Positions 1-52,638 of a DNA stretch of 52,638 nt are shown one piece after another. A model generated the notes under the pieces. That model did no database searches and had not been told where the DNA came from. It worked only from the letters and a program-made list of their open reading frames with translations. A program made the position numbers and the translations under genes. The DNA is from a virus. The stretch lies in IMG/VR virus record IMGVR_UViG_3300033155_001652, positions 1 through 52,638 of that record. One strand, given 5' to 3'. Every line of letters starts with the position of its first letter. The first letter of the stretch is position 1.

Positions 1-113
1 TATATCTCAACCGCATAACTACCGTTTGAACCCTTAATACCTACAGAATATCCGTCAGGCAAATCTTTCGGCCCTTTCGCAGCTTCCAACAACAGTAGAA
101 GAGCGCGTTCCAT
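1..113 (-). CDS. Partial hypothetical protein, 3' end outside window
   Basis: The first 37 codons of a gene that runs off the left edge. It starts at the ATG overlapping the TGA stop of the next gene upstream (TGATG), so it is translationally coupled. The visible N-terminus is hydrophobic and leucine-rich (MERALLLLLEAAKG) and then turns glycine-rich. Too little is visible to assign a function. Its place downstream of the terminase genes fits a packaging or head-gene operon. Confidence 0.6.
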   Translation of the reverse strand, partial: MERALLLLLEAAKGPKDLPDGYSVGIKGSNGSYAVEI

Positions 114-478
114 CAACAGTCTCCGGCAGCGATCATGTTAATAGTGGTCTCGTTGGCACCAATGGTTACAAAAAGAGCAGTAATACCGCTCTCATTCATA
201 GTGACCATGCCGCCTTTAAGGTTAAACCCAGCTTCGGTATCAACGTTAAATTTAACGAGAACTTCATAATCAGAGTTAATAAAAATCCTTTTGGCTAACG
301 TAACCCCTCCCAAACTAATCTGAAAGTTAGCGGCTGTCCCTGCGGGGATTTTTATAGGTTGATGCGTTGTCACACACTCATAGTCTGCTGAGTCGCTGAT
401 GACTTGTTTAGCTTCTTGCGATTTTGTTGTTGATTCGATGCTCTCAAATGAGGCAGATATTTTTACAGTTTTAGCCAT
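113..478 (-). CDS. Hypothetical protein, possibly virion-associated
   Basis: A 121-aa protein with a clear ribosome binding site (AGGAG, 7 nt before ATG). It is rich in beta-branched residues with alternating hydrophobicity and has no visible enzyme motif. A middle segment (PAGTAANFQISLGGVTLAKRI) looks like a small beta-sandwich. It lies between a Rossmann-like protein and a truncated gene in the operon that starts at the terminase. A structural role is inferred from position only. Confidence 0.6.
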   Translation of the reverse strand: MAKTVKISASFESIESTTKSQEAKQVISDSADYECVTTHQPIKIPAGTAANFQISLGGVTLAKRIFINSDYEVLVKFNVDTEAGFNLKGGMVTMNESGITALFVTIGANETTINMIAAGDC

Positions 479-489
479 AACTTTTACTC

Positions 490-1446
490 CTATAATTTAC
501 CGATTGGTGCAGCTCCTATATTATCAGATGTAGTGCCGCGAAATTGTTTTGGGGATTTTTCCGGCGCACTTGTCGCCGTGTTATTAGTAATCACGTCGTC
601 AAGCCAATTGTCACCCCATAGGCTAACTTGCTCCTCTACAGAGTCTCTACCCATGTTTAATATCTTCATCACCTTGGCAACTTTAGCAGGCGGCTTTTTA
701 CGCTTTTTAGTTTTTGTTGTTCGCTTAGGCTTAGTCGTCTCCAAATCCTCGGCGCGTAAGGTATTCAAAGGTAAATCCTGAGTATCGACGGCGACAATAA
801 CGTCTTCACCAAGGCGATATATCACGCGGTTAGTGAGGCGACCCTCCCCCACCTTTTCGCATGTAGCACCTTCGTATTCCTCTTTAAGTGTCGCCTCAAG
901 AGCCTCTTCGCTTGGCTTCCACGAATTAACCGACTTGCCTGGGCGATCATGAAAACCTATCACAACCTCAATATAACAAGCTCCTGCGGGCGCTAGGAGA
1001 GACAAAACACTCTTTAATACTGAACGTGGGTCAACCGCTTCTTCTAAACCTTCGGGCCAAATAATAAGATCCAACCCTTTATGATCTTTAGAATCAGGCC
1101 ATCTCTCGGCAAACATGATTTTCTGTTCATCTGTCTTAACGAGAAGAGATAAAACGGAATGTATTGCGTTTTGGAACAGATAGCGAGGCTCATAAACATA
1201 AACTTTTGACGCACCGCGTCGTATGGCTTCGGCAACGATACCACCATTACCAGGGCAAATGACTCCAACCTTGAGGCCGTCTAGTTTTTTGATGCCAAGA
1301 TCATCCATATATTTGGCGGGGCTAAAGTTACCTGGGAGGACGACATCTTTATCAAGCGGAACCCTGAATGAAAGTTTATCTCCTGATGTAAATTTAGAGC
1401 TTCTTACAAGCTCTTTTGCCCTCGTCTGGAGAGTTGACACAGCCAT
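490..1446 (-). CDS. Rossmann-fold protein, possible SAM-dependent methyltransferase-like
   Basis: A 318-aa protein. Residues about 57-165 have a Rossmann pattern: a hydrophobic strand, then the glycine loop CPGNGG, a helix, and an acidic end to strand 2 (YVYEP). A later segment (DLIIWPEG, then a helix and LAPAGACYIEVVIG) resembles the second half of a class I methyltransferase. The loop departs from the usual ExGxGxG, so activity is uncertain. The C-terminal 100 residues are low-complexity, with a lysine-rich stretch (about residues 235-255). The RBS is AAGGA. Its place in the terminase operon is unusual for a methyltransferase. Confidence 0.5.
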   Translation of the reverse strand: MAVSTLQTRAKELVRSSKFTSGDKLSFRVPLDKDVVLPGNFSPAKYMDDLGIKKLDGLKVGVICPGNGGIVAEAIRRGASKVYVYEPRYLFQNAIHSVLSLLVKTDEQKIMFAERWPDSKDHKGLDLIIWPEGLEEAVDPRSVLKSVLSLLAPAGACYIEVVIGFHDRPGKSVNSWKPSEEALEATLKEEYEGATCEKVGEGRLTNRVIYRLGEDVIVAVDTQDLPLNTLRAEDLETTKPKRTTKTKKRKKPPAKVAKVMKILNMGRDSVEEQVSLWGDNWLDDVITNNTATSAPEKSPKQFRGTTSDNIGAAPIGKL

Positions 1447-1451
1447 CTTTA

Positions 1452-1682
1452 TTATTCCTTAGCTTCAAGAGGTGTTCTCAATAGATTAATTTTCGATTCG
1501 GTTAATGTTATATCAAGCTTTCTAAAGTCACTGGCATAAACCTCGTTAGTGAAATAAAACTTTCTACAACCTTCGCACTTCCTCTTCCTCCTCTTGCTAT
1601 GACAATTAGAGATTTTAGATTCAAACTTAGGCCAAGTACGAATAACTTTACTTCCATCAAATTGACAAAATGGGCATATCAT
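1452..1682 (-). CDS. Small zinc-ribbon protein, NrdR-like N-terminus
   Basis: A 76-aa protein with two Cys pairs, CPFC at residues 3-6 and CEGC near residue 36, separated by a basic stretch (SKRRKRK). This spacing and the surrounding residues (MICPFC, KVI, then RRKRKCEGC and an aromatic/FTNE segment) resemble the zinc ribbon of NrdR, the repressor of ribonucleotide reductase genes. The ATP-cone that follows in true NrdR is absent. The start overlaps the upstream stop by ATGA. It probably binds zinc and nucleic acid; a regulatory role is inference. Confidence 0.55.
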   Translation of the reverse strand: MICPFCQFDGSKVIRTWPKFESKISNCHSKRRKRKCEGCRKFYFTNEVYASDFRKLDITLTESKINLLRTPLEAKE

Positions 1683-1951
1683 CTTTTTCTTATCCTTGAC
1701 CCGAAGTAGCTTTTCGGTCTGGGCAACTTCTTCTTCTTCCCTCCCGGTTTATCTGGTGCAATAACTCTGCGATGCTCAAGGTCACGTTCTCGGCGTCTTT
1801 TACGCGACCGCATCAAACTACTCGCCTGCCCAACCTCACCAGCAACTCTCCGGTTCAATCTGTACATAAGATTACGACGCTGGAAGTGCATTCCCTCCCC
1901 CAGCACTAAACGAGCTATAACCCTTGTTCTCTCAATTAAATTAAGGATCAT
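1679..1951 (-). CDS. Small very basic protein
   Basis: A 90-aa protein extremely rich in Arg and Lys (for example SRKRRRERDLEHRR and GGKKKKLPRPK), with no acidic cluster and no membrane segment. It probably binds nucleic acid. Its ATG overlaps the terminase stop (ATGA), and its own stop overlaps the zinc-ribbon gene in the same way, so the three genes are co-translated. Not recognised as a known family. Confidence 0.6.
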   Translation of the reverse strand: MILNLIERTRVIARLVLGEGMHFQRRNLMYRLNRRVAGEVGQASSLMRSRKRRRERDLEHRRVIAPDKPGGKKKKLPRPKSYFGSRIRKR

Positions 1952-3954
1952 GTCACAATATACCTCGGCAACCCTTTTTCATTATCCTTATTATCTGGCT
2001 TCTCGTCCGGCCATAAATAGTTACCACCCGTTTGCCATGTGCCTTTAACAACAGGATCATCACTATACCCTTTTGATGGTACATAAACTCGGTGACCTGT
2101 GCTTATTTCTGTTAAATACCAAATAGTGGCACCCCAAACGTCAGCCAGATCTTTCGACCCTCTCAGGGGATGATCTATTTTACCTTTATCTGTCCTCTCA
2201 AGCCTGCGCAATTCCTTACGTAACACCTCAGAGTATGGACAGTGAACCCGCCGCTCATAAAGCGAAGCGCGAGCCGTGAGGTATTGCATCGGCTTACGAT
2301 CCATTGAGATTTCAATAACCTTTAAGCCATGCTTTTTGAATAGCTGGGCGTTTGGTGGGCGGCTCCACTGGTCCATCGATACTGACCTGATAGGAAGACC
2401 ATTCTCCTGAAGCGTATAAATCAAATTACGAACGCACTCATGCTCAATTTCTCCAGCAGACGGTGGAATAATACGCAATACTGCATCGATATGAATAACA
2501 GGTGCGTATTCTTCCCCTTCTTTTCCGGTGCCACTATTACGTCTCACAACCTTAGTCATACCAGCGTCGTGGGCTATACAAAAGCCTGTAGCGTCTTCTT
2601 TTACCGACATATCAAGGGCTACATGACGCATAGCTCCAGGGCAACAAAGCGGTGCCGGTTCCCCACGCATATTTGTTGACATGAATTTATCCCAATGAAT
2701 AACTAGATCCTCTTCAGTCGTCCATTCAGAAACCCCGAAAATATGGGGCATATCGTGCGCCATCATTTCATCAATAAAAGTCCTATTGGTGATAAACGGG
2801 TGAGCAACCTCAACTGAAACGCCAGCTTTATCTCGAAGTGACCCTATGGGATCGCGCTCAAAATCAGGCAAGAAGTCATTAGGAAAATCAATACCATCTT
2901 CGCCGCGAGTCAACTTGGCGTCCTTATCAATAACACGAGAGCGCCCTGTTTCTGGGTTGAATGCTAAGGTATGCCACTTTTGATCGGCGTATGAATCTGG
3001 CGCTACATCCCAAGCGGAATAGTCGCGCACGAACACCCCAAGAGACTGCATATAGGTTTCTATTTCTCCTTCTGTCTTCGGCGGCTTAGATAAAGACTCC
3101 TGCGCAGCCCTGATACGTCTCTCAGTAAAATCTTCTGCGCCCCGCTTTGATGACACAAGGAACACAAAACCTCTAACCCCGTGTTTAGAAAAGCGAGACT
3201 GGATACGGCTAACAAGACCGTTATAGATAACCTCGGCTTTATCATATGCCTCGTCATCTGACATCGTAGACATCTTACCCCGGCCCATGAAGTTACCTTC
3301 GTCCACCAACCCAGCAATAACATCCATACCAAGGATATGAGCGTTGTTGGAGGTGCCGCCGATAATATAAATACCTTTATCTGGAAATCTAACCTCTTCC
3401 TTTGTCTCGATAAATTTGCCGCGAAAGAATGGTGATAAGTTGAGCTTGCCTGCTATCTGACCAAATGCCACCCTGCGAGCAAGCTCTTTTGTCTTTGAAA
3501 TCGGCGCGATATAAAGAGGCGAGCCGGGAGATAGTCCAAGAGTTGTCTGCGGATTCTTTAAGCATAAAAGCTCATAGAGAACGCGCATGATACACACTGT
3601 CGCGGTAAACGTTTTACCAACGCCAATCCCGCCTGTAAGAATGTATTCATGATAATCACCATTGAAGAAATCAATGATGTCTTGTTTATGTCTTGGAAAT
3701 ATTGACTTATGAATATCCCCAACTAATTCGGGGTCATTAATCCACTGCTCTATTGGTACTGGTTGAATCTCCCATTGATCCGCTGCTATCTCTTGACCAA
3801 TCGAACTAGAACCAGTTCCAATCTCTTCTTCGATGATCATCATGGCGCATCTTCGCTCACTCTCAGACAAATCGCCAAGCTCATAACCAATAAGCTTTGC
3901 TGCCTCTTCGGGCGTCCTATAAGAACGAAAATGCCCCTTCTCTTTAATTATCAT
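1948..3954 (-). CDS. terL: Terminase large subunit (ATPase/nuclease packaging motor)
   Basis: A 668-aa packaging motor that pumps DNA into the prohead and cuts the concatemer. Walker A GGIGVGKT is at about residues 108-115 and Walker B with the catalytic acid (AGLVDE) at about 214-219. The C-terminal RNase H-like nuclease has its conserved acids in HVALDMSV (about 448), SMDQW and SKDLADVWGA. It sits directly downstream of the small-subunit-like gene, and its stop overlaps the next start by ATGA. The RBS is a modest AGGT. It is somewhat longer than many TerL proteins because of an N-terminal extension of about 80 residues. The family assignment is firm. Confidence 0.95.
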   Translation of the reverse strand: MIIKEKGHFRSYRTPEEAAKLIGYELGDLSESERRCAMMIIEEEIGTGSSSIGQEIAADQWEIQPVPIEQWINDPELVGDIHKSIFPRHKQDIIDFFNGDYHEYILTGGIGVGKTFTATVCIMRVLYELLCLKNPQTTLGLSPGSPLYIAPISKTKELARRVAFGQIAGKLNLSPFFRGKFIETKEEVRFPDKGIYIIGGTSNNAHILGMDVIAGLVDEGNFMGRGKMSTMSDDEAYDKAEVIYNGLVSRIQSRFSKHGVRGFVFLVSSKRGAEDFTERRIRAAQESLSKPPKTEGEIETYMQSLGVFVRDYSAWDVAPDSYADQKWHTLAFNPETGRSRVIDKDAKLTRGEDGIDFPNDFLPDFERDPIGSLRDKAGVSVEVAHPFITNRTFIDEMMAHDMPHIFGVSEWTTEEDLVIHWDKFMSTNMRGEPAPLCCPGAMRHVALDMSVKEDATGFCIAHDAGMTKVVRRNSGTGKEGEEYAPVIHIDAVLRIIPPSAGEIEHECVRNLIYTLQENGLPIRSVSMDQWSRPPNAQLFKKHGLKVIEISMDRKPMQYLTARASLYERRVHCPYSEVLRKELRRLERTDKGKIDHPLRGSKDLADVWGATIWYLTEISTGHRVYVPSKGYSDDPVVKGTWQTGGNYLWPDEKPDNKDNEKGLPRYIVT

Positions 3955-3973
3955 GGAACCTACCTAGTGCGCG

Positions 3974-4549
3974 TCACACACCCTCCTTAGCCTCCACGGT
4001 AATTGTCTTAGGCACGATTTTAAGAGCCTTACTAACAGCCGCAAGCACTCGACGCCGTGATTTATCATCATCCAATGTAGATAGTGGGCTATCTTCACCG
4101 AAACGCTCAGAGAAAGATATTTTATGCTCTGTCCTGATATTTAAGTCCTGACCAGCCTTCGGGAAAACTCCCGTAGTTATAAGAACCTCAGTCAAAGTCT
4201 TTGTCGCTTTAATCGCTGTATTAAGAAAGCCGTTCTTACCCATCTCACTATTAGCGCCCGCATACTCCATAAGCGCGTTCTCGCGGATGTAAAGCAGCGA
4301 GTCCATGACATTACCAAGCATGTCACCAATAGCTTCACGCGACTTAATCATAGACTCGATATGATCTGCGGATTGCTTCTTTATATAAGCAGCATCCGCG
4401 TCTATCGTGCGCCGATCCACTTTGCAAAGATCAGCAATGACAGTATACGGGGTGCCTTGAAAGAGCATCTCGCGCACGAGCGCACGGCGTTTCTCGATAG
4501 ACTCAAAATCCTTAGCCAGTCTCACAGGCTCCATCTTATCGTCAGTCAT
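3974..4549 (-). CDS. terS: Terminase small subunit-like HTH protein
   Basis: A 191-aa protein with an N-terminal helix-turn-helix (about residues 20-55, REMLFQGTPYTVIADLCKVD followed by a recognition helix). A helical central region and a C-terminal tail with charged residues follow. The fold order, the size and the position immediately upstream of terL fit a small terminase that recognises the packaging site. Its ATG overlaps the stop of the 796-aa gene (ATGA), and a good GGGAGG lies 6 nt upstream. The assignment rests on context plus the HTH, not on a specific signature. Confidence 0.7.
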   Translation of the reverse strand: MTDDKMEPVRLAKDFESIEKRRALVREMLFQGTPYTVIADLCKVDRRTIDADAAYIKKQSADHIESMIKSREAIGDMLGNVMDSLLYIRENALMEYAGANSEMGKNGFLNTAIKATKTLTEVLITTGVFPKAGQDLNIRTEHKISFSERFGEDSPLSTLDDDKSRRRVLAAVSKALKIVPKTITVEAKEGV

Positions 4550-6936
4550 GCAACCCTCCCGAACAATTGACGTAAATTACCTCTCAACTGACTCGGCCTG
4601 TCCTCGGTCATAATAGCCACTAAACGATCACCAAACTCTAAGAATAGTTGTACCGACTCTGACATAAAGATCAGCTTCTTCAAAGCCTCAATTTCCTTAC
4701 TCTTAGCTCTGGTTTGTCGCCCTTTCTTAATACGTGCAATACGTGCCTTTAATATTCTATCGTAATCACGGAAATTGCCTGTTTTCTTGGCGTCGTCTCT
4801 CATTGTTTTCATAAACACATTAAACTCAGCCTTAGTGCGAACAGGCTTAGTAAGAAGACCAGCTATATCCTCTATGTCGCCTTTCGAGTAAGAGCTAGGT
4901 GCAAATTGTTGTGTTGTGTCTACTCTCGAAGGCTTATCTAACCCCTTAACATTTGGTATAGGAACATAAAGATCCTTTTTCGGCTTCAAAAGTCCTCTCT
5001 TGTTTAACCATTTCTCGATATCAAACAAAGACACTACACCAACATAATCAGTCGCCAAATTATCTATTGGCTGGCCTGTCTTGCTGTCCTTCAAAGGCCA
5101 CTCTACTGCAATACGTTTCTTGGAGAATTCAAGTTTTGCAAGTTCTTGTTGTGATTCTTTACTTGGTTTTTTCTTTATTTTGTTTACTAACTCTTTGATT
5201 TCTTTATTAATCGTCCTTATCTCTTTCAACGCAGACCTACGATTAAGTAACCATTCGCGCACGGCTCGAACAATATCCTGTTTATTAAGTAGACTCTTCA
5301 AATAATTTATAAACGTGCCTGTGTCAACACGCTTACCACTGCCAGAAAGTCCTAATGCCCTCTCTGGGTCTGAAACCGGAAGACCCTTCTTTGAATCTTT
5401 ACCCAATTGTTTCTTAGCTCTACCACCAGCGTCAACGTCGCCAGCCTTGATCTTTACTTGTCTAAAAACGTTGTATATATTCATGGGACTGCCAGTTACT
5501 TTACTTTTGACAGCCGGAATAAGTATATCCCGCTTATTGCCCTCTTTATCAGGTTTAGGATTAGAAATATCCGGCAATCCACTCAACTTCCAATCCCTAA
5601 TCGCAGCATAAACTTCTTCGGGCGTTTTCATACTCCTAAGCAACTCAATGAATTTTGGTTTGTCAGCTTTAGTGTAAGGAATAATTTCAAGCTCTTTAGG
5701 TGCAAATATTGGTTTATAAACTTCTTCAGGAGCTTTGAGACGTGGTGGTAATTTTACTGTCCAAGGATCGCCACCAGGCAACGACATAACAATCTTATCG
5801 CCTGGAAACAACTCTCTGGTCAGCGCCAGAGACGGCTCTCCGAGCAATTTCCTTATTTCAGCCCACACATCATGGATCTGCTTCTTTATAAAATCTTTAA
5901 TTGTTTCTTCAGTAGCACTACCTTTTTTCTTAGCCTCCAACACGCTATTAGCGAGTTCGCTTAATTTCTTGTCATCTGGCATACCCTGAATTATCTTACT
6001 TATAGTATTTTTCTTCAAGCCCATCCCAGCTTTGTTAGGTTTAAGCGAGATGAGTCCGTGTTTTTGTAACCTGTGTAAAGGTTGGTCAACGGGGCCAAAG
6101 ATTAAGTCTGCAATACGATATTTGAATTGAGATAACAATGATTCGTAGTTGTCGCCTTTAGTTGTCGCCTTCTTCAATGACGTTATGTATGAGCCAATTT
6201 GCTGTTGGATAACATTAACGCTTTTATGGTCAAGACCTATCTTAGACATACGAAGCATAAGATCCTCTTCAGACGGTGTATCTACTAAATCGTTGAGAGA
6301 TATCTCCTTACCTGTCAATTTAGATTTTTCTCTTTTTAGTATCCCCTGTGCATTTTTATTAACTACAGATAAAAGTGTCTTGAATAGTCTTTCAATACTC
6401 GCCCCACCAGGGGTTGTACTAGCTTTACTACTACCCCCTTTGGTCCACCGTTTCGATTGTGCTACCAAGAGACGATATAGGCCAAGCAGAGGACTGCCCA
6501 TTGTCCCAATTTTCTTAGTACCAATCCTACTAAAAACATCATTCACAACGTCTTGAGGAGTAAGCTTAAGTTGTTCTGGATGGGAATTAACAGTAATATG
6601 TTTACGTATCCCGTTCAATGCTGATCTTTCAAGCATAGGAAGTAATTTACTGTAGAGTTTAGCGAGACCTTCAGACGCTTTGGGGTTGTTATGAGTCTTT
6701 TCTAGCTCTGTAACAAGATCTACAATCTCTGCCTCTGTAAAATCATTAGCAACACCAAGAGACTCCTTCTCGGCTTCTTCCTCGTCTTCTATCTGATTAG
6801 TTTCTCTAGCGACTTCGTCATTAGCGGTGGGTGTAAGATTGTTTTGGTTGCCTATTTCACTAATAAACAATTTCTCAAAATCGTCTTTTTTAGCCTCGAA
6901 TAGATATGTCAACCGTTCAATTAAAATAGTATTCAT
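4546..6936 (-). CDS. Large unknown protein between ParB-like protein and terminase
   Basis: A 796-aa, strongly basic protein with no recognised enzyme motif. Residues about 85-165 (LYSKLLPMLERSALNGIRK, then LTPQDVVNDVFSRI and a hydrophobic helix) have the spacing of ECF sigma region 2, but the likeness is weak. Around residue 590-620 there is a charged coiled-coil-like stretch with KELVNKIKKKPSKESQQELA. The N-terminal 60 residues are acidic. The start follows GGGA by 7 nt, next to the stop of the ParB-like gene, and the end overlaps the terminase small subunit start. A packaging, virion-internal or transcription role is possible; none is shown. Confidence 0.6.
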   Translation of the reverse strand: MNTILIERLTYLFEAKKDDFEKLFISEIGNQNNLTPTANDEVARETNQIEDEEEAEKESLGVANDFTEAEIVDLVTELEKTHNNPKASEGLAKLYSKLLPMLERSALNGIRKHITVNSHPEQLKLTPQDVVNDVFSRIGTKKIGTMGSPLLGLYRLLVAQSKRWTKGGSSKASTTPGGASIERLFKTLLSVVNKNAQGILKREKSKLTGKEISLNDLVDTPSEEDLMLRMSKIGLDHKSVNVIQQQIGSYITSLKKATTKGDNYESLLSQFKYRIADLIFGPVDQPLHRLQKHGLISLKPNKAGMGLKKNTISKIIQGMPDDKKLSELANSVLEAKKKGSATEETIKDFIKKQIHDVWAEIRKLLGEPSLALTRELFPGDKIVMSLPGGDPWTVKLPPRLKAPEEVYKPIFAPKELEIIPYTKADKPKFIELLRSMKTPEEVYAAIRDWKLSGLPDISNPKPDKEGNKRDILIPAVKSKVTGSPMNIYNVFRQVKIKAGDVDAGGRAKKQLGKDSKKGLPVSDPERALGLSGSGKRVDTGTFINYLKSLLNKQDIVRAVREWLLNRRSALKEIRTINKEIKELVNKIKKKPSKESQQELAKLEFSKKRIAVEWPLKDSKTGQPIDNLATDYVGVVSLFDIEKWLNKRGLLKPKKDLYVPIPNVKGLDKPSRVDTTQQFAPSSYSKGDIEDIAGLLTKPVRTKAEFNVFMKTMRDDAKKTGNFRDYDRILKARIARIKKGRQTRAKSKEIEALKKLIFMSESVQLFLEFGDRLVAIMTEDRPSQLRGNLRQLFGRVA

Positions 6937-6939
6937 AGC

Positions 6940-7674
6940 TCAATCCCAATTGCTTAGTTCGTTCTTAATCGCCGTTGTAAGGAATTCATCTATTCTATCT
7001 GATTCTTTCTTACACACCCGTACCATCGCCGAGATAAATCCATGCAACTGCTTCGATGCGTCTACAATCAAATGAGATTTACCATTCTGTCCGACGTAGA
7101 GATACCCATGTTCTACTGTATCACCAGAGTCAACAAGGCACTCTTGTTGAAATGACCTAGCGTCTGCAAGAAGCCGCGTTCGATCTGCTACAGTCTTACG
7201 CTCTTCGCGCTCGCCGTCCGTATCTGCTTTGGTGGGAAGTGTTTTGCTTGCTTGTTTTGCACGAACAAGCATTCTCTTACGCGCCGTCTCTTCTTGAAGA
7301 TCCATCCGCTTACAAACTGTCTGCTCAATATGCGCGTACTTCTGCTTATTCTGTCTTCCCTTTTGGTTATTACGGCGCACGGACCAAAGCATTAACTCGG
7401 CTTCGTCGGCGTCTTTTAAGTGATGAAGAATATAACAAGGGAGCGTTCTCAGACCATTAGATATGGCCGCTTTATATCTATGCTCCCCGCCGACGATCAA
7501 GTATTTATCGCCAAGCGACGATCTTGGTACAACGTGTATAGGCTCATCAAACCCCTCTTCACCCATGGTAGAGACCAACGAGGCAAACTCAGAGTCTGCC
7601 ATCTCGTTGCAGTTCCACTCACACAGGACGAGTTTAGTCACGCTGATATCTGTTGTATCTAAAATCTCAACCAT
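6940..7674 (-). CDS. ParB/Srx-type nuclease-fold protein
   Basis: A 244-aa protein with the ParB N-terminal domain: an interaction strand, a GFDEPIHVV segment near residue 42, and the signature GGEHRYKAA near residue 62, the CTPase/sulfiredoxin-like box. A charged helical region with many Arg/Lys follows (about 100-170). A C-terminal HTH and dimer domain of chromosomal ParB are not obvious. Phage ParB-like proteins act in genome maintenance, as nucleases or in transcription; which applies here cannot be told. AGGGA lies 11 nt before ATG. Confidence 0.8.
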   Translation of the reverse strand: MVEILDTTDISVTKLVLCEWNCNEMADSEFASLVSTMGEEGFDEPIHVVPRSSLGDKYLIVGGEHRYKAAISNGLRTLPCYILHHLKDADEAELMLWSVRRNNQKGRQNKQKYAHIEQTVCKRMDLQEETARKRMLVRAKQASKTLPTKADTDGEREERKTVADRTRLLADARSFQQECLVDSGDTVEHGYLYVGQNGKSHLIVDASKQLHGFISAMVRVCKKESDRIDEFLTTAIKNELSNWD

Positions 7675-7724
7675 AATAGAATAGTCCCTCTCAAGAGTAT
7701 TCTACATTGATATAGCTAAAGATC

Positions 7725-8507
7725 CTAGTCTTTATCGTAAGACCCTAGAGATTCTCTAAGCTGAGAAATACCCTGCTTTATCAAAGATTTGACTTTCCAA
7801 AGTTTGAATTGCCCTTGGTAATAATCAACAATATCATTTTTACCAAATCCCTCGATAAGACTCATGCTAACCATCTTACGCAAAGGTTCTGGCAATTTTT
7901 TCATAGCCTGCTGAAGATCATACGATGCACCTACATTTGGTTCCTCGTATAGACCGCTATTAATATGATACGTCTCGGCTAGGATAGAAGGGGAATCGTC
8001 ACCATAAGAAGACGGGATGAAATGGGTATACGGTCTTTCCCCTGACCCTGGTTTTTGATCAGGATAAAGTGACCGTTTCTTCATCCAAGGATAAGCATAA
8101 CTTACCCAAGATGCCCCTTTTGATTGAGCTAAATCATAATCATATTTTAACGCAGCTTCCCAAACACCGTAAAATATCCGCGAAGGTGCCTCATGTTTGG
8201 GCCAAGGTGACGATCCACATAATTTATTAACGTAGGCTTGCATCCGTCCTCTTAGAATTCTTAGAGCTTGAGACGCTGAAGGGTCACCGTCTTTAATAGC
8301 ATTAATAAGAACCCCGTCCTTGAGGTCACACAACCCTATTACTGAGGCATTAACAACAGCTTCCCTTATGGGATGATGGGTAGGGTGGTAAACCCCCCCG
8401 ACCATACCCTCGACGCTCTCTAAAAATAATTCAGGGATATTAGTTTTCTCAGCAACAAACGACGATAACCGCTCGACTATTTTAATAATGGGTTTATCAT
8501 TTCGCAT
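7725..8507 (-). CDS. Phage RNA polymerase sigma factor, divergent sigma-70 family
   Basis: A 260-aa protein. Residues about 65-165 resemble sigma region 2: an RMQAYVNKLCG helix, then a WEAALKYDYD helix and a WVSYAYPWMKKRS segment corresponding to FSTYAxxWIR. Residues about 200-255 resemble region 4 (QQAMKKLPEPLRKMVSM, then an HTH). Regions 1.1 and 3 are missing or reduced, as in late sigma factors of the T4 gp55 type. The start was placed at ATG 8507 because AGGAGAG lies 7 nt upstream. An in-frame TTG at 8567 would add CAPCKANGPEE but lacks such a site. It probably directs host polymerase to phage promoters. Confidence 0.8.
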   Translation of the reverse strand: MRNDKPIIKIVERLSSFVAEKTNIPELFLESVEGMVGGVYHPTHHPIREAVVNASVIGLCDLKDGVLINAIKDGDPSASQALRILRGRMQAYVNKLCGSSPWPKHEAPSRIFYGVWEAALKYDYDLAQSKGASWVSYAYPWMKKRSLYPDQKPGSGERPYTHFIPSSYGDDSPSILAETYHINSGLYEEPNVGASYDLQQAMKKLPEPLRKMVSMSLIEGFGKNDIVDYYQGQFKLWKVKSLIKQGISQLRESLGSYDKD

Positions 8508-8591
8508 ATTTGTTCTCTCCTCTGGCCCATTTGCTTTGCAGGGGGCGCATTTTTCAACAACTCGCAATGATGGTGGATAACCACTTAGAAG

Positions 8592-8792
8592 TCAAGATGA
8601 AACATCAAATTTTTCTACCTCCTCTTTAAGCTTTAAGCTCGTAACCCAAGTGTCTATACGGTCATACATCAAAATATTTATTGCCGCTGCCATTATTTTC
8701 ATCAACTCATCAGGTGGAAATTCTGGAGCCAACAAAGCGCGGTCAAGCGCCAAGTTAAGCTTGACCGCCGCCTCAAGAACGTCGCTAGTCAT
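8592..8792 (-). CDS. Small hypothetical protein
   Basis: A 66-aa, mostly helical protein with a hydrophobic middle (MAAAINILMYDRIDTWV) and acidic ends. A strong GGGGGA lies 5 nt before the ATG. It sits between an unknown 102-aa gene and the sigma gene. No family recognised. Confidence 0.6.
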   Translation of the reverse strand: MTSDVLEAAVKLNLALDRALLAPEFPPDELMKIMAAAINILMYDRIDTWVTSLKLKEEVEKFDVSS

Positions 8793-8809
8793 AGATCCCC
8801 CTAATGGTG

Positions 8810-9118
8810 TTACAGGTTAAAAGAAATCTTTCGCTTCAAAACAATGGGTTCAGCCTTGAATACCAGTGGTTTTGGGTAGGAAATAACCGTTATCTTCTTC
8901 CCATCATACTGCTCATCCCCTTTTGCCGCTGCGCTTGTCACAGACCGAAGGATCTGAGCCTTACCGCTCATGTCAGTACCTTCAGGCACCGGCAGGGGAA
9001 TAAAGATAAACTTGCCATCGTCGCCGTCTGCAACGACTTCTACGAGGGCATAAGTTAATGGTTTCTTATCTCGCGTCCGTTTTGCCTTCGGCAAAGTAGT
9101 AGGGTCAATGGTTTTCAT
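8810..9118 (-). CDS. Hypothetical protein
   Basis: A 102-aa protein with a basic N-terminus (KAKRTRDKK) and alternating beta-strand-like stretches (ALVEVVADGDDGKFIFIPLPV and ITVISYPKPLVF). It has a good RBS (GAGGA, 6 nt). No catalytic motif, signal peptide or zinc site is visible. It is co-directional with the 281-aa gene upstream and the sigma factor downstream. Confidence 0.6.
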   Translation of the reverse strand: MKTIDPTTLPKAKRTRDKKPLTYALVEVVADGDDGKFIFIPLPVPEGTDMSGKAQILRSVTSAAAKGDEQYDGKKITVISYPKPLVFKAEPIVLKRKISFNL

Positions 9119-9136
9119 AATATCCTCGTTTCTTTT

Positions 9137-9979
9137 TTACTCGTCATCCCAAGTAGGATCAAAGAGATCCGGCCTTGAATCTATAAATTGCTTAATGGCC
9201 TGAGCAGCTTCATCGGTTCGAGGTAACGCCATAATTTCTACCTCAAACGCATTTTGAAGGTTCTTTAGATGGAACCGCAAACGATTGTTTTCCTTGGGGT
9301 CATTACCCACCATACTCGCAAGGAAATCAGTAGCAATACACGTCAACAGATGTCCTCTTTTGGAGGATTCAGCTATCAGTTCCGCTTTGTTTAGGGCTTC
9401 TTCGACAACTTCTCGCTGTTCCTCATACAACGAGAAGGTTAGCATCTGGGCGTCCCCCTCTTCTTCTACAGAAACGTCAGCAGGTACTGTCACATCCATA
9501 GATGACGTTGTTGTCGTCGCGGTCGTTTTCTTCTTCTTCCCGTCTACGAAAGCTTTATGTGCCTTTGACGTTACCCCGTCTAAGTCCCTATAGGACATTT
9601 TTCGCGCCCTAGATATCCAAGATCGAATCGACGATCTTGTTGCGACCCCGTGTTTACATAGCAATGTTGCCTTTGAGAAGCCAATATCAATAAGGTCTTC
9701 TTGGCTTACACCAAACTCCTTAACTAGAGTGACCCAAACCTTACGTAAACGTTCAGCTTGCTTAACGCTGTCGCCGGTTTCGGTCTCAACATATTCTTTG
9801 AAAGAATCGTAACCCCATTTAAGGTGGTGTTCGCAATGGAACACTATATACAAAGCTTTGCCTTGCGCGAGGTACTCCCGCTCAAGACGTTTTGCTCTTT
9901 CGCGAATCTCTTCACGCAATTCGTCGGGTTTTTTCGGCGTCAAAAAATTTTCTTGATCCGGTAAGTCGTCATCTTCCAT
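9137..9979 (-). CDS. Hypothetical helical protein, possibly DNA-binding
   Basis: About 280 aa. The N-terminal third is helical and charged (residues 20-45), then comes a conserved-looking block (GYDSFKEYVETETG, then AERLRKVWVTLVKEFGV and LIDIGFSKATLLCKH) with the spacing of a helical DNA-binding or adaptor domain. A Thr/Lys-rich linker (residues 145-165) joins a second helical region. Two adjacent ATGs follow AGGAG; the second (9979) has the better 6-nt spacing. The C-terminus is acidic (DPTWDDE). Not assigned to a family. Confidence 0.6.
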   Translation of the reverse strand: MEDDDLPDQENFLTPKKPDELREEIRERAKRLEREYLAQGKALYIVFHCEHHLKWGYDSFKEYVETETGDSVKQAERLRKVWVTLVKEFGVSQEDLIDIGFSKATLLCKHGVATRSSIRSWISRARKMSYRDLDGVTSKAHKAFVDGKKKKTTATTTTSSMDVTVPADVSVEEEGDAQMLTFSLYEEQREVVEEALNKAELIAESSKRGHLLTCIATDFLASMVGNDPKENNRLRFHLKNLQNAFEVEIMALPRTDEAAQAIKQFIDSRPDLFDPTWDDE

Positions 9980-10050
9980 CATTTACTCCTTCTGAAATGT
10001 TTTACCGATAGCTAAGGAGTCTTGGCGACGAAAAATAAAAGATTTTGATT

Positions 10051-10545
10051 TTATGTCTCACAATCCCATGGCATCGCATAACCAATATCACGACACGCCT
10101 TATCAAGCAACCATAGCGCGTCGGCTTCATCATCGGTGCTTGGCTCCCGCCTCATCGTCTTACGAACAGACTCTACCATCATTTCTTTACTGGCGTTACC
10201 CTTACCTGTACCGTGTTTTTTAATTTGTCCTACCCCAACACCGTCATACCCTATATCGTTACGCTCTGCCCATGCCAAAAGATGGGCCAAGAAACCCCCA
10301 TATTGGTGAGCGGCATCAGTACCTAGATGGCGATGGACAGCTTCATAAACGATGTGGTCTGGTCTCGGCAAGGAGTCAAGCTTGGCGGTAAACTTGTTAA
10401 ATCGAACGCCCCATCCTTCTTTGCGCCTCTGCGCCTGGGTTTTGGGCGACAACTTCCAGACGCCCGAAGCGACTGCGCCGTTCTCGAAGTATGCGTAGCC
10501 TGTAGAACCCCCTAAATCAATGGCTAGAATGGTCATAGTCGCCAT
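10051..10545 (-). CDS. RuvC/RNase H-fold nuclease, probable Holliday junction resolvase
   Basis: About 164 aa with the RuvC-type fold. A first strand with the catalytic Asp (ILAIDLGGSTGYA) is followed by the second acid in VYEAVHRH and the last pair in STDDEADALWLL near the C-terminus. Phage RuvC-like enzymes resolve branched DNA before packaging. ATG 10545 was chosen because AAGG precedes it by about 8 nt. A start at 10575 would overlap a copied sequence described separately. The downstream gap of 71 bp shows no gene. Confidence 0.75.
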   Translation of the reverse strand: MATMTILAIDLGGSTGYAYFENGAVASGVWKLSPKTQAQRRKEGWGVRFNKFTAKLDSLPRPDHIVYEAVHRHLGTDAAHQYGGFLAHLLAWAERNDIGYDGVGVGQIKKHGTGKGNASKEMMVESVRKTMRREPSTDDEADALWLLDKACRDIGYAMPWDCET

Positions 10546-10594
10546 CGCCGCACCTTCCACATTTGTCTTCGTCATGCGCCTGATTGTTCTTCAC
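10517..10594 (-). CDS. Possible leader mini-ORF overlapping the RuvC-like gene
   Basis: A 25-codon ORF starting at GTG with a strong AGGAG 5 nt upstream. It overlaps the RuvC-like gene start in another frame and encodes MKNNQAHDEDKCGRCGDGDY and a few more residues. Its first 7 codons and RBS are a near-exact copy of the start of the HTH gene at 10853. It could be a leader peptide coupled to the RuvC-like gene, or a by-product of that duplication. Whether it is translated is unknown. Confidence 0.3.
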   Translation of the reverse strand: MKNNQAHDEDKCGRCGDGDYDHSSH

Positions 10595-10604
10595 GATAAC
10601 TCCT
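10576..10604. repeat. Copy of the HTH gene start region
   Basis: These 29 bases match 10835-10863 except at one position (cacgataact versus cacgatgact). They include the RBS and first codons of the HTH gene and lie upstream of the RuvC-like gene. The two copies are in the same orientation about 259 bp apart, which suggests a local duplication. Confidence 0.8.
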
Positions 10605-10619
10605 ATCCCAACGTCTCTC

Positions 10620-10853
10620 TCATGTGTCACCTATCGCTTTCAGGTCCGACTTGATGGTTTCGATACTCACCATGAATCGCCGCGCTAAATCCTGAATACT
10701 AGGCGGCTCTTCACCATCCATCGCCTTCTTCACGAGAGCTTGTCGCGCCAGCTTACCCGCTGACTTATTACGCCTAAAGTTCGTCTCTCGATACTTGGTA
10801 GTGAGTTTCGGTGTGGGATCAACCCATTGACCTCGCGCCTGATTGTTCTTCAC
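10620..10853 (-). CDS. Small DeoR-type helix-turn-helix protein
   Basis: A 77-aa protein starting at GTG with AGGAG 5 nt upstream. The N-terminus is Pro/Arg/Lys-rich and the C-terminal half is a helix-turn-helix (residues about 50-74, PSIQDLARRFMVSIETIKSD and a few more). It is probably a small transcription regulator. Copies of its two ends recur elsewhere: the 5' end at 10576-10604 and 43083-43098, the 3' end at 42267-42289 and 43026-43048. The gene therefore seems to be a source of repeated DNA in this genome. Confidence 0.65.
   Translation of the reverse strand: MKNNQARGQWVDPTPKLTTKYRETNFRRNKSAGKLARQALVKKAMDGEEPPSIQDLARRFMVSIETIKSDLKAIGDT
10627..10649. repeat. Parent copy of the 23-bp methyltransferase-flanking repeat
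   Basis: This is the 3' end of the HTH gene. It recurs with 1 to 2 mismatches at 42267-42289 and 43026-43048, on either side of the methyltransferase gene more than 31 kb away. Confidence 0.75.
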
Positions 10854-10887
10854 GATGACTCCTCTAAAAGATAAGGTGTATGCACGG

Positions 10888-11850
10888 CTAGACCTCCAAA
10901 GACTCTATGGCGAAGCACTCGTCTTTCACAGGACAGCCCTTAGCAAGCTCGCACTTCTTAGAAGAGCAGGATCTTGGATAATTCTCAATAATCTCTACCG
11001 AATCGTTTTTAAGATCGTTGATCGCCTTATGGTGGTAGTAAACCATGCGCTCAACTCTACCCCAAATATCATCGTCCCAAGGAACCCTGAAACACTTTGC
11101 TGTTGCGCCTGTACACTTCCAAACACCGCCCGGTCTTCTCCAACTTGCAAGCTTCCCTTTTTGAATGTAAACAATAAAAGCCTCTTTTAGCTTTAGCCCT
11201 TTCATATAAGCATGGGCCTGAATAACATGAGCTGGGTCTGGAAAGTGTATGCCTCGAAACTGCGCTATACTTTTGGTCTTAAGCTCAAAGACTCTGTCCT
11301 CCCCCCTCCACTCAACAATCCCATCGCAAGAGCCTGTAACCTTAACGCTCTTTATATAAACACCAACCTCTTCATATCTAAATTCGGCTTCACCGCATGA
11401 TGGACAAGATGTTGGCCGCTCTATTATCTCGGCTGTCGTTTTATGTTTACAGGCCACACAAGACCAGTGACCTTTAAGTCTGCCCCAGTTAGCGAGATAA
11501 TTATCCTGCCAAAGTTGATGCAGTACATGACCTTCATCTGTCGTCTGCAATCCCCCTGCGGTAAACTCCCTCGGCACCGACTCGATGGTGTTATTTGCGC
11601 AGAGTATTTCACGCCTGCCGCACGTCTGCCAAAGCGAAGACGCATGAAGACCGCCCGTCCTGGTCTTAACAATATCTGGATGACCTGACGCCATCCAATC
11701 ATAAAGATCAGCTAAAAACTCGTCTCCTAAAACATCTTTCAAAGGTGTTTTACTCCTAATTGTCTTCTTAGGAGTTACGGGTTTTTTCTTAGGCTCATCG
11801 TGGCCCAACAGGTCCACCAAAGATGTTTTCTTATTCGGCTCAAATGCCAT
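10888..11850 (-). CDS. Cas4/RecB-type PD-(D/E)XK exonuclease with probable Fe-S cluster
   Basis: A 320-aa nuclease. The core is SCDGIVEW (metal-binding Asp), VFELKTKS (the ExK) and VIQAHAYMKG, the QxxxY motif of RecB/Cas4 enzymes. One Cys before the core (WQTCGRRE) and a C-terminal Cys cluster (CSSKKC, then GC and EC) match the 4Fe-4S layout of Cas4/AddB. An inserted zinc ribbon (CVAC and CPSC, about residues 130-155) precedes the Asp. ATG 11850 follows AGGTG by 8 nt and lies inside the end of the Dam-like gene. A recombination or DNA-end-processing role is likely. Confidence 0.75.
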   Translation of the reverse strand: MAFEPNKKTSLVDLLGHDEPKKKPVTPKKTIRSKTPLKDVLGDEFLADLYDWMASGHPDIVKTRTGGLHASSLWQTCGRREILCANNTIESVPREFTAGGLQTTDEGHVLHQLWQDNYLANWGRLKGHWSCVACKHKTTAEIIERPTSCPSCGEAEFRYEEVGVYIKSVKVTGSCDGIVEWRGEDRVFELKTKSIAQFRGIHFPDPAHVIQAHAYMKGLKLKEAFIVYIQKGKLASWRRPGGVWKCTGATAKCFRVPWDDDIWGRVERMVYYHHKAINDLKNDSVEIIENYPRSCSSKKCELAKGCPVKDECFAIESLEV

Positions 11851-12886
11851 AGTTGTGACACCTACATATGTAAAGTAACTCTTTATGATCCGAAATGATG
11901 CCCCGCCCTGCGCTGAAGTGTTTATAGTCCTTTGAGAACACTTTAACTTCACCTTTAGCTTCCAGGCACCCTACAATTTCTTCTTCTGATATCTTGGCAT
12001 TTGCAGTTCTGGAACCTTTACTGCCCATATTGTTATATGAAGTAACTATATACCGCGCATTGATTGACTCTATTAAATCTTCAAATATAGCTGGTGCTTT
12101 TTTTGTGCAGTACAAGCTTCTCAAATGCTCTCTATCTCTCATCTTCTTAGTTATACCAATTAGTTCTGGTTTTTGCCAGCAAGCAATATTTTCTAATAAA
12201 TGATATAGAGAACCATACTGGCGAGAATTGTATGGTGGGTCCAAATAAACAACGTCGCATTGGATTTCTTTTGCCAAGACATTCGCGTCTTTATTAAAGA
12301 TCTTGTTATTACTATTCTTACTGTTATCAATAACAGGAACCTTCATCTTTAACGGCTCAGAGGAGTCCAAAACCTTTCGGTAGGCGTCGAAGTGGCCGCA
12401 TGTGTTAGCACTCTTGTCGATGGCATAGATCAAGGAAGTAACAAGGATCGCGTATTCTCTAAAGCCAACAGTATTAGCTATATAAAGTCCTTCGATATGC
12501 TCTCTTATGCCGCCGATAGTAAATGCGTTGTCAAGAGTAAAATAGCTATCCGCAAAGTTTTCCGAGACATAGTTTGGTTCTCGGAATGTTTTACTGTTTA
12601 GTTCTGAGATTATGTCCTTAATTATTTCAATTCTATAAGGTTTATCAGAAAACCATGTTACGTAAACTAAATAGTTCGAGTAGAGAAGATCGTTTATGTA
12701 TAGGGGTCGGTCTTTGGTGTTGAACTGATGGGCGACTGCGCCGGTCCCGGCGAATAGGTCGCAGAAAGATTTTATAGCACCGCACTCAAGTTTTATTTGA
12801 AAATCAATGAAGCGCAACAACTTAGATTTATTTCCAAGATATCTTCTGTTACCTATTACAACCGAATTGTCGTCAGTCTCTGTCAT
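11840..12886 (-). CDS. D12-class adenine-specific DNA methyltransferase (Dam-like)
   Basis: A 348-aa enzyme that would methylate adenine at N6. The N-terminal RYLGNKSKLL is the D12/Dam start motif. CDLFAGTGAVAHQF is the SAM-binding FxGxG box and DVVYLDPPYNSRQYG carries the catalytic DPPY. The target-recognition region lies between them. The start overlaps the reductase stop by ATGA and its RBS is weak, so it depends on coupling. The end overlaps the Cas4-like gene by 11 bp. The methylated site cannot be read from sequence. It may protect phage DNA from host restriction. Confidence 0.85.
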   Translation of the reverse strand: MTETDDNSVVIGNRRYLGNKSKLLRFIDFQIKLECGAIKSFCDLFAGTGAVAHQFNTKDRPLYINDLLYSNYLVYVTWFSDKPYRIEIIKDIISELNSKTFREPNYVSENFADSYFTLDNAFTIGGIREHIEGLYIANTVGFREYAILVTSLIYAIDKSANTCGHFDAYRKVLDSSEPLKMKVPVIDNSKNSNNKIFNKDANVLAKEIQCDVVYLDPPYNSRQYGSLYHLLENIACWQKPELIGITKKMRDREHLRSLYCTKKAPAIFEDLIESINARYIVTSYNNMGSKGSRTANAKISEEEIVGCLEAKGEVKVFSKDYKHFSAGRGIISDHKELLYICRCHNYGI

Positions 12887-15177
12887 GCAATACTACAAGA
12901 TCCCCCTCCGCAGGCCACTTCGCCTTGGGGTTGGGTTGTATCTTCTTCCTCGTGCATTTTAGTCCAATCAACACGGCGATAGCCATTAATCAATCTATTC
13001 CATTTAATCTCGTCTTCCGGTGTCACAACCTCCTCACGAGGCGCAAAGGGGAAATTCTTATCAAGAGTAAAAGGAACAAAAGTCATGGCCGCAATCCGGT
13101 GTCTATTCTTCCATACCTCTTCAATTACGTCTTCCACCTCGTCGTCACGAACAGTAACCGAGCAAGAGACGTTATGAGTAGCCCCTGGCGACATAGAAGG
13201 ATCAGCGGTGCCGGGAACAATCCAATTAGTATAGGTAGAAAAGACTCTGCTAAGGAAATGCAGCGCCGGTTCTTCCTTAACAGTAACCGCTTCTTTTGGT
13301 GCTTCTATCGGGAAAACAATAGACCAATCCCCGTTGGGTTTTACCTCAACCATATGAGGGTTTTTATCACGAAAATAAACAGCCGGAGCCTCAAACTTGT
13401 TCGCTGTTATTCGCCTAAAGTAACGTCGTGCATGATGAGGATGGATGCCCGATCCTACGACACCCAGGACAACCGAAGCCGTCCCTGATGGCTTTATTGT
13501 TGTCACACGCGCTGCTGGACGAATATTGACAAGGGCAGCATATTGACGATTTGTCTCGACAGCTACCTGGGCTGCTTTTTTCTGCGCTAAAGGATCGAAT
13601 GCAAGACGTGGGTTATCGGCCATGCCCGTCATACTAACACCAAGAAGAGCTTCCCGGCGCTGTACTGCCTCGGACACTTCACCGAGATAAGGAAATTTGT
13701 TATACGCTGCCTGTAACGTTCCGATAAAAGCGGCAGCACGAGCGGAAGCAAAATACTCCTCTTCGTTTTCAATACGAGCCATATTGATTTCTGTCAAATT
13801 ACAGAACGAAACCCCGGTTAGCTTATCACCATTAGTCTTAGGATAAGATCCCATTACTTCACGATACTGTTCCTGGGTAATTGTTGGATTCAAGCTAATT
13901 TCGCCGCATGGATTGCATCCATAATCGGGGTTATCTGTAAACAGAAAGCCGGGGTCGCCATAAGATTTTTGCGATAGTCTCATCAGCCTCATGAAAGGTC
14001 TTTTGGTGATCTTCCTGCGCAAAAATACAGCAGAGTTATTAGCCATCTGCCGGTGATCATTAAGACCAGGATCGTTAGGGCCGGTCGATGGACGGAAATT
14101 ATCAGAAGCTTTCGCCCGCATCATTTCCCCGTCGTCAGCGGAGAACAAGGAAATAAGGGAAGACCTGCGAATACCCCCAGCTAACACAGCCAACGCTGTA
14201 AAGCACATAATATCGTGGCACTCAATAGGCCGCAGCTTACGACCCTTCGCGTTTGTAAGTAGTGATCGAACATTCTCAAGGCATTCGCGAAGAGGTAAAT
14301 GCCCCGGAGCTTTTCCGCCTGAAGAAATGAAAGAACCCTCCCCACGAATATTAGAATAATCAAACTCAACCCAATACCCTTCAACATGAGATTGTATAAG
14401 CTCACCAAGGGAATCGCCCCAACCCTCTATAGAATCGTGGACAGTGTAGTGCTTGACTCTCTTTGAATCTATTCTTTTCATCTCAGGCAATTTATTTACA
14501 TGTTGCCATTGAACACTGAAACCAACACCGCAACCGCAAAGCAATAAATAGAACACTTCTTGAAAGGTGCGAATACGATCAATAAGAGTAAAACAGCAGT
14601 TGTAAAGTCTAGCATTATGCTGGTCAACTGGTGGGCCTGCAAATTGCATCGATCTCATACTAGGCAAGACCTTGCGATCATAAACAAACTTAAACGCAAT
14701 GTTAATATCTTCTTCAAGGTAAGGGAAACGTGCTAGATGCATATCACGCACTCTTGTCACAGTCTCCTCGTATGTCTCTCGGCGTCCTTCTTCGGCGTTA
14801 TAGCGAGCATACTTAGCGGAGTGTATGTAATTCGCCATAGCAATGTTATCAGGCACTAAACGATCTTCCCTGGCTTGCTCGCGAGTTTGACGATACCGAA
14901 TATAAGAACGCGCCGCCTCGTTAAACCCATTATCCATAAGAGTATTTTCAACAACGTCTTGGACGACTTCAATGTCAACGGACCCACTGTTATCTGGTTC
15001 TAATTTCTCCACCACTTTTTCAGCAAGCATTTGTAAATCGGGCATCTCTATAAAGTTATGAATGTCAAGGAAAGAACAACCCATCGCTTTCTTTATTTTA
15101 CGTATATCAAATTTCTGTAAATCACTGCTTCTTTTGCGAATAAACAACACTACATCGCTCCTTACCTTTGTTTGCAT
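12883..15177 (-). CDS. nrdJ: Class II (cobalamin-dependent) ribonucleoside-triphosphate reductase
   Basis: A 764-aa enzyme reducing ribonucleotides to deoxyribonucleotides using adenosylcobalamin. Visible features are an ATP-cone-like N-terminus (VLFIRKRSSDLQKFDIRKIK), LPSMRSMQFAG, YNCCFT with a redox Cys, LLCGCGVGFSVQ, the thiyl-radical Cys in NPCGEI (about residue 420), PSGTASVVLG, and a C-terminal redox pair CGGGSC. These fit the monomeric RTPR type known from Lactobacillus leichmannii rather than the NrdA/NrdB class. No partner radical subunit is nearby, as expected for class II. A strong AAGGAGG lies 5 nt before ATG. Confidence 0.88.
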   Translation of the reverse strand: MQTKVRSDVVLFIRKRSSDLQKFDIRKIKKAMGCSFLDIHNFIEMPDLQMLAEKVVEKLEPDNSGSVDIEVVQDVVENTLMDNGFNEAARSYIRYRQTREQAREDRLVPDNIAMANYIHSAKYARYNAEEGRRETYEETVTRVRDMHLARFPYLEEDINIAFKFVYDRKVLPSMRSMQFAGPPVDQHNARLYNCCFTLIDRIRTFQEVFYLLLCGCGVGFSVQWQHVNKLPEMKRIDSKRVKHYTVHDSIEGWGDSLGELIQSHVEGYWVEFDYSNIRGEGSFISSGGKAPGHLPLRECLENVRSLLTNAKGRKLRPIECHDIMCFTALAVLAGGIRRSSLISLFSADDGEMMRAKASDNFRPSTGPNDPGLNDHRQMANNSAVFLRRKITKRPFMRLMRLSQKSYGDPGFLFTDNPDYGCNPCGEISLNPTITQEQYREVMGSYPKTNGDKLTGVSFCNLTEINMARIENEEEYFASARAAAFIGTLQAAYNKFPYLGEVSEAVQRREALLGVSMTGMADNPRLAFDPLAQKKAAQVAVETNRQYAALVNIRPAARVTTIKPSGTASVVLGVVGSGIHPHHARRYFRRITANKFEAPAVYFRDKNPHMVEVKPNGDWSIVFPIEAPKEAVTVKEEPALHFLSRVFSTYTNWIVPGTADPSMSPGATHNVSCSVTVRDDEVEDVIEEVWKNRHRIAAMTFVPFTLDKNFPFAPREEVVTPEDEIKWNRLINGYRRVDWTKMHEEEDTTQPQGEVACGGGSCSIA

Positions 15178-15227
15178 TGATTCCTCCTTATGCTAGTAAG
15201 AACTAAGAAGCGCCTATTATAAACACT

Positions 15228-15617
15228 TTATTTCTGGTTTTGCGAGCCTACGGTAAACCATATTGTCGCATTTCTTCCGGTGACCTGACATTCCCTTGGC
15301 CCCCCTCTTGTCACAAGACCTTCTTTTTCCAATTCTGGAAGTCTCCTGCCTATTTTATTTGCAGTCTTGCCGGGATTATTAGAAACAAATCCAAGCGCCC
15401 TCAATTGACTACCCCTACGCTTTGGTGCAAAATAAACAGCCGCCTCTGCTGACGTTGAGGGATGGCACTTACGGGCCATCGTCTTAGAAACAGCGTCAAC
15501 AATAATTTTGTAGCTTATCGTTGTCTCGCAATCCTTGCATCGTAGACCAACACCACGCTCAATAGCAATAGAAACGGCACCTGAGTCCACCCCGCGCCCG
15601 CAACCTGGACATTTCAT
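15228..15617 (-). CDS. Zinc-ribbon plus winged-helix-like regulator
   Basis: About 129 aa. The N-terminus has CPGC and CKDC pairs (a zinc ribbon). The C-terminal half (SQLRALGFVSNNPGKTANKI, then RRLPELEKEGLVTRGG) reads like a winged helix with RxLxxLExxGLV. ATG 15617 is preceded by AGGAGG. A promoter-like CGGTATAAC and a 7+1+7 inverted repeat stand just upstream, so the gene may regulate itself. It lies directly downstream of the class II reductase promoter region. Confidence 0.6.
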   Translation of the reverse strand: MKCPGCGRGVDSGAVSIAIERGVGLRCKDCETTISYKIIVDAVSKTMARKCHPSTSAEAAVYFAPKRRGSQLRALGFVSNNPGKTANKIGRRLPELEKEGLVTRGGPRECQVTGRNATIWFTVGSQNQK

Positions 15618-15630
15618 AACAACCTCCTGC

Positions 15631-15645
15631 ATAGTTAATAACTAT
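15631..15645. promoter_or_regulatory. Inverted repeat, possible operator
   Basis: The sequence atagttaataactat is a perfect 7-bp inverted repeat with a 1-base centre. It lies between the CGGTATAAC motif and the RBS of the zinc-ribbon regulator. A repressor bound here would cover the likely transcription start. Function is inferred. Confidence 0.4.
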
Positions 15646-15648
15646 AAT

Positions 15649-15657
15649 GTTATACCG
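15649..15657 (-). promoter_or_regulatory. CGGTATAAC promoter-like motif, copy A
   Basis: On the minus strand it reads CGGTATAACATTATAG, identical over 16 bases to copy C at 23937. It lies about 32 bases before the start codon at 15617. No sigma-70 -35 box is seen at the right distance. Confidence 0.5.
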
Positions 15658-15693
15658 AGGAGGAAGATGATATGAGGATGAATTCTCACAAGA

Positions 15694-16281
15694 TTATTCA
15701 AGAATCATAGCTTCTTTAGGAGGGGCAGATACCTGAAAGATAAATCGGTTTCTTTTGATAATTAAGCAGCCAGAAGCAGGCTGGACCCAATATCTTGTAT
15801 TCCTAAACCACTTAGTACGACTCCTGCACCATCGAAGAGCCGTCGCGGTCGAATCTTCAAGGTCAATAACAAAATCGCTGCAAATGTCCTCGTTGAAGTC
15901 AATGATGTCTTCGCCTAGATAATTAAGATTATAATATCCACCAGCAATCCTTAAAGCCAACTGGTTATCGAAAACGCGCCAAGACAACTTATCAAGATCC
16001 TTTTCTGATTCTGTCAGCGACATAAAATACTCATCCACACTTCGCAGAGTCAAAGACAACGGCAACGGCTTAATGGTGATAGTATCCTTTTTTTCTATTT
16101 CTAATAATAAAACTCGTTGAGTCAGATTATTAATAAGTTCCCTATGCTCCTCATTCCTAATACTTAAAGAGGCGGCATAGCGATTGACATTGCACTCTAA
16201 TTTACTAAAGCGCCCATCAACAGCCGAAGAAATATCTTCCGAATTTTCACAATCAGTATCGTCGTCTTCTGTACAACTCAT
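15694..16281 (-). CDS. Hypothetical protein with coiled-coil segment
   Basis: A 195-aa protein. The first 25 residues are acidic (TEDDDTDCENSED), and residues 30-70 are helical with heptad-like spacing (IRNEEHRELINNLTQRVLLL). A C-terminal half with several Trp/Tyr and basic residues follows. No catalytic motif is recognised. The start overlaps the nuclease gene stop by ATGA with GAGGG upstream. Confidence 0.55.
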   Translation of the reverse strand: MSCTEDDDTDCENSEDISSAVDGRFSKLECNVNRYAASLSIRNEEHRELINNLTQRVLLLEIEKKDTITIKPLPLSLTLRSVDEYFMSLTESEKDLDKLSWRVFDNQLALRIAGGYYNLNYLGEDIIDFNEDICSDFVIDLEDSTATALRWCRSRTKWFRNTRYWVQPASGCLIIKRNRFIFQVSAPPKEAMILE

Positions 16282-16661
16282 TTGATACCCTCAACAATCT
16301 TATCGAAATCGTCTGCTGGTATCAAAACCCAATCTTTAGGTACCGGCGGCGATTGACCCTCAAAGCATATCTCCATGATAGGCGTCAATCCCGAAGTAAG
16401 AGCTTGTTCTACGATTTTAATTAGCTCAGAGGATTTTATGAACCGCCCGCCTCCCCTGGTAGTCTTGGCTTCGCGCAAGAATTTAATATCTCTAAGATCG
16501 GCAGGGCGACCTGGTTTTGAGCCAGACCCTCTCACACGTTTAGCGCCTGTACGCTTTGCTATCCTCTTCTCGTGAGATGCACCACGGCGACCTGTCGTCA
16601 TCGCTTTGTCAAAATTCGGTTCGGCACGACGGCGCGGTCGATTGAAGTCAGGACCAGACAC
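16278..16661 (-). CDS. Small PD-(D/E)XK nuclease, Hjc/VRR-NUC-like
   Basis: A 127-aa protein starting at GTG with GAGGG 5 nt upstream. The pattern HEKRIAKRTGAKRVRGSGS, then PADLRD and LREAKTT fits a PD-(D/E)XK core: an early Glu, a catalytic Asp and an ExK, with a later hydrophobic helix (IKIVEQALTSG) and strand. Such small phage nucleases resemble archaeal Hjc resolvase and VRR-NUC domains. It may cut branched or damaged DNA; a RuvC-like and a Cas4-like enzyme are also encoded nearby. Confidence 0.65.
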   Translation of the reverse strand: MSGPDFNRPRRRAEPNFDKAMTTGRRGASHEKRIAKRTGAKRVRGSGSKPGRPADLRDIKFLREAKTTRGGGRFIKSSELIKIVEQALTSGLTPIMEICFEGQSPPVPKDWVLIPADDFDKIVEGIK

Positions 16662-16662
16662 C

Positions 16663-16905
16663 TCAACCCTCTCTTAAAACAGTTACAGTCGCATTGCTCG
16701 ACTCAGTCCAATTATAAATCGTCACGTCGTTGGGGTTTCGCCATGCAACCACGCCCCCAAAACCTGGGGGGGATAAGTTCTCAGGTATCACCCAATGGCA
16801 TTGACGCTCAAACGCCTGCGTTATCGTAACACCATGCGGCCTAGTCTTCGTATAAACAACAGCGCCCACCGCTATCAACATCGTGTCAAATACCCTTACC
16901 GCCAT
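16663..16905 (-). CDS. Small hypothetical protein
   Basis: An 80-aa protein from ATG 16905, preceded by AGGTGGG. The N-terminus is hydrophobic (DTMLIAVGAVVYTK), and the rest resembles a beta-rich domain with two Trp. No family recognised. A longer frame from TTG 17004 would translate the pentamer repeat upstream, but it has a poor start. Confidence 0.55.
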   Translation of the reverse strand: MAVRVFDTMLIAVGAVVYTKTRPHGVTITQAFERQCHWVIPENLSPPGFGGVVAWRNPNDVTIYNWTESSNATVTVLREG

Positions 16906-16960
16906 AAACCCACCTAACTTGAAATATAATATCCCAAATAAATATAATAGCTGAAAAGCT

Positions 16961-17010
16961 CCATACCAAGCCGCTCCAAACCACGCCATGCCATGCCGCA
17001 CCAAACCCTA
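16961..17010. repeat. Ten consecutive CCNNN pentamers (GGNNN on the minus strand)
   Basis: Fifty bases in which CC occurs exactly every five bases on the plus strand, with variable triplets between (ATA, AAG, GCT, AAA, ACG, ATG, ATG, GCA, AAA, CTA). It lies in the 108-bp gap just downstream of the uvsX-like gene, next to an AT-rich stretch at 16921-16950. Function unknown; see findings. Confidence 0.85.
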
Positions 17011-17013
17011 AAA

Positions 17014-18237
17014 TTAACTTCTACAAAGCTCACGAATGAAAACGTCCCAGAGCTTTTGTTGAGCTTTGTCGTCGTTTCTAAAATTCTGCATAACATCGTC
17101 GTTTATGCGTCCATTGCAAAACTCTGTTTCTCTTTCTTCGTCGTTCTGCGCCCACCCTTCGGGTATTTTCAAGCAGCGGCCTTCTTTACCTGTTGTGAGA
17201 AGCCCATACCTCTTTGCATACATCCACATCGAAGCAGCATTATCTGGATCACCTTTTCGCCGTCCGTGCGTGTTTTTAAGCCAGTACCGATAGGTACCCG
17301 AACGTCCGGGTGGGCAACATGAAGACGTTGTCACCCTATAATCAACCTCTTGATAATCGGGTGTAGCGTCTAGCTTCTTGGCACCTTCCATATCGCTTTT
17401 TTTAAGGTCTGTAAATGTCCCGTCAGACTTCACTGACCGAAATCTCCATTTGCTTTTAGAAGACGAAAACCGAATATCCAAGCTGGTTGCAAAGTTTTGT
17501 CCTTTCCCTCCAGGTAAAGTTTCCGGTATGTATTGACTAAGAGTACCACGAATTTGATTGATAATTATTATCGTAGGCACTTTATTAACGTCTTCAAAGC
17601 CCCTTTGGGAAAGAGCTATAACCCATTTCCTCATAGCTTTATTAACAAGCTTTGCCGAACGCCCTGGCAATTCACCATCTTCTGTTGGTTTTTCAATCTC
17701 AGCACGAGACACCATATGAGCAATAGAGTCAACAATAACAAGGCCAATACCTTGACGAATAGCCATATCAACTAGGTCAATAACCTCATTACCAGAATCA
17801 GGTCGTTGAAATAACACAGCCGACATATCAATGCCATGATCCGTCATCCAATCAATCATTAAAGAATCAGCTAGTTTATTTTCTAAGTCAGCAATAAGCG
17901 TTCCTGCTGGTCGTCTATGACTGCATTTACACGGCCCTCTTGCAAAACAATAGGCGCAGTGTTTTTGCCATGCAGTAATTGTATTTAAGCAAGATCCCGA
18001 TTTTGTTGATCGAGGCGTGCCCCATGCCCTTGATATACGTCCACGGGGCCATCCGCCGAAGGTGGCAATGTCGAGAGCGAAGTTCCCAGTGCTTATCCTT
18101 GGATATTCCCGTGAAGGCATATCTGAAGCCCTGATAATAGATTTGGTCCATCGTTTTTCAGCTTGCAATTGAAATAACTGCAACGGATCAGGCGGAACAG
18201 ATACCTTCGCAGCAACTTTTTTAGTTTTCTTCGCCAT
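17014..18237 (-). CDS. uvsX: UvsX/RecA-family recombinase with Cys-rich insertion
   Basis: A 407-aa strand-exchange ATPase. Walker A is GTPRSTKS (residues 73-80); like GPSKSFKS of T4 UvsX it lacks the usual second Gly, so this is family-typical. A Walker B-like strand, GLVIVDSIAHM, is followed by the TIIIINQIRGT strand with the NQ sensor. A four-Cys insertion (CAYC and CKC, residues 94-105) just after the P-loop may bind zinc. The start was taken at ATG 18237, inside the end of the upstream gene. It acts in recombination-dependent replication with the UvsW-like helicase and SSB. Confidence 0.85.
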   Translation of the reverse strand: MAKKTKKVAAKVSVPPDPLQLFQLQAEKRWTKSIIRASDMPSREYPRISTGNFALDIATFGGWPRGRISRAWGTPRSTKSGSCLNTITAWQKHCAYCFARGPCKCSHRRPAGTLIADLENKLADSLMIDWMTDHGIDMSAVLFQRPDSGNEVIDLVDMAIRQGIGLVIVDSIAHMVSRAEIEKPTEDGELPGRSAKLVNKAMRKWVIALSQRGFEDVNKVPTIIIINQIRGTLSQYIPETLPGGKGQNFATSLDIRFSSSKSKWRFRSVKSDGTFTDLKKSDMEGAKKLDATPDYQEVDYRVTTSSCCPPGRSGTYRYWLKNTHGRRKGDPDNAASMWMYAKRYGLLTTGKEGRCLKIPEGWAQNDEERETEFCNGRINDDVMQNFRNDDKAQQKLWDVFIRELCRS

Positions 18238-18433
18238 TATCCCCATCCCACTCAACATTGTTATCTATTAACCAAGTAGCGTCGGGGTCAGGCACATAAG
18301 TAATATCCACTTCCCCATTTGCTGTCACAAGCCATCCTTCTGGCGTTCTCGCTATATATAAGGAAGGAAAGTTATAACGACTCCAGCCATCCGGCCCTTC
18401 CTGCTCAACTCTCTCCCAAATGAGCTTCTTCAT
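18221..18433 (-). CDS. Small hypothetical protein
   Basis: A 70-aa acidic protein with four Trp and a beta-like pattern (YIARTPEGWLVTANGEVDIT), and a strong AAGGGG RBS. The end overlaps the start of the uvsX-like gene by 17 bp, suggesting coupling. Not recognised. Confidence 0.6.
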   Translation of the reverse strand: MKKLIWERVEQEGPDGWSRYNFPSLYIARTPEGWLVTANGEVDITYVPDPDATWLIDNNVEWDGDNGEEN

Positions 18434-18442
18434 TTGTTCCCC

Positions 18443-18787
18443 TTATAAATCCCGAAGTGAACCAAGAAATTCTCTCATCTCAGGTAACTCCCCGACGAGA
18501 TGTTGCTTTGCCCGCTCGTAGGCTTCAACTCCTGCTTCTTCAATGAATTCTTTGTAGGCTGGAATTGAGTATTCAATGGCAACAGTGATGCTCTGGTAGG
18601 ATCGGGACATGGTGACTCCAACTCTAGCCGTTGCGAGCGCCGGAGTCGTCGCGAACGAATGTATCTCAACAATCTCTTCGTCTCCAACATCGTCCTCATC
18701 CTTAGCCTTACCCCTTGTCATCTTCACCTTACGAAAAACTTTAAGCTTAGTCGGAACGATCTTACACTCAGGTGTTGTTTCCTTCAT
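18443..18787 (-). CDS. Hypothetical protein in recombination operon
   Basis: A 114-aa protein with a basic N-terminal part, an acidic stretch (KDEDDVGDEE) and a C-terminal alpha/beta region. One segment (ARVGVTMSRSYQSITVAIEY) looks like two strands, followed by a long helix. ATG overlaps the helicase stop (ATGA) and GAGGG lies upstream. Its position between the UvsW-like helicase and UvsX suggests a part in replication or recombination, but nothing in the sequence shows it. Confidence 0.6.
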   Translation of the reverse strand: MKETTPECKIVPTKLKVFRKVKMTRGKAKDEDDVGDEEIVEIHSFATTPALATARVGVTMSRSYQSITVAIEYSIPAYKEFIEEAGVEAYERAKQHLVGELPEMREFLGSLRDL

Positions 18788-20235
18788 TTTTTCCCTCTTG
18801 ACGTAGATTTTCTACTTTTTGATATTACATTATTCTTTTTAACTTGGGTTACCTCACAACCTAAATCCTCGTAAGCCCAAATCCGCCTATCTGCTTGTTC
18901 TGAGGCGTATTTGACTCCTGATTCAGTAATGTCAACCCACATTAAAGACTTTCTACCTTCTGGCCCCTTATCGCGAAGTCGCCCTATGGGTTGGAGCGGT
19001 TTTGCTAATGGTGTCACCGCAAAGCCTGTATCTAAGTGAGGCGCGTTGAATGCGGTGGACGCCATTGAATAAGTCGAGAAAATAAAGTCGGCACCTAGAG
19101 CTTCTTCGAGCGTGGCAATTCTTTTCCTCATGTCTTTAGGCTCGCCTTTTTGCTTGCTCTTAGAGATAAAGAGAGCTGATTTTGTCTCAATCTTGGCCTT
19201 TTCCATCTCTTTATCGAAAACTTCTTTCAGTTGTAAAAGATGTTTTCTGTAATGAGAAAAGACGATGGCTTTCCGGCCTTTTTTCCTGGCGTCTACAAGG
19301 AGTTTGCCGATCATGACATTGCGTCCGTGATCTTTTGACACAACCATCCGATACTTAGTCAACTCAGGCTTTTGAGAAGGCCAAGCGGCGTATGAACCTC
19401 TCTTATATGTAGTTTCGTATTCAACAAGTATGACTTTTGGTTTGGCGATGTTTTCGGTCTTATTAATAGTATGCCCAACAGCCCCGAAGTTCCAAGAGAT
19501 GATAGAACCTAAACCATCTTGGCGACTTTCATCCGCGCTCATTCCTAATCTATATCGAGCTGGAAATCTCTGGAGAATCGTCTGCCATACAGGTGCGCCA
19601 TAACGATGGACTTCATCAGCAACAATAACCCCAAATTGTTCAAAAAGCTCAGGTGGAAATTCTCGACCAGAGTAGAGAGTTTGCACCGTCATTATGGTGA
19701 TAGCTTTACCTAAATCGCACCGACCCTCTTTAACAATTCCAATGTCCTCTGGCTTGATACCAAAACATAACTCAGCATGTTCAACCCAATTGTCAATCAT
19801 ATGTTCGGCATAAACTAGAACACCTATAGACTTCTTGAATCTCGCAGCAACAGCGTATCCCAGAATAGTCTTACCACACCCTGTAAAAGCCTTCAGGATG
19901 CCAGCCTTATAGTCAGACAGATGGGCATACATCTTATCAACAGCCTCTGGCTGTCCTCGTTTCGGATCAAGAGTGACTTTCAAATCAAAAGTCTCATCCA
20001 ACCCTGTAACGTCTCTCTGTTCAGACTTCAAGTATAAATCGTGGTCAAAGTATCTTGGCATCCATAACCAGTCGCCATCTTTGACATAGCATTTCACAGT
20101 CTCGTCTGAACCTTTATACTTGCGTTGAGTAAGTGTTAATTGCTGAATCAAATAATTCTTATCTCTGCTTTTTAAGTCTGGTAAATAAACCACAACTCCT
20201 GATTTCGCTAATGATTCTATATTTACCGGCTTCAC
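18784..20235 (-). CDS. SF2 DNA helicase, UvsW-like
   Basis: About 483 aa from GTG 20235. Motif I is FTGCGKT, motif II is VADEVH, motif III-like is RYRLGMSAD, and motif VI is PIGRLRD (QxxGR). Motif Ia/Ib and the linker IVFSHYRKHL support an SF2 translocase. The family unwinds branched DNA in recombination-dependent replication. The frame also opens from ATG 20280, but GTG 20235 has GGAGG 7 nt upstream, and the CGGTATAAC motif at 20263-20271 would then lie in the leader as it does for other genes. Its neighbours are the polymerase upstream and UvsX downstream. Confidence 0.85.
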   Translation of the reverse strand: MKPVNIESLAKSGVVVYLPDLKSRDKNYLIQQLTLTQRKYKGSDETVKCYVKDGDWLWMPRYFDHDLYLKSEQRDVTGLDETFDLKVTLDPKRGQPEAVDKMYAHLSDYKAGILKAFTGCGKTILGYAVAARFKKSIGVLVYAEHMIDNWVEHAELCFGIKPEDIGIVKEGRCDLGKAITIMTVQTLYSGREFPPELFEQFGVIVADEVHRYGAPVWQTILQRFPARYRLGMSADESRQDGLGSIISWNFGAVGHTINKTENIAKPKVILVEYETTYKRGSYAAWPSQKPELTKYRMVVSKDHGRNVMIGKLLVDARKKGRKAIVFSHYRKHLLQLKEVFDKEMEKAKIETKSALFISKSKQKGEPKDMRKRIATLEEALGADFIFSTYSMASTAFNAPHLDTGFAVTPLAKPLQPIGRLRDKGPEGRKSLMWVDITESGVKYASEQADRRIWAYEDLGCEVTQVKKNNVISKSRKSTSRGKK

Positions 20236-20262
20236 CACTATACCTCCATAACAGTCTATGTA

Positions 20263-20271
20263 GTTATACCG
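20263..20271 (-). promoter_or_regulatory. CGGTATAAC promoter-like motif, copy B
   Basis: CGGTATAACTACATAG on the minus strand, 28 bases before GTG 20235 of the helicase gene. It lies in a gap after the polymerase terminator. No -35 box is evident. Confidence 0.5.
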
Positions 20272-20319
20272 CCAAGACATAAGATTCGACGAAGATATTT
20301 ATTAAGTTTTTATGAATAC

Positions 20320-20340
20320 AAAATTCGCTGTTCGCGAATA
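20320..20340 (-). terminator. Possible weak terminator after DNA polymerase gene
   Basis: On the minus strand ATTCGC, a 5-base loop and GCGAAT are followed by TTTG. The stem is only 6 bp, so efficiency is uncertain. It is 18 bases past the polymerase stop. Confidence 0.35.
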
Positions 20341-20357
20341 GCAAATACTTTTAGTCA

Positions 20358-22652
20358 TTAATGTATACAATCCCAGGTTCTACCCGACTGACATGTAGCC
20401 GTTAAGGGGACCAGAAGCTCTGCGGCACTACAAAAAGACCCCTCCACCATATCCTTAATTTCCCTGTCAAGACAAGTCGGGCCTGCCATAATTATCTCGT
20501 CATGAATTTGAATAAGGAATTTAACTCTTTTCCATTGTTTCCTGGTTGCTACACCGCCAAATTCAACCTTATTAGAACGTCTACGCATTATCCCCCTCAT
20601 AGCAATCTTCATAATATCTTGAGAAGATCCTGAAACAGCAAACTGAATAGACTGTGTGACAGCTTTGAATTCATTAAACTTATACTCTTTATGAAGACGC
20701 CTTCGCCTTCCTGTAATCGTTGTAGTTACGAAATTATTTCTTGGTAACCTAACAGCATGTTTTTCATGAAATTCTTTAATACCATAATAAGATCGAAACC
20801 ATTTATAAGACAGCTTTTGAGCATAAACTTTGCGGGGAACGCCTCGACTATCATAAAGACCAGCATTTGAGCAAAACGTGTATGCACCCATTCGATAAAG
20901 AAGACCAAAATTAAGCGTCTTAGCTAACTGGCGGGGAACTCCAACGTCCTCGGCGGTCCTTTGGTGAATATCGCAGTGACGGCACCGACCGCTATCCTTA
21001 TATAAATCGCAACCACCTATTCCTTCACGACAAACATTTCCAGCACGGTATACCTCAAGCATACTTTTATCTTTAGATAAATGAGCCGCAACCTTTAACT
21101 CAATCTGATCATAGTCGCAACCGAATAGGCGCATGTCACACTCACCCGATAAGACCGATTCTTCTAAACCTGAACAGAATGCCTTACGGATCAATCCTTT
21201 CTCTCTTGGTTGATTCATAAGATTTACAGGGTTTGAACTGCTGAGACGACCAATAACGGTGCCAGTCTGATTAAAATGAGCGTAGAGCCTACCGTCCGGT
21301 TCTTGTTCGACCACCTTGATGATCTTTTTAGCAAATGTAGCGTCAATGGTATCGCGGCTTCTCCAATCTAAGATGCCTTTAACAATGATAGGCTCGGCAA
21401 CTTTGAACCGTTGTAAGACTTTATTACTCGTCGGCAACTTTCCACCTGGAGTCCTTTGTAGATCGTCACCTTCTAATTCAAGCCCACCAAGCTCAGGAGT
21501 GGAATACAAGAGATGAGCTACATCTTGAGGCGAATTGAAGTTAGGCGGCTTTGCCGACCAATCTCTTCTCGCTTCCCCTTTTTTTACACTCGAAGCACCT
21601 TCTTTTGAACCATCCCCCCAACCAAATAAAACCTGTCCATCCAAAGCAAGCTCGCTATCTTTTGGGTCAGGCAGTCGTCTCAAAAGCTCTTTAGTGACGC
21701 TCTTATAAATCTCGATCTTCTCTTCCCCTAGACGCTTACTGACACAATCTAAATGCTCCCAATCTATGAAGACGCCTTCACCCTCCATCTCAGTAATAAT
21801 CTTAGTGATGGGCATCTCAATATTCCAAAACACCTTTTCAAGTCTACCGCTTGGATCTTGACGACGAATTGATTTCATTGACCAATCAAACAGCTTCCAG
21901 GTCCATTCGACATCGTCCATTGCATACGCGCCAAGGGGCATACATGACCAATCGTCGGAAAAGTATTCGTCATTGTCTACCTTCCGTCGTCTTCGGGCGC
22001 TAACGGCGCTTCTGGTCCCGTCACCCCAGCCAAAACCAAGGCGATCCGTGTAATTCACCATAGCCTCTTTATACGACGTCATCTTATACTTAAAAACCCG
22101 CTCGACGCTTTGCTTCAAACCATACCGGCGCAAGGTTTCGTTATGAATATAGTGAGCGACCATTGAGTCGGCCCACTTACACAAGATGGGTATACCTTCT
22201 TCAAGACCACTTGCTTGTCGAATAAAGCTGGCGTCAAATTTAATATGATGCGCCAAGCAGGTTATGGAAGGTATCGAGAATAACTCTCTGAGACCCTCCA
22301 TTATTTCCTCTTGATCGAGTGGTTCCCTTAGTGACTCCCATTCCTGTTGCACTTTTGAATTGCAAACAGGGCATTTATTAGTGGCCTTGATTCTAAGAGC
22401 TTCCCAATCGCAATGAGTGCAGGAAGCACGAACGACCACCATGGTATCCTTTACGAATGGATACCAAACCCTTTCTGCTGGCAGGTCTTTTACGGGGGGA
22501 AGATAAAAGGAGATACCGTCAATACGGTCGCGACGGGGGTTTAGACCTGTTGTCTCAAGGTCGAACGTAAATATTTCGCGCTTCTCAGCGCCTTTGATCA
22601 AATCCGAGATTTTCATAATCCCTAGATCAGAAAACTCCTCGATGGATACCAT
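20358..22652 (-). CDS. polA: Family A DNA polymerase with 3'-5' exonuclease and zinc-binding insertions
   Basis: A 764-aa replicative polymerase. The exonuclease domain begins with FDLETTGLNPRRD (residues 30-42) and the polymerase has motif A GCDYDQIELKVAAHLSKD, motif B RQLAKTLNFGLLYRMGA and motif C QIHDE. Two Cys clusters look inserted. One is CTHC and CPVC at residues 78-97 in the exonuclease domain. The other is CREGIGGC and CRHC just before DIHQRTA in the fingers. The RBS is GGAGG, 5 nt before ATG. HU and SSB are encoded upstream. Zinc binding is inferred from Cys spacing. Confidence 0.93.
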   Translation of the reverse strand: MVSIEEFSDLGIMKISDLIKGAEKREIFTFDLETTGLNPRRDRIDGISFYLPPVKDLPAERVWYPFVKDTMVVVRASCTHCDWEALRIKATNKCPVCNSKVQQEWESLREPLDQEEIMEGLRELFSIPSITCLAHHIKFDASFIRQASGLEEGIPILCKWADSMVAHYIHNETLRRYGLKQSVERVFKYKMTSYKEAMVNYTDRLGFGWGDGTRSAVSARRRRKVDNDEYFSDDWSCMPLGAYAMDDVEWTWKLFDWSMKSIRRQDPSGRLEKVFWNIEMPITKIITEMEGEGVFIDWEHLDCVSKRLGEEKIEIYKSVTKELLRRLPDPKDSELALDGQVLFGWGDGSKEGASSVKKGEARRDWSAKPPNFNSPQDVAHLLYSTPELGGLELEGDDLQRTPGGKLPTSNKVLQRFKVAEPIIVKGILDWRSRDTIDATFAKKIIKVVEQEPDGRLYAHFNQTGTVIGRLSSSNPVNLMNQPREKGLIRKAFCSGLEESVLSGECDMRLFGCDYDQIELKVAAHLSKDKSMLEVYRAGNVCREGIGGCDLYKDSGRCRHCDIHQRTAEDVGVPRQLAKTLNFGLLYRMGAYTFCSNAGLYDSRGVPRKVYAQKLSYKWFRSYYGIKEFHEKHAVRLPRNNFVTTTITGRRRRLHKEYKFNEFKAVTQSIQFAVSGSSQDIMKIAMRGIMRRRSNKVEFGGVATRKQWKRVKFLIQIHDEIIMAGPTCLDREIKDMVEGSFCSAAELLVPLTATCQSGRTWDCIH

Positions 22653-22686
22653 CGCAAGCCTCCGTTTTCATTGTTTGTGTAAGGAT

Positions 22687-22977
22687 TTATCGCCGCTTTT
22701 TATCAACGAATGTTTTAAGAGCGGAACCGCACTTAAAGCTAACCGTCTTTGAAGCTTTGATCATAATTGATTCCCCTGTTTTCGGGTTTCTCCCTTTACG
22801 TTTTTTACGTTTCTTGACATTGAAAGAACCAAATCCAATAAGCTGGACCTGACCGTCTTCTTTAAGACCATTGGTGATAGACTCTAAAACTGTTTCTAAA
22901 ACCCGACCCGCTGCCGCTTTAGATGGAATTTCACTGCTATTTTCCATAATAGCAGTTACAAGCTCTTGCTTATTCAT
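22687..22977 (-). CDS. HU-family histone-like DNA-binding protein
   Basis: A 96-aa protein matching HU/IHF length. It has an N-terminal helical dimer part (MNKQELVTAIMEN) and the signature GFGSFNVKKRKKRKGRNPKT followed by GESIMIKASKTVSFKCG, with the DNA-binding arm lysine/arginine-rich. ATG 22977 has AAAGGA 8 nt upstream; longer frames lack a site. It bends DNA at origins and in recombination. It sits between SSB and polymerase genes in the replication operon. Confidence 0.9.
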   Translation of the reverse strand: MNKQELVTAIMENSSEIPSKAAAGRVLETVLESITNGLKEDGQVQLIGFGSFNVKKRKKRKGRNPKTGESIMIKASKTVSFKCGSALKTFVDKKRR

Positions 22978-23071
22978 TTTTGGTTCCTTTCGATGAACCT
23001 GAAAAGATTGTTTTAATTGACCCAACCCATTTCGATACCGTCAGGCCAACTAAAACGAGTTTAACAATTTA

Positions 23072-23893
23072 TCAGAACGGTACTTCTTCTTCCGGTGCTG
23101 ATCGTCTGCTTTTCTTTTTAGGCTCAGGCTTATCCCACTTGTTTGGTGGGGCTACATGACCTTCAAGATCACGAGCTAACTCTTCCATCGCCTCATACGA
23201 ATAGGGAGCAAACAGTTGATCGTAAGAGACGGGCTGAATGTACTCTTCAGGGGAAATCCCCTTACGGGCAGCGGTCTCCTCAAATTCCTTTAGCATCTCT
23301 TCTTCAGTCAAGCGTTTCGTAGGTGTGTGGGCGCTACCAATACGAGGTGACTTTTGCTCTTTGTTGCGCCTAACACGAATCTGATATCCTCGGAAGTCGG
23401 CACCTACACCGCCATCCTCCTCATCATCGTCCATCATTTGCTCAAAATCTGGAACTTTTCCCTTATGAATCAACAATACGCGCCGATTATCCTTATAAAC
23501 GGTACCGGCGTTACGTCCTTCATCGGGAATGAATTCTGTACGATCAATACAGGAGCCAACAAGATACCAAGTAGGGTCGCCTACTTGGTCACACAAAGGG
23601 CATCCTTTGCTATCTACATGCGCTCTACAAACAGCGTAGTTATCCCTGGACTTCTCAAAATAGAACCGTGGATGCAATAATAGGTTGTAACCCAAACAAC
23701 CCTTGTCTAACATCACGATGTTAGTCTTCCGGTCATTAAAGATGTAGAAAGGTTTGATTCTTTTACGACCTGAATCAAATACCTCATACATATGAAATGG
23801 ATGTTCCTCGAATTTATCCGAGTCCACTTTTCGTCTCGTTGGAGGGGGACCACCACCTGGACCCCAGTACTCTCTTTTTGTTGACTTGCTCAT
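23072..23893 (-). CDS. Single-stranded DNA-binding protein, gp32-like
   Basis: About 273 aa. A central domain with a Cys pair (CPLC, about residue 95) and an upstream Cys/His resembles the zinc-containing OB fold of T4 gp32. The C-terminal tail is charged and ends in EEEVPF, the acidic tip that recruits partners in phage SSBs. A Lys/Arg-rich stretch (KPEPKKKSRRSA) precedes it. ATG 23893 follows AAGGAG by 7 nt. A CGGTATAAC motif (copy C) is 44 nt upstream. It coats ssDNA during replication and recombination. Confidence 0.8.
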   Translation of the reverse strand: MSKSTKREYWGPGGGPPPTRRKVDSDKFEEHPFHMYEVFDSGRKRIKPFYIFNDRKTNIVMLDKGCLGYNLLLHPRFYFEKSRDNYAVCRAHVDSKGCPLCDQVGDPTWYLVGSCIDRTEFIPDEGRNAGTVYKDNRRVLLIHKGKVPDFEQMMDDDEEDGGVGADFRGYQIRVRRNKEQKSPRIGSAHTPTKRLTEEEMLKEFEETAARKGISPEEYIQPVSYDQLFAPYSYEAMEELARDLEGHVAPPNKWDKPEPKKKSRRSAPEEEVPF

Positions 23894-23936
23894 TGAGCTT
23901 CTCCTTGAATCCTGCACCATTGCTAGATCCTATAAT

Positions 23937-23945
23937 GTTATACCG
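23937..23945 (-). promoter_or_regulatory. CGGTATAAC promoter-like motif, copy C
   Basis: CGGTATAACATTATAG on the minus strand, about 44 bases before the SSB start codon. It is identical over 16 bases to copy A, which supports a sequence-specific site rather than chance. Confidence 0.5.
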
Positions 23946-23959
23946 CTAACAAAAGTAAT

Positions 23960-25828
23960 CTAGCGATAAAAAATAGATGTTTCTCGTAAAACTTTTCGTA
24001 GTAGTACAAAAAACTGTTCGGCCATATCTTCGATTTTCGATACGACAACATAATTCGCAAAATAATTCTTGACGTGATCTGTACCCATGCCGACGCCTAT
24101 TACTGACACACCCGCTTTCTCTACCCTCTCTACTGATCTTTTAAGATGCGAGTCCAATACAGAGCAGGTCTCTGGAGTTGAAGCCGGTACGCCGTCGCTG
24201 AACATAATAATAATAGGCTTCGCCCCTACAGCAGCTTGAGACAACACCCTATGAGCCGCCCATAACAAACCTTCACCATCCACATTTTGATCCGCATAAT
24301 TCATCTTACCCAACGCAACAAAGCGGTCTCTCGATTGGTTATACCCTTCTCTAACCTGCTTAACTACTAGATGTAGAAGAGGTCGAACACGATCATAGGC
24401 ACCACCCATAGATTTATGCTTAGAGTAAATATCCCCGCTAAAATAATCCCGTGTCGTAAAACCCAAGCATTCATGATCAACATTAATCAAGTCAAGTGTC
24501 TGAGACATCGCCGCTGCACATTGAGCGGCCAGATAAATGTTCTTGTAAGCGCCGGTACGAACATACATCGATGAAGAACAATCAACGAGTAGGCTAACAA
24601 AGGCATTAACAACAATCGCAGGGGTACGATTCTTAAAAACCCTATTCGACCCAAACGCAACCTTAAATAATGATCGTCCGTCGATCTTACCCTTCTTTTT
24701 ATGTCTCACAACCTTCCGACCTACCCCTTGGAATTCCATAAGAGTCTTCCGGCGCAAAACAGGCACTGTTGCCTTAACCGAATGCAGAAACTCTTCCCTG
24801 TCTCTCCAACGAACCGAGTTAGAGTCTATGACCCTGACTACGTCTTGATCCGTATCTGCGAGATAAAAGTCACGCGAAGTAAACTTTTTATCACTAACAA
24901 TACTCTTGCGAACATCCGCGATAGCAGAATCCTTAAGCAATTTAGCTAACTTACGAAACTCTTTTTTTGTCGGGTCTGATTCGCTTTCAGAGGGAGCTTT
25001 ATCCTCCGATGTTGACGACAAGTCTTTATCCTCACTAATTTCGCTTTCATCCGGCTTGCCAGCATCTCCTTCTGAAGAAGATTTGTCCTTCTCACCTTCA
25101 GGCTTTTCGGGGCTTGCAGACGGTTTTTTTCCTTTTTTGCCCTTCTTGGGGGTGTCCTTCTCGCTATTAGTTCGCACCTTTTTGCAATCTGCGCTTTTCT
25201 TTTTGGGCGACTTTGTATCCGACTTAGCCCAATGCGACCAACGTTCTTTTAACTCTTTAGACTTTGTCACAACCTCATAAGTCGTGGGCAATCCTTTAAG
25301 AGTAGGAATGATGTCATCAATCTCATCGAACAATTCATCAACGTCTTCGCCAACCATACGAAGCACTTTTGACCGCTCGTGACCGAAGGTAAGAAGGGTT
25401 ACACCAGCGAGGGCGCGGCGTCTCTTCGATTCTTCTGAGCTATCCCTGCTCTCCCTGATGCGATCAATAGCTCGTCCTCCACTATTAGCTAGATTCTCAC
25501 CGCAACCGTAGTATTCGTCAGTTATGAGTTTTTCTATCCTGCCATCCTCGACAACATTAATCAAAAGCTTAAGAAACGGACATTTAATATCTTCAAGAGC
25601 TGTAATATCTGTATGCTTAAAGTGTCCTGACTCATGATCACAGTCACCACGAAGATCCTCTAAATCTATGGAGCTTAATTCGTCGGGTGTAGGACGAAGA
25701 TGCATAACCCTGTTTTTTAAGTCAGCATAAGGCGCGTCCTTAGCGTCATAAACAACATGAACGTCCATCCCAGCCAAACTAGAAGCAGTAACTCCTTGAG
25801 CCGACTCAATATACTGTTTAGGTCTCAC
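23960..25828 (-). CDS. CobT-like protein: HExxH motif plus VWA domain
   Basis: A 622-aa protein from GTG 25828, whose GTGA overlaps the AAA+ gene stop. An HESGH motif (residues 65-69, HExxH type) suggests a metallopeptidase-like N-terminal domain. A long Lys/Ser/Glu-rich linker (about residues 195-295) follows. The C-terminal von Willebrand A domain has a MIDAS motif (VDCSSSM, about 425) and SDGVP. CobT of aerobic cobaltochelatase and phage relatives share the VWA with an AAA+ partner. With CobN absent from this window, a chaperone-like or remodelling role is as likely as cobalt chelation. Confidence 0.75.
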   Translation of the reverse strand: MRPKQYIESAQGVTASSLAGMDVHVVYDAKDAPYADLKNRVMHLRPTPDELSSIDLEDLRGDCDHESGHFKHTDITALEDIKCPFLKLLINVVEDGRIEKLITDEYYGCGENLANSGGRAIDRIRESRDSSEESKRRRALAGVTLLTFGHERSKVLRMVGEDVDELFDEIDDIIPTLKGLPTTYEVVTKSKELKERWSHWAKSDTKSPKKKSADCKKVRTNSEKDTPKKGKKGKKPSASPEKPEGEKDKSSSEGDAGKPDESEISEDKDLSSTSEDKAPSESESDPTKKEFRKLAKLLKDSAIADVRKSIVSDKKFTSRDFYLADTDQDVVRVIDSNSVRWRDREEFLHSVKATVPVLRRKTLMEFQGVGRKVVRHKKKGKIDGRSLFKVAFGSNRVFKNRTPAIVVNAFVSLLVDCSSSMYVRTGAYKNIYLAAQCAAAMSQTLDLINVDHECLGFTTRDYFSGDIYSKHKSMGGAYDRVRPLLHLVVKQVREGYNQSRDRFVALGKMNYADQNVDGEGLLWAAHRVLSQAAVGAKPIIIMFSDGVPASTPETCSVLDSHLKRSVERVEKAGVSVIGVGMGTDHVKNYFANYVVVSKIEDMAEQFFVLLRKVLRETSIFYR

Positions 25829-27105
25829 AATGCCCCCAGTGGGGTTTCGTATTTCCCGCCATATACTCTTTTAAGTATTTCCTCAAAAGAGCAACGATCC
25901 TCCATAGTAGCTCGATTTAACACGGAAAATGTCCATGCGTCTTCCGGTGACATCCCAGCAACTAGGTTTCTACTTACAGCTAAAGTACGGCGTAAAGAAA
26001 CAGACATCATGACTTTTTCGCTATCAAGAGCTTTACGCATTAAATCCGCAGTCTTAACAACGTTCTCGGCATATTTCATGGGCAAGCCAATACGCTTATT
26101 AATAATGAGTGACTCCTGGTCTTTGGTGGGGTAACTAACCCGAATAAAACAATTCCATCGATCAAGGAAAGCTTCATCCTGCAAGGCTCGACCATGGTAA
26201 AGACCCATAGAATCACCTCGTCCTTCGGTGTTTTGGGTGCCTGTTACTCGAAAATTGTCGTGGCGATCAATAGACCCATCGTACCCTTTTCTAAGGATCT
26301 CCATAGAACGACCATCAATGATCCTATAAAGCGCATAACAAGCCTCTGGAGGCACTGCGTCTGCCTCATCCAGAAGCAAGCCATAACCTTTCTCAAGGGC
26401 AATTGCAGGAGCAGCAGGATTAAATACGGTCTTCATCCCGCCCGACTCAGTATCAACTAGATCTGTCACACCCTCTAGGTCATCCGCTGTTTGAGACGGG
26501 TTACAAGAAACTATAAGCAATCTTTGATTTAACTCTTTGAAGAGTTGTTCGACTGCTTCAGATTTGCCCGCGCCAGCAGGACCGATAAGAAGAACAGACA
26601 ACCCCGCTTTTACGAACTTTCTAAAGTTATTGAACCAATCAGGATAGAGGAAAAAGTTATCGTCTATCCCTTCTTTCTCTATCACCATCGAGTCAATCTT
26701 GGGTGCGGCACCTTTGATTGTCTGTTTACGTATCTTTCCCATTGAGTCCATATAAAAAACGGACCCTTTTCGAGCCGAAGCTCTAATAAAAGACGGGTGA
26801 CAAATAAGAGATTCAGCAGAAAGACCGTCTGCTTGCTCTGTTATATCATCGACGCTAAATACTTCCTCTTCTCCTTTTAACATCCAATCAACAACGTCAT
26901 CACACAAGTATTTCTCCACTGTCCTTTTGGAGTTTATCTTTAACGAAGACCCGAAAGAATCACCCATAGATGTTGATACTTCATTACTACCAACAAACCT
27001 AGATCGAAAAGCATCGACAGCCCCTGAAGCTGACCCTTTCAATTTCTTCTTTGTCACCGCTGGTTTTTTATCCCAAGGTTTCTTAGGAATAATTGGTTTC
27101 TTCAT
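25825..27105 (-). CDS. CobS/MoxR-type AAA+ ATPase
   Basis: A 426-aa ATPase. Walker A GPAGAGKS is at residues 175-182, Walker B is GLLLDEADAVPPEA, and an arginine-finger region follows (YHGRALQDEAFLDRWNCFIR). The MoxR/CobS group works with a VWA protein, and such a gene follows with a 4-bp overlap. The N-terminus is Lys/Pro-rich, and then a short module (about 60-140) precedes the ATPase core. GGGGG lies upstream of ATG. It lies between primase and the CobT-like gene within the replication operon, which suggests it acts on phage DNA metabolism. Confidence 0.8.
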   Translation of the reverse strand: MKKPIIPKKPWDKKPAVTKKKLKGSASGAVDAFRSRFVGSNEVSTSMGDSFGSSLKINSKRTVEKYLCDDVVDWMLKGEEEVFSVDDITEQADGLSAESLICHPSFIRASARKGSVFYMDSMGKIRKQTIKGAAPKIDSMVIEKEGIDDNFFLYPDWFNNFRKFVKAGLSVLLIGPAGAGKSEAVEQLFKELNQRLLIVSCNPSQTADDLEGVTDLVDTESGGMKTVFNPAAPAIALEKGYGLLLDEADAVPPEACYALYRIIDGRSMEILRKGYDGSIDRHDNFRVTGTQNTEGRGDSMGLYHGRALQDEAFLDRWNCFIRVSYPTKDQESLIINKRIGLPMKYAENVVKTADLMRKALDSEKVMMSVSLRRTLAVSRNLVAGMSPEDAWTFSVLNRATMEDRCSFEEILKRVYGGKYETPLGAL

Positions 27106-27134
27106 TAATAACCCCCAAATTAAATAACTTATTT

Positions 27135-28187
27135 CTATCTTGTAATACCGCCAAGAGGGGTGTTCCAGCGAACATTTCTAAGAATAATAGACGCCGATTT
27201 AATAAGATCCCTGATGGCTTCAATACTTAATGACCCTGGGTCTTCACCAATAGGAGTCTGAACAAGCCTCAAAGACAATGGTTTCAACGATTTGACAGCT
27301 TTACGTGCCATAATACGACCAGCAGCATCACCATCAGCAAATATATAAACTGTCGAAGGACAACTATTTTTTATAGTCACTACATGTTCTTTTGTTAAAC
27401 CAGAACCCATACACGCGACTGCGCCGACGTCTCCTCCCATCGCCTGATGAACCATCAAAGCATCGCCTGGACCCTCGACCAGTATCACAGGCTTGCCCGT
27501 CTTAAGTAAATGCCCCCCAAACAAATACTTTGACTTATTAAGACCAGAGTAATTAAACCACTTCGGAGACCTATCCCCTGTAATATCCCGACCAGTCATA
27601 CCAATCAACTTACCGTCATGCCTACGACACGGGAAAACAAGCCTCTCCTTCCTCGGATCGAACCTCAGTCCCCAATATCTACAAGTATCCTCAGACAACC
27701 CCCTATCTATGGTGTATTTAGGCAAATCACTAACAAAGCCTAAGTCATCGAAGACACTCTCCTGTAGAATATCCCGCTCATCAGGATCTCTTCTGTTATA
27801 AACTGCATTACATCGCTCAACACGTTTTTTCACTCGTAACCGGGCGCGGCCAGTTATTGTTGACCAATCTTGCTTTTCTTGCTTATTTAACCAACTAAGA
27901 AGTTTAACAAACTTATAGTCGGCCTTACGCATCGCTACAGCCTTTTCAATAAGCCTAAGTAACGAACCCTCAAACCCGCAAGAAATAGAATGACACTTGG
28001 CAACCGAAGGACCGGCTTCCTCGATTTTAATAGAACAAGAATTATTATCGTCGTAAGGGTTAGAATGTGTACTGATAGCTAAGGGGCATGACACTGAGAT
28101 ATGCGGTCCCCTAGACCCACCTATATAATCTCGTGTATATTCAAGACCTAATTCATTACATATTCTCACAATCCCTGTAGAGTCCAT
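27135..28187 (-). CDS. DNA primase (TOPRIM, DnaG-like)
   Basis: A 350-aa primase. The N-terminal region has a CHC2-type zinc finger pattern (CPLAIS, H, later CHSISCGFEG). The core has LVFPCRRHDGKLIGMTGRDI. The TOPRIM domain shows VEGPGDAL (Glu) and FADGDAAG (DxD). It would prime lagging-strand synthesis with the DnaB helicase encoded just upstream, 10 bp away. AAGGG precedes ATG. Confidence 0.85.
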   Translation of the reverse strand: MDSTGIVRICNELGLEYTRDYIGGSRGPHISVSCPLAISTHSNPYDDNNSCSIKIEEAGPSVAKCHSISCGFEGSLLRLIEKAVAMRKADYKFVKLLSWLNKQEKQDWSTITGRARLRVKKRVERCNAVYNRRDPDERDILQESVFDDLGFVSDLPKYTIDRGLSEDTCRYWGLRFDPRKERLVFPCRRHDGKLIGMTGRDITGDRSPKWFNYSGLNKSKYLFGGHLLKTGKPVILVEGPGDALMVHQAMGGDVGAVACMGSGLTKEHVVTIKNSCPSTVYIFADGDAAGRIMARKAVKSLKPLSLRLVQTPIGEDPGSLSIEAIRDLIKSASIILRNVRWNTPLGGITR

Positions 28188-28197
28188 CTAACTACCC

Positions 28198-29511
28198 TTA
28201 AACATCAATCTCTTCCCCGGTCCCTGATAATGATTCAACATCTTCAAAAGATTCAAGCTCGGAAAAGTCAGCATTAGCCATATTAAATTTGATTCTGAAT
28301 CCAAAAGGTATCTTGAATTCATTAGCTTTCAGACAAATAATCGTCCTTAAGTCAGACGGCCCATCATCATCAGCTCCCCCAAAAACACCAAGAACCACCG
28401 AAGACGTATCGAAAATAGCAGACGCATACTTTGCCGCCTCACGAGAAGACGACCTAGACGTTGACTTTGCTTCCTTCTTAAACTGACTGGTGATAATAAC
28501 AGGCACATCGCAGCCGACAGCTACTTTACGGAGACCCTCAATAGCCTCCGTCACCCGCTCCCATCTTGCCTTCCGATGCTCATGGGAATTAAGCAAGTAA
28601 ACTCCATCAATTACTACCAATCTTGGTTGCAGTTCCTTGCACCGCAACATGATATCCTTGACAGATCGAACCTCGTCACCAAAGAAAATAATTTCAGGCC
28701 GCATAGAATCTCGGTCTGCATACTTTTCGCAGAATTCTTTTAACTTTTTTTCCTCAATTTCTGTCAGATATCCACTGGTCAACCGTTCGTAATCCAAACC
28801 CAATGAAATAGCGGCTATTCGATCAAGTAAAGTCTCGCGAACTGTTTCCAATGAGAAAAATAACACACACTCACCCAAGCCCAAACTATTGTCCCAGGAA
28901 TGAACAGCTTGAACCAATGACAAGTGAGTCTTTCCCACTCCCGTCTTAGCGAGTATCGTTGTAATTTGTCCTTTTTGGAATCCTTTACTACGCTTATCCC
29001 ACGAAGGCCAAGGCGAAGACAAACCCACTATTTCACCGGATCTACGGCGATCTTTTACCAAGTCATAACGACTTTTAATTAGAGCCATCGTATCAGGATT
29101 ATTGGTGCGTACCTCCTCGGCACGTCTATCCCTAGCTGTATCCAAGAATAACTCCTGAAGAAGCTCACGACTCTTATCAGGGTCTTTCTCGGCTTTAGAC
29201 GCGATGCCCTCCAAGCCTGAATAAATACTTTCCCGAAGGTGCGTCTTACGTATCGACTCGGCGTATATCTCAGTGTCACACTCCAAATCCCAATCAGGAA
29301 CCTCAACATCAATAGCAGTAATTATCTCGTGTCTGTTAGGCATACGGGATTTGCCCAAAAAGCCCATGAGATAGCTAAAAGTCTTATAGGTATCAGATCC
29401 ATACTCACCAAGATACTTGGCTTCGATACCTGCGCGAGTAACCTTTGATAACTCGCAGGGACCGCCTTGCATCATTCCGTGAATAAGCATCCATTCAACT
29501 GAAAGACTCAT
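28198..29511 (-). CDS. dnaB: Replicative DNA helicase, DnaB-like
   Basis: A 437-aa hexameric helicase. The Walker A AKTGVGKT is at about residue 190, and the Walker B-like strand LVVIDGVYLL is followed by a DnaB-type C-terminus. The N-terminal primase-interacting domain is short. It overlaps the DnaC-like gene by ATGA and is followed 10 bp later by the primase gene. The gene order loader, helicase, primase suggests a self-contained primosome. Confidence 0.88.
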   Translation of the reverse strand: MSLSVEWMLIHGMMQGGPCELSKVTRAGIEAKYLGEYGSDTYKTFSYLMGFLGKSRMPNRHEIITAIDVEVPDWDLECDTEIYAESIRKTHLRESIYSGLEGIASKAEKDPDKSRELLQELFLDTARDRRAEEVRTNNPDTMALIKSRYDLVKDRRRSGEIVGLSSPWPSWDKRSKGFQKGQITTILAKTGVGKTHLSLVQAVHSWDNSLGLGECVLFFSLETVRETLLDRIAAISLGLDYERLTSGYLTEIEEKKLKEFCEKYADRDSMRPEIIFFGDEVRSVKDIMLRCKELQPRLVVIDGVYLLNSHEHRKARWERVTEAIEGLRKVAVGCDVPVIITSQFKKEAKSTSRSSSREAAKYASAIFDTSSVVLGVFGGADDDGPSDLRTIICLKANEFKIPFGFRIKFNMANADFSELESFEDVESLSGTGEEIDV

Positions 29512-30161
29512 TCGGCACCGCCTCTCCAGTCAACCTCTGCAACCTGTATAGACCGATAAGCGTGTCTTAATATTGTCGATAGATCATCATAATGACTCAC
29601 TGTCTCGTCGGGACGATTGTTGGTGTTTATGATAGTCATAAGTTGACTATCATAACGATGCCTAATCAAATCTTCTGTCGCTTGCTTAATCTTAGCTGAC
29701 TCATGACTTGTACTATTCTCTCGTTCAACGCCCATCTCGTCTAAGACAACAAGTTGATAGCGCCGAAGGTCGGCCCAACGATCCTTTTGACTTTCTTCAA
29801 AATCAAAAGCAATACGACCAAGATCACGGGCTGACACAAACCGACACCGGCAACCTCTCTTTATAGCCTCGTAAAGAACAGATACAGACGCGCCCGTCTT
29901 ACCAGTTCCATACGAACCGAACATAAGAAGACCGTCACCGCGCTTATCCCGCTCAACAAGAGTCTCAACAAAAATCATCAGTCCGGCTCGATAGTCAACA
30001 TTATCTGGCACCTTATCTAAACGACACTGTTGGTATCGTTTAGGAACACCAATGACCCGCATGATCCTCTGAATCTCTTTATCCTTAACAAACTTGTCAG
30101 GATTAGTTTCTACAGGCTGTCTGTAGATCCTACCCCCACCTTTATCTATGTCCCAAGGCAT
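29508..30161 (-). CDS. DnaC-like AAA+ helicase loader
   Basis: A 217-aa protein. The Walker A FGSYGTGKT and Walker B LVVLDEMG flank a typical DnaC/DnaI core, and a region with arginine (FVSARDLGRIAF) follows the P-loop. The N-terminus is unstructured and helps bind helicase in relatives. It has a good GGAGAGG RBS and is adjacent to DnaB downstream and the initiator-like gene upstream. It would load DnaB at the phage origin. Confidence 0.82.
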   Translation of the reverse strand: MPWDIDKGGGRIYRQPVETNPDKFVKDKEIQRIMRVIGVPKRYQQCRLDKVPDNVDYRAGLMIFVETLVERDKRGDGLLMFGSYGTGKTGASVSVLYEAIKRGCRCRFVSARDLGRIAFDFEESQKDRWADLRRYQLVVLDEMGVERENSTSHESAKIKQATEDLIRHRYDSQLMTIINTNNRPDETVSHYDDLSTILRHAYRSIQVAEVDWRGGAE

Positions 30162-30170
30162 AACCTCTCC

Positions 30171-31595
30171 TTACTCCTTGAAATCCGGCTTTATCAATTT
30201 ATCCAAATCGTACTTCTCACGGCAAATCTCATCGAAAGTCTTATAAGTCTTGGGTTTTACATTCTTAACAACATGCGAAGAAACCCTTGATGACCCATCC
30301 GTAAAACCAGTATCAATCCGCGAAGCCAATACATCCGCCAGACGATACATATGCGAAAGCACCGGATGACCTTCCTTCGGCTTTGGAAAAACCTTGTCCT
30401 TGATCGTCGAATAGTCAGCAACCAAAACCTGAGCCATCTTTCTCACAACCTCCGGCTTGTAAACCGAAACGGTCTGCGCCAGATTCTTAAAATCCTTACC
30501 AGTAGGCTGGAGCGGTATAGCCGCATTCGGATATGTCTTTAGTAACTCTTCGTTAAACATCTCGAAAGCTTCAATAGGAGTCGTCCCTCCCTTTGGTGTT
30601 ATCCTCTCCTTGCCTACCTTCTTATACCGACGAGAAGATTTCTCTGGCGATGATTTCTTTGAAACCTTCGGCTTTTTCTCGACATCGAACATAATCCGCT
30701 GATTACCATCTTCATCCTGGTCCTTGATAAAGGATTTCCGAAAAGGTAAATCTCTAGCCACCAAATCCGGTCGCAGGCATTCTTCTGTCTTTTCGGATTC
30801 TTCAAAAGGAAAATTTTTGTTTTCATCTCCGGCGAATGAGCGAAGCGAATTCGGCAAAAAAGAATTACGAAGTAATTCTTTTTCTCTTCTCTTTTCCTCT
30901 CTTATTAAATGTGCGGGCGCGTAGCAAGCATCGTTCCCGACTTCTGACACAGGTAATTCCTTGTCTGTAGAGGAGTCATTTGTTTCGTAGTCACTAAGAG
31001 GGACCGCCAGGTTTCTGGCGGGGGGTGCGCCAGGTTTCTGGCGGTTACTCTTTTGGGGGACCGCCAGGTTTCTGGCGGGGGGTGCGCCAGGTTTCTGGCG
31101 GGCATCTGTTTCTTTTTCACCGGAGGAATCTGATTTTTCCGGCAATTTTGATGGGACTTTTGCGATGATTTCGCCGGTATTTTTATCAGACCAGATGGCG
31201 ATGTTTACCTGATCACCATAGACAGCTTCAAGGTCATTAAGAAAGATGACAAGCTTATTGGGATTTTCGGTATCCTTTGCCCGAACCAATAGCTCCTTCT
31301 CTTCAAGCTCAACTAAAGTTTCTCTTACGGTACTTATCCCTCTTTTAAGGAATCGAGCCATTTCTTTTATGGTGGTGACGACACGGTTGGCTTTTTGGCT
31401 TCGAGCGAGGCAAACGACAAAGCCATAAACCCTTAACTGTCGGTCTGATATATTCGGGTCACACAACACACAATCGTGGATTTTTGTAAAATAACTGCGC
31501 CCGTTTTTAAGTTTTTTTGTGGGCGGATTTCGATAGAGAAGAATAAGATCGTTTGAAATAGCGGGTTTGAGAGAGTCGTGTCTTTGATATACCAT
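30171..31595 (-). CDS. Replication initiator-like protein with winged helix and in-gene iterons
   Basis: A 474-aa protein. The N-terminal part (about 20-120) reads as a winged helix: a helix with ISDRQLRVYGFVVCLA, then TIKEMARFLKRGISTVRETLVELEEKELL. A linker (about 165-200) encodes two copies of the peptide RQKPGAPPARNLAVP and corresponds to four CG-rich inverted repeats in DNA. The C-terminus (KDFKNLAQTVSVYKPEVVRKMAQVL) is like the helical C-terminal domain of DnaD/phage initiators. AGGAG is 10 nt before ATG. By analogy to lambda O, it probably binds the repeats inside its own gene and recruits the loader and helicase encoded downstream. Confidence 0.7.
   Translation of the reverse strand: MVYQRHDSLKPAISNDLILLYRNPPTKKLKNGRSYFTKIHDCVLCDPNISDRQLRVYGFVVCLARSQKANRVVTTIKEMARFLKRGISTVRETLVELEEKELLVRAKDTENPNKLVIFLNDLEAVYGDQVNIAIWSDKNTGEIIAKVPSKLPEKSDSSGEKETDARQKPGAPPARNLAVPQKSNRQKPGAPPARNLAVPLSDYETNDSSTDKELPVSEVGNDACYAPAHLIREEKRREKELLRNSFLPNSLRSFAGDENKNFPFEESEKTEECLRPDLVARDLPFRKSFIKDQDEDGNQRIMFDVEKKPKVSKKSSPEKSSRRYKKVGKERITPKGGTTPIEAFEMFNEELLKTYPNAAIPLQPTGKDFKNLAQTVSVYKPEVVRKMAQVLVADYSTIKDKVFPKPKEGHPVLSHMYRLADVLASRIDTGFTDGSSRVSSHVVKNVKPKTYKTFDEICREKYDLDKLIKPDFKE
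31001..31102. repeat. Four inverted repeats CGCCAGGTTTCTGGCG, candidate origin iterons
   Basis: Four copies at 31005-31020, 31028-31043, 31062-31077 and 31085-31100, each a 6-bp inverted repeat around GTTT. They are in two pairs with 23 bp between copies and 57 bp between pairs. They lie in frame inside the initiator-like gene, as the lambda O-protein sites do. Confidence 0.7.
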
Positions 31596-31645
31596 GAAAC
31601 GAAAACTCCTGGCCTTGATAATGTTGACCTAGAGCTATATTTTCC

Positions 31646-31659
31646 GTTATGATCATAAC
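31646..31659. promoter_or_regulatory. Perfect palindrome GTTATGATCATAAC, possible operator
   Basis: A 14-bp perfect palindrome about 50 bp upstream of the initiator-like start codon, flanked by GAGCTA (31632-31637) and TAGCTC (31664-31669). It could bind a dimeric repressor or initiator. Confidence 0.45.
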
Positions 31660-31671
31660 CATGTAGCTCCA

Positions 31672-31804
31672 GTCTTATTATTAAGGCTTCCTAAAAGTTG
31701 GAAATAAACGCTTTTGTCTTATTATTAAGGCTTGCTAAAGTTGTGGAAATAAACGCTTTTGTCTTATTATTAAGGCTTCCTAAAAGTTGGAAATAAACGC
31801 TTTT
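31672..31804. repeat. Three tandem 44-45 bp repeats, candidate iterons
   Basis: Units at 31672-31715, 31716-31760 and 31761-31804 are near identical, without spacers. Copies 1 and 3 match fully and copy 2 has a small change near CTTGCTAAAGTTGTGG. Unit ends are gtcttattattaaggctt and aaataaacgctttt. They are AT-rich and lie upstream of the initiator-like gene. Confidence 0.8.
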
Positions 31805-31863
31805 GTTAAGTATCCGCTGTGAGCTAAAGTTGTAAAGTATCTGCGGTGATACCTTTGATTCAT

Positions 31864-31893
31864 AAACAACCCCGGTCATTTCCGGGGTTGTTT
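31864..31893. terminator. Bidirectional-looking Rho-independent terminator
   Basis: A perfect 12-bp stem AAACAACCCCGG, loop of 6, CCGGGGTTGTTT. It separates the 158-aa gene (ending 32031) from the origin region and would stop minus-strand transcription before the repeats. Confidence 0.75.
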
Positions 31894-32030
31894 GCTGTAC
31901 GTCTTTGTAATTGGTGTTCTCAGCATCCGATCCCCGGTCTTCTATTCTAACCATCAATTTAACCAGATTACTAGAACATAACCATCTTAAAAGATGATCT
32001 GTTATAGACATTAGGATTGAAGGGGAAAAT
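31894..32030. other. Gene-free stretch
   Basis: Within the 435-bp gene-free interval 31596-32030, after the palindrome, repeats and terminator. I see no ribosome binding site or recognisable RNA in this part. Confidence 0.5.
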
Positions 32031-32507
32031 TCATTTGTCATGGAACAGTGCGGCATCGCCGCCATAGAATTCTTGGGAGATCATATGACACACCCCTAAT
32101 TTCAAATTAGCTAGAATAACGTTCTTTGTTACTAACGTCTCAGGGTTGTTCATAAGAGAGTCTTCGTGATCTTTGATGATCCCTCCCGCCTTGCAATACC
32201 ACCCTCGAAGCTGATTAACGGTAGGCACCTCATCTGGGTGTCCTTGGCCGCGCTTACTGAGCCATCTATTCTGCTCTAAGATCAAAGCAGCCATGTTTTC
32301 GACGTCTCCTATAGTAGCTTTCCTCGTATTATGAAGTAGGACTTTGCTCATATAGGATCTAGCTAAGACAAAGCTAATATCTACCACAGTCACGGTCTCA
32401 GGGAACCAGTAGGGGTCTCCCCTTACTTCAGGGTTTGCCCGCGTTTCCTTCAAGATCTTCTTTTCTATCGCGTCAACAAGTTCAATACTGTCTATGTTAA
32501 GCACCAT
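32031..32507 (-). CDS. Hypothetical protein
   Basis: A 158-aa protein, helical in predicted appearance, starting with ATG after AGGAGG. It contains a mid region with KRGQGHPDEVPTVNQLRG and no recognised motif. It lies upstream of the origin repeats and behind a CGGTATAAC motif only 16 bases before the start codon. Not assigned. Confidence 0.65.
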   Translation of the reverse strand: MVLNIDSIELVDAIEKKILKETRANPEVRGDPYWFPETVTVVDISFVLARSYMSKVLLHNTRKATIGDVENMAALILEQNRWLSKRGQGHPDEVPTVNQLRGWYCKAGGIIKDHEDSLMNNPETLVTKNVILANLKLGVCHMISQEFYGGDAALFHDK

Positions 32508-32522
32508 TGGCCTCCTTTTTTA

Positions 32523-32531
32523 GTTATACCG
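32523..32531 (-). promoter_or_regulatory. CGGTATAAC promoter-like motif, copy D
   Basis: It lies 16 bases before ATG 32507, so the transcript leader would be very short and begin close to the RBS. No -35 box seen. The shortest spacing of the four copies makes this the least secure. Confidence 0.4.
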
Positions 32532-32552
32532 ATAAAGAGGCTTGTTTGAATA

Positions 32553-32918
32553 TTAAAAAACACGCCCTTCTTCTTTTTTTACCGGAATTCTGGGTATTTT
32601 ACATTTCTTATAACAAGTCTCTTTAACATCCCAACAACAACACTCTGTTTCTTCTTTTTTACAACATTTACCCCACGCGATACAAACGCTACAGGCTTTA
32701 TCCCCTTTAGCGATTTGTTCAAGGGTAGGCTTCCAACAAGGTTGATAGGCTATAAAATCATTCTTGGCGCACTTATCGCAAATACGCCCCTCACCATGAA
32801 GATTCCTTAGTCTTTTTAAGCGTTTAGTTGAAGCTTCAGCACGGTTATCGTTATATCCAATACCAAAGCCGACGACAATCAAAGCAAGAGCAGCAAAACC
32901 GAAGATATACTTTTTCAT
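32553..32918 (-). CDS. Secreted cysteine-rich small protein
   Basis: A 121-aa protein with an apparent signal peptide (MKKYIFGFAALALIVVGFGI, then AEA-S). The mature part has more than a dozen Cys, including CDKC, CSVC, CCK, a CCCWDVKETC segment and CKIP near the end. The Cys spacing suggests metal binding or disulphides. AAGGAG precedes ATG. It could act in the envelope or periplasm; nothing in the window shows a partner. Confidence 0.65.
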   Translation of the reverse strand: MKKYIFGFAALALIVVGFGIGYNDNRAEASTKRLKRLRNLHGEGRICDKCAKNDFIAYQPCWKPTLEQIAKGDKACSVCIAWGKCCKKEETECCCWDVKETCYKKCKIPRIPVKKEEGRVF

Positions 32919-32968
32919 AAGATTCTCCTTCTACTCTCACAATGACCACTTTATGACGATTGTTCAAG

Positions 32969-33358
32969 TTACACTTTTTCGGCGGCGAATATTTCACCCA
33001 TCAGTTTGCGGGTACCTTTGTTTATCTCGGCAATGACGACGCACTCGTCCCCCGAAAACAAAGCCACATCAGGATGAAACTCCTCAACAAAGAAGTTGAT
33101 AGTCAAGAGCCAATGGTTATACGTTGACTCCTGTAACTCTTTGTTCGTGCGCAAGATATCTAGCCATTCCAACATCTCCTCCATCTTTGGAATCTCGTGA
33201 GGATGAGTTTTCATCCTTCTCTTTACTGCCACCAATCGGCGGCTCCAGTTGTCAAGTTGCTTATGAATAATGCACTTCGGCGCATTAATCCTTTTGAACA
33301 CGGCGAGAAAATTCTTCCCGCTCAAATATGATCGGACCAATTCGAGTAAGTCTTTCAT
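32969..33358 (-). CDS. Hypothetical protein
   Basis: A 129-aa protein with a basic N-terminal half (RRLVAVKRRMKT) and a hydrophobic, aromatic C-terminal part (HWLLTINFFVEEFHPDVALF). AAGGAG lies 7 nt before ATG. The leader includes the ACACCATAGG-like sequence and a hairpin. No family recognised. Confidence 0.6.
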   Translation of the reverse strand: MKDLLELVRSYLSGKNFLAVFKRINAPKCIIHKQLDNWSRRLVAVKRRMKTHPHEIPKMEEMLEWLDILRTNKELQESTYNHWLLTINFFVEEFHPDVALFSGDECVVIAEINKGTRKLMGEIFAAEKV

Positions 33359-33381
33359 TCTATTCTCCTTGTTTACATAAC

Positions 33382-33399
33382 GACCTATGGTGATAGGTC
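33382..33399. promoter_or_regulatory. Perfect hairpin GACCTAT-ggtg-ATAGGTC
   Basis: A 7-bp perfect inverted repeat in the leader of the 129-aa gene. The minus strand includes CACCATAGGTC, shared with two other leaders (near 37887 and 51512). Confidence 0.45.
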
Positions 33400-33406
33400 T
33401 GGGGAC

Positions 33407-33437
33407 AAAAAAATCCCACGCCGTAACATGGGATTTT
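33407..33437 (-). terminator. Rho-independent terminator
   Basis: On the minus strand AAATCCCA, a 10-base loop and TGGGATTT run into more T residues. It ends the small gene at 33446. Confidence 0.7.
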
Positions 33438-33445
33438 CATTATCT

Positions 33446-33580
33446 CTACTCAATAAAATCTTCGTCTTTGCATCGAGCATCGACGATGCCCTTGAATTTG
33501 AAGGCATTAGGAGACGCCGACTCAAACATAAATTGTTGGGCCAATCTATTAAGTATTTTCTCTTTCTCCTGATCATTCAT
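33446..33580 (-). CDS. Small hypothetical protein
   Basis: A 44-aa protein (MNDQEKEKILNRLAQQ at the start) whose ATG overlaps the TGA of the preceding gene by 4 bp. Its charged N-terminus is helix-like. An in-frame ATG at 33592 (MGKRMN) is an alternative start without a better RBS. Confidence 0.5.
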   Translation of the reverse strand: MNDQEKEKILNRLAQQFMFESASPNAFKFKGIVDARCKDEDFIE

Positions 33581-33807
33581 TCTTTTACCCATGCTTTCTT
33601 TAGATGGCTTGCTTTCTTTGCCTGCCTTGCTCTCTTTATCGGTCTTAATTGGTTCTCGCTGTTGTATTTTGCAAGAGCAGATTTCTCGGACCAATGGCCT
33701 GTCGTCTCCACTCTTGTCACAGCTAACCACCCGTGTTGATAACCTGCCGGAGCAACATAAACCCCCGGTACCCAATCAAAACTGGCGCATAAATTTGGAT
33801 AAGTCAT
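33577..33807 (-). CDS. Hypothetical protein
   Basis: A 76-aa protein with an aromatic, hydrophobic first half (SFDWVPGVYVAPAGYQHGWL) and a basic second half (RPIKRARQAKKASHLKK). AGGAAA lies 5 nt before ATG. A terminator precedes it. Unknown function. Confidence 0.6.
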   Translation of the reverse strand: MTYPNLCASFDWVPGVYVAPAGYQHGWLAVTRVETTGHWSEKSALAKYNSENQLRPIKRARQAKKASHLKKAWVKE

Positions 33808-33840
33808 TTTTATTTCCTTTCGTTAGAGTTAGTACATGCC

Positions 33841-33860
33841 AAAAAGCCCCGTTAGGGGCC
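33841..33860 (-). terminator. Rho-independent terminator GCCCC-TAAC-GGGGC
   Basis: A 5-bp GC stem with a TAAC loop followed by TTTTT on the minus strand, 5 bases beyond the stop of the 149-aa gene. Confidence 0.7.
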
Positions 33861-33864
33861 ATAG

Positions 33865-34314
33865 TCATGGCGTACCGCCGTTTCTTGCTAATCGGCTCAT
33901 TTCCACGCAGCGATCCATCGTATTACTGTCGAGTCCTCTTAGCGGCTCCTCGCTGTCCCAAGGGATCGGCAGAGTCGCAAACTCGTTCGCCCATAGGATA
34001 GCAATTGCCTTCCGGCTTAGGCCAGACACCGCCGACAATCCGCTGTGCCGGTGTGTCACGTTCCAAGGCCCACGATTCTCTCCCCAAGCGCGATGCACTG
34101 CAAAGTGGTCGCCCACTGGAATCGCCTCGACAATCTTTTCGTCGTCACTCGCCAACTTAAGCATGAAGCTCTTGCCGGAAGCGATGCGCTTCGCTTTACC
34201 CTCCGCGACCTTATCACGAAAGAACTTTTTCACGTATTCGACATCCCCATCATCTAATTTAGATAGGAGCTTTCCCATCGTAATATCAGTAATTGACACT
34301 GATTTGGTTGACAT
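33865..34314 (-). CDS. Hypothetical protein
   Basis: A 149-aa protein from ATG 34314, preceded by AAAGGAG. The first 65 residues are helical and charged; the rest is mixed, with TPIPWDSEE-like acidic and basic segments. No motif recognised. It is the first of a run of small genes with similar leaders: a hairpin, GATGGTAATTCAA and a purine-rich RBS. Confidence 0.6.
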   Translation of the reverse strand: MSTKSVSITDITMGKLLSKLDDGDVEYVKKFFRDKVAEGKAKRIASGKSFMLKLASDDEKIVEAIPVGDHFAVHRAWGENRGPWNVTHRHSGLSAVSGLSRKAIAILWANEFATLPIPWDSEEPLRGLDSNTMDRCVEMSRLARNGGTP

Positions 34315-34352
34315 AATAATCTCCTTTGTTAATTGAATTACCATCGGCTAAA
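34315..34352 (-). promoter_or_regulatory. Conserved small-gene leader, representative copy
   Basis: On the minus strand TTTTAGCCGATGGTAATTCAA leads to an AAAGGAG RBS. About eight other leaders between 34.6 and 40.2 kb carry the same GATGGTAATTCAA or a close variant at the same distance from their hairpin. Role unknown. Confidence 0.6.
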
Positions 34353-34371
34353 AGCCCCGGTCAAAGGGCTT
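34349..34371 (-). terminator. Hairpin terminator of the zinc-ribbon gene
   Basis: AAGCCC and GGGCTT pair around an 8-base loop, followed by TTTT on the minus strand. It lies just past the stop of the gene at 34375. Confidence 0.65.
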
Positions 34372-34374
34372 CGT

Positions 34375-34653
34375 TCATTGCGCGTCGTCGTAGGCTAGTA
34401 GCTTCTCGCCAGGGTGGTCCTCCTTGCGAAAGCCCCGCACCGTGATCGGCTTTATGTGCCACGTATCCACGCCCCCTTCGGCTTGAATTCGCTTGCCGAA
34501 GCCGACCACGACTTCCGCACCGCAGCCGGGGCAGCGGTAGCGGTCGCCGCTGCTGTAGGCTGTCGGGTCGCAGCCCCCGTGGAACACGGGAAAGCCGTTA
34601 CGAGTGCAACGCATCTGAAGCCGACACTTAACACAAACTGGTCTATGCAACAT
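34375..34653 (-). CDS. Zinc-ribbon protein
   Basis: A 92-aa protein with Cys pairs CVKC (about residue 6) and CPGC (about residue 42) and two further Cys around them, plus a short basic stretch. It looks like a four-Cys zinc ribbon that could bind nucleic acid or protein. The second ATG (34653) was chosen because GGAG stands 7 nt upstream; the first (34659) is only 2 nt from it. Function unknown. Confidence 0.6.
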   Translation of the reverse strand: MLHRPVCVKCRLQMRCTRNGFPVFHGGCDPTAYSSGDRYRCPGCGAEVVVGFGKRIQAEGGVDTWHIKPITVRGFRKEDHPGEKLLAYDDAQ

Positions 34654-34690
34654 TTCCATTCTCCTTTTTAAGTTTGAATTGCCATCGGCT

Positions 34691-34712
34691 TAAAGCCCCC
34701 GAAGGGGCTTAA
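34691..34712 (-). terminator. Hairpin with UUCG loop
   Basis: On the minus strand AAGCCCC-TTCG-GGGGCTTT, an exceptionally stable tetraloop type, overlapping the stop of the gene at 34709. Confidence 0.75.
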
Positions 34713-34888
34713 CCTCTCACAGTCTTCAAAATGTATTGAAGCCTTTTTTCAGTCTCCTCCATAACCGAAACCAATGCCAGATTAGTTTCAGGGTTTTGGT
34801 ATTTATCAAGCCATTCTCTTGTCTTGATACTGGCAAGCTTAATACATTGAAAAGCTTCTTCAGCTTCCGTTACCGCCTCAGATTTCAT
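34709..34888 (-). CDS. Small hypothetical protein
   Basis: A 59-aa, helical, charged protein with an amphipathic pattern (AEEAFQCIKLASIKTREWLD). AAGGAGG lies 6 nt before ATG 34888; upstream in-frame codons lack such a site. The leader is short and only the hairpin precedes the RBS. Confidence 0.55.
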   Translation of the reverse strand: MKSEAVTEAEEAFQCIKLASIKTREWLDKYQNPETNLALVSVMEETEKRLQYILKTVRG

Positions 34889-34899
34889 AATTCCTCCTT

Positions 34900-34922
34900 G
34901 AAAAGCCCCCAAAGGGGCTTTC
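34900..34922 (-). terminator. Hairpin terminator
   Basis: AAAGCCCC-TTT-GGGGCTTTTC on the minus strand, overlapping the stop of the gene at 34921 and lying directly before the next RBS. Confidence 0.7.
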
Positions 34923-35262
34923 AGTCTATCTCTAGCTCAACACGCAGAATGCCAATACTAGCTCTGGTCCGATCAATTAATGCCATCATATCCTGAGCAT
35001 ATTTATTGCAGATTGTCGCGTATTCATAATCGACGGCGCAGTCGCCACTTTCAATCAATTCGCTCATTGCAATCAATATGTTATCGAACGTTTCAAGCTC
35101 GGCAACTTCTTGGCCTTTAGGGGTTGCCTCGTTACATAAAGTGCATCTGTTTGCGACCAAATTATTCATATCAAAAAACGCGGGTTGGTCCCCCGAAAGC
35201 TTAAAACTATCTTTCGGGAATAACGCGGGAAAAAGCTGGTTCTCACAAAGTATACATTTCAT
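34921..35262 (-). CDS. Small protein with two Cys pairs
   Basis: A 113-aa protein with CILC at residues 3-6 and CTLC near residue 40, fitting a zinc ribbon, then a helical C-terminal part (LETFDNILIAMSELIESG). AAAAGGAGAT precedes ATG 35262. The upstream gap holds a copy of the long promoter-like motif. Unknown function. Confidence 0.6.
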   Translation of the reverse strand: MKCILCENQLFPALFPKDSFKLSGDQPAFFDMNNLVANRCTLCNEATPKGQEVAELETFDNILIAMSELIESGDCAVDYEYATICNKYAQDMMALIDRTRASIGILRVELEID

Positions 35263-35286
35263 AATGATCTCCTTTTGGGTTGTATC

Positions 35287-35330
35287 CTTATAAAGTAAAA
35301 GCGATGATGGACCGAGAAAAACTTCTAAGA
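35287..35330 (-). promoter_or_regulatory. Long promoter-like motif, copy 1
   Basis: On the minus strand GTCCATCATCG is followed by a T-rich run and TTTATAAGG, 25 bases before ATG 35262. It matches the copies at 36984, 37041 and 40577 over about 40 bases, with CCATCATCG invariant. Confidence 0.6.
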
Positions 35331-35360
35331 CCATTGATACCCCTACCTTGTGTTACCGCA

Positions 35361-35382
35361 AAAAGCCCCCTTAATGGGGGGC
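35361..35382 (-). terminator. Hairpin terminator
   Basis: GCCCCC and GGGGGC pair around a 6-base loop, followed by TTTTT on the minus strand. It lies at the stop of the 120-aa gene. Confidence 0.7.
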
Positions 35383-35733
35383 AATAGCGAACACGCCGCG
35401 CTCATTACATAAACAATACCGAGCATTCTGCGTTAATGCACGGCTCTTTTTTATAAAGAAATGAGAACCCCTGTAAGGGTTGTAAGAAATAGCTTCCAAA
35501 CAACCCTTACCAATGTTCGCAACAGTGCCGACAACGAACGCATGAACGTTCTTTCTGCGCTGTCTCAGAACCCGCTGACGCCCTTTCTCTGATACTTTGA
35601 AGGCGCAGTTCTTGAGACTAATCAAAGACGTATGGTCAACAACTAACCAACGCCCATCGACCTTCTTTTGAACTGAGTAAACGACTAGGCCAGGGCTGGA
35701 TCGAGTAAGATTTACATACACTCTTACCAACAT
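35371..35733 (-). CDS. Hypothetical basic protein
   Basis: A 120-aa, strongly basic protein (GRQRVLRQRRKNVHAFVVG) with a beta-like N-terminal segment and two Cys near the end. AAGGA precedes ATG 35733; the gap to the upstream stop is 2 bp. Possibly nucleic-acid binding. Not recognised. Confidence 0.55.
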   Translation of the reverse strand: MLVRVYVNLTRSSPGLVVYSVQKKVDGRWLVVDHTSLISLKNCAFKVSEKGRQRVLRQRRKNVHAFVVGTVANIGKGCLEAISYNPYRGSHFFIKKSRALTQNARYCLCNERGVFAIAPH

Positions 35734-35735
35734 AA

Positions 35736-35978
35736 TCAGTCCTTCTTAGTCATCATGAATTTGAGCAATTCACGCGCCTTTTGTTTAGCTCCATCCATTG
35801 AATTAGCTTTGCAGTCTCGTGTTACAGTGACCTGGACACCCCATTTACCAGTGGAATACTGGAAAACTCGAATATCAGTCCTTTCGTTAGAAGCAAACCT
35901 ATAACCTTTCACAGTCGGTATGGTACTCATGTCATCGCATTCTTGATCATGCAACGTTCCCCAACAGATATTTTTCAT
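35736..35978 (-). CDS. Hypothetical protein
   Basis: An 80-aa protein with a central beta-like segment (YSTGKWGVQVTVTRDCKA) and a helical basic C-terminus (GAKQKARELLKFMM). AAAAGGAGATTG precedes ATG. It is one of the small-gene cassettes with the hairpin and conserved leader. Confidence 0.6.
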   Translation of the reverse strand: MKNICWGTLHDQECDDMSTIPTVKGYRFASNERTDIRVFQYSTGKWGVQVTVTRDCKANSMDGAKQKARELLKFMMTKKD

Positions 35979-36012
35979 AACAATCTCCTTTTAAGTTTGA
36001 ATTACCATCGCA

Positions 36013-36033
36013 GAAAAGCCCCCGAAGGGGCCA
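36013..36033 (-). terminator. Hairpin with UUCG loop
   Basis: On the minus strand GCCCC-TTCG-GGGGC plus TTTT. It lies at the stop of the 120-aa protein with AKPK repeats. Confidence 0.7.
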
Positions 36034-36035
36034 AT

Positions 36036-36398
36036 CTACTTGATCTTACTGAAGTTATCCTCCATCCAATAACCAATTTCACTGTCATTTTCAAAATACC
36101 CGACAATGCGAGGGCATTTCTTGTGTGTGAGAACAGTCCCCCACTTTTTCGGTCCCTTCATCTCAGGTCGATGGTAGGACGACCCTACCTTTTTATTAGG
36201 TACCTGAGCGACTCTTCTCGGTTTTGGATTATGCCAAATCTCGTAAAAATCCGGCGCAACCGCGTAAACCCTGAATCGACCGCTCGCGAGCCAAAGGCAA
36301 TCAGGGGGGGTCTCCTCCAGCTTCGCTTTTGGCTTCGCTTTTGGCTTCGCTTTTGGCTTCGCTTTTGGCTTCGCTTTTGGCTTCGCTTTAGTTGCCAT
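36036..36398 (-). CDS. Protein with AKPK tandem repeats
   Basis: A 120-aa protein starting MATKAKPKAKP. Residues 4-26 are tandem AKPK units encoded by a 12-bp repeat, a tail typical of DNA- or RNA-binding disordered regions. The following part is globular-looking with KCPRIVGYFENDSEIGYW. GAGGGGG lies 7 nt before ATG. It overlaps the upstream gene by 11 bp. Family not recognised. Confidence 0.6.
   Translation of the reverse strand: MATKAKPKAKPKAKPKAKPKAKPKAKLEETPPDCLWLASGRFRVYAVAPDFYEIWHNPKPRRVAQVPNKKVGSSYHRPEMKGPKKWGTVLTHKKCPRIVGYFENDSEIGYWMEDNFSKIK
36321..36391. repeat. Tandem 12-bp repeat within the AKPK gene
   Basis: Five exact tandem copies of cttcgcttttgg from 36321 to 36380, then a partial sixth. 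It is inside the coding region and gives AKPK repeats; copy number could vary between relatives. Confidence 0.85.
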
Positions 36399-36939
36399 CT
36401 TTAGCCCCCTCAACCGCGCTCCAGGGCAGATTAACACTGATATTAGGAAGCTCTGGTATTACAAGCTCTCGGCGACTTCTAAAAGTCGAGTCGAGCAATT
36501 GATACCTCTTGCTATACTCAGTAAGTCGCTTCCCGTCTTCAGTCTTATCCCAGGCTTTGCCTTGGTTATGCGAATAAACAACGATGGACTCTAAGATACT
36601 CTTAACACAATCATCGTATGCTTCCATAGCCAAAGATAATTCGTCTTCGGCTACATAACTAGATTTGAGGAAGTGATCAAAATGCTTACTCGCACGTTCG
36701 ACAGCCCCCTCCGCAGATGCAAATTTCTCAAGCTCATCGTATAGGAACAGATTTTCAATAACTGGCAGCTTTTGATCAGACTCGGTCTCCAAATCTTTCA
36801 ATCGCTGACGAGCTTCAAGAACATCTTGTTTAAGTTGAACTAAAGAATTTGCAATCGTTGCCATATAGGAAGAAGAGCCTTCGATTGCTTCTGTAAGAGA
36901 AGCAATTTTTTGCTCTAACTTCTGATGTTCATTTGACAT
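36388..36939 (-). CDS. Coiled-coil hypothetical protein
   Basis: A 183-aa protein with a coiled-coil N-terminus (HQKLEQKIASLTEAIEG and LKQDVLEARQRLKDLETE), then a helical middle and acidic C-terminal part. ATG 36939 follows AGGAG by 7 nt; the TTG 3 nt before it is less likely. Two copies of the long promoter-like motif precede it. No function seen. Confidence 0.6.
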   Translation of the reverse strand: MSNEHQKLEQKIASLTEAIEGSSSYMATIANSLVQLKQDVLEARQRLKDLETESDQKLPVIENLFLYDELEKFASAEGAVERASKHFDHFLKSSYVAEDELSLAMEAYDDCVKSILESIVVYSHNQGKAWDKTEDGKRLTEYSKRYQLLDSTFRSRRELVIPELPNISVNLPWSAVEGAKDGN

Positions 36940-36983
36940 CAAAATTCTCCTTTCCTCAAAATGAGGATTTTGGTTTTCTCTAC

Positions 36984-37030
36984 CCTTAAAAAGTAAAGTC
37001 GATGATGGACGTCCAAAAAACTTTGGGACT
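36984..37030 (-). promoter_or_regulatory. Long promoter-like motif, copy 2
   Basis: CCATCATCG core 45 bases before ATG 36939, with a less conserved poly-T flank than the other copies and TTTTAAGG in place of TTTATA. Confidence 0.5.
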
Positions 37031-37040
37031 TCCTACACTC

Positions 37041-37085
37041 GTATAAAGAGAAAGCGATGATGGACCGAAAAAAAGTTTTAAGTCT
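37041..37085 (-). promoter_or_regulatory. Long promoter-like motif, copy 3
   Basis: GACTTAAAACTTTTTTTCGG then TCCATCATCG and CTCTTTATAC on the minus strand. It is nearly identical to copy 4 at 40577 and lies 57 bp upstream of copy 2. Confidence 0.55.
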
Positions 37086-37100
37086 TTTGTTTTTCAGGAC

Positions 37101-37604
37101 TTAAGAAATCTTGTTCGAGGTACCGTTTGAAGACGAAGGGGAGCTTTTGAGGGGATGGTTCTGTTGATCTTGAGCTAGAATTTTCAAGAGATGTAAACGA
37201 GTATTTTCCGTGTCCTCTCGACTCCTGGTTATCTCTACATCTTGAGAAGGTAAGTTTTGCTCGGCGACCTTGACTATTTCATAATGATGGCCGGAAGCTG
37301 GCTTCCAAGAAATTTCCTCAACGTCGAGATACGGCCCCCCCTCACCATTGGCGAGGAAGACGGCAAAATGTCTTTGTTCTTGTACTTCCCCATCATCAAT
37401 TTCTGTTTCTTTAACAAAAAAAGCTTCTTCCATAATGTCAATTATTTTAATACCTATTCCATAAACTAATCTTTTAATTCCGTTACCTGGACCTACAAAC
37501 CTACTTGTCCTTTTCACAGTAGGCTGTCTCTTAAGGGTTGTATTGGTTATAACAAACGGCACTGCCTCCCCTGCCTTAAGTTTTATCTTTTTTATTCCTG
37601 TCAT
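37101..37604 (-). CDS. Hypothetical protein
   Basis: A 167-aa protein from ATG 37604 with GGAGG 8 nt upstream. The first part is basic (KKIKLKAGEAVPF), the middle beta-like with acidic patches, and the C-terminus is Ser/Asn-rich (KSSPSSSNGTSNK). It overlaps the upstream gene by 29 bp. Not recognised. Confidence 0.55.
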   Translation of the reverse strand: MTGIKKIKLKAGEAVPFVITNTTLKRQPTVKRTSRFVGPGNGIKRLVYGIGIKIIDIMEEAFFVKETEIDDGEVQEQRHFAVFLANGEGGPYLDVEEISWKPASGHHYEIVKVAEQNLPSQDVEITRSREDTENTRLHLLKILAQDQQNHPLKSSPSSSNGTSNKIS

Positions 37605-37875
37605 TTGGACGCCTCCCCTTATCCTTAGTTTTCTTACGATACTGGGTATCGCATTGAATAACACCTTTTAACCCCATCATTTCAGTGTAATCATATTCAG
37701 GGCATACCTTAAAATGAACTTCGCCCTCTTTATCAACGAAGGCGCTTACACCAAGGGCCACGTCGTTAATTATTCGGACGAGTTTATGCAAGGCTGGTCG
37801 GCTGCAAAGCACCATACCGTTTTGTCTCGCCCAATTAATTACAAAAGCTTTTTTCTCTGATTCACTTAATGACAT
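37576..37875 (-). CDS. Hypothetical protein
   Basis: A 99-aa protein with a basic C-terminal tail (KKTKDKGRRPNDRNKKDK) and a mixed alpha/beta middle (FVDKEGEVHFKVCPEYDY). ATG 37875 follows AGGAGG by 7 nt. Its leader shares CACCATAGG with the leaders near 33390 and 51512. No family recognised. Confidence 0.55.
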   Translation of the reverse strand: MSLSESEKKAFVINWARQNGMVLCSRPALHKLVRIINDVALGVSAFVDKEGEVHFKVCPEYDYTEMMGLKGVIQCDTQYRKKTKDKGRRPNDRNKKDKT

Positions 37876-37924
37876 AACGTAACCTCCTATGGTGTAGGAT
37901 ACCACGGCGAAAAAAAAGCCGCCG

Positions 37925-37963
37925 AAAAAAGAGCCGGATCAGAACATCTCTGCACTGTCCGGC
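37925..37963 (-). terminator. Rho-independent terminator
   Basis: GCCGGA and TCCGGC pair around a 19-base loop on the minus strand, followed by CTCTTTTTT. It overlaps the last codons of the 115-aa gene. Confidence 0.6.
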
Positions 37964-38286
37964 CCATTGTATCTCGTCTCAGGAGGCCACGGATACCTTT
38001 CATCCGCAAAGCTAAGGTCGCTATCCTCAACCTCATGGATATGAATCATGGCGTCTACACGTTCAAAGATCTTCCCGTCGCCTTTGTTGTGTAAGGCGCG
38101 AATCTCTGTTCGGAGCATTTTCCTGAAATAACCGTCAAATTCTGGTTCTTCTTCTGTCGGTGCAATGCCCATAGGCCACAATGGAATGCGACCAGCGAAG
38201 AAGTCCTTTTTTAACTGCTCTTTGTTGCCAGGGTACTCCCAGAGATACTCTCTGTAGCCGTACTCCTCGTCAACGTAAACTTTCAT
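37939..38286 (-). CDS. Hypothetical protein
   Basis: A 115-aa acidic protein with many aromatic residues (EEYGYREYLWEYPG) and a middle basic stretch. AAAGGAG lies 7 nt before ATG. It is in the cassette series: a UUCG hairpin and conserved leader precede it. Not recognised. Confidence 0.6.
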   Translation of the reverse strand: MKVYVDEEYGYREYLWEYPGNKEQLKKDFFAGRIPLWPMGIAPTEEEPEFDGYFRKMLRTEIRALHNKGDGKIFERVDAMIHIHEVEDSDLSFADERYPWPPETRYNGPDSAEMF

Positions 38287-38323
38287 AATAAACTCCTTTA
38301 TTGAATTTTAATTACCATCGCAT

Positions 38324-38344
38324 TAAAGCCCCCGAAGGGGCTAT
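38324..38344 (-). terminator. Hairpin with UUCG loop
   Basis: On the minus strand GCCCC-TTCG-GGGGC followed by TTT, just past the stop of the 58-aa gene. The conserved leader follows downstream. Confidence 0.7.
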
Positions 38345-38348
38345 TTAA

Positions 38349-38525
38349 TTAGGCTGGGGTCCAGCCAACATATGTAAATCGTCCACCGGAACCTTCAAGG
38401 CTCATAAGGGCGCTTGTCCCGGCGACCATTTCTTCAGTCTCGTAAACAATTGAGTATTTCTCTTCGCTCGGAAAATTTTCGTAGTGCAAACGAGCAGGAT
38501 AAACTGGATTTTTATCTGGGTTCAT
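38349..38525 (-). CDS. Small hypothetical protein
   Basis: A 58-aa protein from ATG 38525 (AAGGAAA is 7 nt upstream). Composition is mixed, with a short beta-like stretch (YSIVYETEEMVAG) and a glycine-rich end. Unknown. Confidence 0.5.
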   Translation of the reverse strand: MNPDKNPVYPARLHYENFPSEEKYSIVYETEEMVAGTSALMSLEGSGGRFTYVGWTPA

Positions 38526-38578
38526 TATTGTTTCCTTCAATTAGGACAGCGCGGAATTGCACTCTCACACATCGCATT

Positions 38579-38597
38579 AAAGCCCCCAAAGGGGCTA
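38579..38597 (-). terminator. Hairpin terminator
   Basis: AGCCCC-TTT-GGGGGCT with a following TTAA on the minus strand, downstream of the gene at 38604. Confidence 0.65.
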
Positions 38598-38603
38598 AAT
38601 TGC

Positions 38604-38864
38604 TTAGATAAAAGGCAGGAATCGTTCCTCTGCTGATATCTTCTCGACAAACAACTTGCCGAGATTGACAGAAGCCTCATTGCGAAGATCTGAGCGACCT
38701 TCTGCAACTTGTTCAAGCCAGTTCACGCAAAGGCGCGTGAAGTTTTGCTGAAGCGTCCTATGGTCACGCGACATTTTTTCAATGAACACTTCTTTAGGTT
38801 CATCGTTCATGTTGTTAATAAATCTACTCATGGCCTCGGCCATTTCTTTTCCGTTTAAGGACAT
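38604..38864 (-). CDS. Hypothetical helical protein
   Basis: An 86-aa helical protein (LNGKEMAEAMSRFINNMNDE and FTRLCVNWLEQVAEG). AAAAGGAGATTG precedes ATG. It belongs to the cassette series. Not recognised. Confidence 0.6.
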   Translation of the reverse strand: MSLNGKEMAEAMSRFINNMNDEPKEVFIEKMSRDHRTLQQNFTRLCVNWLEQVAEGRSDLRNEASVNLGKLFVEKISAEERFLPFI

Positions 38865-38899
38865 AACAATCTCCTTTTAAGTTTGAGTTACCATCAGCT

Positions 38900-38919
38900 A
38901 AAAGCCCCCGAAAGGGCTT
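38900..38919 (-). terminator. Hairpin terminator
   Basis: AAGCCC and GGGCTT around a 6-base loop with T residues after it on the minus strand. It overlaps the stop of the gene at 38918. Confidence 0.65.
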
Positions 38920-39355
38920 AATAGCTTGGACACGATCCGTCGATTGCTATGGTTATCAGGTCCATGCAAACCTTATTAACCACTCCCCAATCGATGTAAG
39001 CAGCAACGTCGTCATGGGCAGTCAATTCTGCCCATTGCGCAGTAGGAGCGTTGAAGTTTTGCCCACTTAAATAGCCCGTCCCTTCACACAAGGAAATTAT
39101 AGCCACTTCAACACGAGTGTAATGCTCTATTGACTTCAACATGTCCCTCGGAGTGCTATACATACTGGGGCCAGCGACGATGGAAATCTTAAACCTATCG
39201 CCGATAACAATCATCTTTTGCCATCCTCTATTATAAGAATGAAAAGTTACAGTTTCAGTAACAAAACGACCGAGCCTAAGCTCTTCAAGCCTTTGCTTAC
39301 GCTGGGCTTGCACGTCCTGTAAATCTTTAGCTGCGTCTCTTTTTATTAATGTCAT
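38918..39355 (-). CDS. Hypothetical protein
   Basis: A 145-aa protein. The basic N-terminus (KRDAAKDLQDVQAQRKQRLE) precedes an alpha/beta part and an acidic end. AAAAAGGAG lies 7 nt before ATG. It belongs to the cassette series, preceded by the UUCG-like hairpin and conserved leader. Not recognised. Confidence 0.55.
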   Translation of the reverse strand: MTLIKRDAAKDLQDVQAQRKQRLEELRLGRFVTETVTFHSYNRGWQKMIVIGDRFKISIVAGPSMYSTPRDMLKSIEHYTRVEVAIISLCEGTGYLSGQNFNAPTAQWAELTAHDDVAAYIDWGVVNKVCMDLITIAIDGSCPSY

Positions 39356-39390
39356 AATAAACTCCTTTTTAAGTTTGAATTACCATCAGG

Positions 39391-39410
39391 TAAAAGCCCC
39401 GTAGGGCTTA
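39391..39410 (-). terminator. Hairpin terminator
   Basis: AAGCCC-TACG-GGGCTT followed by TT on the minus strand. It overlaps the stop of the gene at 39408. Confidence 0.65.
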
Positions 39411-39602
39411 AACGTCAATTGCCTCCCAATCAATAGAGCCGTCCCTATTGACAAGCCCTGACTCAATCAAATCACGGGCCGTCCTTCCATAATGGCCCTG
39501 TAAAGTCCACGCCATACCAGACTTAATAAGATCCCCAAATAATTGGACTGTCTCAACAGCATTCATTTCCCCTGCTTCGTACGACATTAATTTTGTAATC
39601 AT
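39408..39602 (-). CDS. Small phage protein of a GxAWxLQGxYGR type
   Basis: A 64-aa protein with the pattern YEAGEMNAVETVQLFGDLI, then SGMAWTLQGHYGRTARDLIE. I believe this signature recurs in small phage proteins of unknown function, but could not check it. AAAAGGAGATTG precedes ATG. The second half looks like a helix pair joined by the QGxYGR turn. Function unknown. Confidence 0.65.
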   Translation of the reverse strand: MITKLMSYEAGEMNAVETVQLFGDLIKSGMAWTLQGHYGRTARDLIESGLVNRDGSIDWEAIDV

Positions 39603-39637
39603 AACAATCTCCTTTTAGGTTTTAAGTAACATCGCCT

Positions 39638-39656
39638 TAAAGCCCCCTTGGGAGCT
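39638..39656 (-). terminator. Hairpin with one mismatch
   Basis: AGCTCC-CAA-GGGGGCT, with one mismatch in the stem, followed by TTAA on the minus strand. It lies at the stop of the gene at 39655. Confidence 0.5.
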
Positions 39657-39867
39657 AGGCTAGAAGAACGATCTCCTGTCTTAACTCTTCAGGGGATGTC
39701 TTCGCGAAGGCTAAACCTTTCTCCTGTGTGAAGACATAAAGCCTAAGCTCGTCCTCAACCTCGAAAGAATCCATCTCGCTTATATAAAAAGAGCGACCAG
39801 GGAACGCCCTTAAACCAAAGGTCTCAGGGAACGTCTTAATAATCGCCGGAATGTCAAACTTTGCCAT
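39655..39867 (-). CDS. Small hypothetical protein
   Basis: A 70-aa protein, basic and aromatic in the first half (FGLRAFPGRSFYISEMDSF), helical in the second. GGAGG precedes ATG. Its gene begins right after the stop of the upstream gene. Unknown. Confidence 0.6.
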   Translation of the reverse strand: MAKFDIPAIIKTFPETFGLRAFPGRSFYISEMDSFEVEDELRLYVFTQEKGLAFAKTSPEELRQEIVLLA

Positions 39868-39868
39868 T

Positions 39869-40159
39869 TCAATCCTCCATTAAATCCAAGTCATATGGTT
39901 CGACTTCAAAAATAGTTTCAACCCCGTAAGGCACTGCATCTGTCGGGTCATAATCGCCCACGATCCAGTACTTGACGCTACAAACAGAAACCCTTGATTC
40001 CTCGATTTGAAGTGCATCTGGGATACCTTCGCAGAGCTTATTAATGCTATTACTAGAGCCAATAACGTATGGCTGGCCCCGTAAACTAATAGGCCAAGTA
40101 CAAAGAACGAATTGATCGCCTTCGACTTTGGTACCTTTTGTTTTCGTCCTTGGTTGCAT
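39869..40159 (-). CDS. Hypothetical protein
   Basis: A 96-aa protein with a basic N-terminus (RTKTKGTKVEG), two hydrophobic strands with several Cys and Tyr, and an acidic C-terminal end (YDLDLMED). AAGGAGG precedes ATG. It belongs to the cassette series. Not recognised. Confidence 0.55.
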   Translation of the reverse strand: MQPRTKTKGTKVEGDQFVLCTWPISLRGQPYVIGSSNSINKLCEGIPDALQIEESRVSVCSVKYWIVGDYDPTDAVPYGVETIFEVEPYDLDLMED

Positions 40160-40195
40160 AGCAACCTCCTTGTTTGAATTGAATTACCATCTCCG

Positions 40196-40215
40196 AAAAG
40201 CCCCGCAGGGCTTTA
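40196..40215 (-). terminator. Hairpin terminator
   Basis: AAAGCCC-TGCG-GGGCTTTT on the minus strand. The gene at 40213 stops inside it and the conserved leader follows. Confidence 0.7.
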
Positions 40216-40557
40216 AGGTCTTTGTTTACCTGGGGGATAGCATAACAACGAGAATGCTGTCACACGATCAATCCGCAGGTTTGTCTCCCCTGCTGATCTT
40301 CCGTCTGCTCGCATCAAATCCCTCAACAGGATCGTCGTGTTCTTTGCCTTCGACAATTTTTTGCCGACGATAAAACCGATATGGGTATCGTCATCGACAC
40401 CCGGTACCTCGACATAGTCAAGGCCAGGACGTCTAGTCGATGGGTCCAAGCGTTCATAACGTACGGCAACGATAGGTCGAAACCCATCGTCCAACTTTTC
40501 AAGGGCATCTTGAAATCTTGCCTTCTCGGTTGGACTTATTTTCTTATGGAATATCAT
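40213..40557 (-). CDS. Hypothetical protein
   Basis: A 114-aa protein. The N-terminal helix is charged (KKISPTEKARFQDALEKL), then a beta-like part with an acidic VPGVDDDTHIG loop, then a helix (TTILLRDLMRAD). GAGGAG lies 6 nt before ATG. A copy of the long promoter-like motif and a structured region precede it. Unknown function. Confidence 0.6.
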   Translation of the reverse strand: MIFHKKISPTEKARFQDALEKLDDGFRPIVAVRYERLDPSTRRPGLDYVEVPGVDDDTHIGFIVGKKLSKAKNTTILLRDLMRADGRSAGETNLRIDRVTAFSLLCYPPGKQRP

Positions 40558-40576
40558 CTGGTCTCCTCTCTAAAGG

Positions 40577-40620
40577 TATAAAGAGAAGTCGATGATGGAC
40601 CTAAAAAAAGTTTTAAGTCT
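40577..40620 (-). promoter_or_regulatory. Long promoter-like motif, copy 4
   Basis: GACTTAAAACTTTTTTTAGG, TCCATCATCG and CTCTTTATACC on the minus strand, 19 bases before ATG 40557. It matches copy 3 with few changes. Confidence 0.6.
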
Positions 40621-40895
40621 AATGAAAATAAGGGTTTATGATCTTGAGGATTTTGGGGTCTGAAAGGTTACGCAAAGGTTACGGAGTCTCGTACCCTTCC
40701 CCTGCAACCCTTCAAAAACCTTCCTTCTCCATAGGTCGTAACTTCGTTACCATTGCGTACCTATGACGCGGGAAGCTCTCGGAAGATAGGTACACAAAAA
40801 CAGACCCTCATGAGGTTGGGTTCATGAGAGCCTATTCGGACGAGGATAAATTTTGAACGGCGCAGTCGTCTATGGTGTTGCGGTCACGTCAGGAA
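40621..40895. other. Gene-poor structured region
   Basis: Part of a 338-bp gene-free interval. At 40730-40765 CATAGGT and ACCTATG pair around an inner GTAAC-ttc-GTTAC stem. GTACCTAT (40758-40765) can instead pair with ATAGGTAC (40786-40793). CTCATGA and TCATGAG (about 40807-40828) form another stem; on the minus strand it is followed by GGTCTGTTTTTG and could be a terminator. A non-coding RNA or attenuator is possible. Confidence 0.5.
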
Positions 40896-41405
40896 TCAAT
40901 AAGCGCCTTGACGTTTGAGATTGGAGTTAGCAGCAACAACATTATGGTTAGACGATGTTTCTACCGAAAGGAACGCAACACAAGCGGTGCCGTCGATAAC
41001 AACAGTCGCTGCTCCGGCGCTTATTGCATTACCAAACAGTTGAATGCGATAGGTACCTTTATTCAAACGATACATGCGTCTGCAATTCGCTTGAACAGGT
41101 GCTGACGCTGCGGCAAAAAGAACAGCATTACGATAAATAACGTCGTTTGTGTAATTAGTCGCGCCAGTTGCGTCGATAGTTAAATCTGGAACAGCCGCTC
41201 CAAGATCATCTGTAAGAGCTAAAGCAAGTTGAACTACTGCGTTAGCAACACCACCAAGAAGACCACCTTGAAATTTTGCTTCAACATACATATTGTCTTC
41301 AAGGACGTCAAATTTGAAGCCAAGGTCATCGGCGTCAACCAAAACGGGGCTAGCCCCAACAGTGAGGTTACCCGAATCAACGGTTAATCTTTGTTCGTTA
41401 TACAT
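40896..41405 (-). CDS. Probable virion structural protein
   Basis: A 169-aa, alanine- and valine-rich protein with a beta-like pattern, no signal peptide and no Cys-rich motif. It contains GLLGGVANAVVQLALALTDD and a Cys near residue 108. GGAG lies 8 nt before ATG. It is preceded by another structural-like gene with a terminator. A role as decoration, tail or fibre protein is inferred from composition and position only. Confidence 0.5.
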   Translation of the reverse strand: MYNEQRLTVDSGNLTVGASPVLVDADDLGFKFDVLEDNMYVEAKFQGGLLGGVANAVVQLALALTDDLGAAVPDLTIDATGATNYTNDVIYRNAVLFAAASAPVQANCRRMYRLNKGTYRIQLFGNAISAGAATVVIDGTACVAFLSVETSSNHNVVAANSNLKRQGAY

Positions 41406-41440
41406 TTCTTATTCTCCAAAACTCGTGCAAAACCTAGACT

Positions 41441-41470
41441 TTTAGCCCTAACCAACCAAGGTCAGGGCTT
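41441..41470 (-). terminator. Rho-independent terminator
   Basis: AGCCCTGACC and GGTTAGGGCT pair (one mismatch) around a 6-base loop on the minus strand, followed by AAAAG. It lies 12 bases past the stop of the 197-aa gene. The T-run is weak. Confidence 0.5.
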
Positions 41471-41481
41471 CATTATGGTGA

Positions 41482-42075
41482 TTATGAATTGAGCGCGTAA
41501 TCACTTGCGTGGCGACCAGTATCATAAAGTGTTGAAATAATATTGTTGGGTGCTGCTGGCGCAATTGCGCCACCAGGAACGCGGAAAGTCAACCGAATTT
41601 GTTGGTTAGCTCCAATAGGGAGGTTAGCCAGCAACGCGCCAATAGCAGTTGTGGCAGCAGGAGTCGGGCCTACGATTCCTGTGGCGTCACTAAAAAGAAC
41701 TTCAGGTTCACCAACACCTGTAGCTCCGGTCGGGAAGAGAGCGCCGGGGGTTGGGCCAACAGCCGCAACACCAATGACGTTTGTTCCCTGATTTGATCCG
41801 CCGAAGTTTGGCGAATTAGGAGCAAAACCTTCGGCCATCCGAACAATCGCAACTTCTGTTAAGAACGCAGCATTCGTCCAAAGTAAACTAGGAATAGAAA
41901 CGATAGCTTTACCGGCACGAAATTCGTCGCGGCTTGCTGGCTCAATAACATGGTCTTTGTTATTGTTCAGAGCAGGCACGAGTGTCTGTGGTCGCGCAAG
42001 CGTCACAACCGTTGAAGCTGTCGCTGCTAAAGTCAAACCATTAGTAAGTTCTACAAATTGTCCTCTGTCTATCAT
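41482..42075 (-). CDS. Probable virion structural protein
   Basis: A 197-aa, Ala/Pro/Gly/Thr-rich protein (for example PAATTAIGALLANLPIGANQ) with beta-like spacing. GAGG lies 9 nt before ATG, a moderate site. It is the first gene after the gap downstream of the methyltransferase. Structural role inferred from composition. Confidence 0.5.
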   Translation of the reverse strand: MIDRGQFVELTNGLTLAATASTVVTLARPQTLVPALNNNKDHVIEPASRDEFRAGKAIVSIPSLLWTNAAFLTEVAIVRMAEGFAPNSPNFGGSNQGTNVIGVAAVGPTPGALFPTGATGVGEPEVLFSDATGIVGPTPAATTAIGALLANLPIGANQQIRLTFRVPGGAIAPAAPNNIISTLYDTGRHASDYALNS

Positions 42076-42266
42076 CGTCCTTAACCTCGCGTTCGAGTGA
42101 TCTGCGTTTTTGTCGCAGTCGTTCTTCTAAGTATAACACACCCGGTAAGGGCGCAAACAATTCTTTCGTTACCTTCTTATATTATAGGTAACCTGTCAAG
42201 TTTGATTCTTATTCATCCTACATTATAAAGTTATTACATTCTATTATTTATTTCTTAAAACCCAAG
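42076..42266. other. AT-rich gene-free gap with -10-like hexamers
   Basis: A 191-bp gap. On the minus strand there are a perfect TATAAT (42181-42186), a second one near 42226 and a perfect TTGACA (42194-42199). The TTGACA stands only 7 bases from the first TATAAT, so they are not a normal pair. No RNA or ORF with a good start is seen. Confidence 0.4.
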
Positions 42267-42289
42267 TCACCTATCGCTTTCAAGTCCGA
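42267..42289. repeat. Direct repeat flanking the methyltransferase, left copy
   Basis: It covers the last codons of the methyltransferase gene. It matches 43026-43048 with two mismatches and 10627-10649 with one. Confidence 0.75.
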
Positions 42290-43019
42290 ACATTAGTCCT
42301 TGAGCCATACGCTGTTGGGCCATCTGGCAATAATCCTGCGATATATCGATTCCAACAAAATCCCGATGTAGCCTCCGCGCTGCTACAGCGGTTGTTCCAG
42401 AACCCATGAACGGGTCTAAAACAGTTCTGGCTGTGGTGGACGAGATAACCCGCTCGATAAGAGCTACAGGGAAAGGGGCGGGGTGCTTGTTATCTCGTTC
42501 TTGCCCAAATTCCCAGACATCGCCACAAGCATTTGCTTTCTTCGCTAGCTTAAACTTTGGCTTTGCAATCAAATAGATGACCTCATAGGTGGGCAGGAAA
42601 TATCCGGGGTTGAAATTTATCCCCCCTTTTCTTCTCCAAATGATGATTTGCCTTACAGGGAAACCGGAGACAATATCATTTCTATCTTGCAATAGCCCCG
42701 CTTGCACCCGCCACTTATGATTATAAAATATCGCCCCGTGGTCAGGTATTATCCTCATCATCTCTGTGAGACAAGCTCGTTGCCAAGCCACATATTCGTC
42801 GTGAGGCATATTGTCATCGTAATGCGAATAGCCCTTTATCAGAGCGGCGTTAGCCCACTTGCCTCCCCGACCGTCTTTCATCCCATTACCAGTCGAATTT
42901 TTAAGATTGTAGGGCGGCGAAGTAACTATTAACTCTACGGCACCATCTGGTATCTGTTTCATTACGCCGACGGTATCCCCGCAAATAAACTGATTATTAA
43001 AATCGTCCGGGTAAATCAT
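42267..43019 (-). CDS. DNA methyltransferase (N4-cytosine or N6-adenine type)
   Basis: A 250-aa enzyme. TSPPYNLK (about residue 35) is the catalytic S/TPPY motif. The C-terminal FMGSGTTAVAARRL, then FVGIDIS, is the SAM-binding FxGxG and acidic strand. This catalytic-then-SAM order is the beta class, which includes m4C and m6A enzymes. The TSPPY form favours m4C but does not decide it. A strong AGGTG lies 7 nt before ATG. The gene lies between two direct repeats taken from the HTH gene near 10.6 kb, so it may be a recent insertion. Confidence 0.85.
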   Translation of the reverse strand: MIYPDDFNNQFICGDTVGVMKQIPDGAVELIVTSPPYNLKNSTGNGMKDGRGGKWANAALIKGYSHYDDNMPHDEYVAWQRACLTEMMRIIPDHGAIFYNHKWRVQAGLLQDRNDIVSGFPVRQIIIWRRKGGINFNPGYFLPTYEVIYLIAKPKFKLAKKANACGDVWEFGQERDNKHPAPFPVALIERVISSTTARTVLDPFMGSGTTAVAARRLHRDFVGIDISQDYCQMAQQRMAQGLMFGLESDR

Positions 43020-43025
43020 GCCGTT

Positions 43026-43048
43026 TCACCTATCGCCTTCAGGTCCGA
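43026..43048. repeat. Direct repeat flanking the methyltransferase, right copy
   Basis: It lies just upstream of the methyltransferase start, in the 3' part of the deleted HTH copy. It is in the same orientation as the copy at 42267. Confidence 0.75.
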
Positions 43049-43098
43049 TTTGATGGTTTCGGTGTGGGATCAACCCACCGACCTCGCGCCTGATTCAT
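43026..43098 (-). pseudogene. Deletion remnant of a HTH gene like that at 10620
   Basis: On the minus strand an ATG and the codons for MNQARGRWVDPTPK match the start of the HTH gene. The sequence then jumps to the gene's last third (ACCATCAA...CTGAAGGCGATAGG) at the shared bases CGAAAC. The middle of the gene is gone and the frame ends at TGA 43039 after 19 codons. It lies directly upstream of the methyltransferase. Confidence 0.7.
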
Positions 43099-43108
43099 GA
43101 TTAAACCT

Positions 43109-43151
43109 ACTTTTCTATATTACCAAAGGTACTTTTCTATATTACCAAAGG
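43109..43151. repeat. Tandem 22-bp duplication
   Basis: acttttctatattaccaaag plus two more bases occur at 43109-43130 and again from 43131. The second copy covers the last codons of the repeat-protein gene and the first lies just past its stop. Confidence 0.8.
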
Positions 43152-43640
43152 CATGATTTGACCGTGAGTGACCACATTCACATAAGTATGGGGAGTATAA
43201 TCAACCTCGCTCGTAAACGTAGGAGATAAAGCCCCGATTAAAGTGGCTACCGTCTGAGTAATAACAGGCGATAACGACAAATTCGTGACGGCTACTGTAC
43301 TCGTAAAAGCCGGTGATAATGCCGAAGTTGACGTTGCTACCGTCTGAGTAATCACAGGTGATAACGATAAATTCGTAACGGCTACCGTCTGCGTAATAAC
43401 CGGCGATAACGATAAATTCGTAACGGCTACCGTACTCGTAAAAGCCGGTGACAATGACGGCGTTGTGATCGCTACCGTCTGAGTAATAACAGGCGAAAGA
43501 GAAAGTTTTATAATCGCAGTAGTTTGAGTAATAACCGGCGATAACGACAAATTCGTTGCCGCTACCGTACTCGTAAAAGCCGGTGATAACGCCGAAGTTG
43601 TTGCCGCTACTGTACTGGTAAAAGCCGGTGATAACGCCAT
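43137..43640 (-). CDS. Repeat protein of ten 15-residue units
   Basis: A 167-aa protein made of ten 15-residue units from residue 3, of the forms LSPAFTSTVAATNLS and LSPVITQTVAVTNLS, then a short end (VTHGQIMPLVI). It is Ser/Thr/Val-rich and lacks charged residues, which fits a beta-solenoid or fibre shaft. The start follows the previous stop by 3 bp and the RBS is weak, so it depends on coupling. Unit type alternates irregularly. Its place next to fibre-like genes suggests a virion appendage; this is inferred. Confidence 0.65.
   Translation of the reverse strand: MALSPAFTSTVAATTSALSPAFTSTVAATNLSLSPVITQTTAIIKLSLSPVITQTVAITTPSLSPAFTSTVAVTNLSLSPVITQTVAVTNLSLSPVITQTVATSTSALSPAFTSTVAVTNLSLSPVITQTVATLIGALSPTFTSEVDYTPHTYVNVVTHGQIMPLVI
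43185..43634. repeat. Ten 45-bp units in the repeat-protein gene
   Basis: Ten units of 45 bp in the repeat-protein gene. The two variants, AFTSTVA and VITQTVA, recur in irregular order, a pattern expected from recombination between units. Confidence 0.8.
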
Positions 43641-43643
43641 GTT

Positions 43644-43814
43644 TTATTTCCAACGACCTTCTTTTATCGCTCTCTTCTTTGTCTCCTCGATGATGTCAAG
43701 GATATCTTGAGGCAACCCAGGAGGTGTGTAGTCCTTATGTACCTTGTCGTGCTTGGACTGGACGAGATCCGCTGGTTTTCTAGGTGGAATCATGGGGTTT
43801 TTGTATTTAGCCAT
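43644..43814 (-). CDS. Small hypothetical protein
   Basis: A 56-aa protein, MAKYKNPMIPPRKPADLVQS at the start, then PPGLPQDILDIIEETKKRAIK. It sits 3 bp after the fibre-like gene and 3 bp before the repeat protein. Only AAGG about 11 nt upstream serves as RBS, so coupling is likely. The C-terminal helix is charged. Unknown function. Confidence 0.55.
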   Translation of the reverse strand: MAKYKNPMIPPRKPADLVQSKHDKVHKDYTPPGLPQDILDIIEETKKRAIKEGRWK

Positions 43815-43817
43815 AGT

Positions 43818-45917
43818 TTATATAACCTTAAAACACCTTCTTATGACCTGACCGCTTGTCAGTGAATCCGTTGCTACATCATGATTAACGAGAACAACCG
43901 ATCCATCAGCCGGAACACCCGTCATATCACCAACCGAGATTGTATAAGGCTGTCCACCAGGATTTGATATCGTTGATTTTGTTGATATCAACTCGTCGTT
44001 GGGAAGCCCATGATAGAGAGATATCGTAGCTGTTCCGCCACCATAACATCTCAGAGATATCAACTCTTTGTTGATCGCAGGAGTGACGCCGACAATGATT
44101 GCGTTCTTATCACCCTTGCGGAATTCGCGGCCACCACCACCAAGAGATTCATCTGCTATGGATAGCGACCCAAAACCACTGGTCCCGACATGCGTAGGGC
44201 CGACAAGTTTTCGGCAAGGGCCGCTTGTGGGAGTAGTCGGGAACGAGCTTGCAGCATAAGTCCCTGCTCGCTGAAGAATCACCCTGTTTGGGGTTGTCGC
44301 TGTGCCTCTGAACTTAAAGATTCTCTCGTCAGAAGTTAAGCCTATATAGTCCTGTTTGTCAACTAAACCAGCAAGAGTAGGATCAGCGCCCCCGACAGTG
44401 TTGAAGTAAAATCTTTCTTCACTACCAAGAGCAGCCGCAGTAGTCCAATCAATTTGAAAAGCTGTTATAGCAACCCATGGATCGCCCCATTCCATTACTT
44501 CAACTGTTGGTGAGCCAGATCCAGCAGTGCCTGCATCTGGCATGGCATAGATTAGCATCTTGTCCTGACCGCTTGGGCTATTTGCCGTTTGGTCGCGAAT
44601 ACACCTCAGTCGGGGGTAAGTCCCTAGACTCCCCCCAACATTCACTTTTAGGTCGGATACCGGCCAGAATACTTGACATAAGCGTTCACCACGATCCACA
44701 TTGGTATAGCTCCCACCGGAAAATGAACGCTGATTATCACAGCTAATAACGCCAGCTTTCTCAGTGAATGTAAATATCCACCAGCCAGTACTGCCAGTCC
44801 TTATCCAACCAGCAATAGCAACCCAGAGCTTCCCTCCTTGCTCGAATATCATATTTCCAGCGTTTACTGCCGTGTTCCAGTCTGGATAAAGCGCCACGGA
44901 CCACCCATCAAATCGACAACCTGACACCTGACCCCAGGCACCACCTGTCAATTCACTGAGTTGACTATCCTCCCCATTGGAGTTGTTCATGAACATGAAT
45001 ATGCGGCTCTTCCATTCGCAGCAGGTGTATGCGCCACAATGTTCATTCCAAATGTGGTTACACATATTTACGCCAACTTGAATACCGTATGCTTGGGTTG
45101 TCGGGTTAAAGCTAACGGTGCAATAACTGGTATTCGACGTTTCATGACTACAGGCAACATATATCGTGTCATTGATAACCGTAGATCTTCCCCAAAGATC
45201 AGACCTTGAGGAGTTAAAGGTTCCAATAAGCGCCTCGGTCCAAACCCCTGTTTCTATATCCAGATCAACCCCGTAGACATTGGTATTTGAAGCATGGTGA
45301 TACATGCACCCAATGCCCATCTTGTCGTTGATAGTCATCGAGTGAAGCCCTGAAGTGGGAATTGGCCGACCACTCACTGAGCTTGTGTGAACAACCTTCC
45401 ATTCTCCGAGTTCTGCCGCTGCCCCGCCTTGAAACGCCGCTTCTGTTGTTGTCGCTGCTCCTGTTCCTGATCCTGATGCAATCGTAATAACTTCGCCAGA
45501 ACCGATTGCTGTCCCTGTGGTGAATTTCAAGACAATAAAAGTATCTGTCGCAACCCCAGCCTCAATGAATGTGCCGGTTGCACCTCCGCTTGCTGTCCAA
45601 GTATCCCCGGCAGCAAAACCGTGAAATCCTGCTTGAGTCGTTGTGTAGCTCCCGACATTGCATTTATAGGCAAGCGGGTCAAATTCATAAAACCTATAGG
45701 GCAGAAGCACTCCTGGCAGTGATGAGGAGCAATGAACCGCATAGGCTTTGCCTCCTACCTGACAAGCTCTGTTTTCGCCGTTGAGAGCCGAACCAACAGA
45801 AGCAGCAATCGGAGTTTCACGATGGAAATTCCCACCGATCTGGCTTATGGTAAGAACATCGACACCATAGCAGGCCACGGTGGTATCTCTGTAGTCCATC
45901 ATTAAATACTGAGTCAT
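43818..45917 (-). CDS. Fibre-like or receptor-binding protein, paralogue 1
   Basis: A 699-aa protein paralogous to the next gene. Shared landmarks are MTQYL at the start, SQIGGNFHRET (about residue 25), GLHSMTINDKMGIG, VINDTIYVAC, GPCRKLVGP, GGGGREFRKGDK and ELISLRCYGGG near the end. Repeated segments with a hydrophobic strand followed by INDTIY and NPTTxAYG look like Kelch-type blades, so a beta-propeller or fibre head is plausible. ATG 45917 overlaps the upstream stop (ATGA). It is part of a tail-gene operon with likely host-recognition functions. Confidence 0.6.
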   Translation of the reverse strand: MTQYLMMDYRDTTVACYGVDVLTISQIGGNFHRETPIAASVGSALNGENRACQVGGKAYAVHCSSSLPGVLLPYRFYEFDPLAYKCNVGSYTTTQAGFHGFAAGDTWTASGGATGTFIEAGVATDTFIVLKFTTGTAIGSGEVITIASGSGTGAATTTEAAFQGGAAAELGEWKVVHTSSVSGRPIPTSGLHSMTINDKMGIGCMYHHASNTNVYGVDLDIETGVWTEALIGTFNSSRSDLWGRSTVINDTIYVACSHETSNTSYCTVSFNPTTQAYGIQVGVNMCNHIWNEHCGAYTCCEWKSRIFMFMNNSNGEDSQLSELTGGAWGQVSGCRFDGWSVALYPDWNTAVNAGNMIFEQGGKLWVAIAGWIRTGSTGWWIFTFTEKAGVISCDNQRSFSGGSYTNVDRGERLCQVFWPVSDLKVNVGGSLGTYPRLRCIRDQTANSPSGQDKMLIYAMPDAGTAGSGSPTVEVMEWGDPWVAITAFQIDWTTAAALGSEERFYFNTVGGADPTLAGLVDKQDYIGLTSDERIFKFRGTATTPNRVILQRAGTYAASSFPTTPTSGPCRKLVGPTHVGTSGFGSLSIADESLGGGGREFRKGDKNAIIVGVTPAINKELISLRCYGGGTATISLYHGLPNDELISTKSTISNPGGQPYTISVGDMTGVPADGSVVLVNHDVATDSLTSGQVIRRCFKVI

Positions 45918-48001
45918 GATGCAATTCCTATACAACGTTTAATTACGTCACCGTCAGAAATACTATCGGTAACAGTTTCATGATAGACCAGAATCTCAGT
46001 ACCATTGGCCGGGACATTATCCATATCCTTGCCGTTCACAGACCAAACCTGGGCCGGGACTGTAACTGGCAATGAAATTGTTGATTGCGTTGACACAAAT
46101 CCCCCGCTTGCGAGGGAATGGTAAAGCGAAGCCGTAACAGTGCCGCCACCGCTGAACTTCATGCTTATTAGCTCTCTGTTGGTGTCTGGCGTTGCGCCCG
46201 TAATGATTCCTGACTTATCATCCTTGCGGAATTCTCGACCGCCGCCGCCGATTTGCTCATCGGGTAGAGCAAGAGCAGCAACACCACCAGTTGTTCCGAT
46301 AACAGGAATAGGAGTCACGAGCTTTCGGCAAGCGCCTGACGCAACCGTAGGCCAATCTGGGGTTGTCTTGGCGTAATAAAAAACATCAACTGTTGATGAT
46401 GTTACATTGTCCCCGTCAACACAGAATATGCGCCCATCGGAGGTTAAGCCTATCCAATCATGCGGAGCGTTACCACTATTAGAAAGCTCTGTCGTCGGAT
46501 CGCCGCTGGCTACAGTAAGTGTATAACGCCGATAACTAGCGTCCACTAACACAGGAGTAATCGACCAGTTAATCTGGAAAGTCAGATTCGTAAACGGATT
46601 TCCCCATTTTAGGACTTGAGCCGGTCCTCCATTCGCGTCAGGAATCCCATACATTAAAATCTCATCTTGACCACTGGGAGCATTCCCTGTTTGGTCGCGC
46701 ATGACTGTTAAACGCGCACCGATTACAAGACCTGCTCCGTAATAAACAGACATCCCTGACAAGGGGAGAAGCGAAGCTGAGAGGCGTTCTTCAAGGCCAA
46801 ATTGAGAAGCTGATGGGGCAATAGTATGGCTACGCATATTATCACACGTAATAGTGCCTGACTTTTCAGTAAAGGCTAGGACAAACCAACCAACTGTTCC
46901 TTGGTTCCACTTTCTTCCAGGTATAAAGACCCAGAGTTTACCGCCGTTTTCAACCAGTTGCGCTCCGAAATATGTCTGGGTTTCAAAATAGGGCCATCCG
47001 GTATTGGTGATACCATTGATGTAACACAATTGGACATGATACCAACCTGCGCCTGAAAGCTCGATTAAAGCCCCGTCACCGGGATTATTCCATGTGGTAG
47101 CGGAAAAGATTCTCCCCTTCCACTCACATACATGGTAGCAACCATTACCAAGAATCGAAGACGTATGTAGGACATTCAAACCGTATTGCTTCCCCCAAGC
47201 TTCGGTCGTGGGATTGTAAGCCATAGTCATGAAGTACTGGTTGCCGATATCGGTTACAGCGGTCATATAAATGGTGTCGTTGATAACCGTGGAAGCTCCC
47301 CATTTATCAAAGTTGCTGTTAGTGTAATTTCCGATAACACCGGGAGATTGGGTCCAGACATCCGTTTCAACGTCATAGTTAATCCCATAGATATTGGTAG
47401 AACTAGCTTGTTGGAAGAAGCTGCCAATACCCATCTTATCGCTTACGATCATCGAATGAAGGCCGCAATAAGACCCTGGCGAACCATTAAAACTTGAGGT
47501 GAAAACAGCCTTCCATTCGCCCAATTCATTCCTTGCGCCACCTTGCGCGGCTGCTTCAGTAGTAGTAGCTTGGAAGGCCACGCCAGAACCCAATCCAGAA
47601 GTGATGACAGCACCGCTTGCAATTGTACCGCTGGCAATATTCAGAAGGACATGTGTGTCACCAGTCACTCCTGACTCGATGAATGTCCCACTTGCGCCTG
47701 GGGAAGCCCAGGCTGTACCGGCCACAAAGGTTAAGAAACTGCCGCCTATCGACCCAATCGAAACCTTGTAAGCAGTCCCGTCAAATTGGTATATCCGATG
47801 AGGACTGCTTGTCGTCGAGCAATGCTGGGCAAAGGTCCGGCCATAAATCTGGCAAACTCTATTCATCCCTGAATGATAGTTACCTTCGGGCAGATCAGTC
47901 TCACGATGGAAATCCCCGCCGATTTGACTGACTGTCGCCCCGTCAATGCCGTAAACGGCTACGGTTGTCTCTTTATAATCGAGTGCCAAATACTGCGTCA
48001 T
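45914..48001 (-). CDS. Fibre-like or receptor-binding protein, paralogue 2
   Basis: A 695-aa protein with the same blocks as its neighbour: MTQYLALDYKETTVAVYGID, SQIGGDFHRET, GLHSMIVSDKMGIG, VINDTIYMTAV, ACRKLVTP, GGGGREFRKDDK and RELISMKFSGGG. The two genes abut with a 4-bp overlap, which fits a tandem duplication followed by divergence, especially in the middle. Phages often keep paralogous adhesins to widen host range. ATG overlaps the upstream TAA (TAATG). Confidence 0.6.
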   Translation of the reverse strand: MTQYLALDYKETTVAVYGIDGATVSQIGGDFHRETDLPEGNYHSGMNRVCQIYGRTFAQHCSTTSSPHRIYQFDGTAYKVSIGSIGGSFLTFVAGTAWASPGASGTFIESGVTGDTHVLLNIASGTIASGAVITSGLGSGVAFQATTTEAAAQGGARNELGEWKAVFTSSFNGSPGSYCGLHSMIVSDKMGIGSFFQQASSTNIYGINYDVETDVWTQSPGVIGNYTNSNFDKWGASTVINDTIYMTAVTDIGNQYFMTMAYNPTTEAWGKQYGLNVLHTSSILGNGCYHVCEWKGRIFSATTWNNPGDGALIELSGAGWYHVQLCYINGITNTGWPYFETQTYFGAQLVENGGKLWVFIPGRKWNQGTVGWFVLAFTEKSGTITCDNMRSHTIAPSASQFGLEERLSASLLPLSGMSVYYGAGLVIGARLTVMRDQTGNAPSGQDEILMYGIPDANGGPAQVLKWGNPFTNLTFQINWSITPVLVDASYRRYTLTVASGDPTTELSNSGNAPHDWIGLTSDGRIFCVDGDNVTSSTVDVFYYAKTTPDWPTVASGACRKLVTPIPVIGTTGGVAALALPDEQIGGGGREFRKDDKSGIITGATPDTNRELISMKFSGGGTVTASLYHSLASGGFVSTQSTISLPVTVPAQVWSVNGKDMDNVPANGTEILVYHETVTDSISDGDVIKRCIGIAS

Positions 48002-48285
48002 TATTCATCTCCTGAATCCACAACTGGGATGGGGTCGCCCATATCAACAATCGCTGTTATCTGAACGGTCACGCCGCTATGTTCGTTCGGGGTTCTGCCC
48101 CAGAAATGCTCGTCCCAAATCTTAACTGTGTCACCTGCCTCGATCATGGCTCTTACCTGCGAAGCTGGCAGCAGATAATGATCATCGTAGACAGTGTCGT
48201 TATGGGTTTGAACGCAGACAGTTGTAGCCTCATCGATGGTCACGTTTGCCGTGCCAGAGTTATCGTATTCAATCGAGTATCTCAT
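48001..48285 (-). CDS. Small hypothetical protein
   Basis: A 94-aa, acidic, beta-like protein. AGGAA lies 6 nt before ATG 48285, and its TAATG couples it to the fibre-like gene. It may be a fibre-associated or assembly protein; no motif shows this. Confidence 0.6.
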   Translation of the reverse strand: MRYSIEYDNSGTANVTIDEATTVCVQTHNDTVYDDHYLLPASQVRAMIEAGDTVKIWDEHFWGRTPNEHSGVTVQITAIVDMGDPIPVVDSGDE

Positions 48286-48322
48286 ATTTTATTCCTATCA
48301 AACTTATCCTAGAAATTCATAT

Positions 48323-48742
48323 TCACGGTAAAAACTCAGCCATCACCATCAAACCTTTCGGCGCGGTAGCCGATATGGACGTGACATCAATACGAATAAT
48401 GTAATCTGTCTGTACAAGTATGTTACCAGCACCCGCCAAGGTACCAGAGCCGTTAATTCCGCCCGTGGCTATAACAATACCAGAGCCGGTTAGCATAGGT
48501 AGGTTACCGGGAGTTTCATTGACAAGCATAATATTAGTGGTTCCAGACACAGCGCCAATAGTACCTGTTACATAAGCCACTGCTCGCGAGAGCGAGAACC
48601 CATTAAGAGCAGAAGGAATCGCGAAGTTACCAACGTCGGTGCCTGTTGCTACAAAGTCCGTGGGCGCGAAGAGGAGAACTTGTATCGCCCCGTTGGAAGC
48701 GCCGCCACCGCCAGCGCCAATACTGTCTAATAAAGATCCCAT
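48323..48742 (-). CDS. Probable virion protein
   Basis: A 139-aa protein with a Gly/Ala-rich N-terminus (SIGAGGGGASNGAIQ) followed by beta-like strands. GGAG precedes ATG by a short spacing. It is in the tail-gene operon. Glycine-rich starts recur in neighbours, which could be surface or assembly regions. Function not shown. Confidence 0.55.
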   Translation of the reverse strand: MGSLLDSIGAGGGGASNGAIQVLLFAPTDFVATGTDVGNFAIPSALNGFSLSRAVAYVTGTIGAVSGTTNIMLVNETPGNLPMLTGSGIVIATGGINGSGTLAGAGNILVQTDYIIRIDVTSISATAPKGLMVMAEFLP

Positions 48743-48754
48743 ATCTCCACTCTC

Positions 48755-49186
48755 TTAACTAAAGACTAACGGCGAATATTCCAGAACCAGACGGTGTATA
48801 TAATTTCTGCCTGCTACACCAGTCATCCTCACCCTCAACTCTTGACTGGCAACATCAATCGAGAGTCGTATCAACCCCGCTGAAGCACCGTTGAAAGTAT
48901 CCGGTGCCGCGCTCGCAGTCCCATTATGTACCGTGAAAACACCGGAATTACCAACATCCTCAATCACTGAACCGAGCCACTGAAAAGTTGCGAAATCCCC
49001 GCCTGACACATCCCCTACGCTTATGATTCTGATGTTACATAGATAGCCGCCCTCCACGACGGGCGTGAATAAACTCCCAAAACTCGTGGGAGTCGCATCA
49101 AACGTGGTAATCTCCTTCTCAACAATGGTCATCCCTGCTGATGAGCCGCCACCTCCGCCACTTCCTCCTCTACTGAAATTACTCAT
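48755..49186 (-). CDS. Probable virion protein
   Basis: A 143-aa protein starting with a Gly-rich stretch (GGSGGGGGSSAG) and continuing as a beta-rich domain. The RBS is weak, so coupling to the previous gene is likely (stop and start are 3 bp apart). Position among tail genes is the only hint of function. Confidence 0.55.
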   Translation of the reverse strand: MSNFSRGGSGGGGGSSAGMTIVEKEITTFDATPTSFGSLFTPVVEGGYLCNIRIISVGDVSGGDFATFQWLGSVIEDVGNSGVFTVHNGTASAAPDTFNGASAGLIRLSIDVASQELRVRMTGVAGRNYIHRLVLEYSPLVFS

Positions 49187-49189
49187 AAA

Positions 49190-49567
49190 TCACCACACCA
49201 ATAAGCGATAAGATTCGCCGCCAGCAGTGCCGCGTAACCATATCTGTTGAGTCTTGATAAAATCGAAGACGATGTTCTCCTGAGCTTTCAACTCAAAATG
49301 ATCATTCAAGCCGTCCAGACTAATAAAAATAGCAGCCCCTCCGGTCGCCTGATCGTTTATGTACTGCAACCCTTGAGACGTAAAACCCCCTGTTGTCGGA
49401 TAAGTAACAGAAGGTGTCGCGGCTATGGCAACGTCATCCTTAAAAACAAGCGGAGTACCATAAGCAGCAGTAAGAGCCAATCCCGCCAATCCGCTTGGTG
49501 TAGTACCACCGTCTTGACGAAAAAGCATATAGGATCGAATGCCGTGTAGATTAGTTAGGAGTGTCAT
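49190..49567 (-). CDS. Probable virion protein
   Basis: A 125-aa protein with beta-like spacing, starting MTLLTNLHGIRSYML. GGGGAG lies 5 nt before ATG. A good sigma-70-like promoter stands upstream (49609-49637). No enzyme motif is seen. Confidence 0.55.
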   Translation of the reverse strand: MTLLTNLHGIRSYMLFRQDGGTTPSGLAGLALTAAYGTPLVFKDDVAIAATPSVTYPTTGGFTSQGLQYINDQATGGAAIFISLDGLNDHFELKAQENIVFDFIKTQQIWLRGTAGGESYRLLVW

Positions 49568-49608
49568 TTTTCTCCCCGTTCAAAAGGACGGTAAATTTCC
49601 ATATAGAT

Positions 49609-49637
49609 ATTATAACCCCAAAAGCAATTTATGACAC
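49609..49637 (-). promoter_or_regulatory. Sigma-70-like promoter
   Basis: On the minus strand GTGTCA, a 17-base spacer and a perfect TATAAT, ending about 42 bases before ATG 49567. The -35 matches TTGACA at 4 of 6. Confidence 0.45.
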
Positions 49638-49646
49638 AACCAGGGT

Positions 49647-50366
49647 TTAGGTACCGGCTCTATTAAAGTTATATTTCTTTAGGATCTGTGAGTCTTCGTA
49701 AATCTCGCGCCCAACAAATTTAATCTGCGATCCTCCTCCCTTGGAACCTGTTTGAATTATCTCGCTAAAGCTAAGACTGGCAGTAACAACTCGCGGAATA
49801 CCGCTTGGAAACCACGAAACATAGTTCCACCCGACACTTTTAAGGATAACAACAACATCATCGATGTATCGCCCAAGGTTTGATCCTGGGAAAGTCAAAA
49901 CTAACTTTGGTGGGGGCTTAACTCTACCATTCTCGCCATTCTTGGGATAACTAGGTAGCTTAAAAGACTCAAGACGCGCAATCGCCGCTTTAATATCAAC
50001 GGTATATCGGGAAGAAGGTATATTTGAGTTTTTGGCCGCGCCGTTATCCTCAACCTCGCTTGTGAAAACAGCCTCGAAAGAAATTGTTCTTTCCCCTCCT
50101 CCTATATATTGATAAAGAGGATGAGAACCTCCTGGTATCGTCTTTGTTGAATACTCAACACCCCACTCATCTGATAAAGATTCCGGCCAATACTGGAAAA
50201 CGAAAGCTTTTCCACCAGCGATAGCGTGTTTGTGTCGCTCTGCATTATTGGTCGCACTATGAAACGCGAACTCGTAAGGGTATAAGTAACAAATTGCTTG
50301 CTTTGGTGGAGTGGCTAATTCAAATCGGTCTGGGGTGTTTACTGCTTCATAATTATCATCTGGCAT
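49647..50366 (-). CDS. Baseplate/tail-tube-like protein
   Basis: A 239-aa protein. The layout is a segment with IPGGSHPLYQYIGGGERTIS and FEAVFTSEVED, a helix (DIKAAIARLESF), then KLVLTFPGS, and VGWNYVSWFPSGIPRVVTAS. This order resembles N-terminal domains of contractile-injection-system tube or baseplate proteins. That family likeness is from memory of sequence pattern only. GGGGC precedes ATG. If correct, the phage has a contractile tail. Confidence 0.55.
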   Translation of the reverse strand: MPDDNYEAVNTPDRFELATPPKQAICYLYPYEFAFHSATNNAERHKHAIAGGKAFVFQYWPESLSDEWGVEYSTKTIPGGSHPLYQYIGGGERTISFEAVFTSEVEDNGAAKNSNIPSSRYTVDIKAAIARLESFKLPSYPKNGENGRVKPPPKLVLTFPGSNLGRYIDDVVVILKSVGWNYVSWFPSGIPRVVTASLSFSEIIQTGSKGGGSQIKFVGREIYEDSQILKKYNFNRAGT

Positions 50367-50401
50367 GATTAGCCCCTTCTATCAACTGCGCCGTCGCTTC
50401 A

Positions 50402-50710
50402 TCAGCCGATTCCAAGCTGTCCTTTTGAGGCTTTGAGGAGGTATTCGATGGCTCCTGGCACTAACTTTTTCAAAATAGGGTCCACCATAGAATCAGGAAC
50501 CCACGGGATATCGACTTCGTCAATAACATTATTAATGATACTAATTACTGTCTCTTTTTTTTCTTCTCCAGAAAGATCGTCAAGTTGTTCAACGATAGCC
50601 ATCGCTTTCGAGACAGAATTCCAGATATCAGAATATTGAAAGCCGTCGTCAAAAAGAGCAATGATTTCTTTGCCCGACTCCATAAGCCACTCGTTTGTCA
50701 CACCTGCCAT
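50402..50710 (-). CDS. Hypothetical helical protein
   Basis: A 102-aa acidic, helical protein (EEKKETVISIINNVIDE). GAGG lies 12 nt before ATG 50710. An upstream in-frame start at 50779 would overlap the neighbour. Two adjacent genes are of a similar helical type. Unknown. Confidence 0.5.
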   Translation of the reverse strand: MAGVTNEWLMESGKEIIALFDDGFQYSDIWNSVSKAMAIVEQLDDLSGEEKKETVISIINNVIDEVDIPWVPDSMVDPILKKLVPGAIEYLLKASKGQLGIG

Positions 50711-50729
50711 GATATTTAAGTTCCTCTCT

Positions 50730-51182
50730 TCATTCGGGCGAAAGAGAGTCGATAGCGGCGTCCACAACCGTATCGACAAGCTTATCGCCCAATTCTCCTA
50801 AAACAGCCCCGCCAACGACACCGAGCGTAGAAGTTAAAATTAATTTGATCATCGGACCAGCTACAATCCCGAAGCCACTTAGCATCGTTCGTGCGCCCGT
50901 CGCCAACATTGCACCAATCTCATTACTCGCAACAATACCCTCGGTCGCCACGACATGAGCCAAAGATCCAAGCTTATCCTCGATCATCTCTACATAAAGA
51001 CGACGATCATCAACGTCATCAGCAGTTAGAGCATCAACCTTCAAATTTGTAAGCTCTATAGTTAGTTCTATAAGTCTCTCAGCCTTATCAGCTTGGATAA
51101 GGTCAATAACATCCGTTACAAACTGTTCCCCTGCTAACTTCGCAAGGTCTTTGAGTTGGCTAACAACTTCTTCTTTAGACAT
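50730..51182 (-). CDS. Hypothetical protein with hydrophobic helices
   Basis: A 150-aa protein. After a helical, acidic first half (LAKLAGEQFVTDVIDLIQAD), residues 100-140 are hydrophobic and glycine-rich (GIVAGPMIKLILTSTLGVVG and AVLGELGDKLV). It might associate with membrane or fold as helical pairs. AGGG lies 7 nt before ATG. It lies between a lipoprotein gene and the 102-aa gene. Confidence 0.5.
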   Translation of the reverse strand: MSKEEVVSQLKDLAKLAGEQFVTDVIDLIQADKAERLIELTIELTNLKVDALTADDVDDRRLYVEMIEDKLGSLAHVVATEGIVASNEIGAMLATGARTMLSGFGIVAGPMIKLILTSTLGVVGGAVLGELGDKLVDTVVDAAIDSLSPE

Positions 51183-51195
51183 CAGAACACCCTCT

Positions 51196-51492
51196 CTATT
51201 TATCCGTTGCCTTTGTCACAGCCTCTGCCGCCGATTTTTTAACATCTGGAAACGGCTTATCTTCTCCGAGCGCGACCGCCGCGTTGTTCTCGGCGTCCAT
51301 GAGCCTCTCAATGCGCGTGGTCAACACTTTCGCGCCCAACAACGGATCTTTAGAAAAGACTACACGACCCTTTTCGTAGTCGCGTGTTCGCATGTCTTTA
51401 ACTGTATTACGAAGCTCTTTAACTGTCGGCTCAAGATTCTTACATCCAACTAAAACAAAAAGCGCCAAAAACGCCAGTAAACTTATTCTCAT
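51196..51492 (-). CDS. Predicted lipoprotein
   Basis: A 98-aa protein with a signal peptide (MRISLLAFLALFVLVGC) and lipobox LVGC, so the mature protein starts at Cys17 and would be anchored in a membrane. The rest is helical and charged. GAGGAGG precedes ATG. In phages such small lipoproteins can be lysis (spanin) or host-exclusion proteins. No inner-membrane partner is evident, so the role is open. Its leader shares ACACCATAGG with two other genes. Confidence 0.65.
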   Translation of the reverse strand: MRISLLAFLALFVLVGCKNLEPTVKELRNTVKDMRTRDYEKGRVVFSKDPLLGAKVLTTRIERLMDAENNAAVALGEDKPFPDVKKSAAEAVTKATDK

Positions 51493-51521
51493 TATGGCCT
51501 CCTCTAATGACCTATGGTGTA

Positions 51522-52070
51522 TTACGAAAGACCCAGCTTAACAACCCCCAACGACTTCGGGTCTGATTCCACTTCGGGCATGATAATAATGTTAGCTAAA
51601 CCTTTTTCATCAACTTCGGGGGTAAAATTAACAACTTCCCACCCACTAGCACTTAAAACTATCTTACCCTTGTTAGGTTTAACCGAAGAGCCTGACACAC
51701 CTATCCAATATGTCTCGCCTCCTGTCGTTATTGCCACGTCATTGTTTACATCCCACTTTTGAAGGGTCAACGTCGCGGAGTTTGCCCCGTTTGAAGTCAT
51801 CTCATATATAGAAGGGACAAGAGTACCATCGCCCGACCATATTGCTTTAATCCACAGATCTAACGGATGGGTGTAGACTCCCTCGGAAGTAAAAGTGCCA
51901 CCAACTAACGGTCTCCCTTTATGAACAACGACATCCGCAGGAGGACTTTCGGCAAACGAAGCTGACCTTATGACTTCAGTTTCAGGAACGTCAACCCAGA
52001 GATTACCAGTTGCCACTGATAATACTTCATCATTAGAAATCTTTATTTTCATAAAAAAGGTAGTTGCCAT
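51522..52070 (-). CDS. Probable virion protein
   Basis: A 182-aa protein with a beta-rich pattern (KNLWVDV-type and YWIGVSGSSVKPNKGKIVLS strands) and no enzyme motif. The stop of the upstream gene gives AGGTGATAA before ATG. It is in the tail-gene operon; a structural role is inferred. Confidence 0.5.
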   Translation of the reverse strand: MATTFFMKIKISNDEVLSVATGNLWVDVPETEVIRSASFAESPPADVVVHKGRPLVGGTFTSEGVYTHPLDLWIKAIWSGDGTLVPSIYEMTSNGANSATLTLQKWDVNNDVAITTGGETYWIGVSGSSVKPNKGKIVLSASGWEVVNFTPEVDEKGLANIIIMPEVESDPKSLGVVKLGLS

Positions 52071-52073
52071 TTA

Positions 52074-52638
52074 TCACCTAATTCTAAAAGCACTAAACAG
52101 GTTCGTATCTACATTGCCGGACATGCTCCCTAGAGAAAGACCGACAATAAATACGTCTAAAGTGTCACCAGGTACCAACGACAGTACTATTCCGATATTT
52201 ACAGGGTGGGCGACGGGGAAACCAGCGGCTGAATTATTTCCGCTTCTAGCAGTGGCAACCTGAGTACCATTCAACCTCAAGTCTATCTCTGCGCTTCCGG
52301 TTCCGAGTCCAGCAAGATCAAATTCTGTCTTGACGAATACCCAGTAATCCCCTCCATGCCCAACAGGAACAGTTATTACTCCGGCTACTATTCGCCAGTT
52401 AGTAGCGAGAGCGCCAACAGCCGGAACATTTGGTCCTAAGCTACTCCATAGCACAGGCGCACCCAATCCCAAAGTGGAAATAGCGTTGGCAACTAATTGG
52501 GCGGGTGCATAGATATTAGTAATCCTAGTATCACTGCCTTGTACTGCGGTAAAATGAGAAGTTCCCCCATTGATAGCATAAAGCATATTACCGCGAATTG
52601 TCTCGGTTGCTTCGGGTTCACGACCTATCAAAGATTGA
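52074..52638 (-). CDS. Partial virion protein, C1q-like beta domain possible
   Basis: At least 187 codons, reaching the right edge without a stop, so the 5' end may be missing; TTG 52631 is a possible start. Residues 85-185 have the feel of a jelly-roll trimer domain (YWVFVKTEFDL, DLRLNGTQVA, then VPGDTLDVFIVG and FSAFRIR). C1q-like domains occur at phage fibre tips. The family call is weak. Confidence 0.45.
   Translation of the reverse strand, partial: QSLIGREPEATETIRGNMLYAINGGTSHFTAVQGSDTRITNIYAPAQLVANAISTLGLGAPVLWSSLGPNVPAVGALATNWRIVAGVITVPVGHGGDYWVFVKTEFDLAGLGTGSAEIDLRLNGTQVATARSGNNSAAGFPVAHPVNIGIVLSLVPGDTLDVFIVGLSLGSMSGNVDTNLFSAFRIR

Follow-up and report, generated by a model that had tools for sequence, protein, structure and literature searches.

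In phage lambda the replication origin is located inside the initiator gene, O, after the N-terminal part of the coding sequence, and the Stx phages P27 and 933W have the same arrangement. The lambda origin contains four dyads (starts 39034, 39054, 39078, and 39101; spacing of 20, 24, and 23 bp), and lambda uses its P protein together with the DnaB of the host. Excerpts of a report on lambda state that O binds 19-bp imperfect inverted repeats and that unwinding requires no more than two iterons and the AT-rich tract (PMC7466680). For Bacillus phage SPP1, the excerpts available describe an origin, oriL, made up of direct repeats and an AT-rich unwinding element in the initiator gene; gp38 binds the oriL repeats inside gene 38, and initiation requires gp38, the loader gp39, and the helicase gp40 (PMC6316719). 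According to the same excerpts, SPP1 has two origins, oriL and oriR, and its primase is the host DnaG (PMC6316719).

The window, that is the whole stretch of DNA analysed here, comprises 52,638 nucleotides of a virus (positions 1 to 52,638 of IMG/VR record IMGVR_UViG_3300033155_001652). We infer from the sequence, with high confidence, that it carries a theta-type origin of the lambda O or SPP1 gp38 kind, active inside the gene of its own initiator and bound by that protein. Four repeats in this gene, after its N-terminal part as in lambda, are most likely the initiator binding sites where copying of the phage DNA starts, and the site would presumably be the main origin. The arrangement is known already; the sequence and the lineage are new.

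Replication genes and the predicted initiator

The genes and upstream repeats around the putative origin are as follows.

31672–31806, minus strand: a 44-bp unit in three tandem copies on the 5' side of the initiator gene, every copy containing TTTCCA, 16–17 bp, and AATAAT
30171–31595, minus strand: initiator-like protein of 474 aa, with weak PHROG matches (best E 4e-6)
31233–31460, minus strand: predicted winged-helix DNA-binding domain, residues 46–121 (AlphaFold model and fold matches)
29508–30161, minus strand: DnaC-like helicase loader with the Walker A motif GSYGTGKT (phrog_50, E 8.4e-25)
28198–29511, minus strand: DnaB-like replicative helicase (family matches)
27135–28187, minus strand: Toprim DNA primase (family matches)

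The order on the minus strand is initiator-like gene, DnaC-like loader, DnaB-like helicase, and Toprim primase; the earlier note had placed the last three directly after the initiator, and gene order and family matches agree. PolA (20358–22652) and a RecA-like protein (17014–18258) are encoded farther along the same strand. The loader gene follows the initiator gene as in a lambda O-type origin, and this part of the proposed likeness to lambda stands. Unlike lambda, the window phage has its own DnaB, primase, PolA, and a DnaC-like loader with a Walker A motif; the loader and the phage DnaB make the gene set more like gp38-gp39-gp40 of SPP1 than like O-P. By the published description, of which excerpts were available, SPP1 has the same set of initiator, loader, and DnaB-type helicase; a phage primase follows in the window whereas SPP1 relies on host DnaG (PMC6316719). 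No counterpart of the SPP1 oriR was identified in the window.

The TTTCCA and AATAAT hexamers of the 44-bp repeats form weak sigma-70-like pairs and are candidate promoters of the replication operon; the 44-bp units have no notable fold (z +0.8). Farther upstream, at about 31865–31892, a hairpin AACAACCCCGG..CCGGGGTTGTT was seen by eye and was unflagged by the terminator scan; hairpin and repeats are perhaps a terminator followed by tandem promoters. Directly beyond the primase, at 23960–27105 on the minus strand, are genes for an AAA ATPase (AAA_5; PHROG 'porphyrin biosynthesis') and a CobT-like VWA protein. Both take their names from parts of cobalt chelatase; that they sit in the replication cluster points to a different role. 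The cumulative GC skew falls from one end of the window to the other without a turn near 31 kb, and 37 of the 40 ORFs of at least 150 aa lie on one strand; the skew is uninformative as evidence on the origin.

The weak PHROG matches of the initiator-like protein (186, 270, 1098, and 428) are to DnaD-like loader, replication initiation, and HTH families. Lambda O matches PHROGs 277, 678, 345, 391, and others; the window protein has no match to these O-like families, and 678 is matched by some of the relatives described below. AlphaFold, with an alignment of ten initiators as input, predicted a winged helix at residues 46–121 (helices 51–66, 76–83, and 87–99; strands 71–74, 103–107, and 115–119) with ten-residue pLDDT means of 76–91 across residues 51–120. 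The model is poor beyond this domain (mean pLDDT 48.4), and the linker, residues 122–228, has pLDDT below 50. Fold matches were to winged-helix regulators of the MarR/CRP-like type and included 4pt7, titled 'Structure of initiator' (Z 9.5, rmsd 2.5, 84 residues). In a viral fold library several replication initiators were matched among mostly HTH entries, including 'lambda GpO, N-terminal' (E 1.6e-4) and 'replication protein O' (E 3.1e-3). A common fold, here a predicted one, is by itself no proof of function, and the lack of a lambda O structure among the matches listed in the PDB fold searches excludes nothing. By sequence, the window protein alone gave nothing useful against solved structures; profile A2 gave weak matches to MarR-like regulators (best E 0.003) and, in hhalign against lambda O, a probability of 10% (E 0.003). 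The location of the repeats in the linker of a winged-helix replication protein, as the earlier note had it, is supported by the predicted domain, its fold matches, and the low pLDDT of the linker.

Repeats within the initiator gene

The 16-mer CGCCAGGTTTCTGGCG occurs in four exact copies that start at 31005, 31028, 31062, and 31085, with a spacing of 23, 34, and 23 bp. In coding direction they are as follows.

31085–31100, minus strand: iteron 1 (CGCCAGAAACCTGGCG on the minus strand), read as RQKPG
31062–31077, minus strand: iteron 2, the identical 16-mer in a different frame (ARNLA)
31028–31043, minus strand: iteron 3, read as RQKPG
31005–31020, minus strand: iteron 4, read as ARNLA

Each copy is an inverted repeat with arms of 6 or 7 bp flanking AAAC on the coding strand. 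The block occupies about codons 165–197 of the ORF, within the low-confidence linker. Two pairs with 23 bp within a pair and 57 bp between pairs had been proposed, and the exact positions bear this out. No fifth match with up to three mismatches was found in all 52,638 bp of the window, the chance mean is 0.19, and four matches were reached in none of 100 dinucleotide shuffles of the window. The paired-dyad score, which measures a dyad unit repeated at 19–36 bp, is 28 for this gene; none of 200 codon shuffles equalled it (largest 24). Because the spacing within a pair is 23 bp, the identical 16-mer is translated in two frames, as RQKPG and as ARNLA, which is expected if the DNA and not the peptide matters. 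The 45-bp unit that holds an iteron pair is duplicated exactly at a distance of 57 bp, and this duplication could be a recent accident. Rfam gave no match at gathering scores and no tRNA was found. Compared with lambda (20/24/23), the spacing of the window repeats is 23/34/23; the iterons are exact in the window and degenerate in lambda, and their sequences are unlike.

Repeats in distant relatives

Distant relatives were reached through searches with DnaB and primase, and the initiator position was taken to be the second gene upstream of DnaB (the third in HJ05). Under a strict criterion (an exact repeat of at least 12 bases, direct or inverted, within 60 bp), clean clustered repeats were present in 9 of 15 initiator-position genes, the window included, vs. 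8 of 84 other ORFs of at least 250 aa from the same loci (Fisher p 4e-5; without the window, p 1.5e-4). Codon shuffles yielded such repeats in 0–3 of 100 cases. Six of the eight control ORFs with repeats have direct repeats in low-complexity-looking coding sequence, and two have inverted ones (by eye). The eight of 14 relatives with clean repeats carry sequences quite unlike those of the window.

HJ05: GGGACACTGGTGTCC, two copies, 23 bp spacing
SM1: TCCAAAATTTGGCACAC, two copies, 22 bp spacing
L026: GGTGGTACCAATTCGTACCAC, 35 bp spacing
L037: GTTCGCGAGACGAAC, 22 bp spacing
L038: TGAGACTACCCCGTCTCA, 21 bp spacing
L043: ACATCCGGATGT, 24 bp spacing
L057: two direct repeats, 24 bp spacing
I4: an inverted pair

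No clean repeat was found in the remaining six of the 15 genes (L024, L027, L028, L029, L032, and L035). L032, counted as a miss, is probably not an initiator (no PHROG match; Hint-like by eye), and L036 was left out, its neighbour being a ligase gene. Lambda O also misses the strict criterion, which is therefore conservative for origins and gauges clean repeats. By the paired-dyad score, no shuffle among 200 was as good in only seven of the 15 genes; four of 200 were as good for L037 and for lambda, and 16 to 177 of 200 for L021, L024, L027, L028, L029, L032, and L035.

Pseudomonas phage SM1, Aeromonas phage HJ05, and Rhizobium phages RHph_I4 and L338C share the order of initiator-like gene, gene of about 190 aa, and DnaB, with one extra gene in HJ05. 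In all four, as in the window, the initiator gene contains repeats or dyads and an AT-rich stretch beyond its N-terminal part, and the repeat sequences are unlike those of the window. The gene of about 190 aa between initiator and DnaB in L020, L021, L022, L026, L028, and L038 has neither a PHROG match nor a Walker A motif. Among the relatives, all nine middle genes scanned were without a PHROG match, and the six of these that were aligned were without Walker A; in the window and in L043 the middle gene is clearly DnaC-like. The middle gene of the six loci could possibly be an unrecognised loader family.

A further DnaB scan gave 80 loci, 14 of them contigs that had already been encountered, as the source of a second set. 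From the layouts, 26 loci were picked by hand, and removal of five near-duplicates left 21. By their N-terminus, judged after the run, 12 were winged-helix-like and nine were others, eight of the latter seemingly of one family. Strict repeats were found in 9 of the 12 vs. one of the nine (L086), with a Fisher p of 0.01 as computed with one of eight others. L062 has three copies at 21 bp and L079 three at 22 and 23 bp; repeats are also present in L074, L084, L093, and L104, and the inverted repeat of L099 may be due to chance. PHROG matches of initiator type, some of them weak (threshold 0.05), were obtained for 10 of the 12 winged-helix genes (not L065 or L121) vs. none of the eight others scanned. 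A family of about 240–290 aa at the initiator position near DnaB (L085, L086, L088, L090, L092, L096, L100, and L103) has an MPTFGADP-like stretch near the N-terminus and a clustered repeat only in L086; none of the seven members scanned (L100 being outside the scan) had a PHROG match.

The outcome that the earlier note named as a refutation, relatives that keep the peptide and have lost the DNA repeats, did not arise: the peptide is absent from the distant relatives. At the same place, clean DNA repeats particular to each gene were found in 9 of 15 genes of the first set and 9 of 12 of the second; in the remainder these tests showed degenerate repeats, single dyads, or no repeat.

Weak DNA and hairpin next to the repeats

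Two further features were found 3' of the iterons.

30861–30910, minus strand: weakest 50 bp of the gene by nearest-neighbour energies (26% GC), a candidate DNA unwinding element
30857–30883, minus strand: perfect 12-bp inverted repeat with a 3-nt loop, AAAAAGAATTAC TTC GTAATTCTTTTT, overlapping the weak stretch

The weak stretch begins 94 bp 3' of the iteron block, and the hairpin folds as single-stranded DNA with -8.7 kcal/mol (z -4.3). Lambda O, as positive control with the same measure, has its weakest 50 bp at +4 (24% GC); an AT/purine-rich stretch thus lies 3' of the repeats in both, at +4 bp in lambda and +94 bp in the window. A possible hairpin also follows the AT-rich stretch of lambda (imperfect 9-bp stem, -7.3 kcal/mol, z -2.7; it misses the perfect-arm criterion given below). 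The lambda-like layout that had been claimed for the window holds for the dyads, the linker, the weak DNA, the hairpin, and the gene order; it does not hold for the position of the weak stretch, which is 94 bp off, whereas in lambda and in most genes of the first set it adjoins the repeats.

In 12 of 14 genes, lambda O and the window among them, the weakest 50 bp lie at -13 to +94 bp from the point where the repeat block ends on its 3' side. The share of L027, L028, L029, and L035 in this count is softer because codon shuffles matched their paired-dyad scores in 24, 21, 177, and 109 of 200 cases. In these four genes the block, of degenerate repeats or single dyads, was marked by eye; L024 and L032 were left out, and the exceptions are L021 and L057. 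With the strict repeat criterion the weak stretch is near the block in 7 of 9 genes; for the second set the corresponding count is 6 of 9, L065, L071, and L099 being the exceptions. In RHph_I4 the weakest 50 bp of the gene are elsewhere, though the 3' flank is weak too.

Inverted repeats with perfect arms of at least 7 bp and loops of 0–6 were counted in the 165 bp 3' of the block and occurred at 2.48/kb vs. 0.64/kb elsewhere in the same 22 genes (9 vs. 15 cases, p 0.003). Such a repeat is present in only 7 of the 22 genes, lambda not being among them, and the hairpin therefore often accompanies the block but is no fixed component of it. The hairpin loop ACTTCGT is common to the window and L043, and SM1 has ACTACGT; the likeness between window and SM1 may perhaps come from a common peptide (KELLR and KEILR, by eye).

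Close relatives and silent-site conservation

The initiator, loader, and primase of the window were searched singly against viral contigs and gave one near relative, an IMG/VR record of 46,130 bp that is identical over the 9,422 bp compared (100% over 24000–34000 and 99% over 4001–23999 of the window). The four iteron copies are present in both records, which may come from non-independent reads and provide no evolutionary information on the repeats. The window DnaB gave no relative among genome contigs, the window initiator had no match in a phage collection, as was also the case for the L043 initiator, and no moderately diverged relative of the window phage was found in the viral and genome contig searches. 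The 16-mer itself occurs in 13 stretches of viral contigs: 12 are single-copy and the thirteenth is the near-identical contig. When 60 bp on each side were compared, the flanks were alike among the single-copy stretches L010, L012, L014, and L015, and also between L008 and L016.

Silent-site conservation was assessed in a pair of Rhizobium phages, no suitable relative of the window having been found. The initiators of I4 and L338C are 76.5% identical. In columns 216–263, which hold the repeats and the AT-rich stretch, residue identity is just 31/48, and an identical codon is used in 29 of the 31 identical residues vs. 235 of 350 elsewhere (Fisher p 8e-4), the limits of these four bins of 12 having been chosen from the table afterwards. 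Single bins at columns 300 and 420 are also fully codon-identical (11/11 each).

Alternative explanations and a proposed mechanism

The repeats might instead be operators at which the initiator or another phage protein represses its own operon while replication starts elsewhere. Dyad sites in the gene of a MarR/CRP-like winged-helix protein would fit a repressor, and a bound array inside the gene could block elongation. Operators are normally found at the promoter, however, and these sites lie some 500 bp inside the coding sequence; an origin is the better fit for the hairpin and weak DNA to their 3' side and for the neighbouring loader, helicase, and primase genes. Repression in place of an origin is thus unlikely, and autoregulation may exist alongside origin function. 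A stronger second origin elsewhere, for example at 31672–31806, would leave the in-gene repeats as accessory sites. The three near-identical tandem copies immediately 5' of the initiator gene, and the two origins of SPP1 in the excerpts cited (PMC6316719), speak for this; the 44-bp units hold promoter-like hexamers and have no notable fold, and we regard it as quite unlikely.

It is very improbable that the repeats reflect a feature of the peptide (the RQKPGAPPARNLAVP linker), with the DNA repetition a by-product of tandem duplication. The 57-bp period keeps the frame, so that the linker peptide is duplicated too, and among the 16 genes of both sets with clean direct repeats the spacings are all divisible by three in seven (L038, L043, L057, L062, L065, L071, and L104), about or slightly above the third expected by chance. 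In the other nine (the window, L020, L022, L026, L037, L074, L079, L084, and L093) a spacing is not divisible by three; within the window pairs the 23 bp make identical DNA encode different peptides, and the peptide is in no relative. Least credible of all is a mobile palindromic element, or an array of RNA hairpins (terminator or attenuator), that came to lie in the gene by chance. Every copy folds well, one plus-strand copy is terminator-like, and the 16-mer is found once each in 12 other viral stretches, some of them near-copies of one another. Against this, the window holds no more copies, the region has two terminator-like sites vs. a shuffle mean of 3.4, no Rfam family matches at gathering scores, and relatives have other repeat sequences at the same place.

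The preferred reading, an origin inside the initiator gene, draws support from the non-random repeats and their two reading frames, the winged helix and linker, the nearby weak DNA, the repeats of relatives, the silent-site conservation, the enriched inverted repeats, and the lambda and SPP1 precedents; the 94-bp gap and the relatives lacking clean repeats count against it. By analogy with lambda and SPP1, the following steps are proposed. Several copies of the initiator would bind the four dyad 16-bp sites through the N-terminal winged helix, and their assembly would strain and open the AT/purine-rich weak stretch at about 30861–30910, perhaps aided by the hairpin. The DnaC-like loader would then put the phage DnaB on the opened strand, and the phage primase and PolA would begin synthesis.

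A broader rule is conceivable, which we put forward tentatively and hold to be somewhat doubtful as a whole. Many phages that encode a winged-helix initiator next to DnaB would have their origin in the linker of the initiator gene, with repeats, weak DNA, and sometimes a small hairpin, and initiator and site would travel and diverge as a unit, each lineage with an iteron of its own. In the window lineage the opening site would have moved about 94 bp off the iterons and coincide with the 12-bp hairpin, which may be a loading or priming signal.

Candidate origins in cultured phages

The window provides a testable candidate origin for an uncultured phage. The layout rule also suggests origins in cultured phages: Pseudomonas phage SM1 and its near-identical kin (12 records), Aeromonas phage HJ05, and Rhizobium phages L338C and I4. 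Among the titles and abstract openings listed for Samunavirus and vB_RleS_L338C none mentions an origin, which is no proof of its absence from print. The added value here is the comparative evidence and the list of suggested origins in cultured phages. If the rule is true, both the origin and the specificity of the initiator could be deduced from sequence, even for proteins too diverged to align well.

Other repeats in the window

A repeated intergenic cassette occurs among small genes at 34300–40215 on the minus strand, at 8 of the 11 places aligned. In it, a terminator-like hairpin (e.g., GCCCCTTCGGGGGCTTTT, by eye) precedes the conserved leader GATGGTAATTCAAACTTAAAAGGAG, after which comes a start codon; allowing up to three mismatches, six matches to the leader core were counted (chance mean 0.09). 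The sequence GGTCCATCATCGCTTTNTCTTTATA is present in three copies with up to two mismatches (35289–35313, 37042–37066, and 40577–40601, minus strand; chance mean 0.00), which are perhaps a family of phage promoters. At 43245–43639 on the minus strand, long imperfect tandem arrays with periods of 45, 90, and 135 encode a repetitive protein beside a DNA methylase gene.
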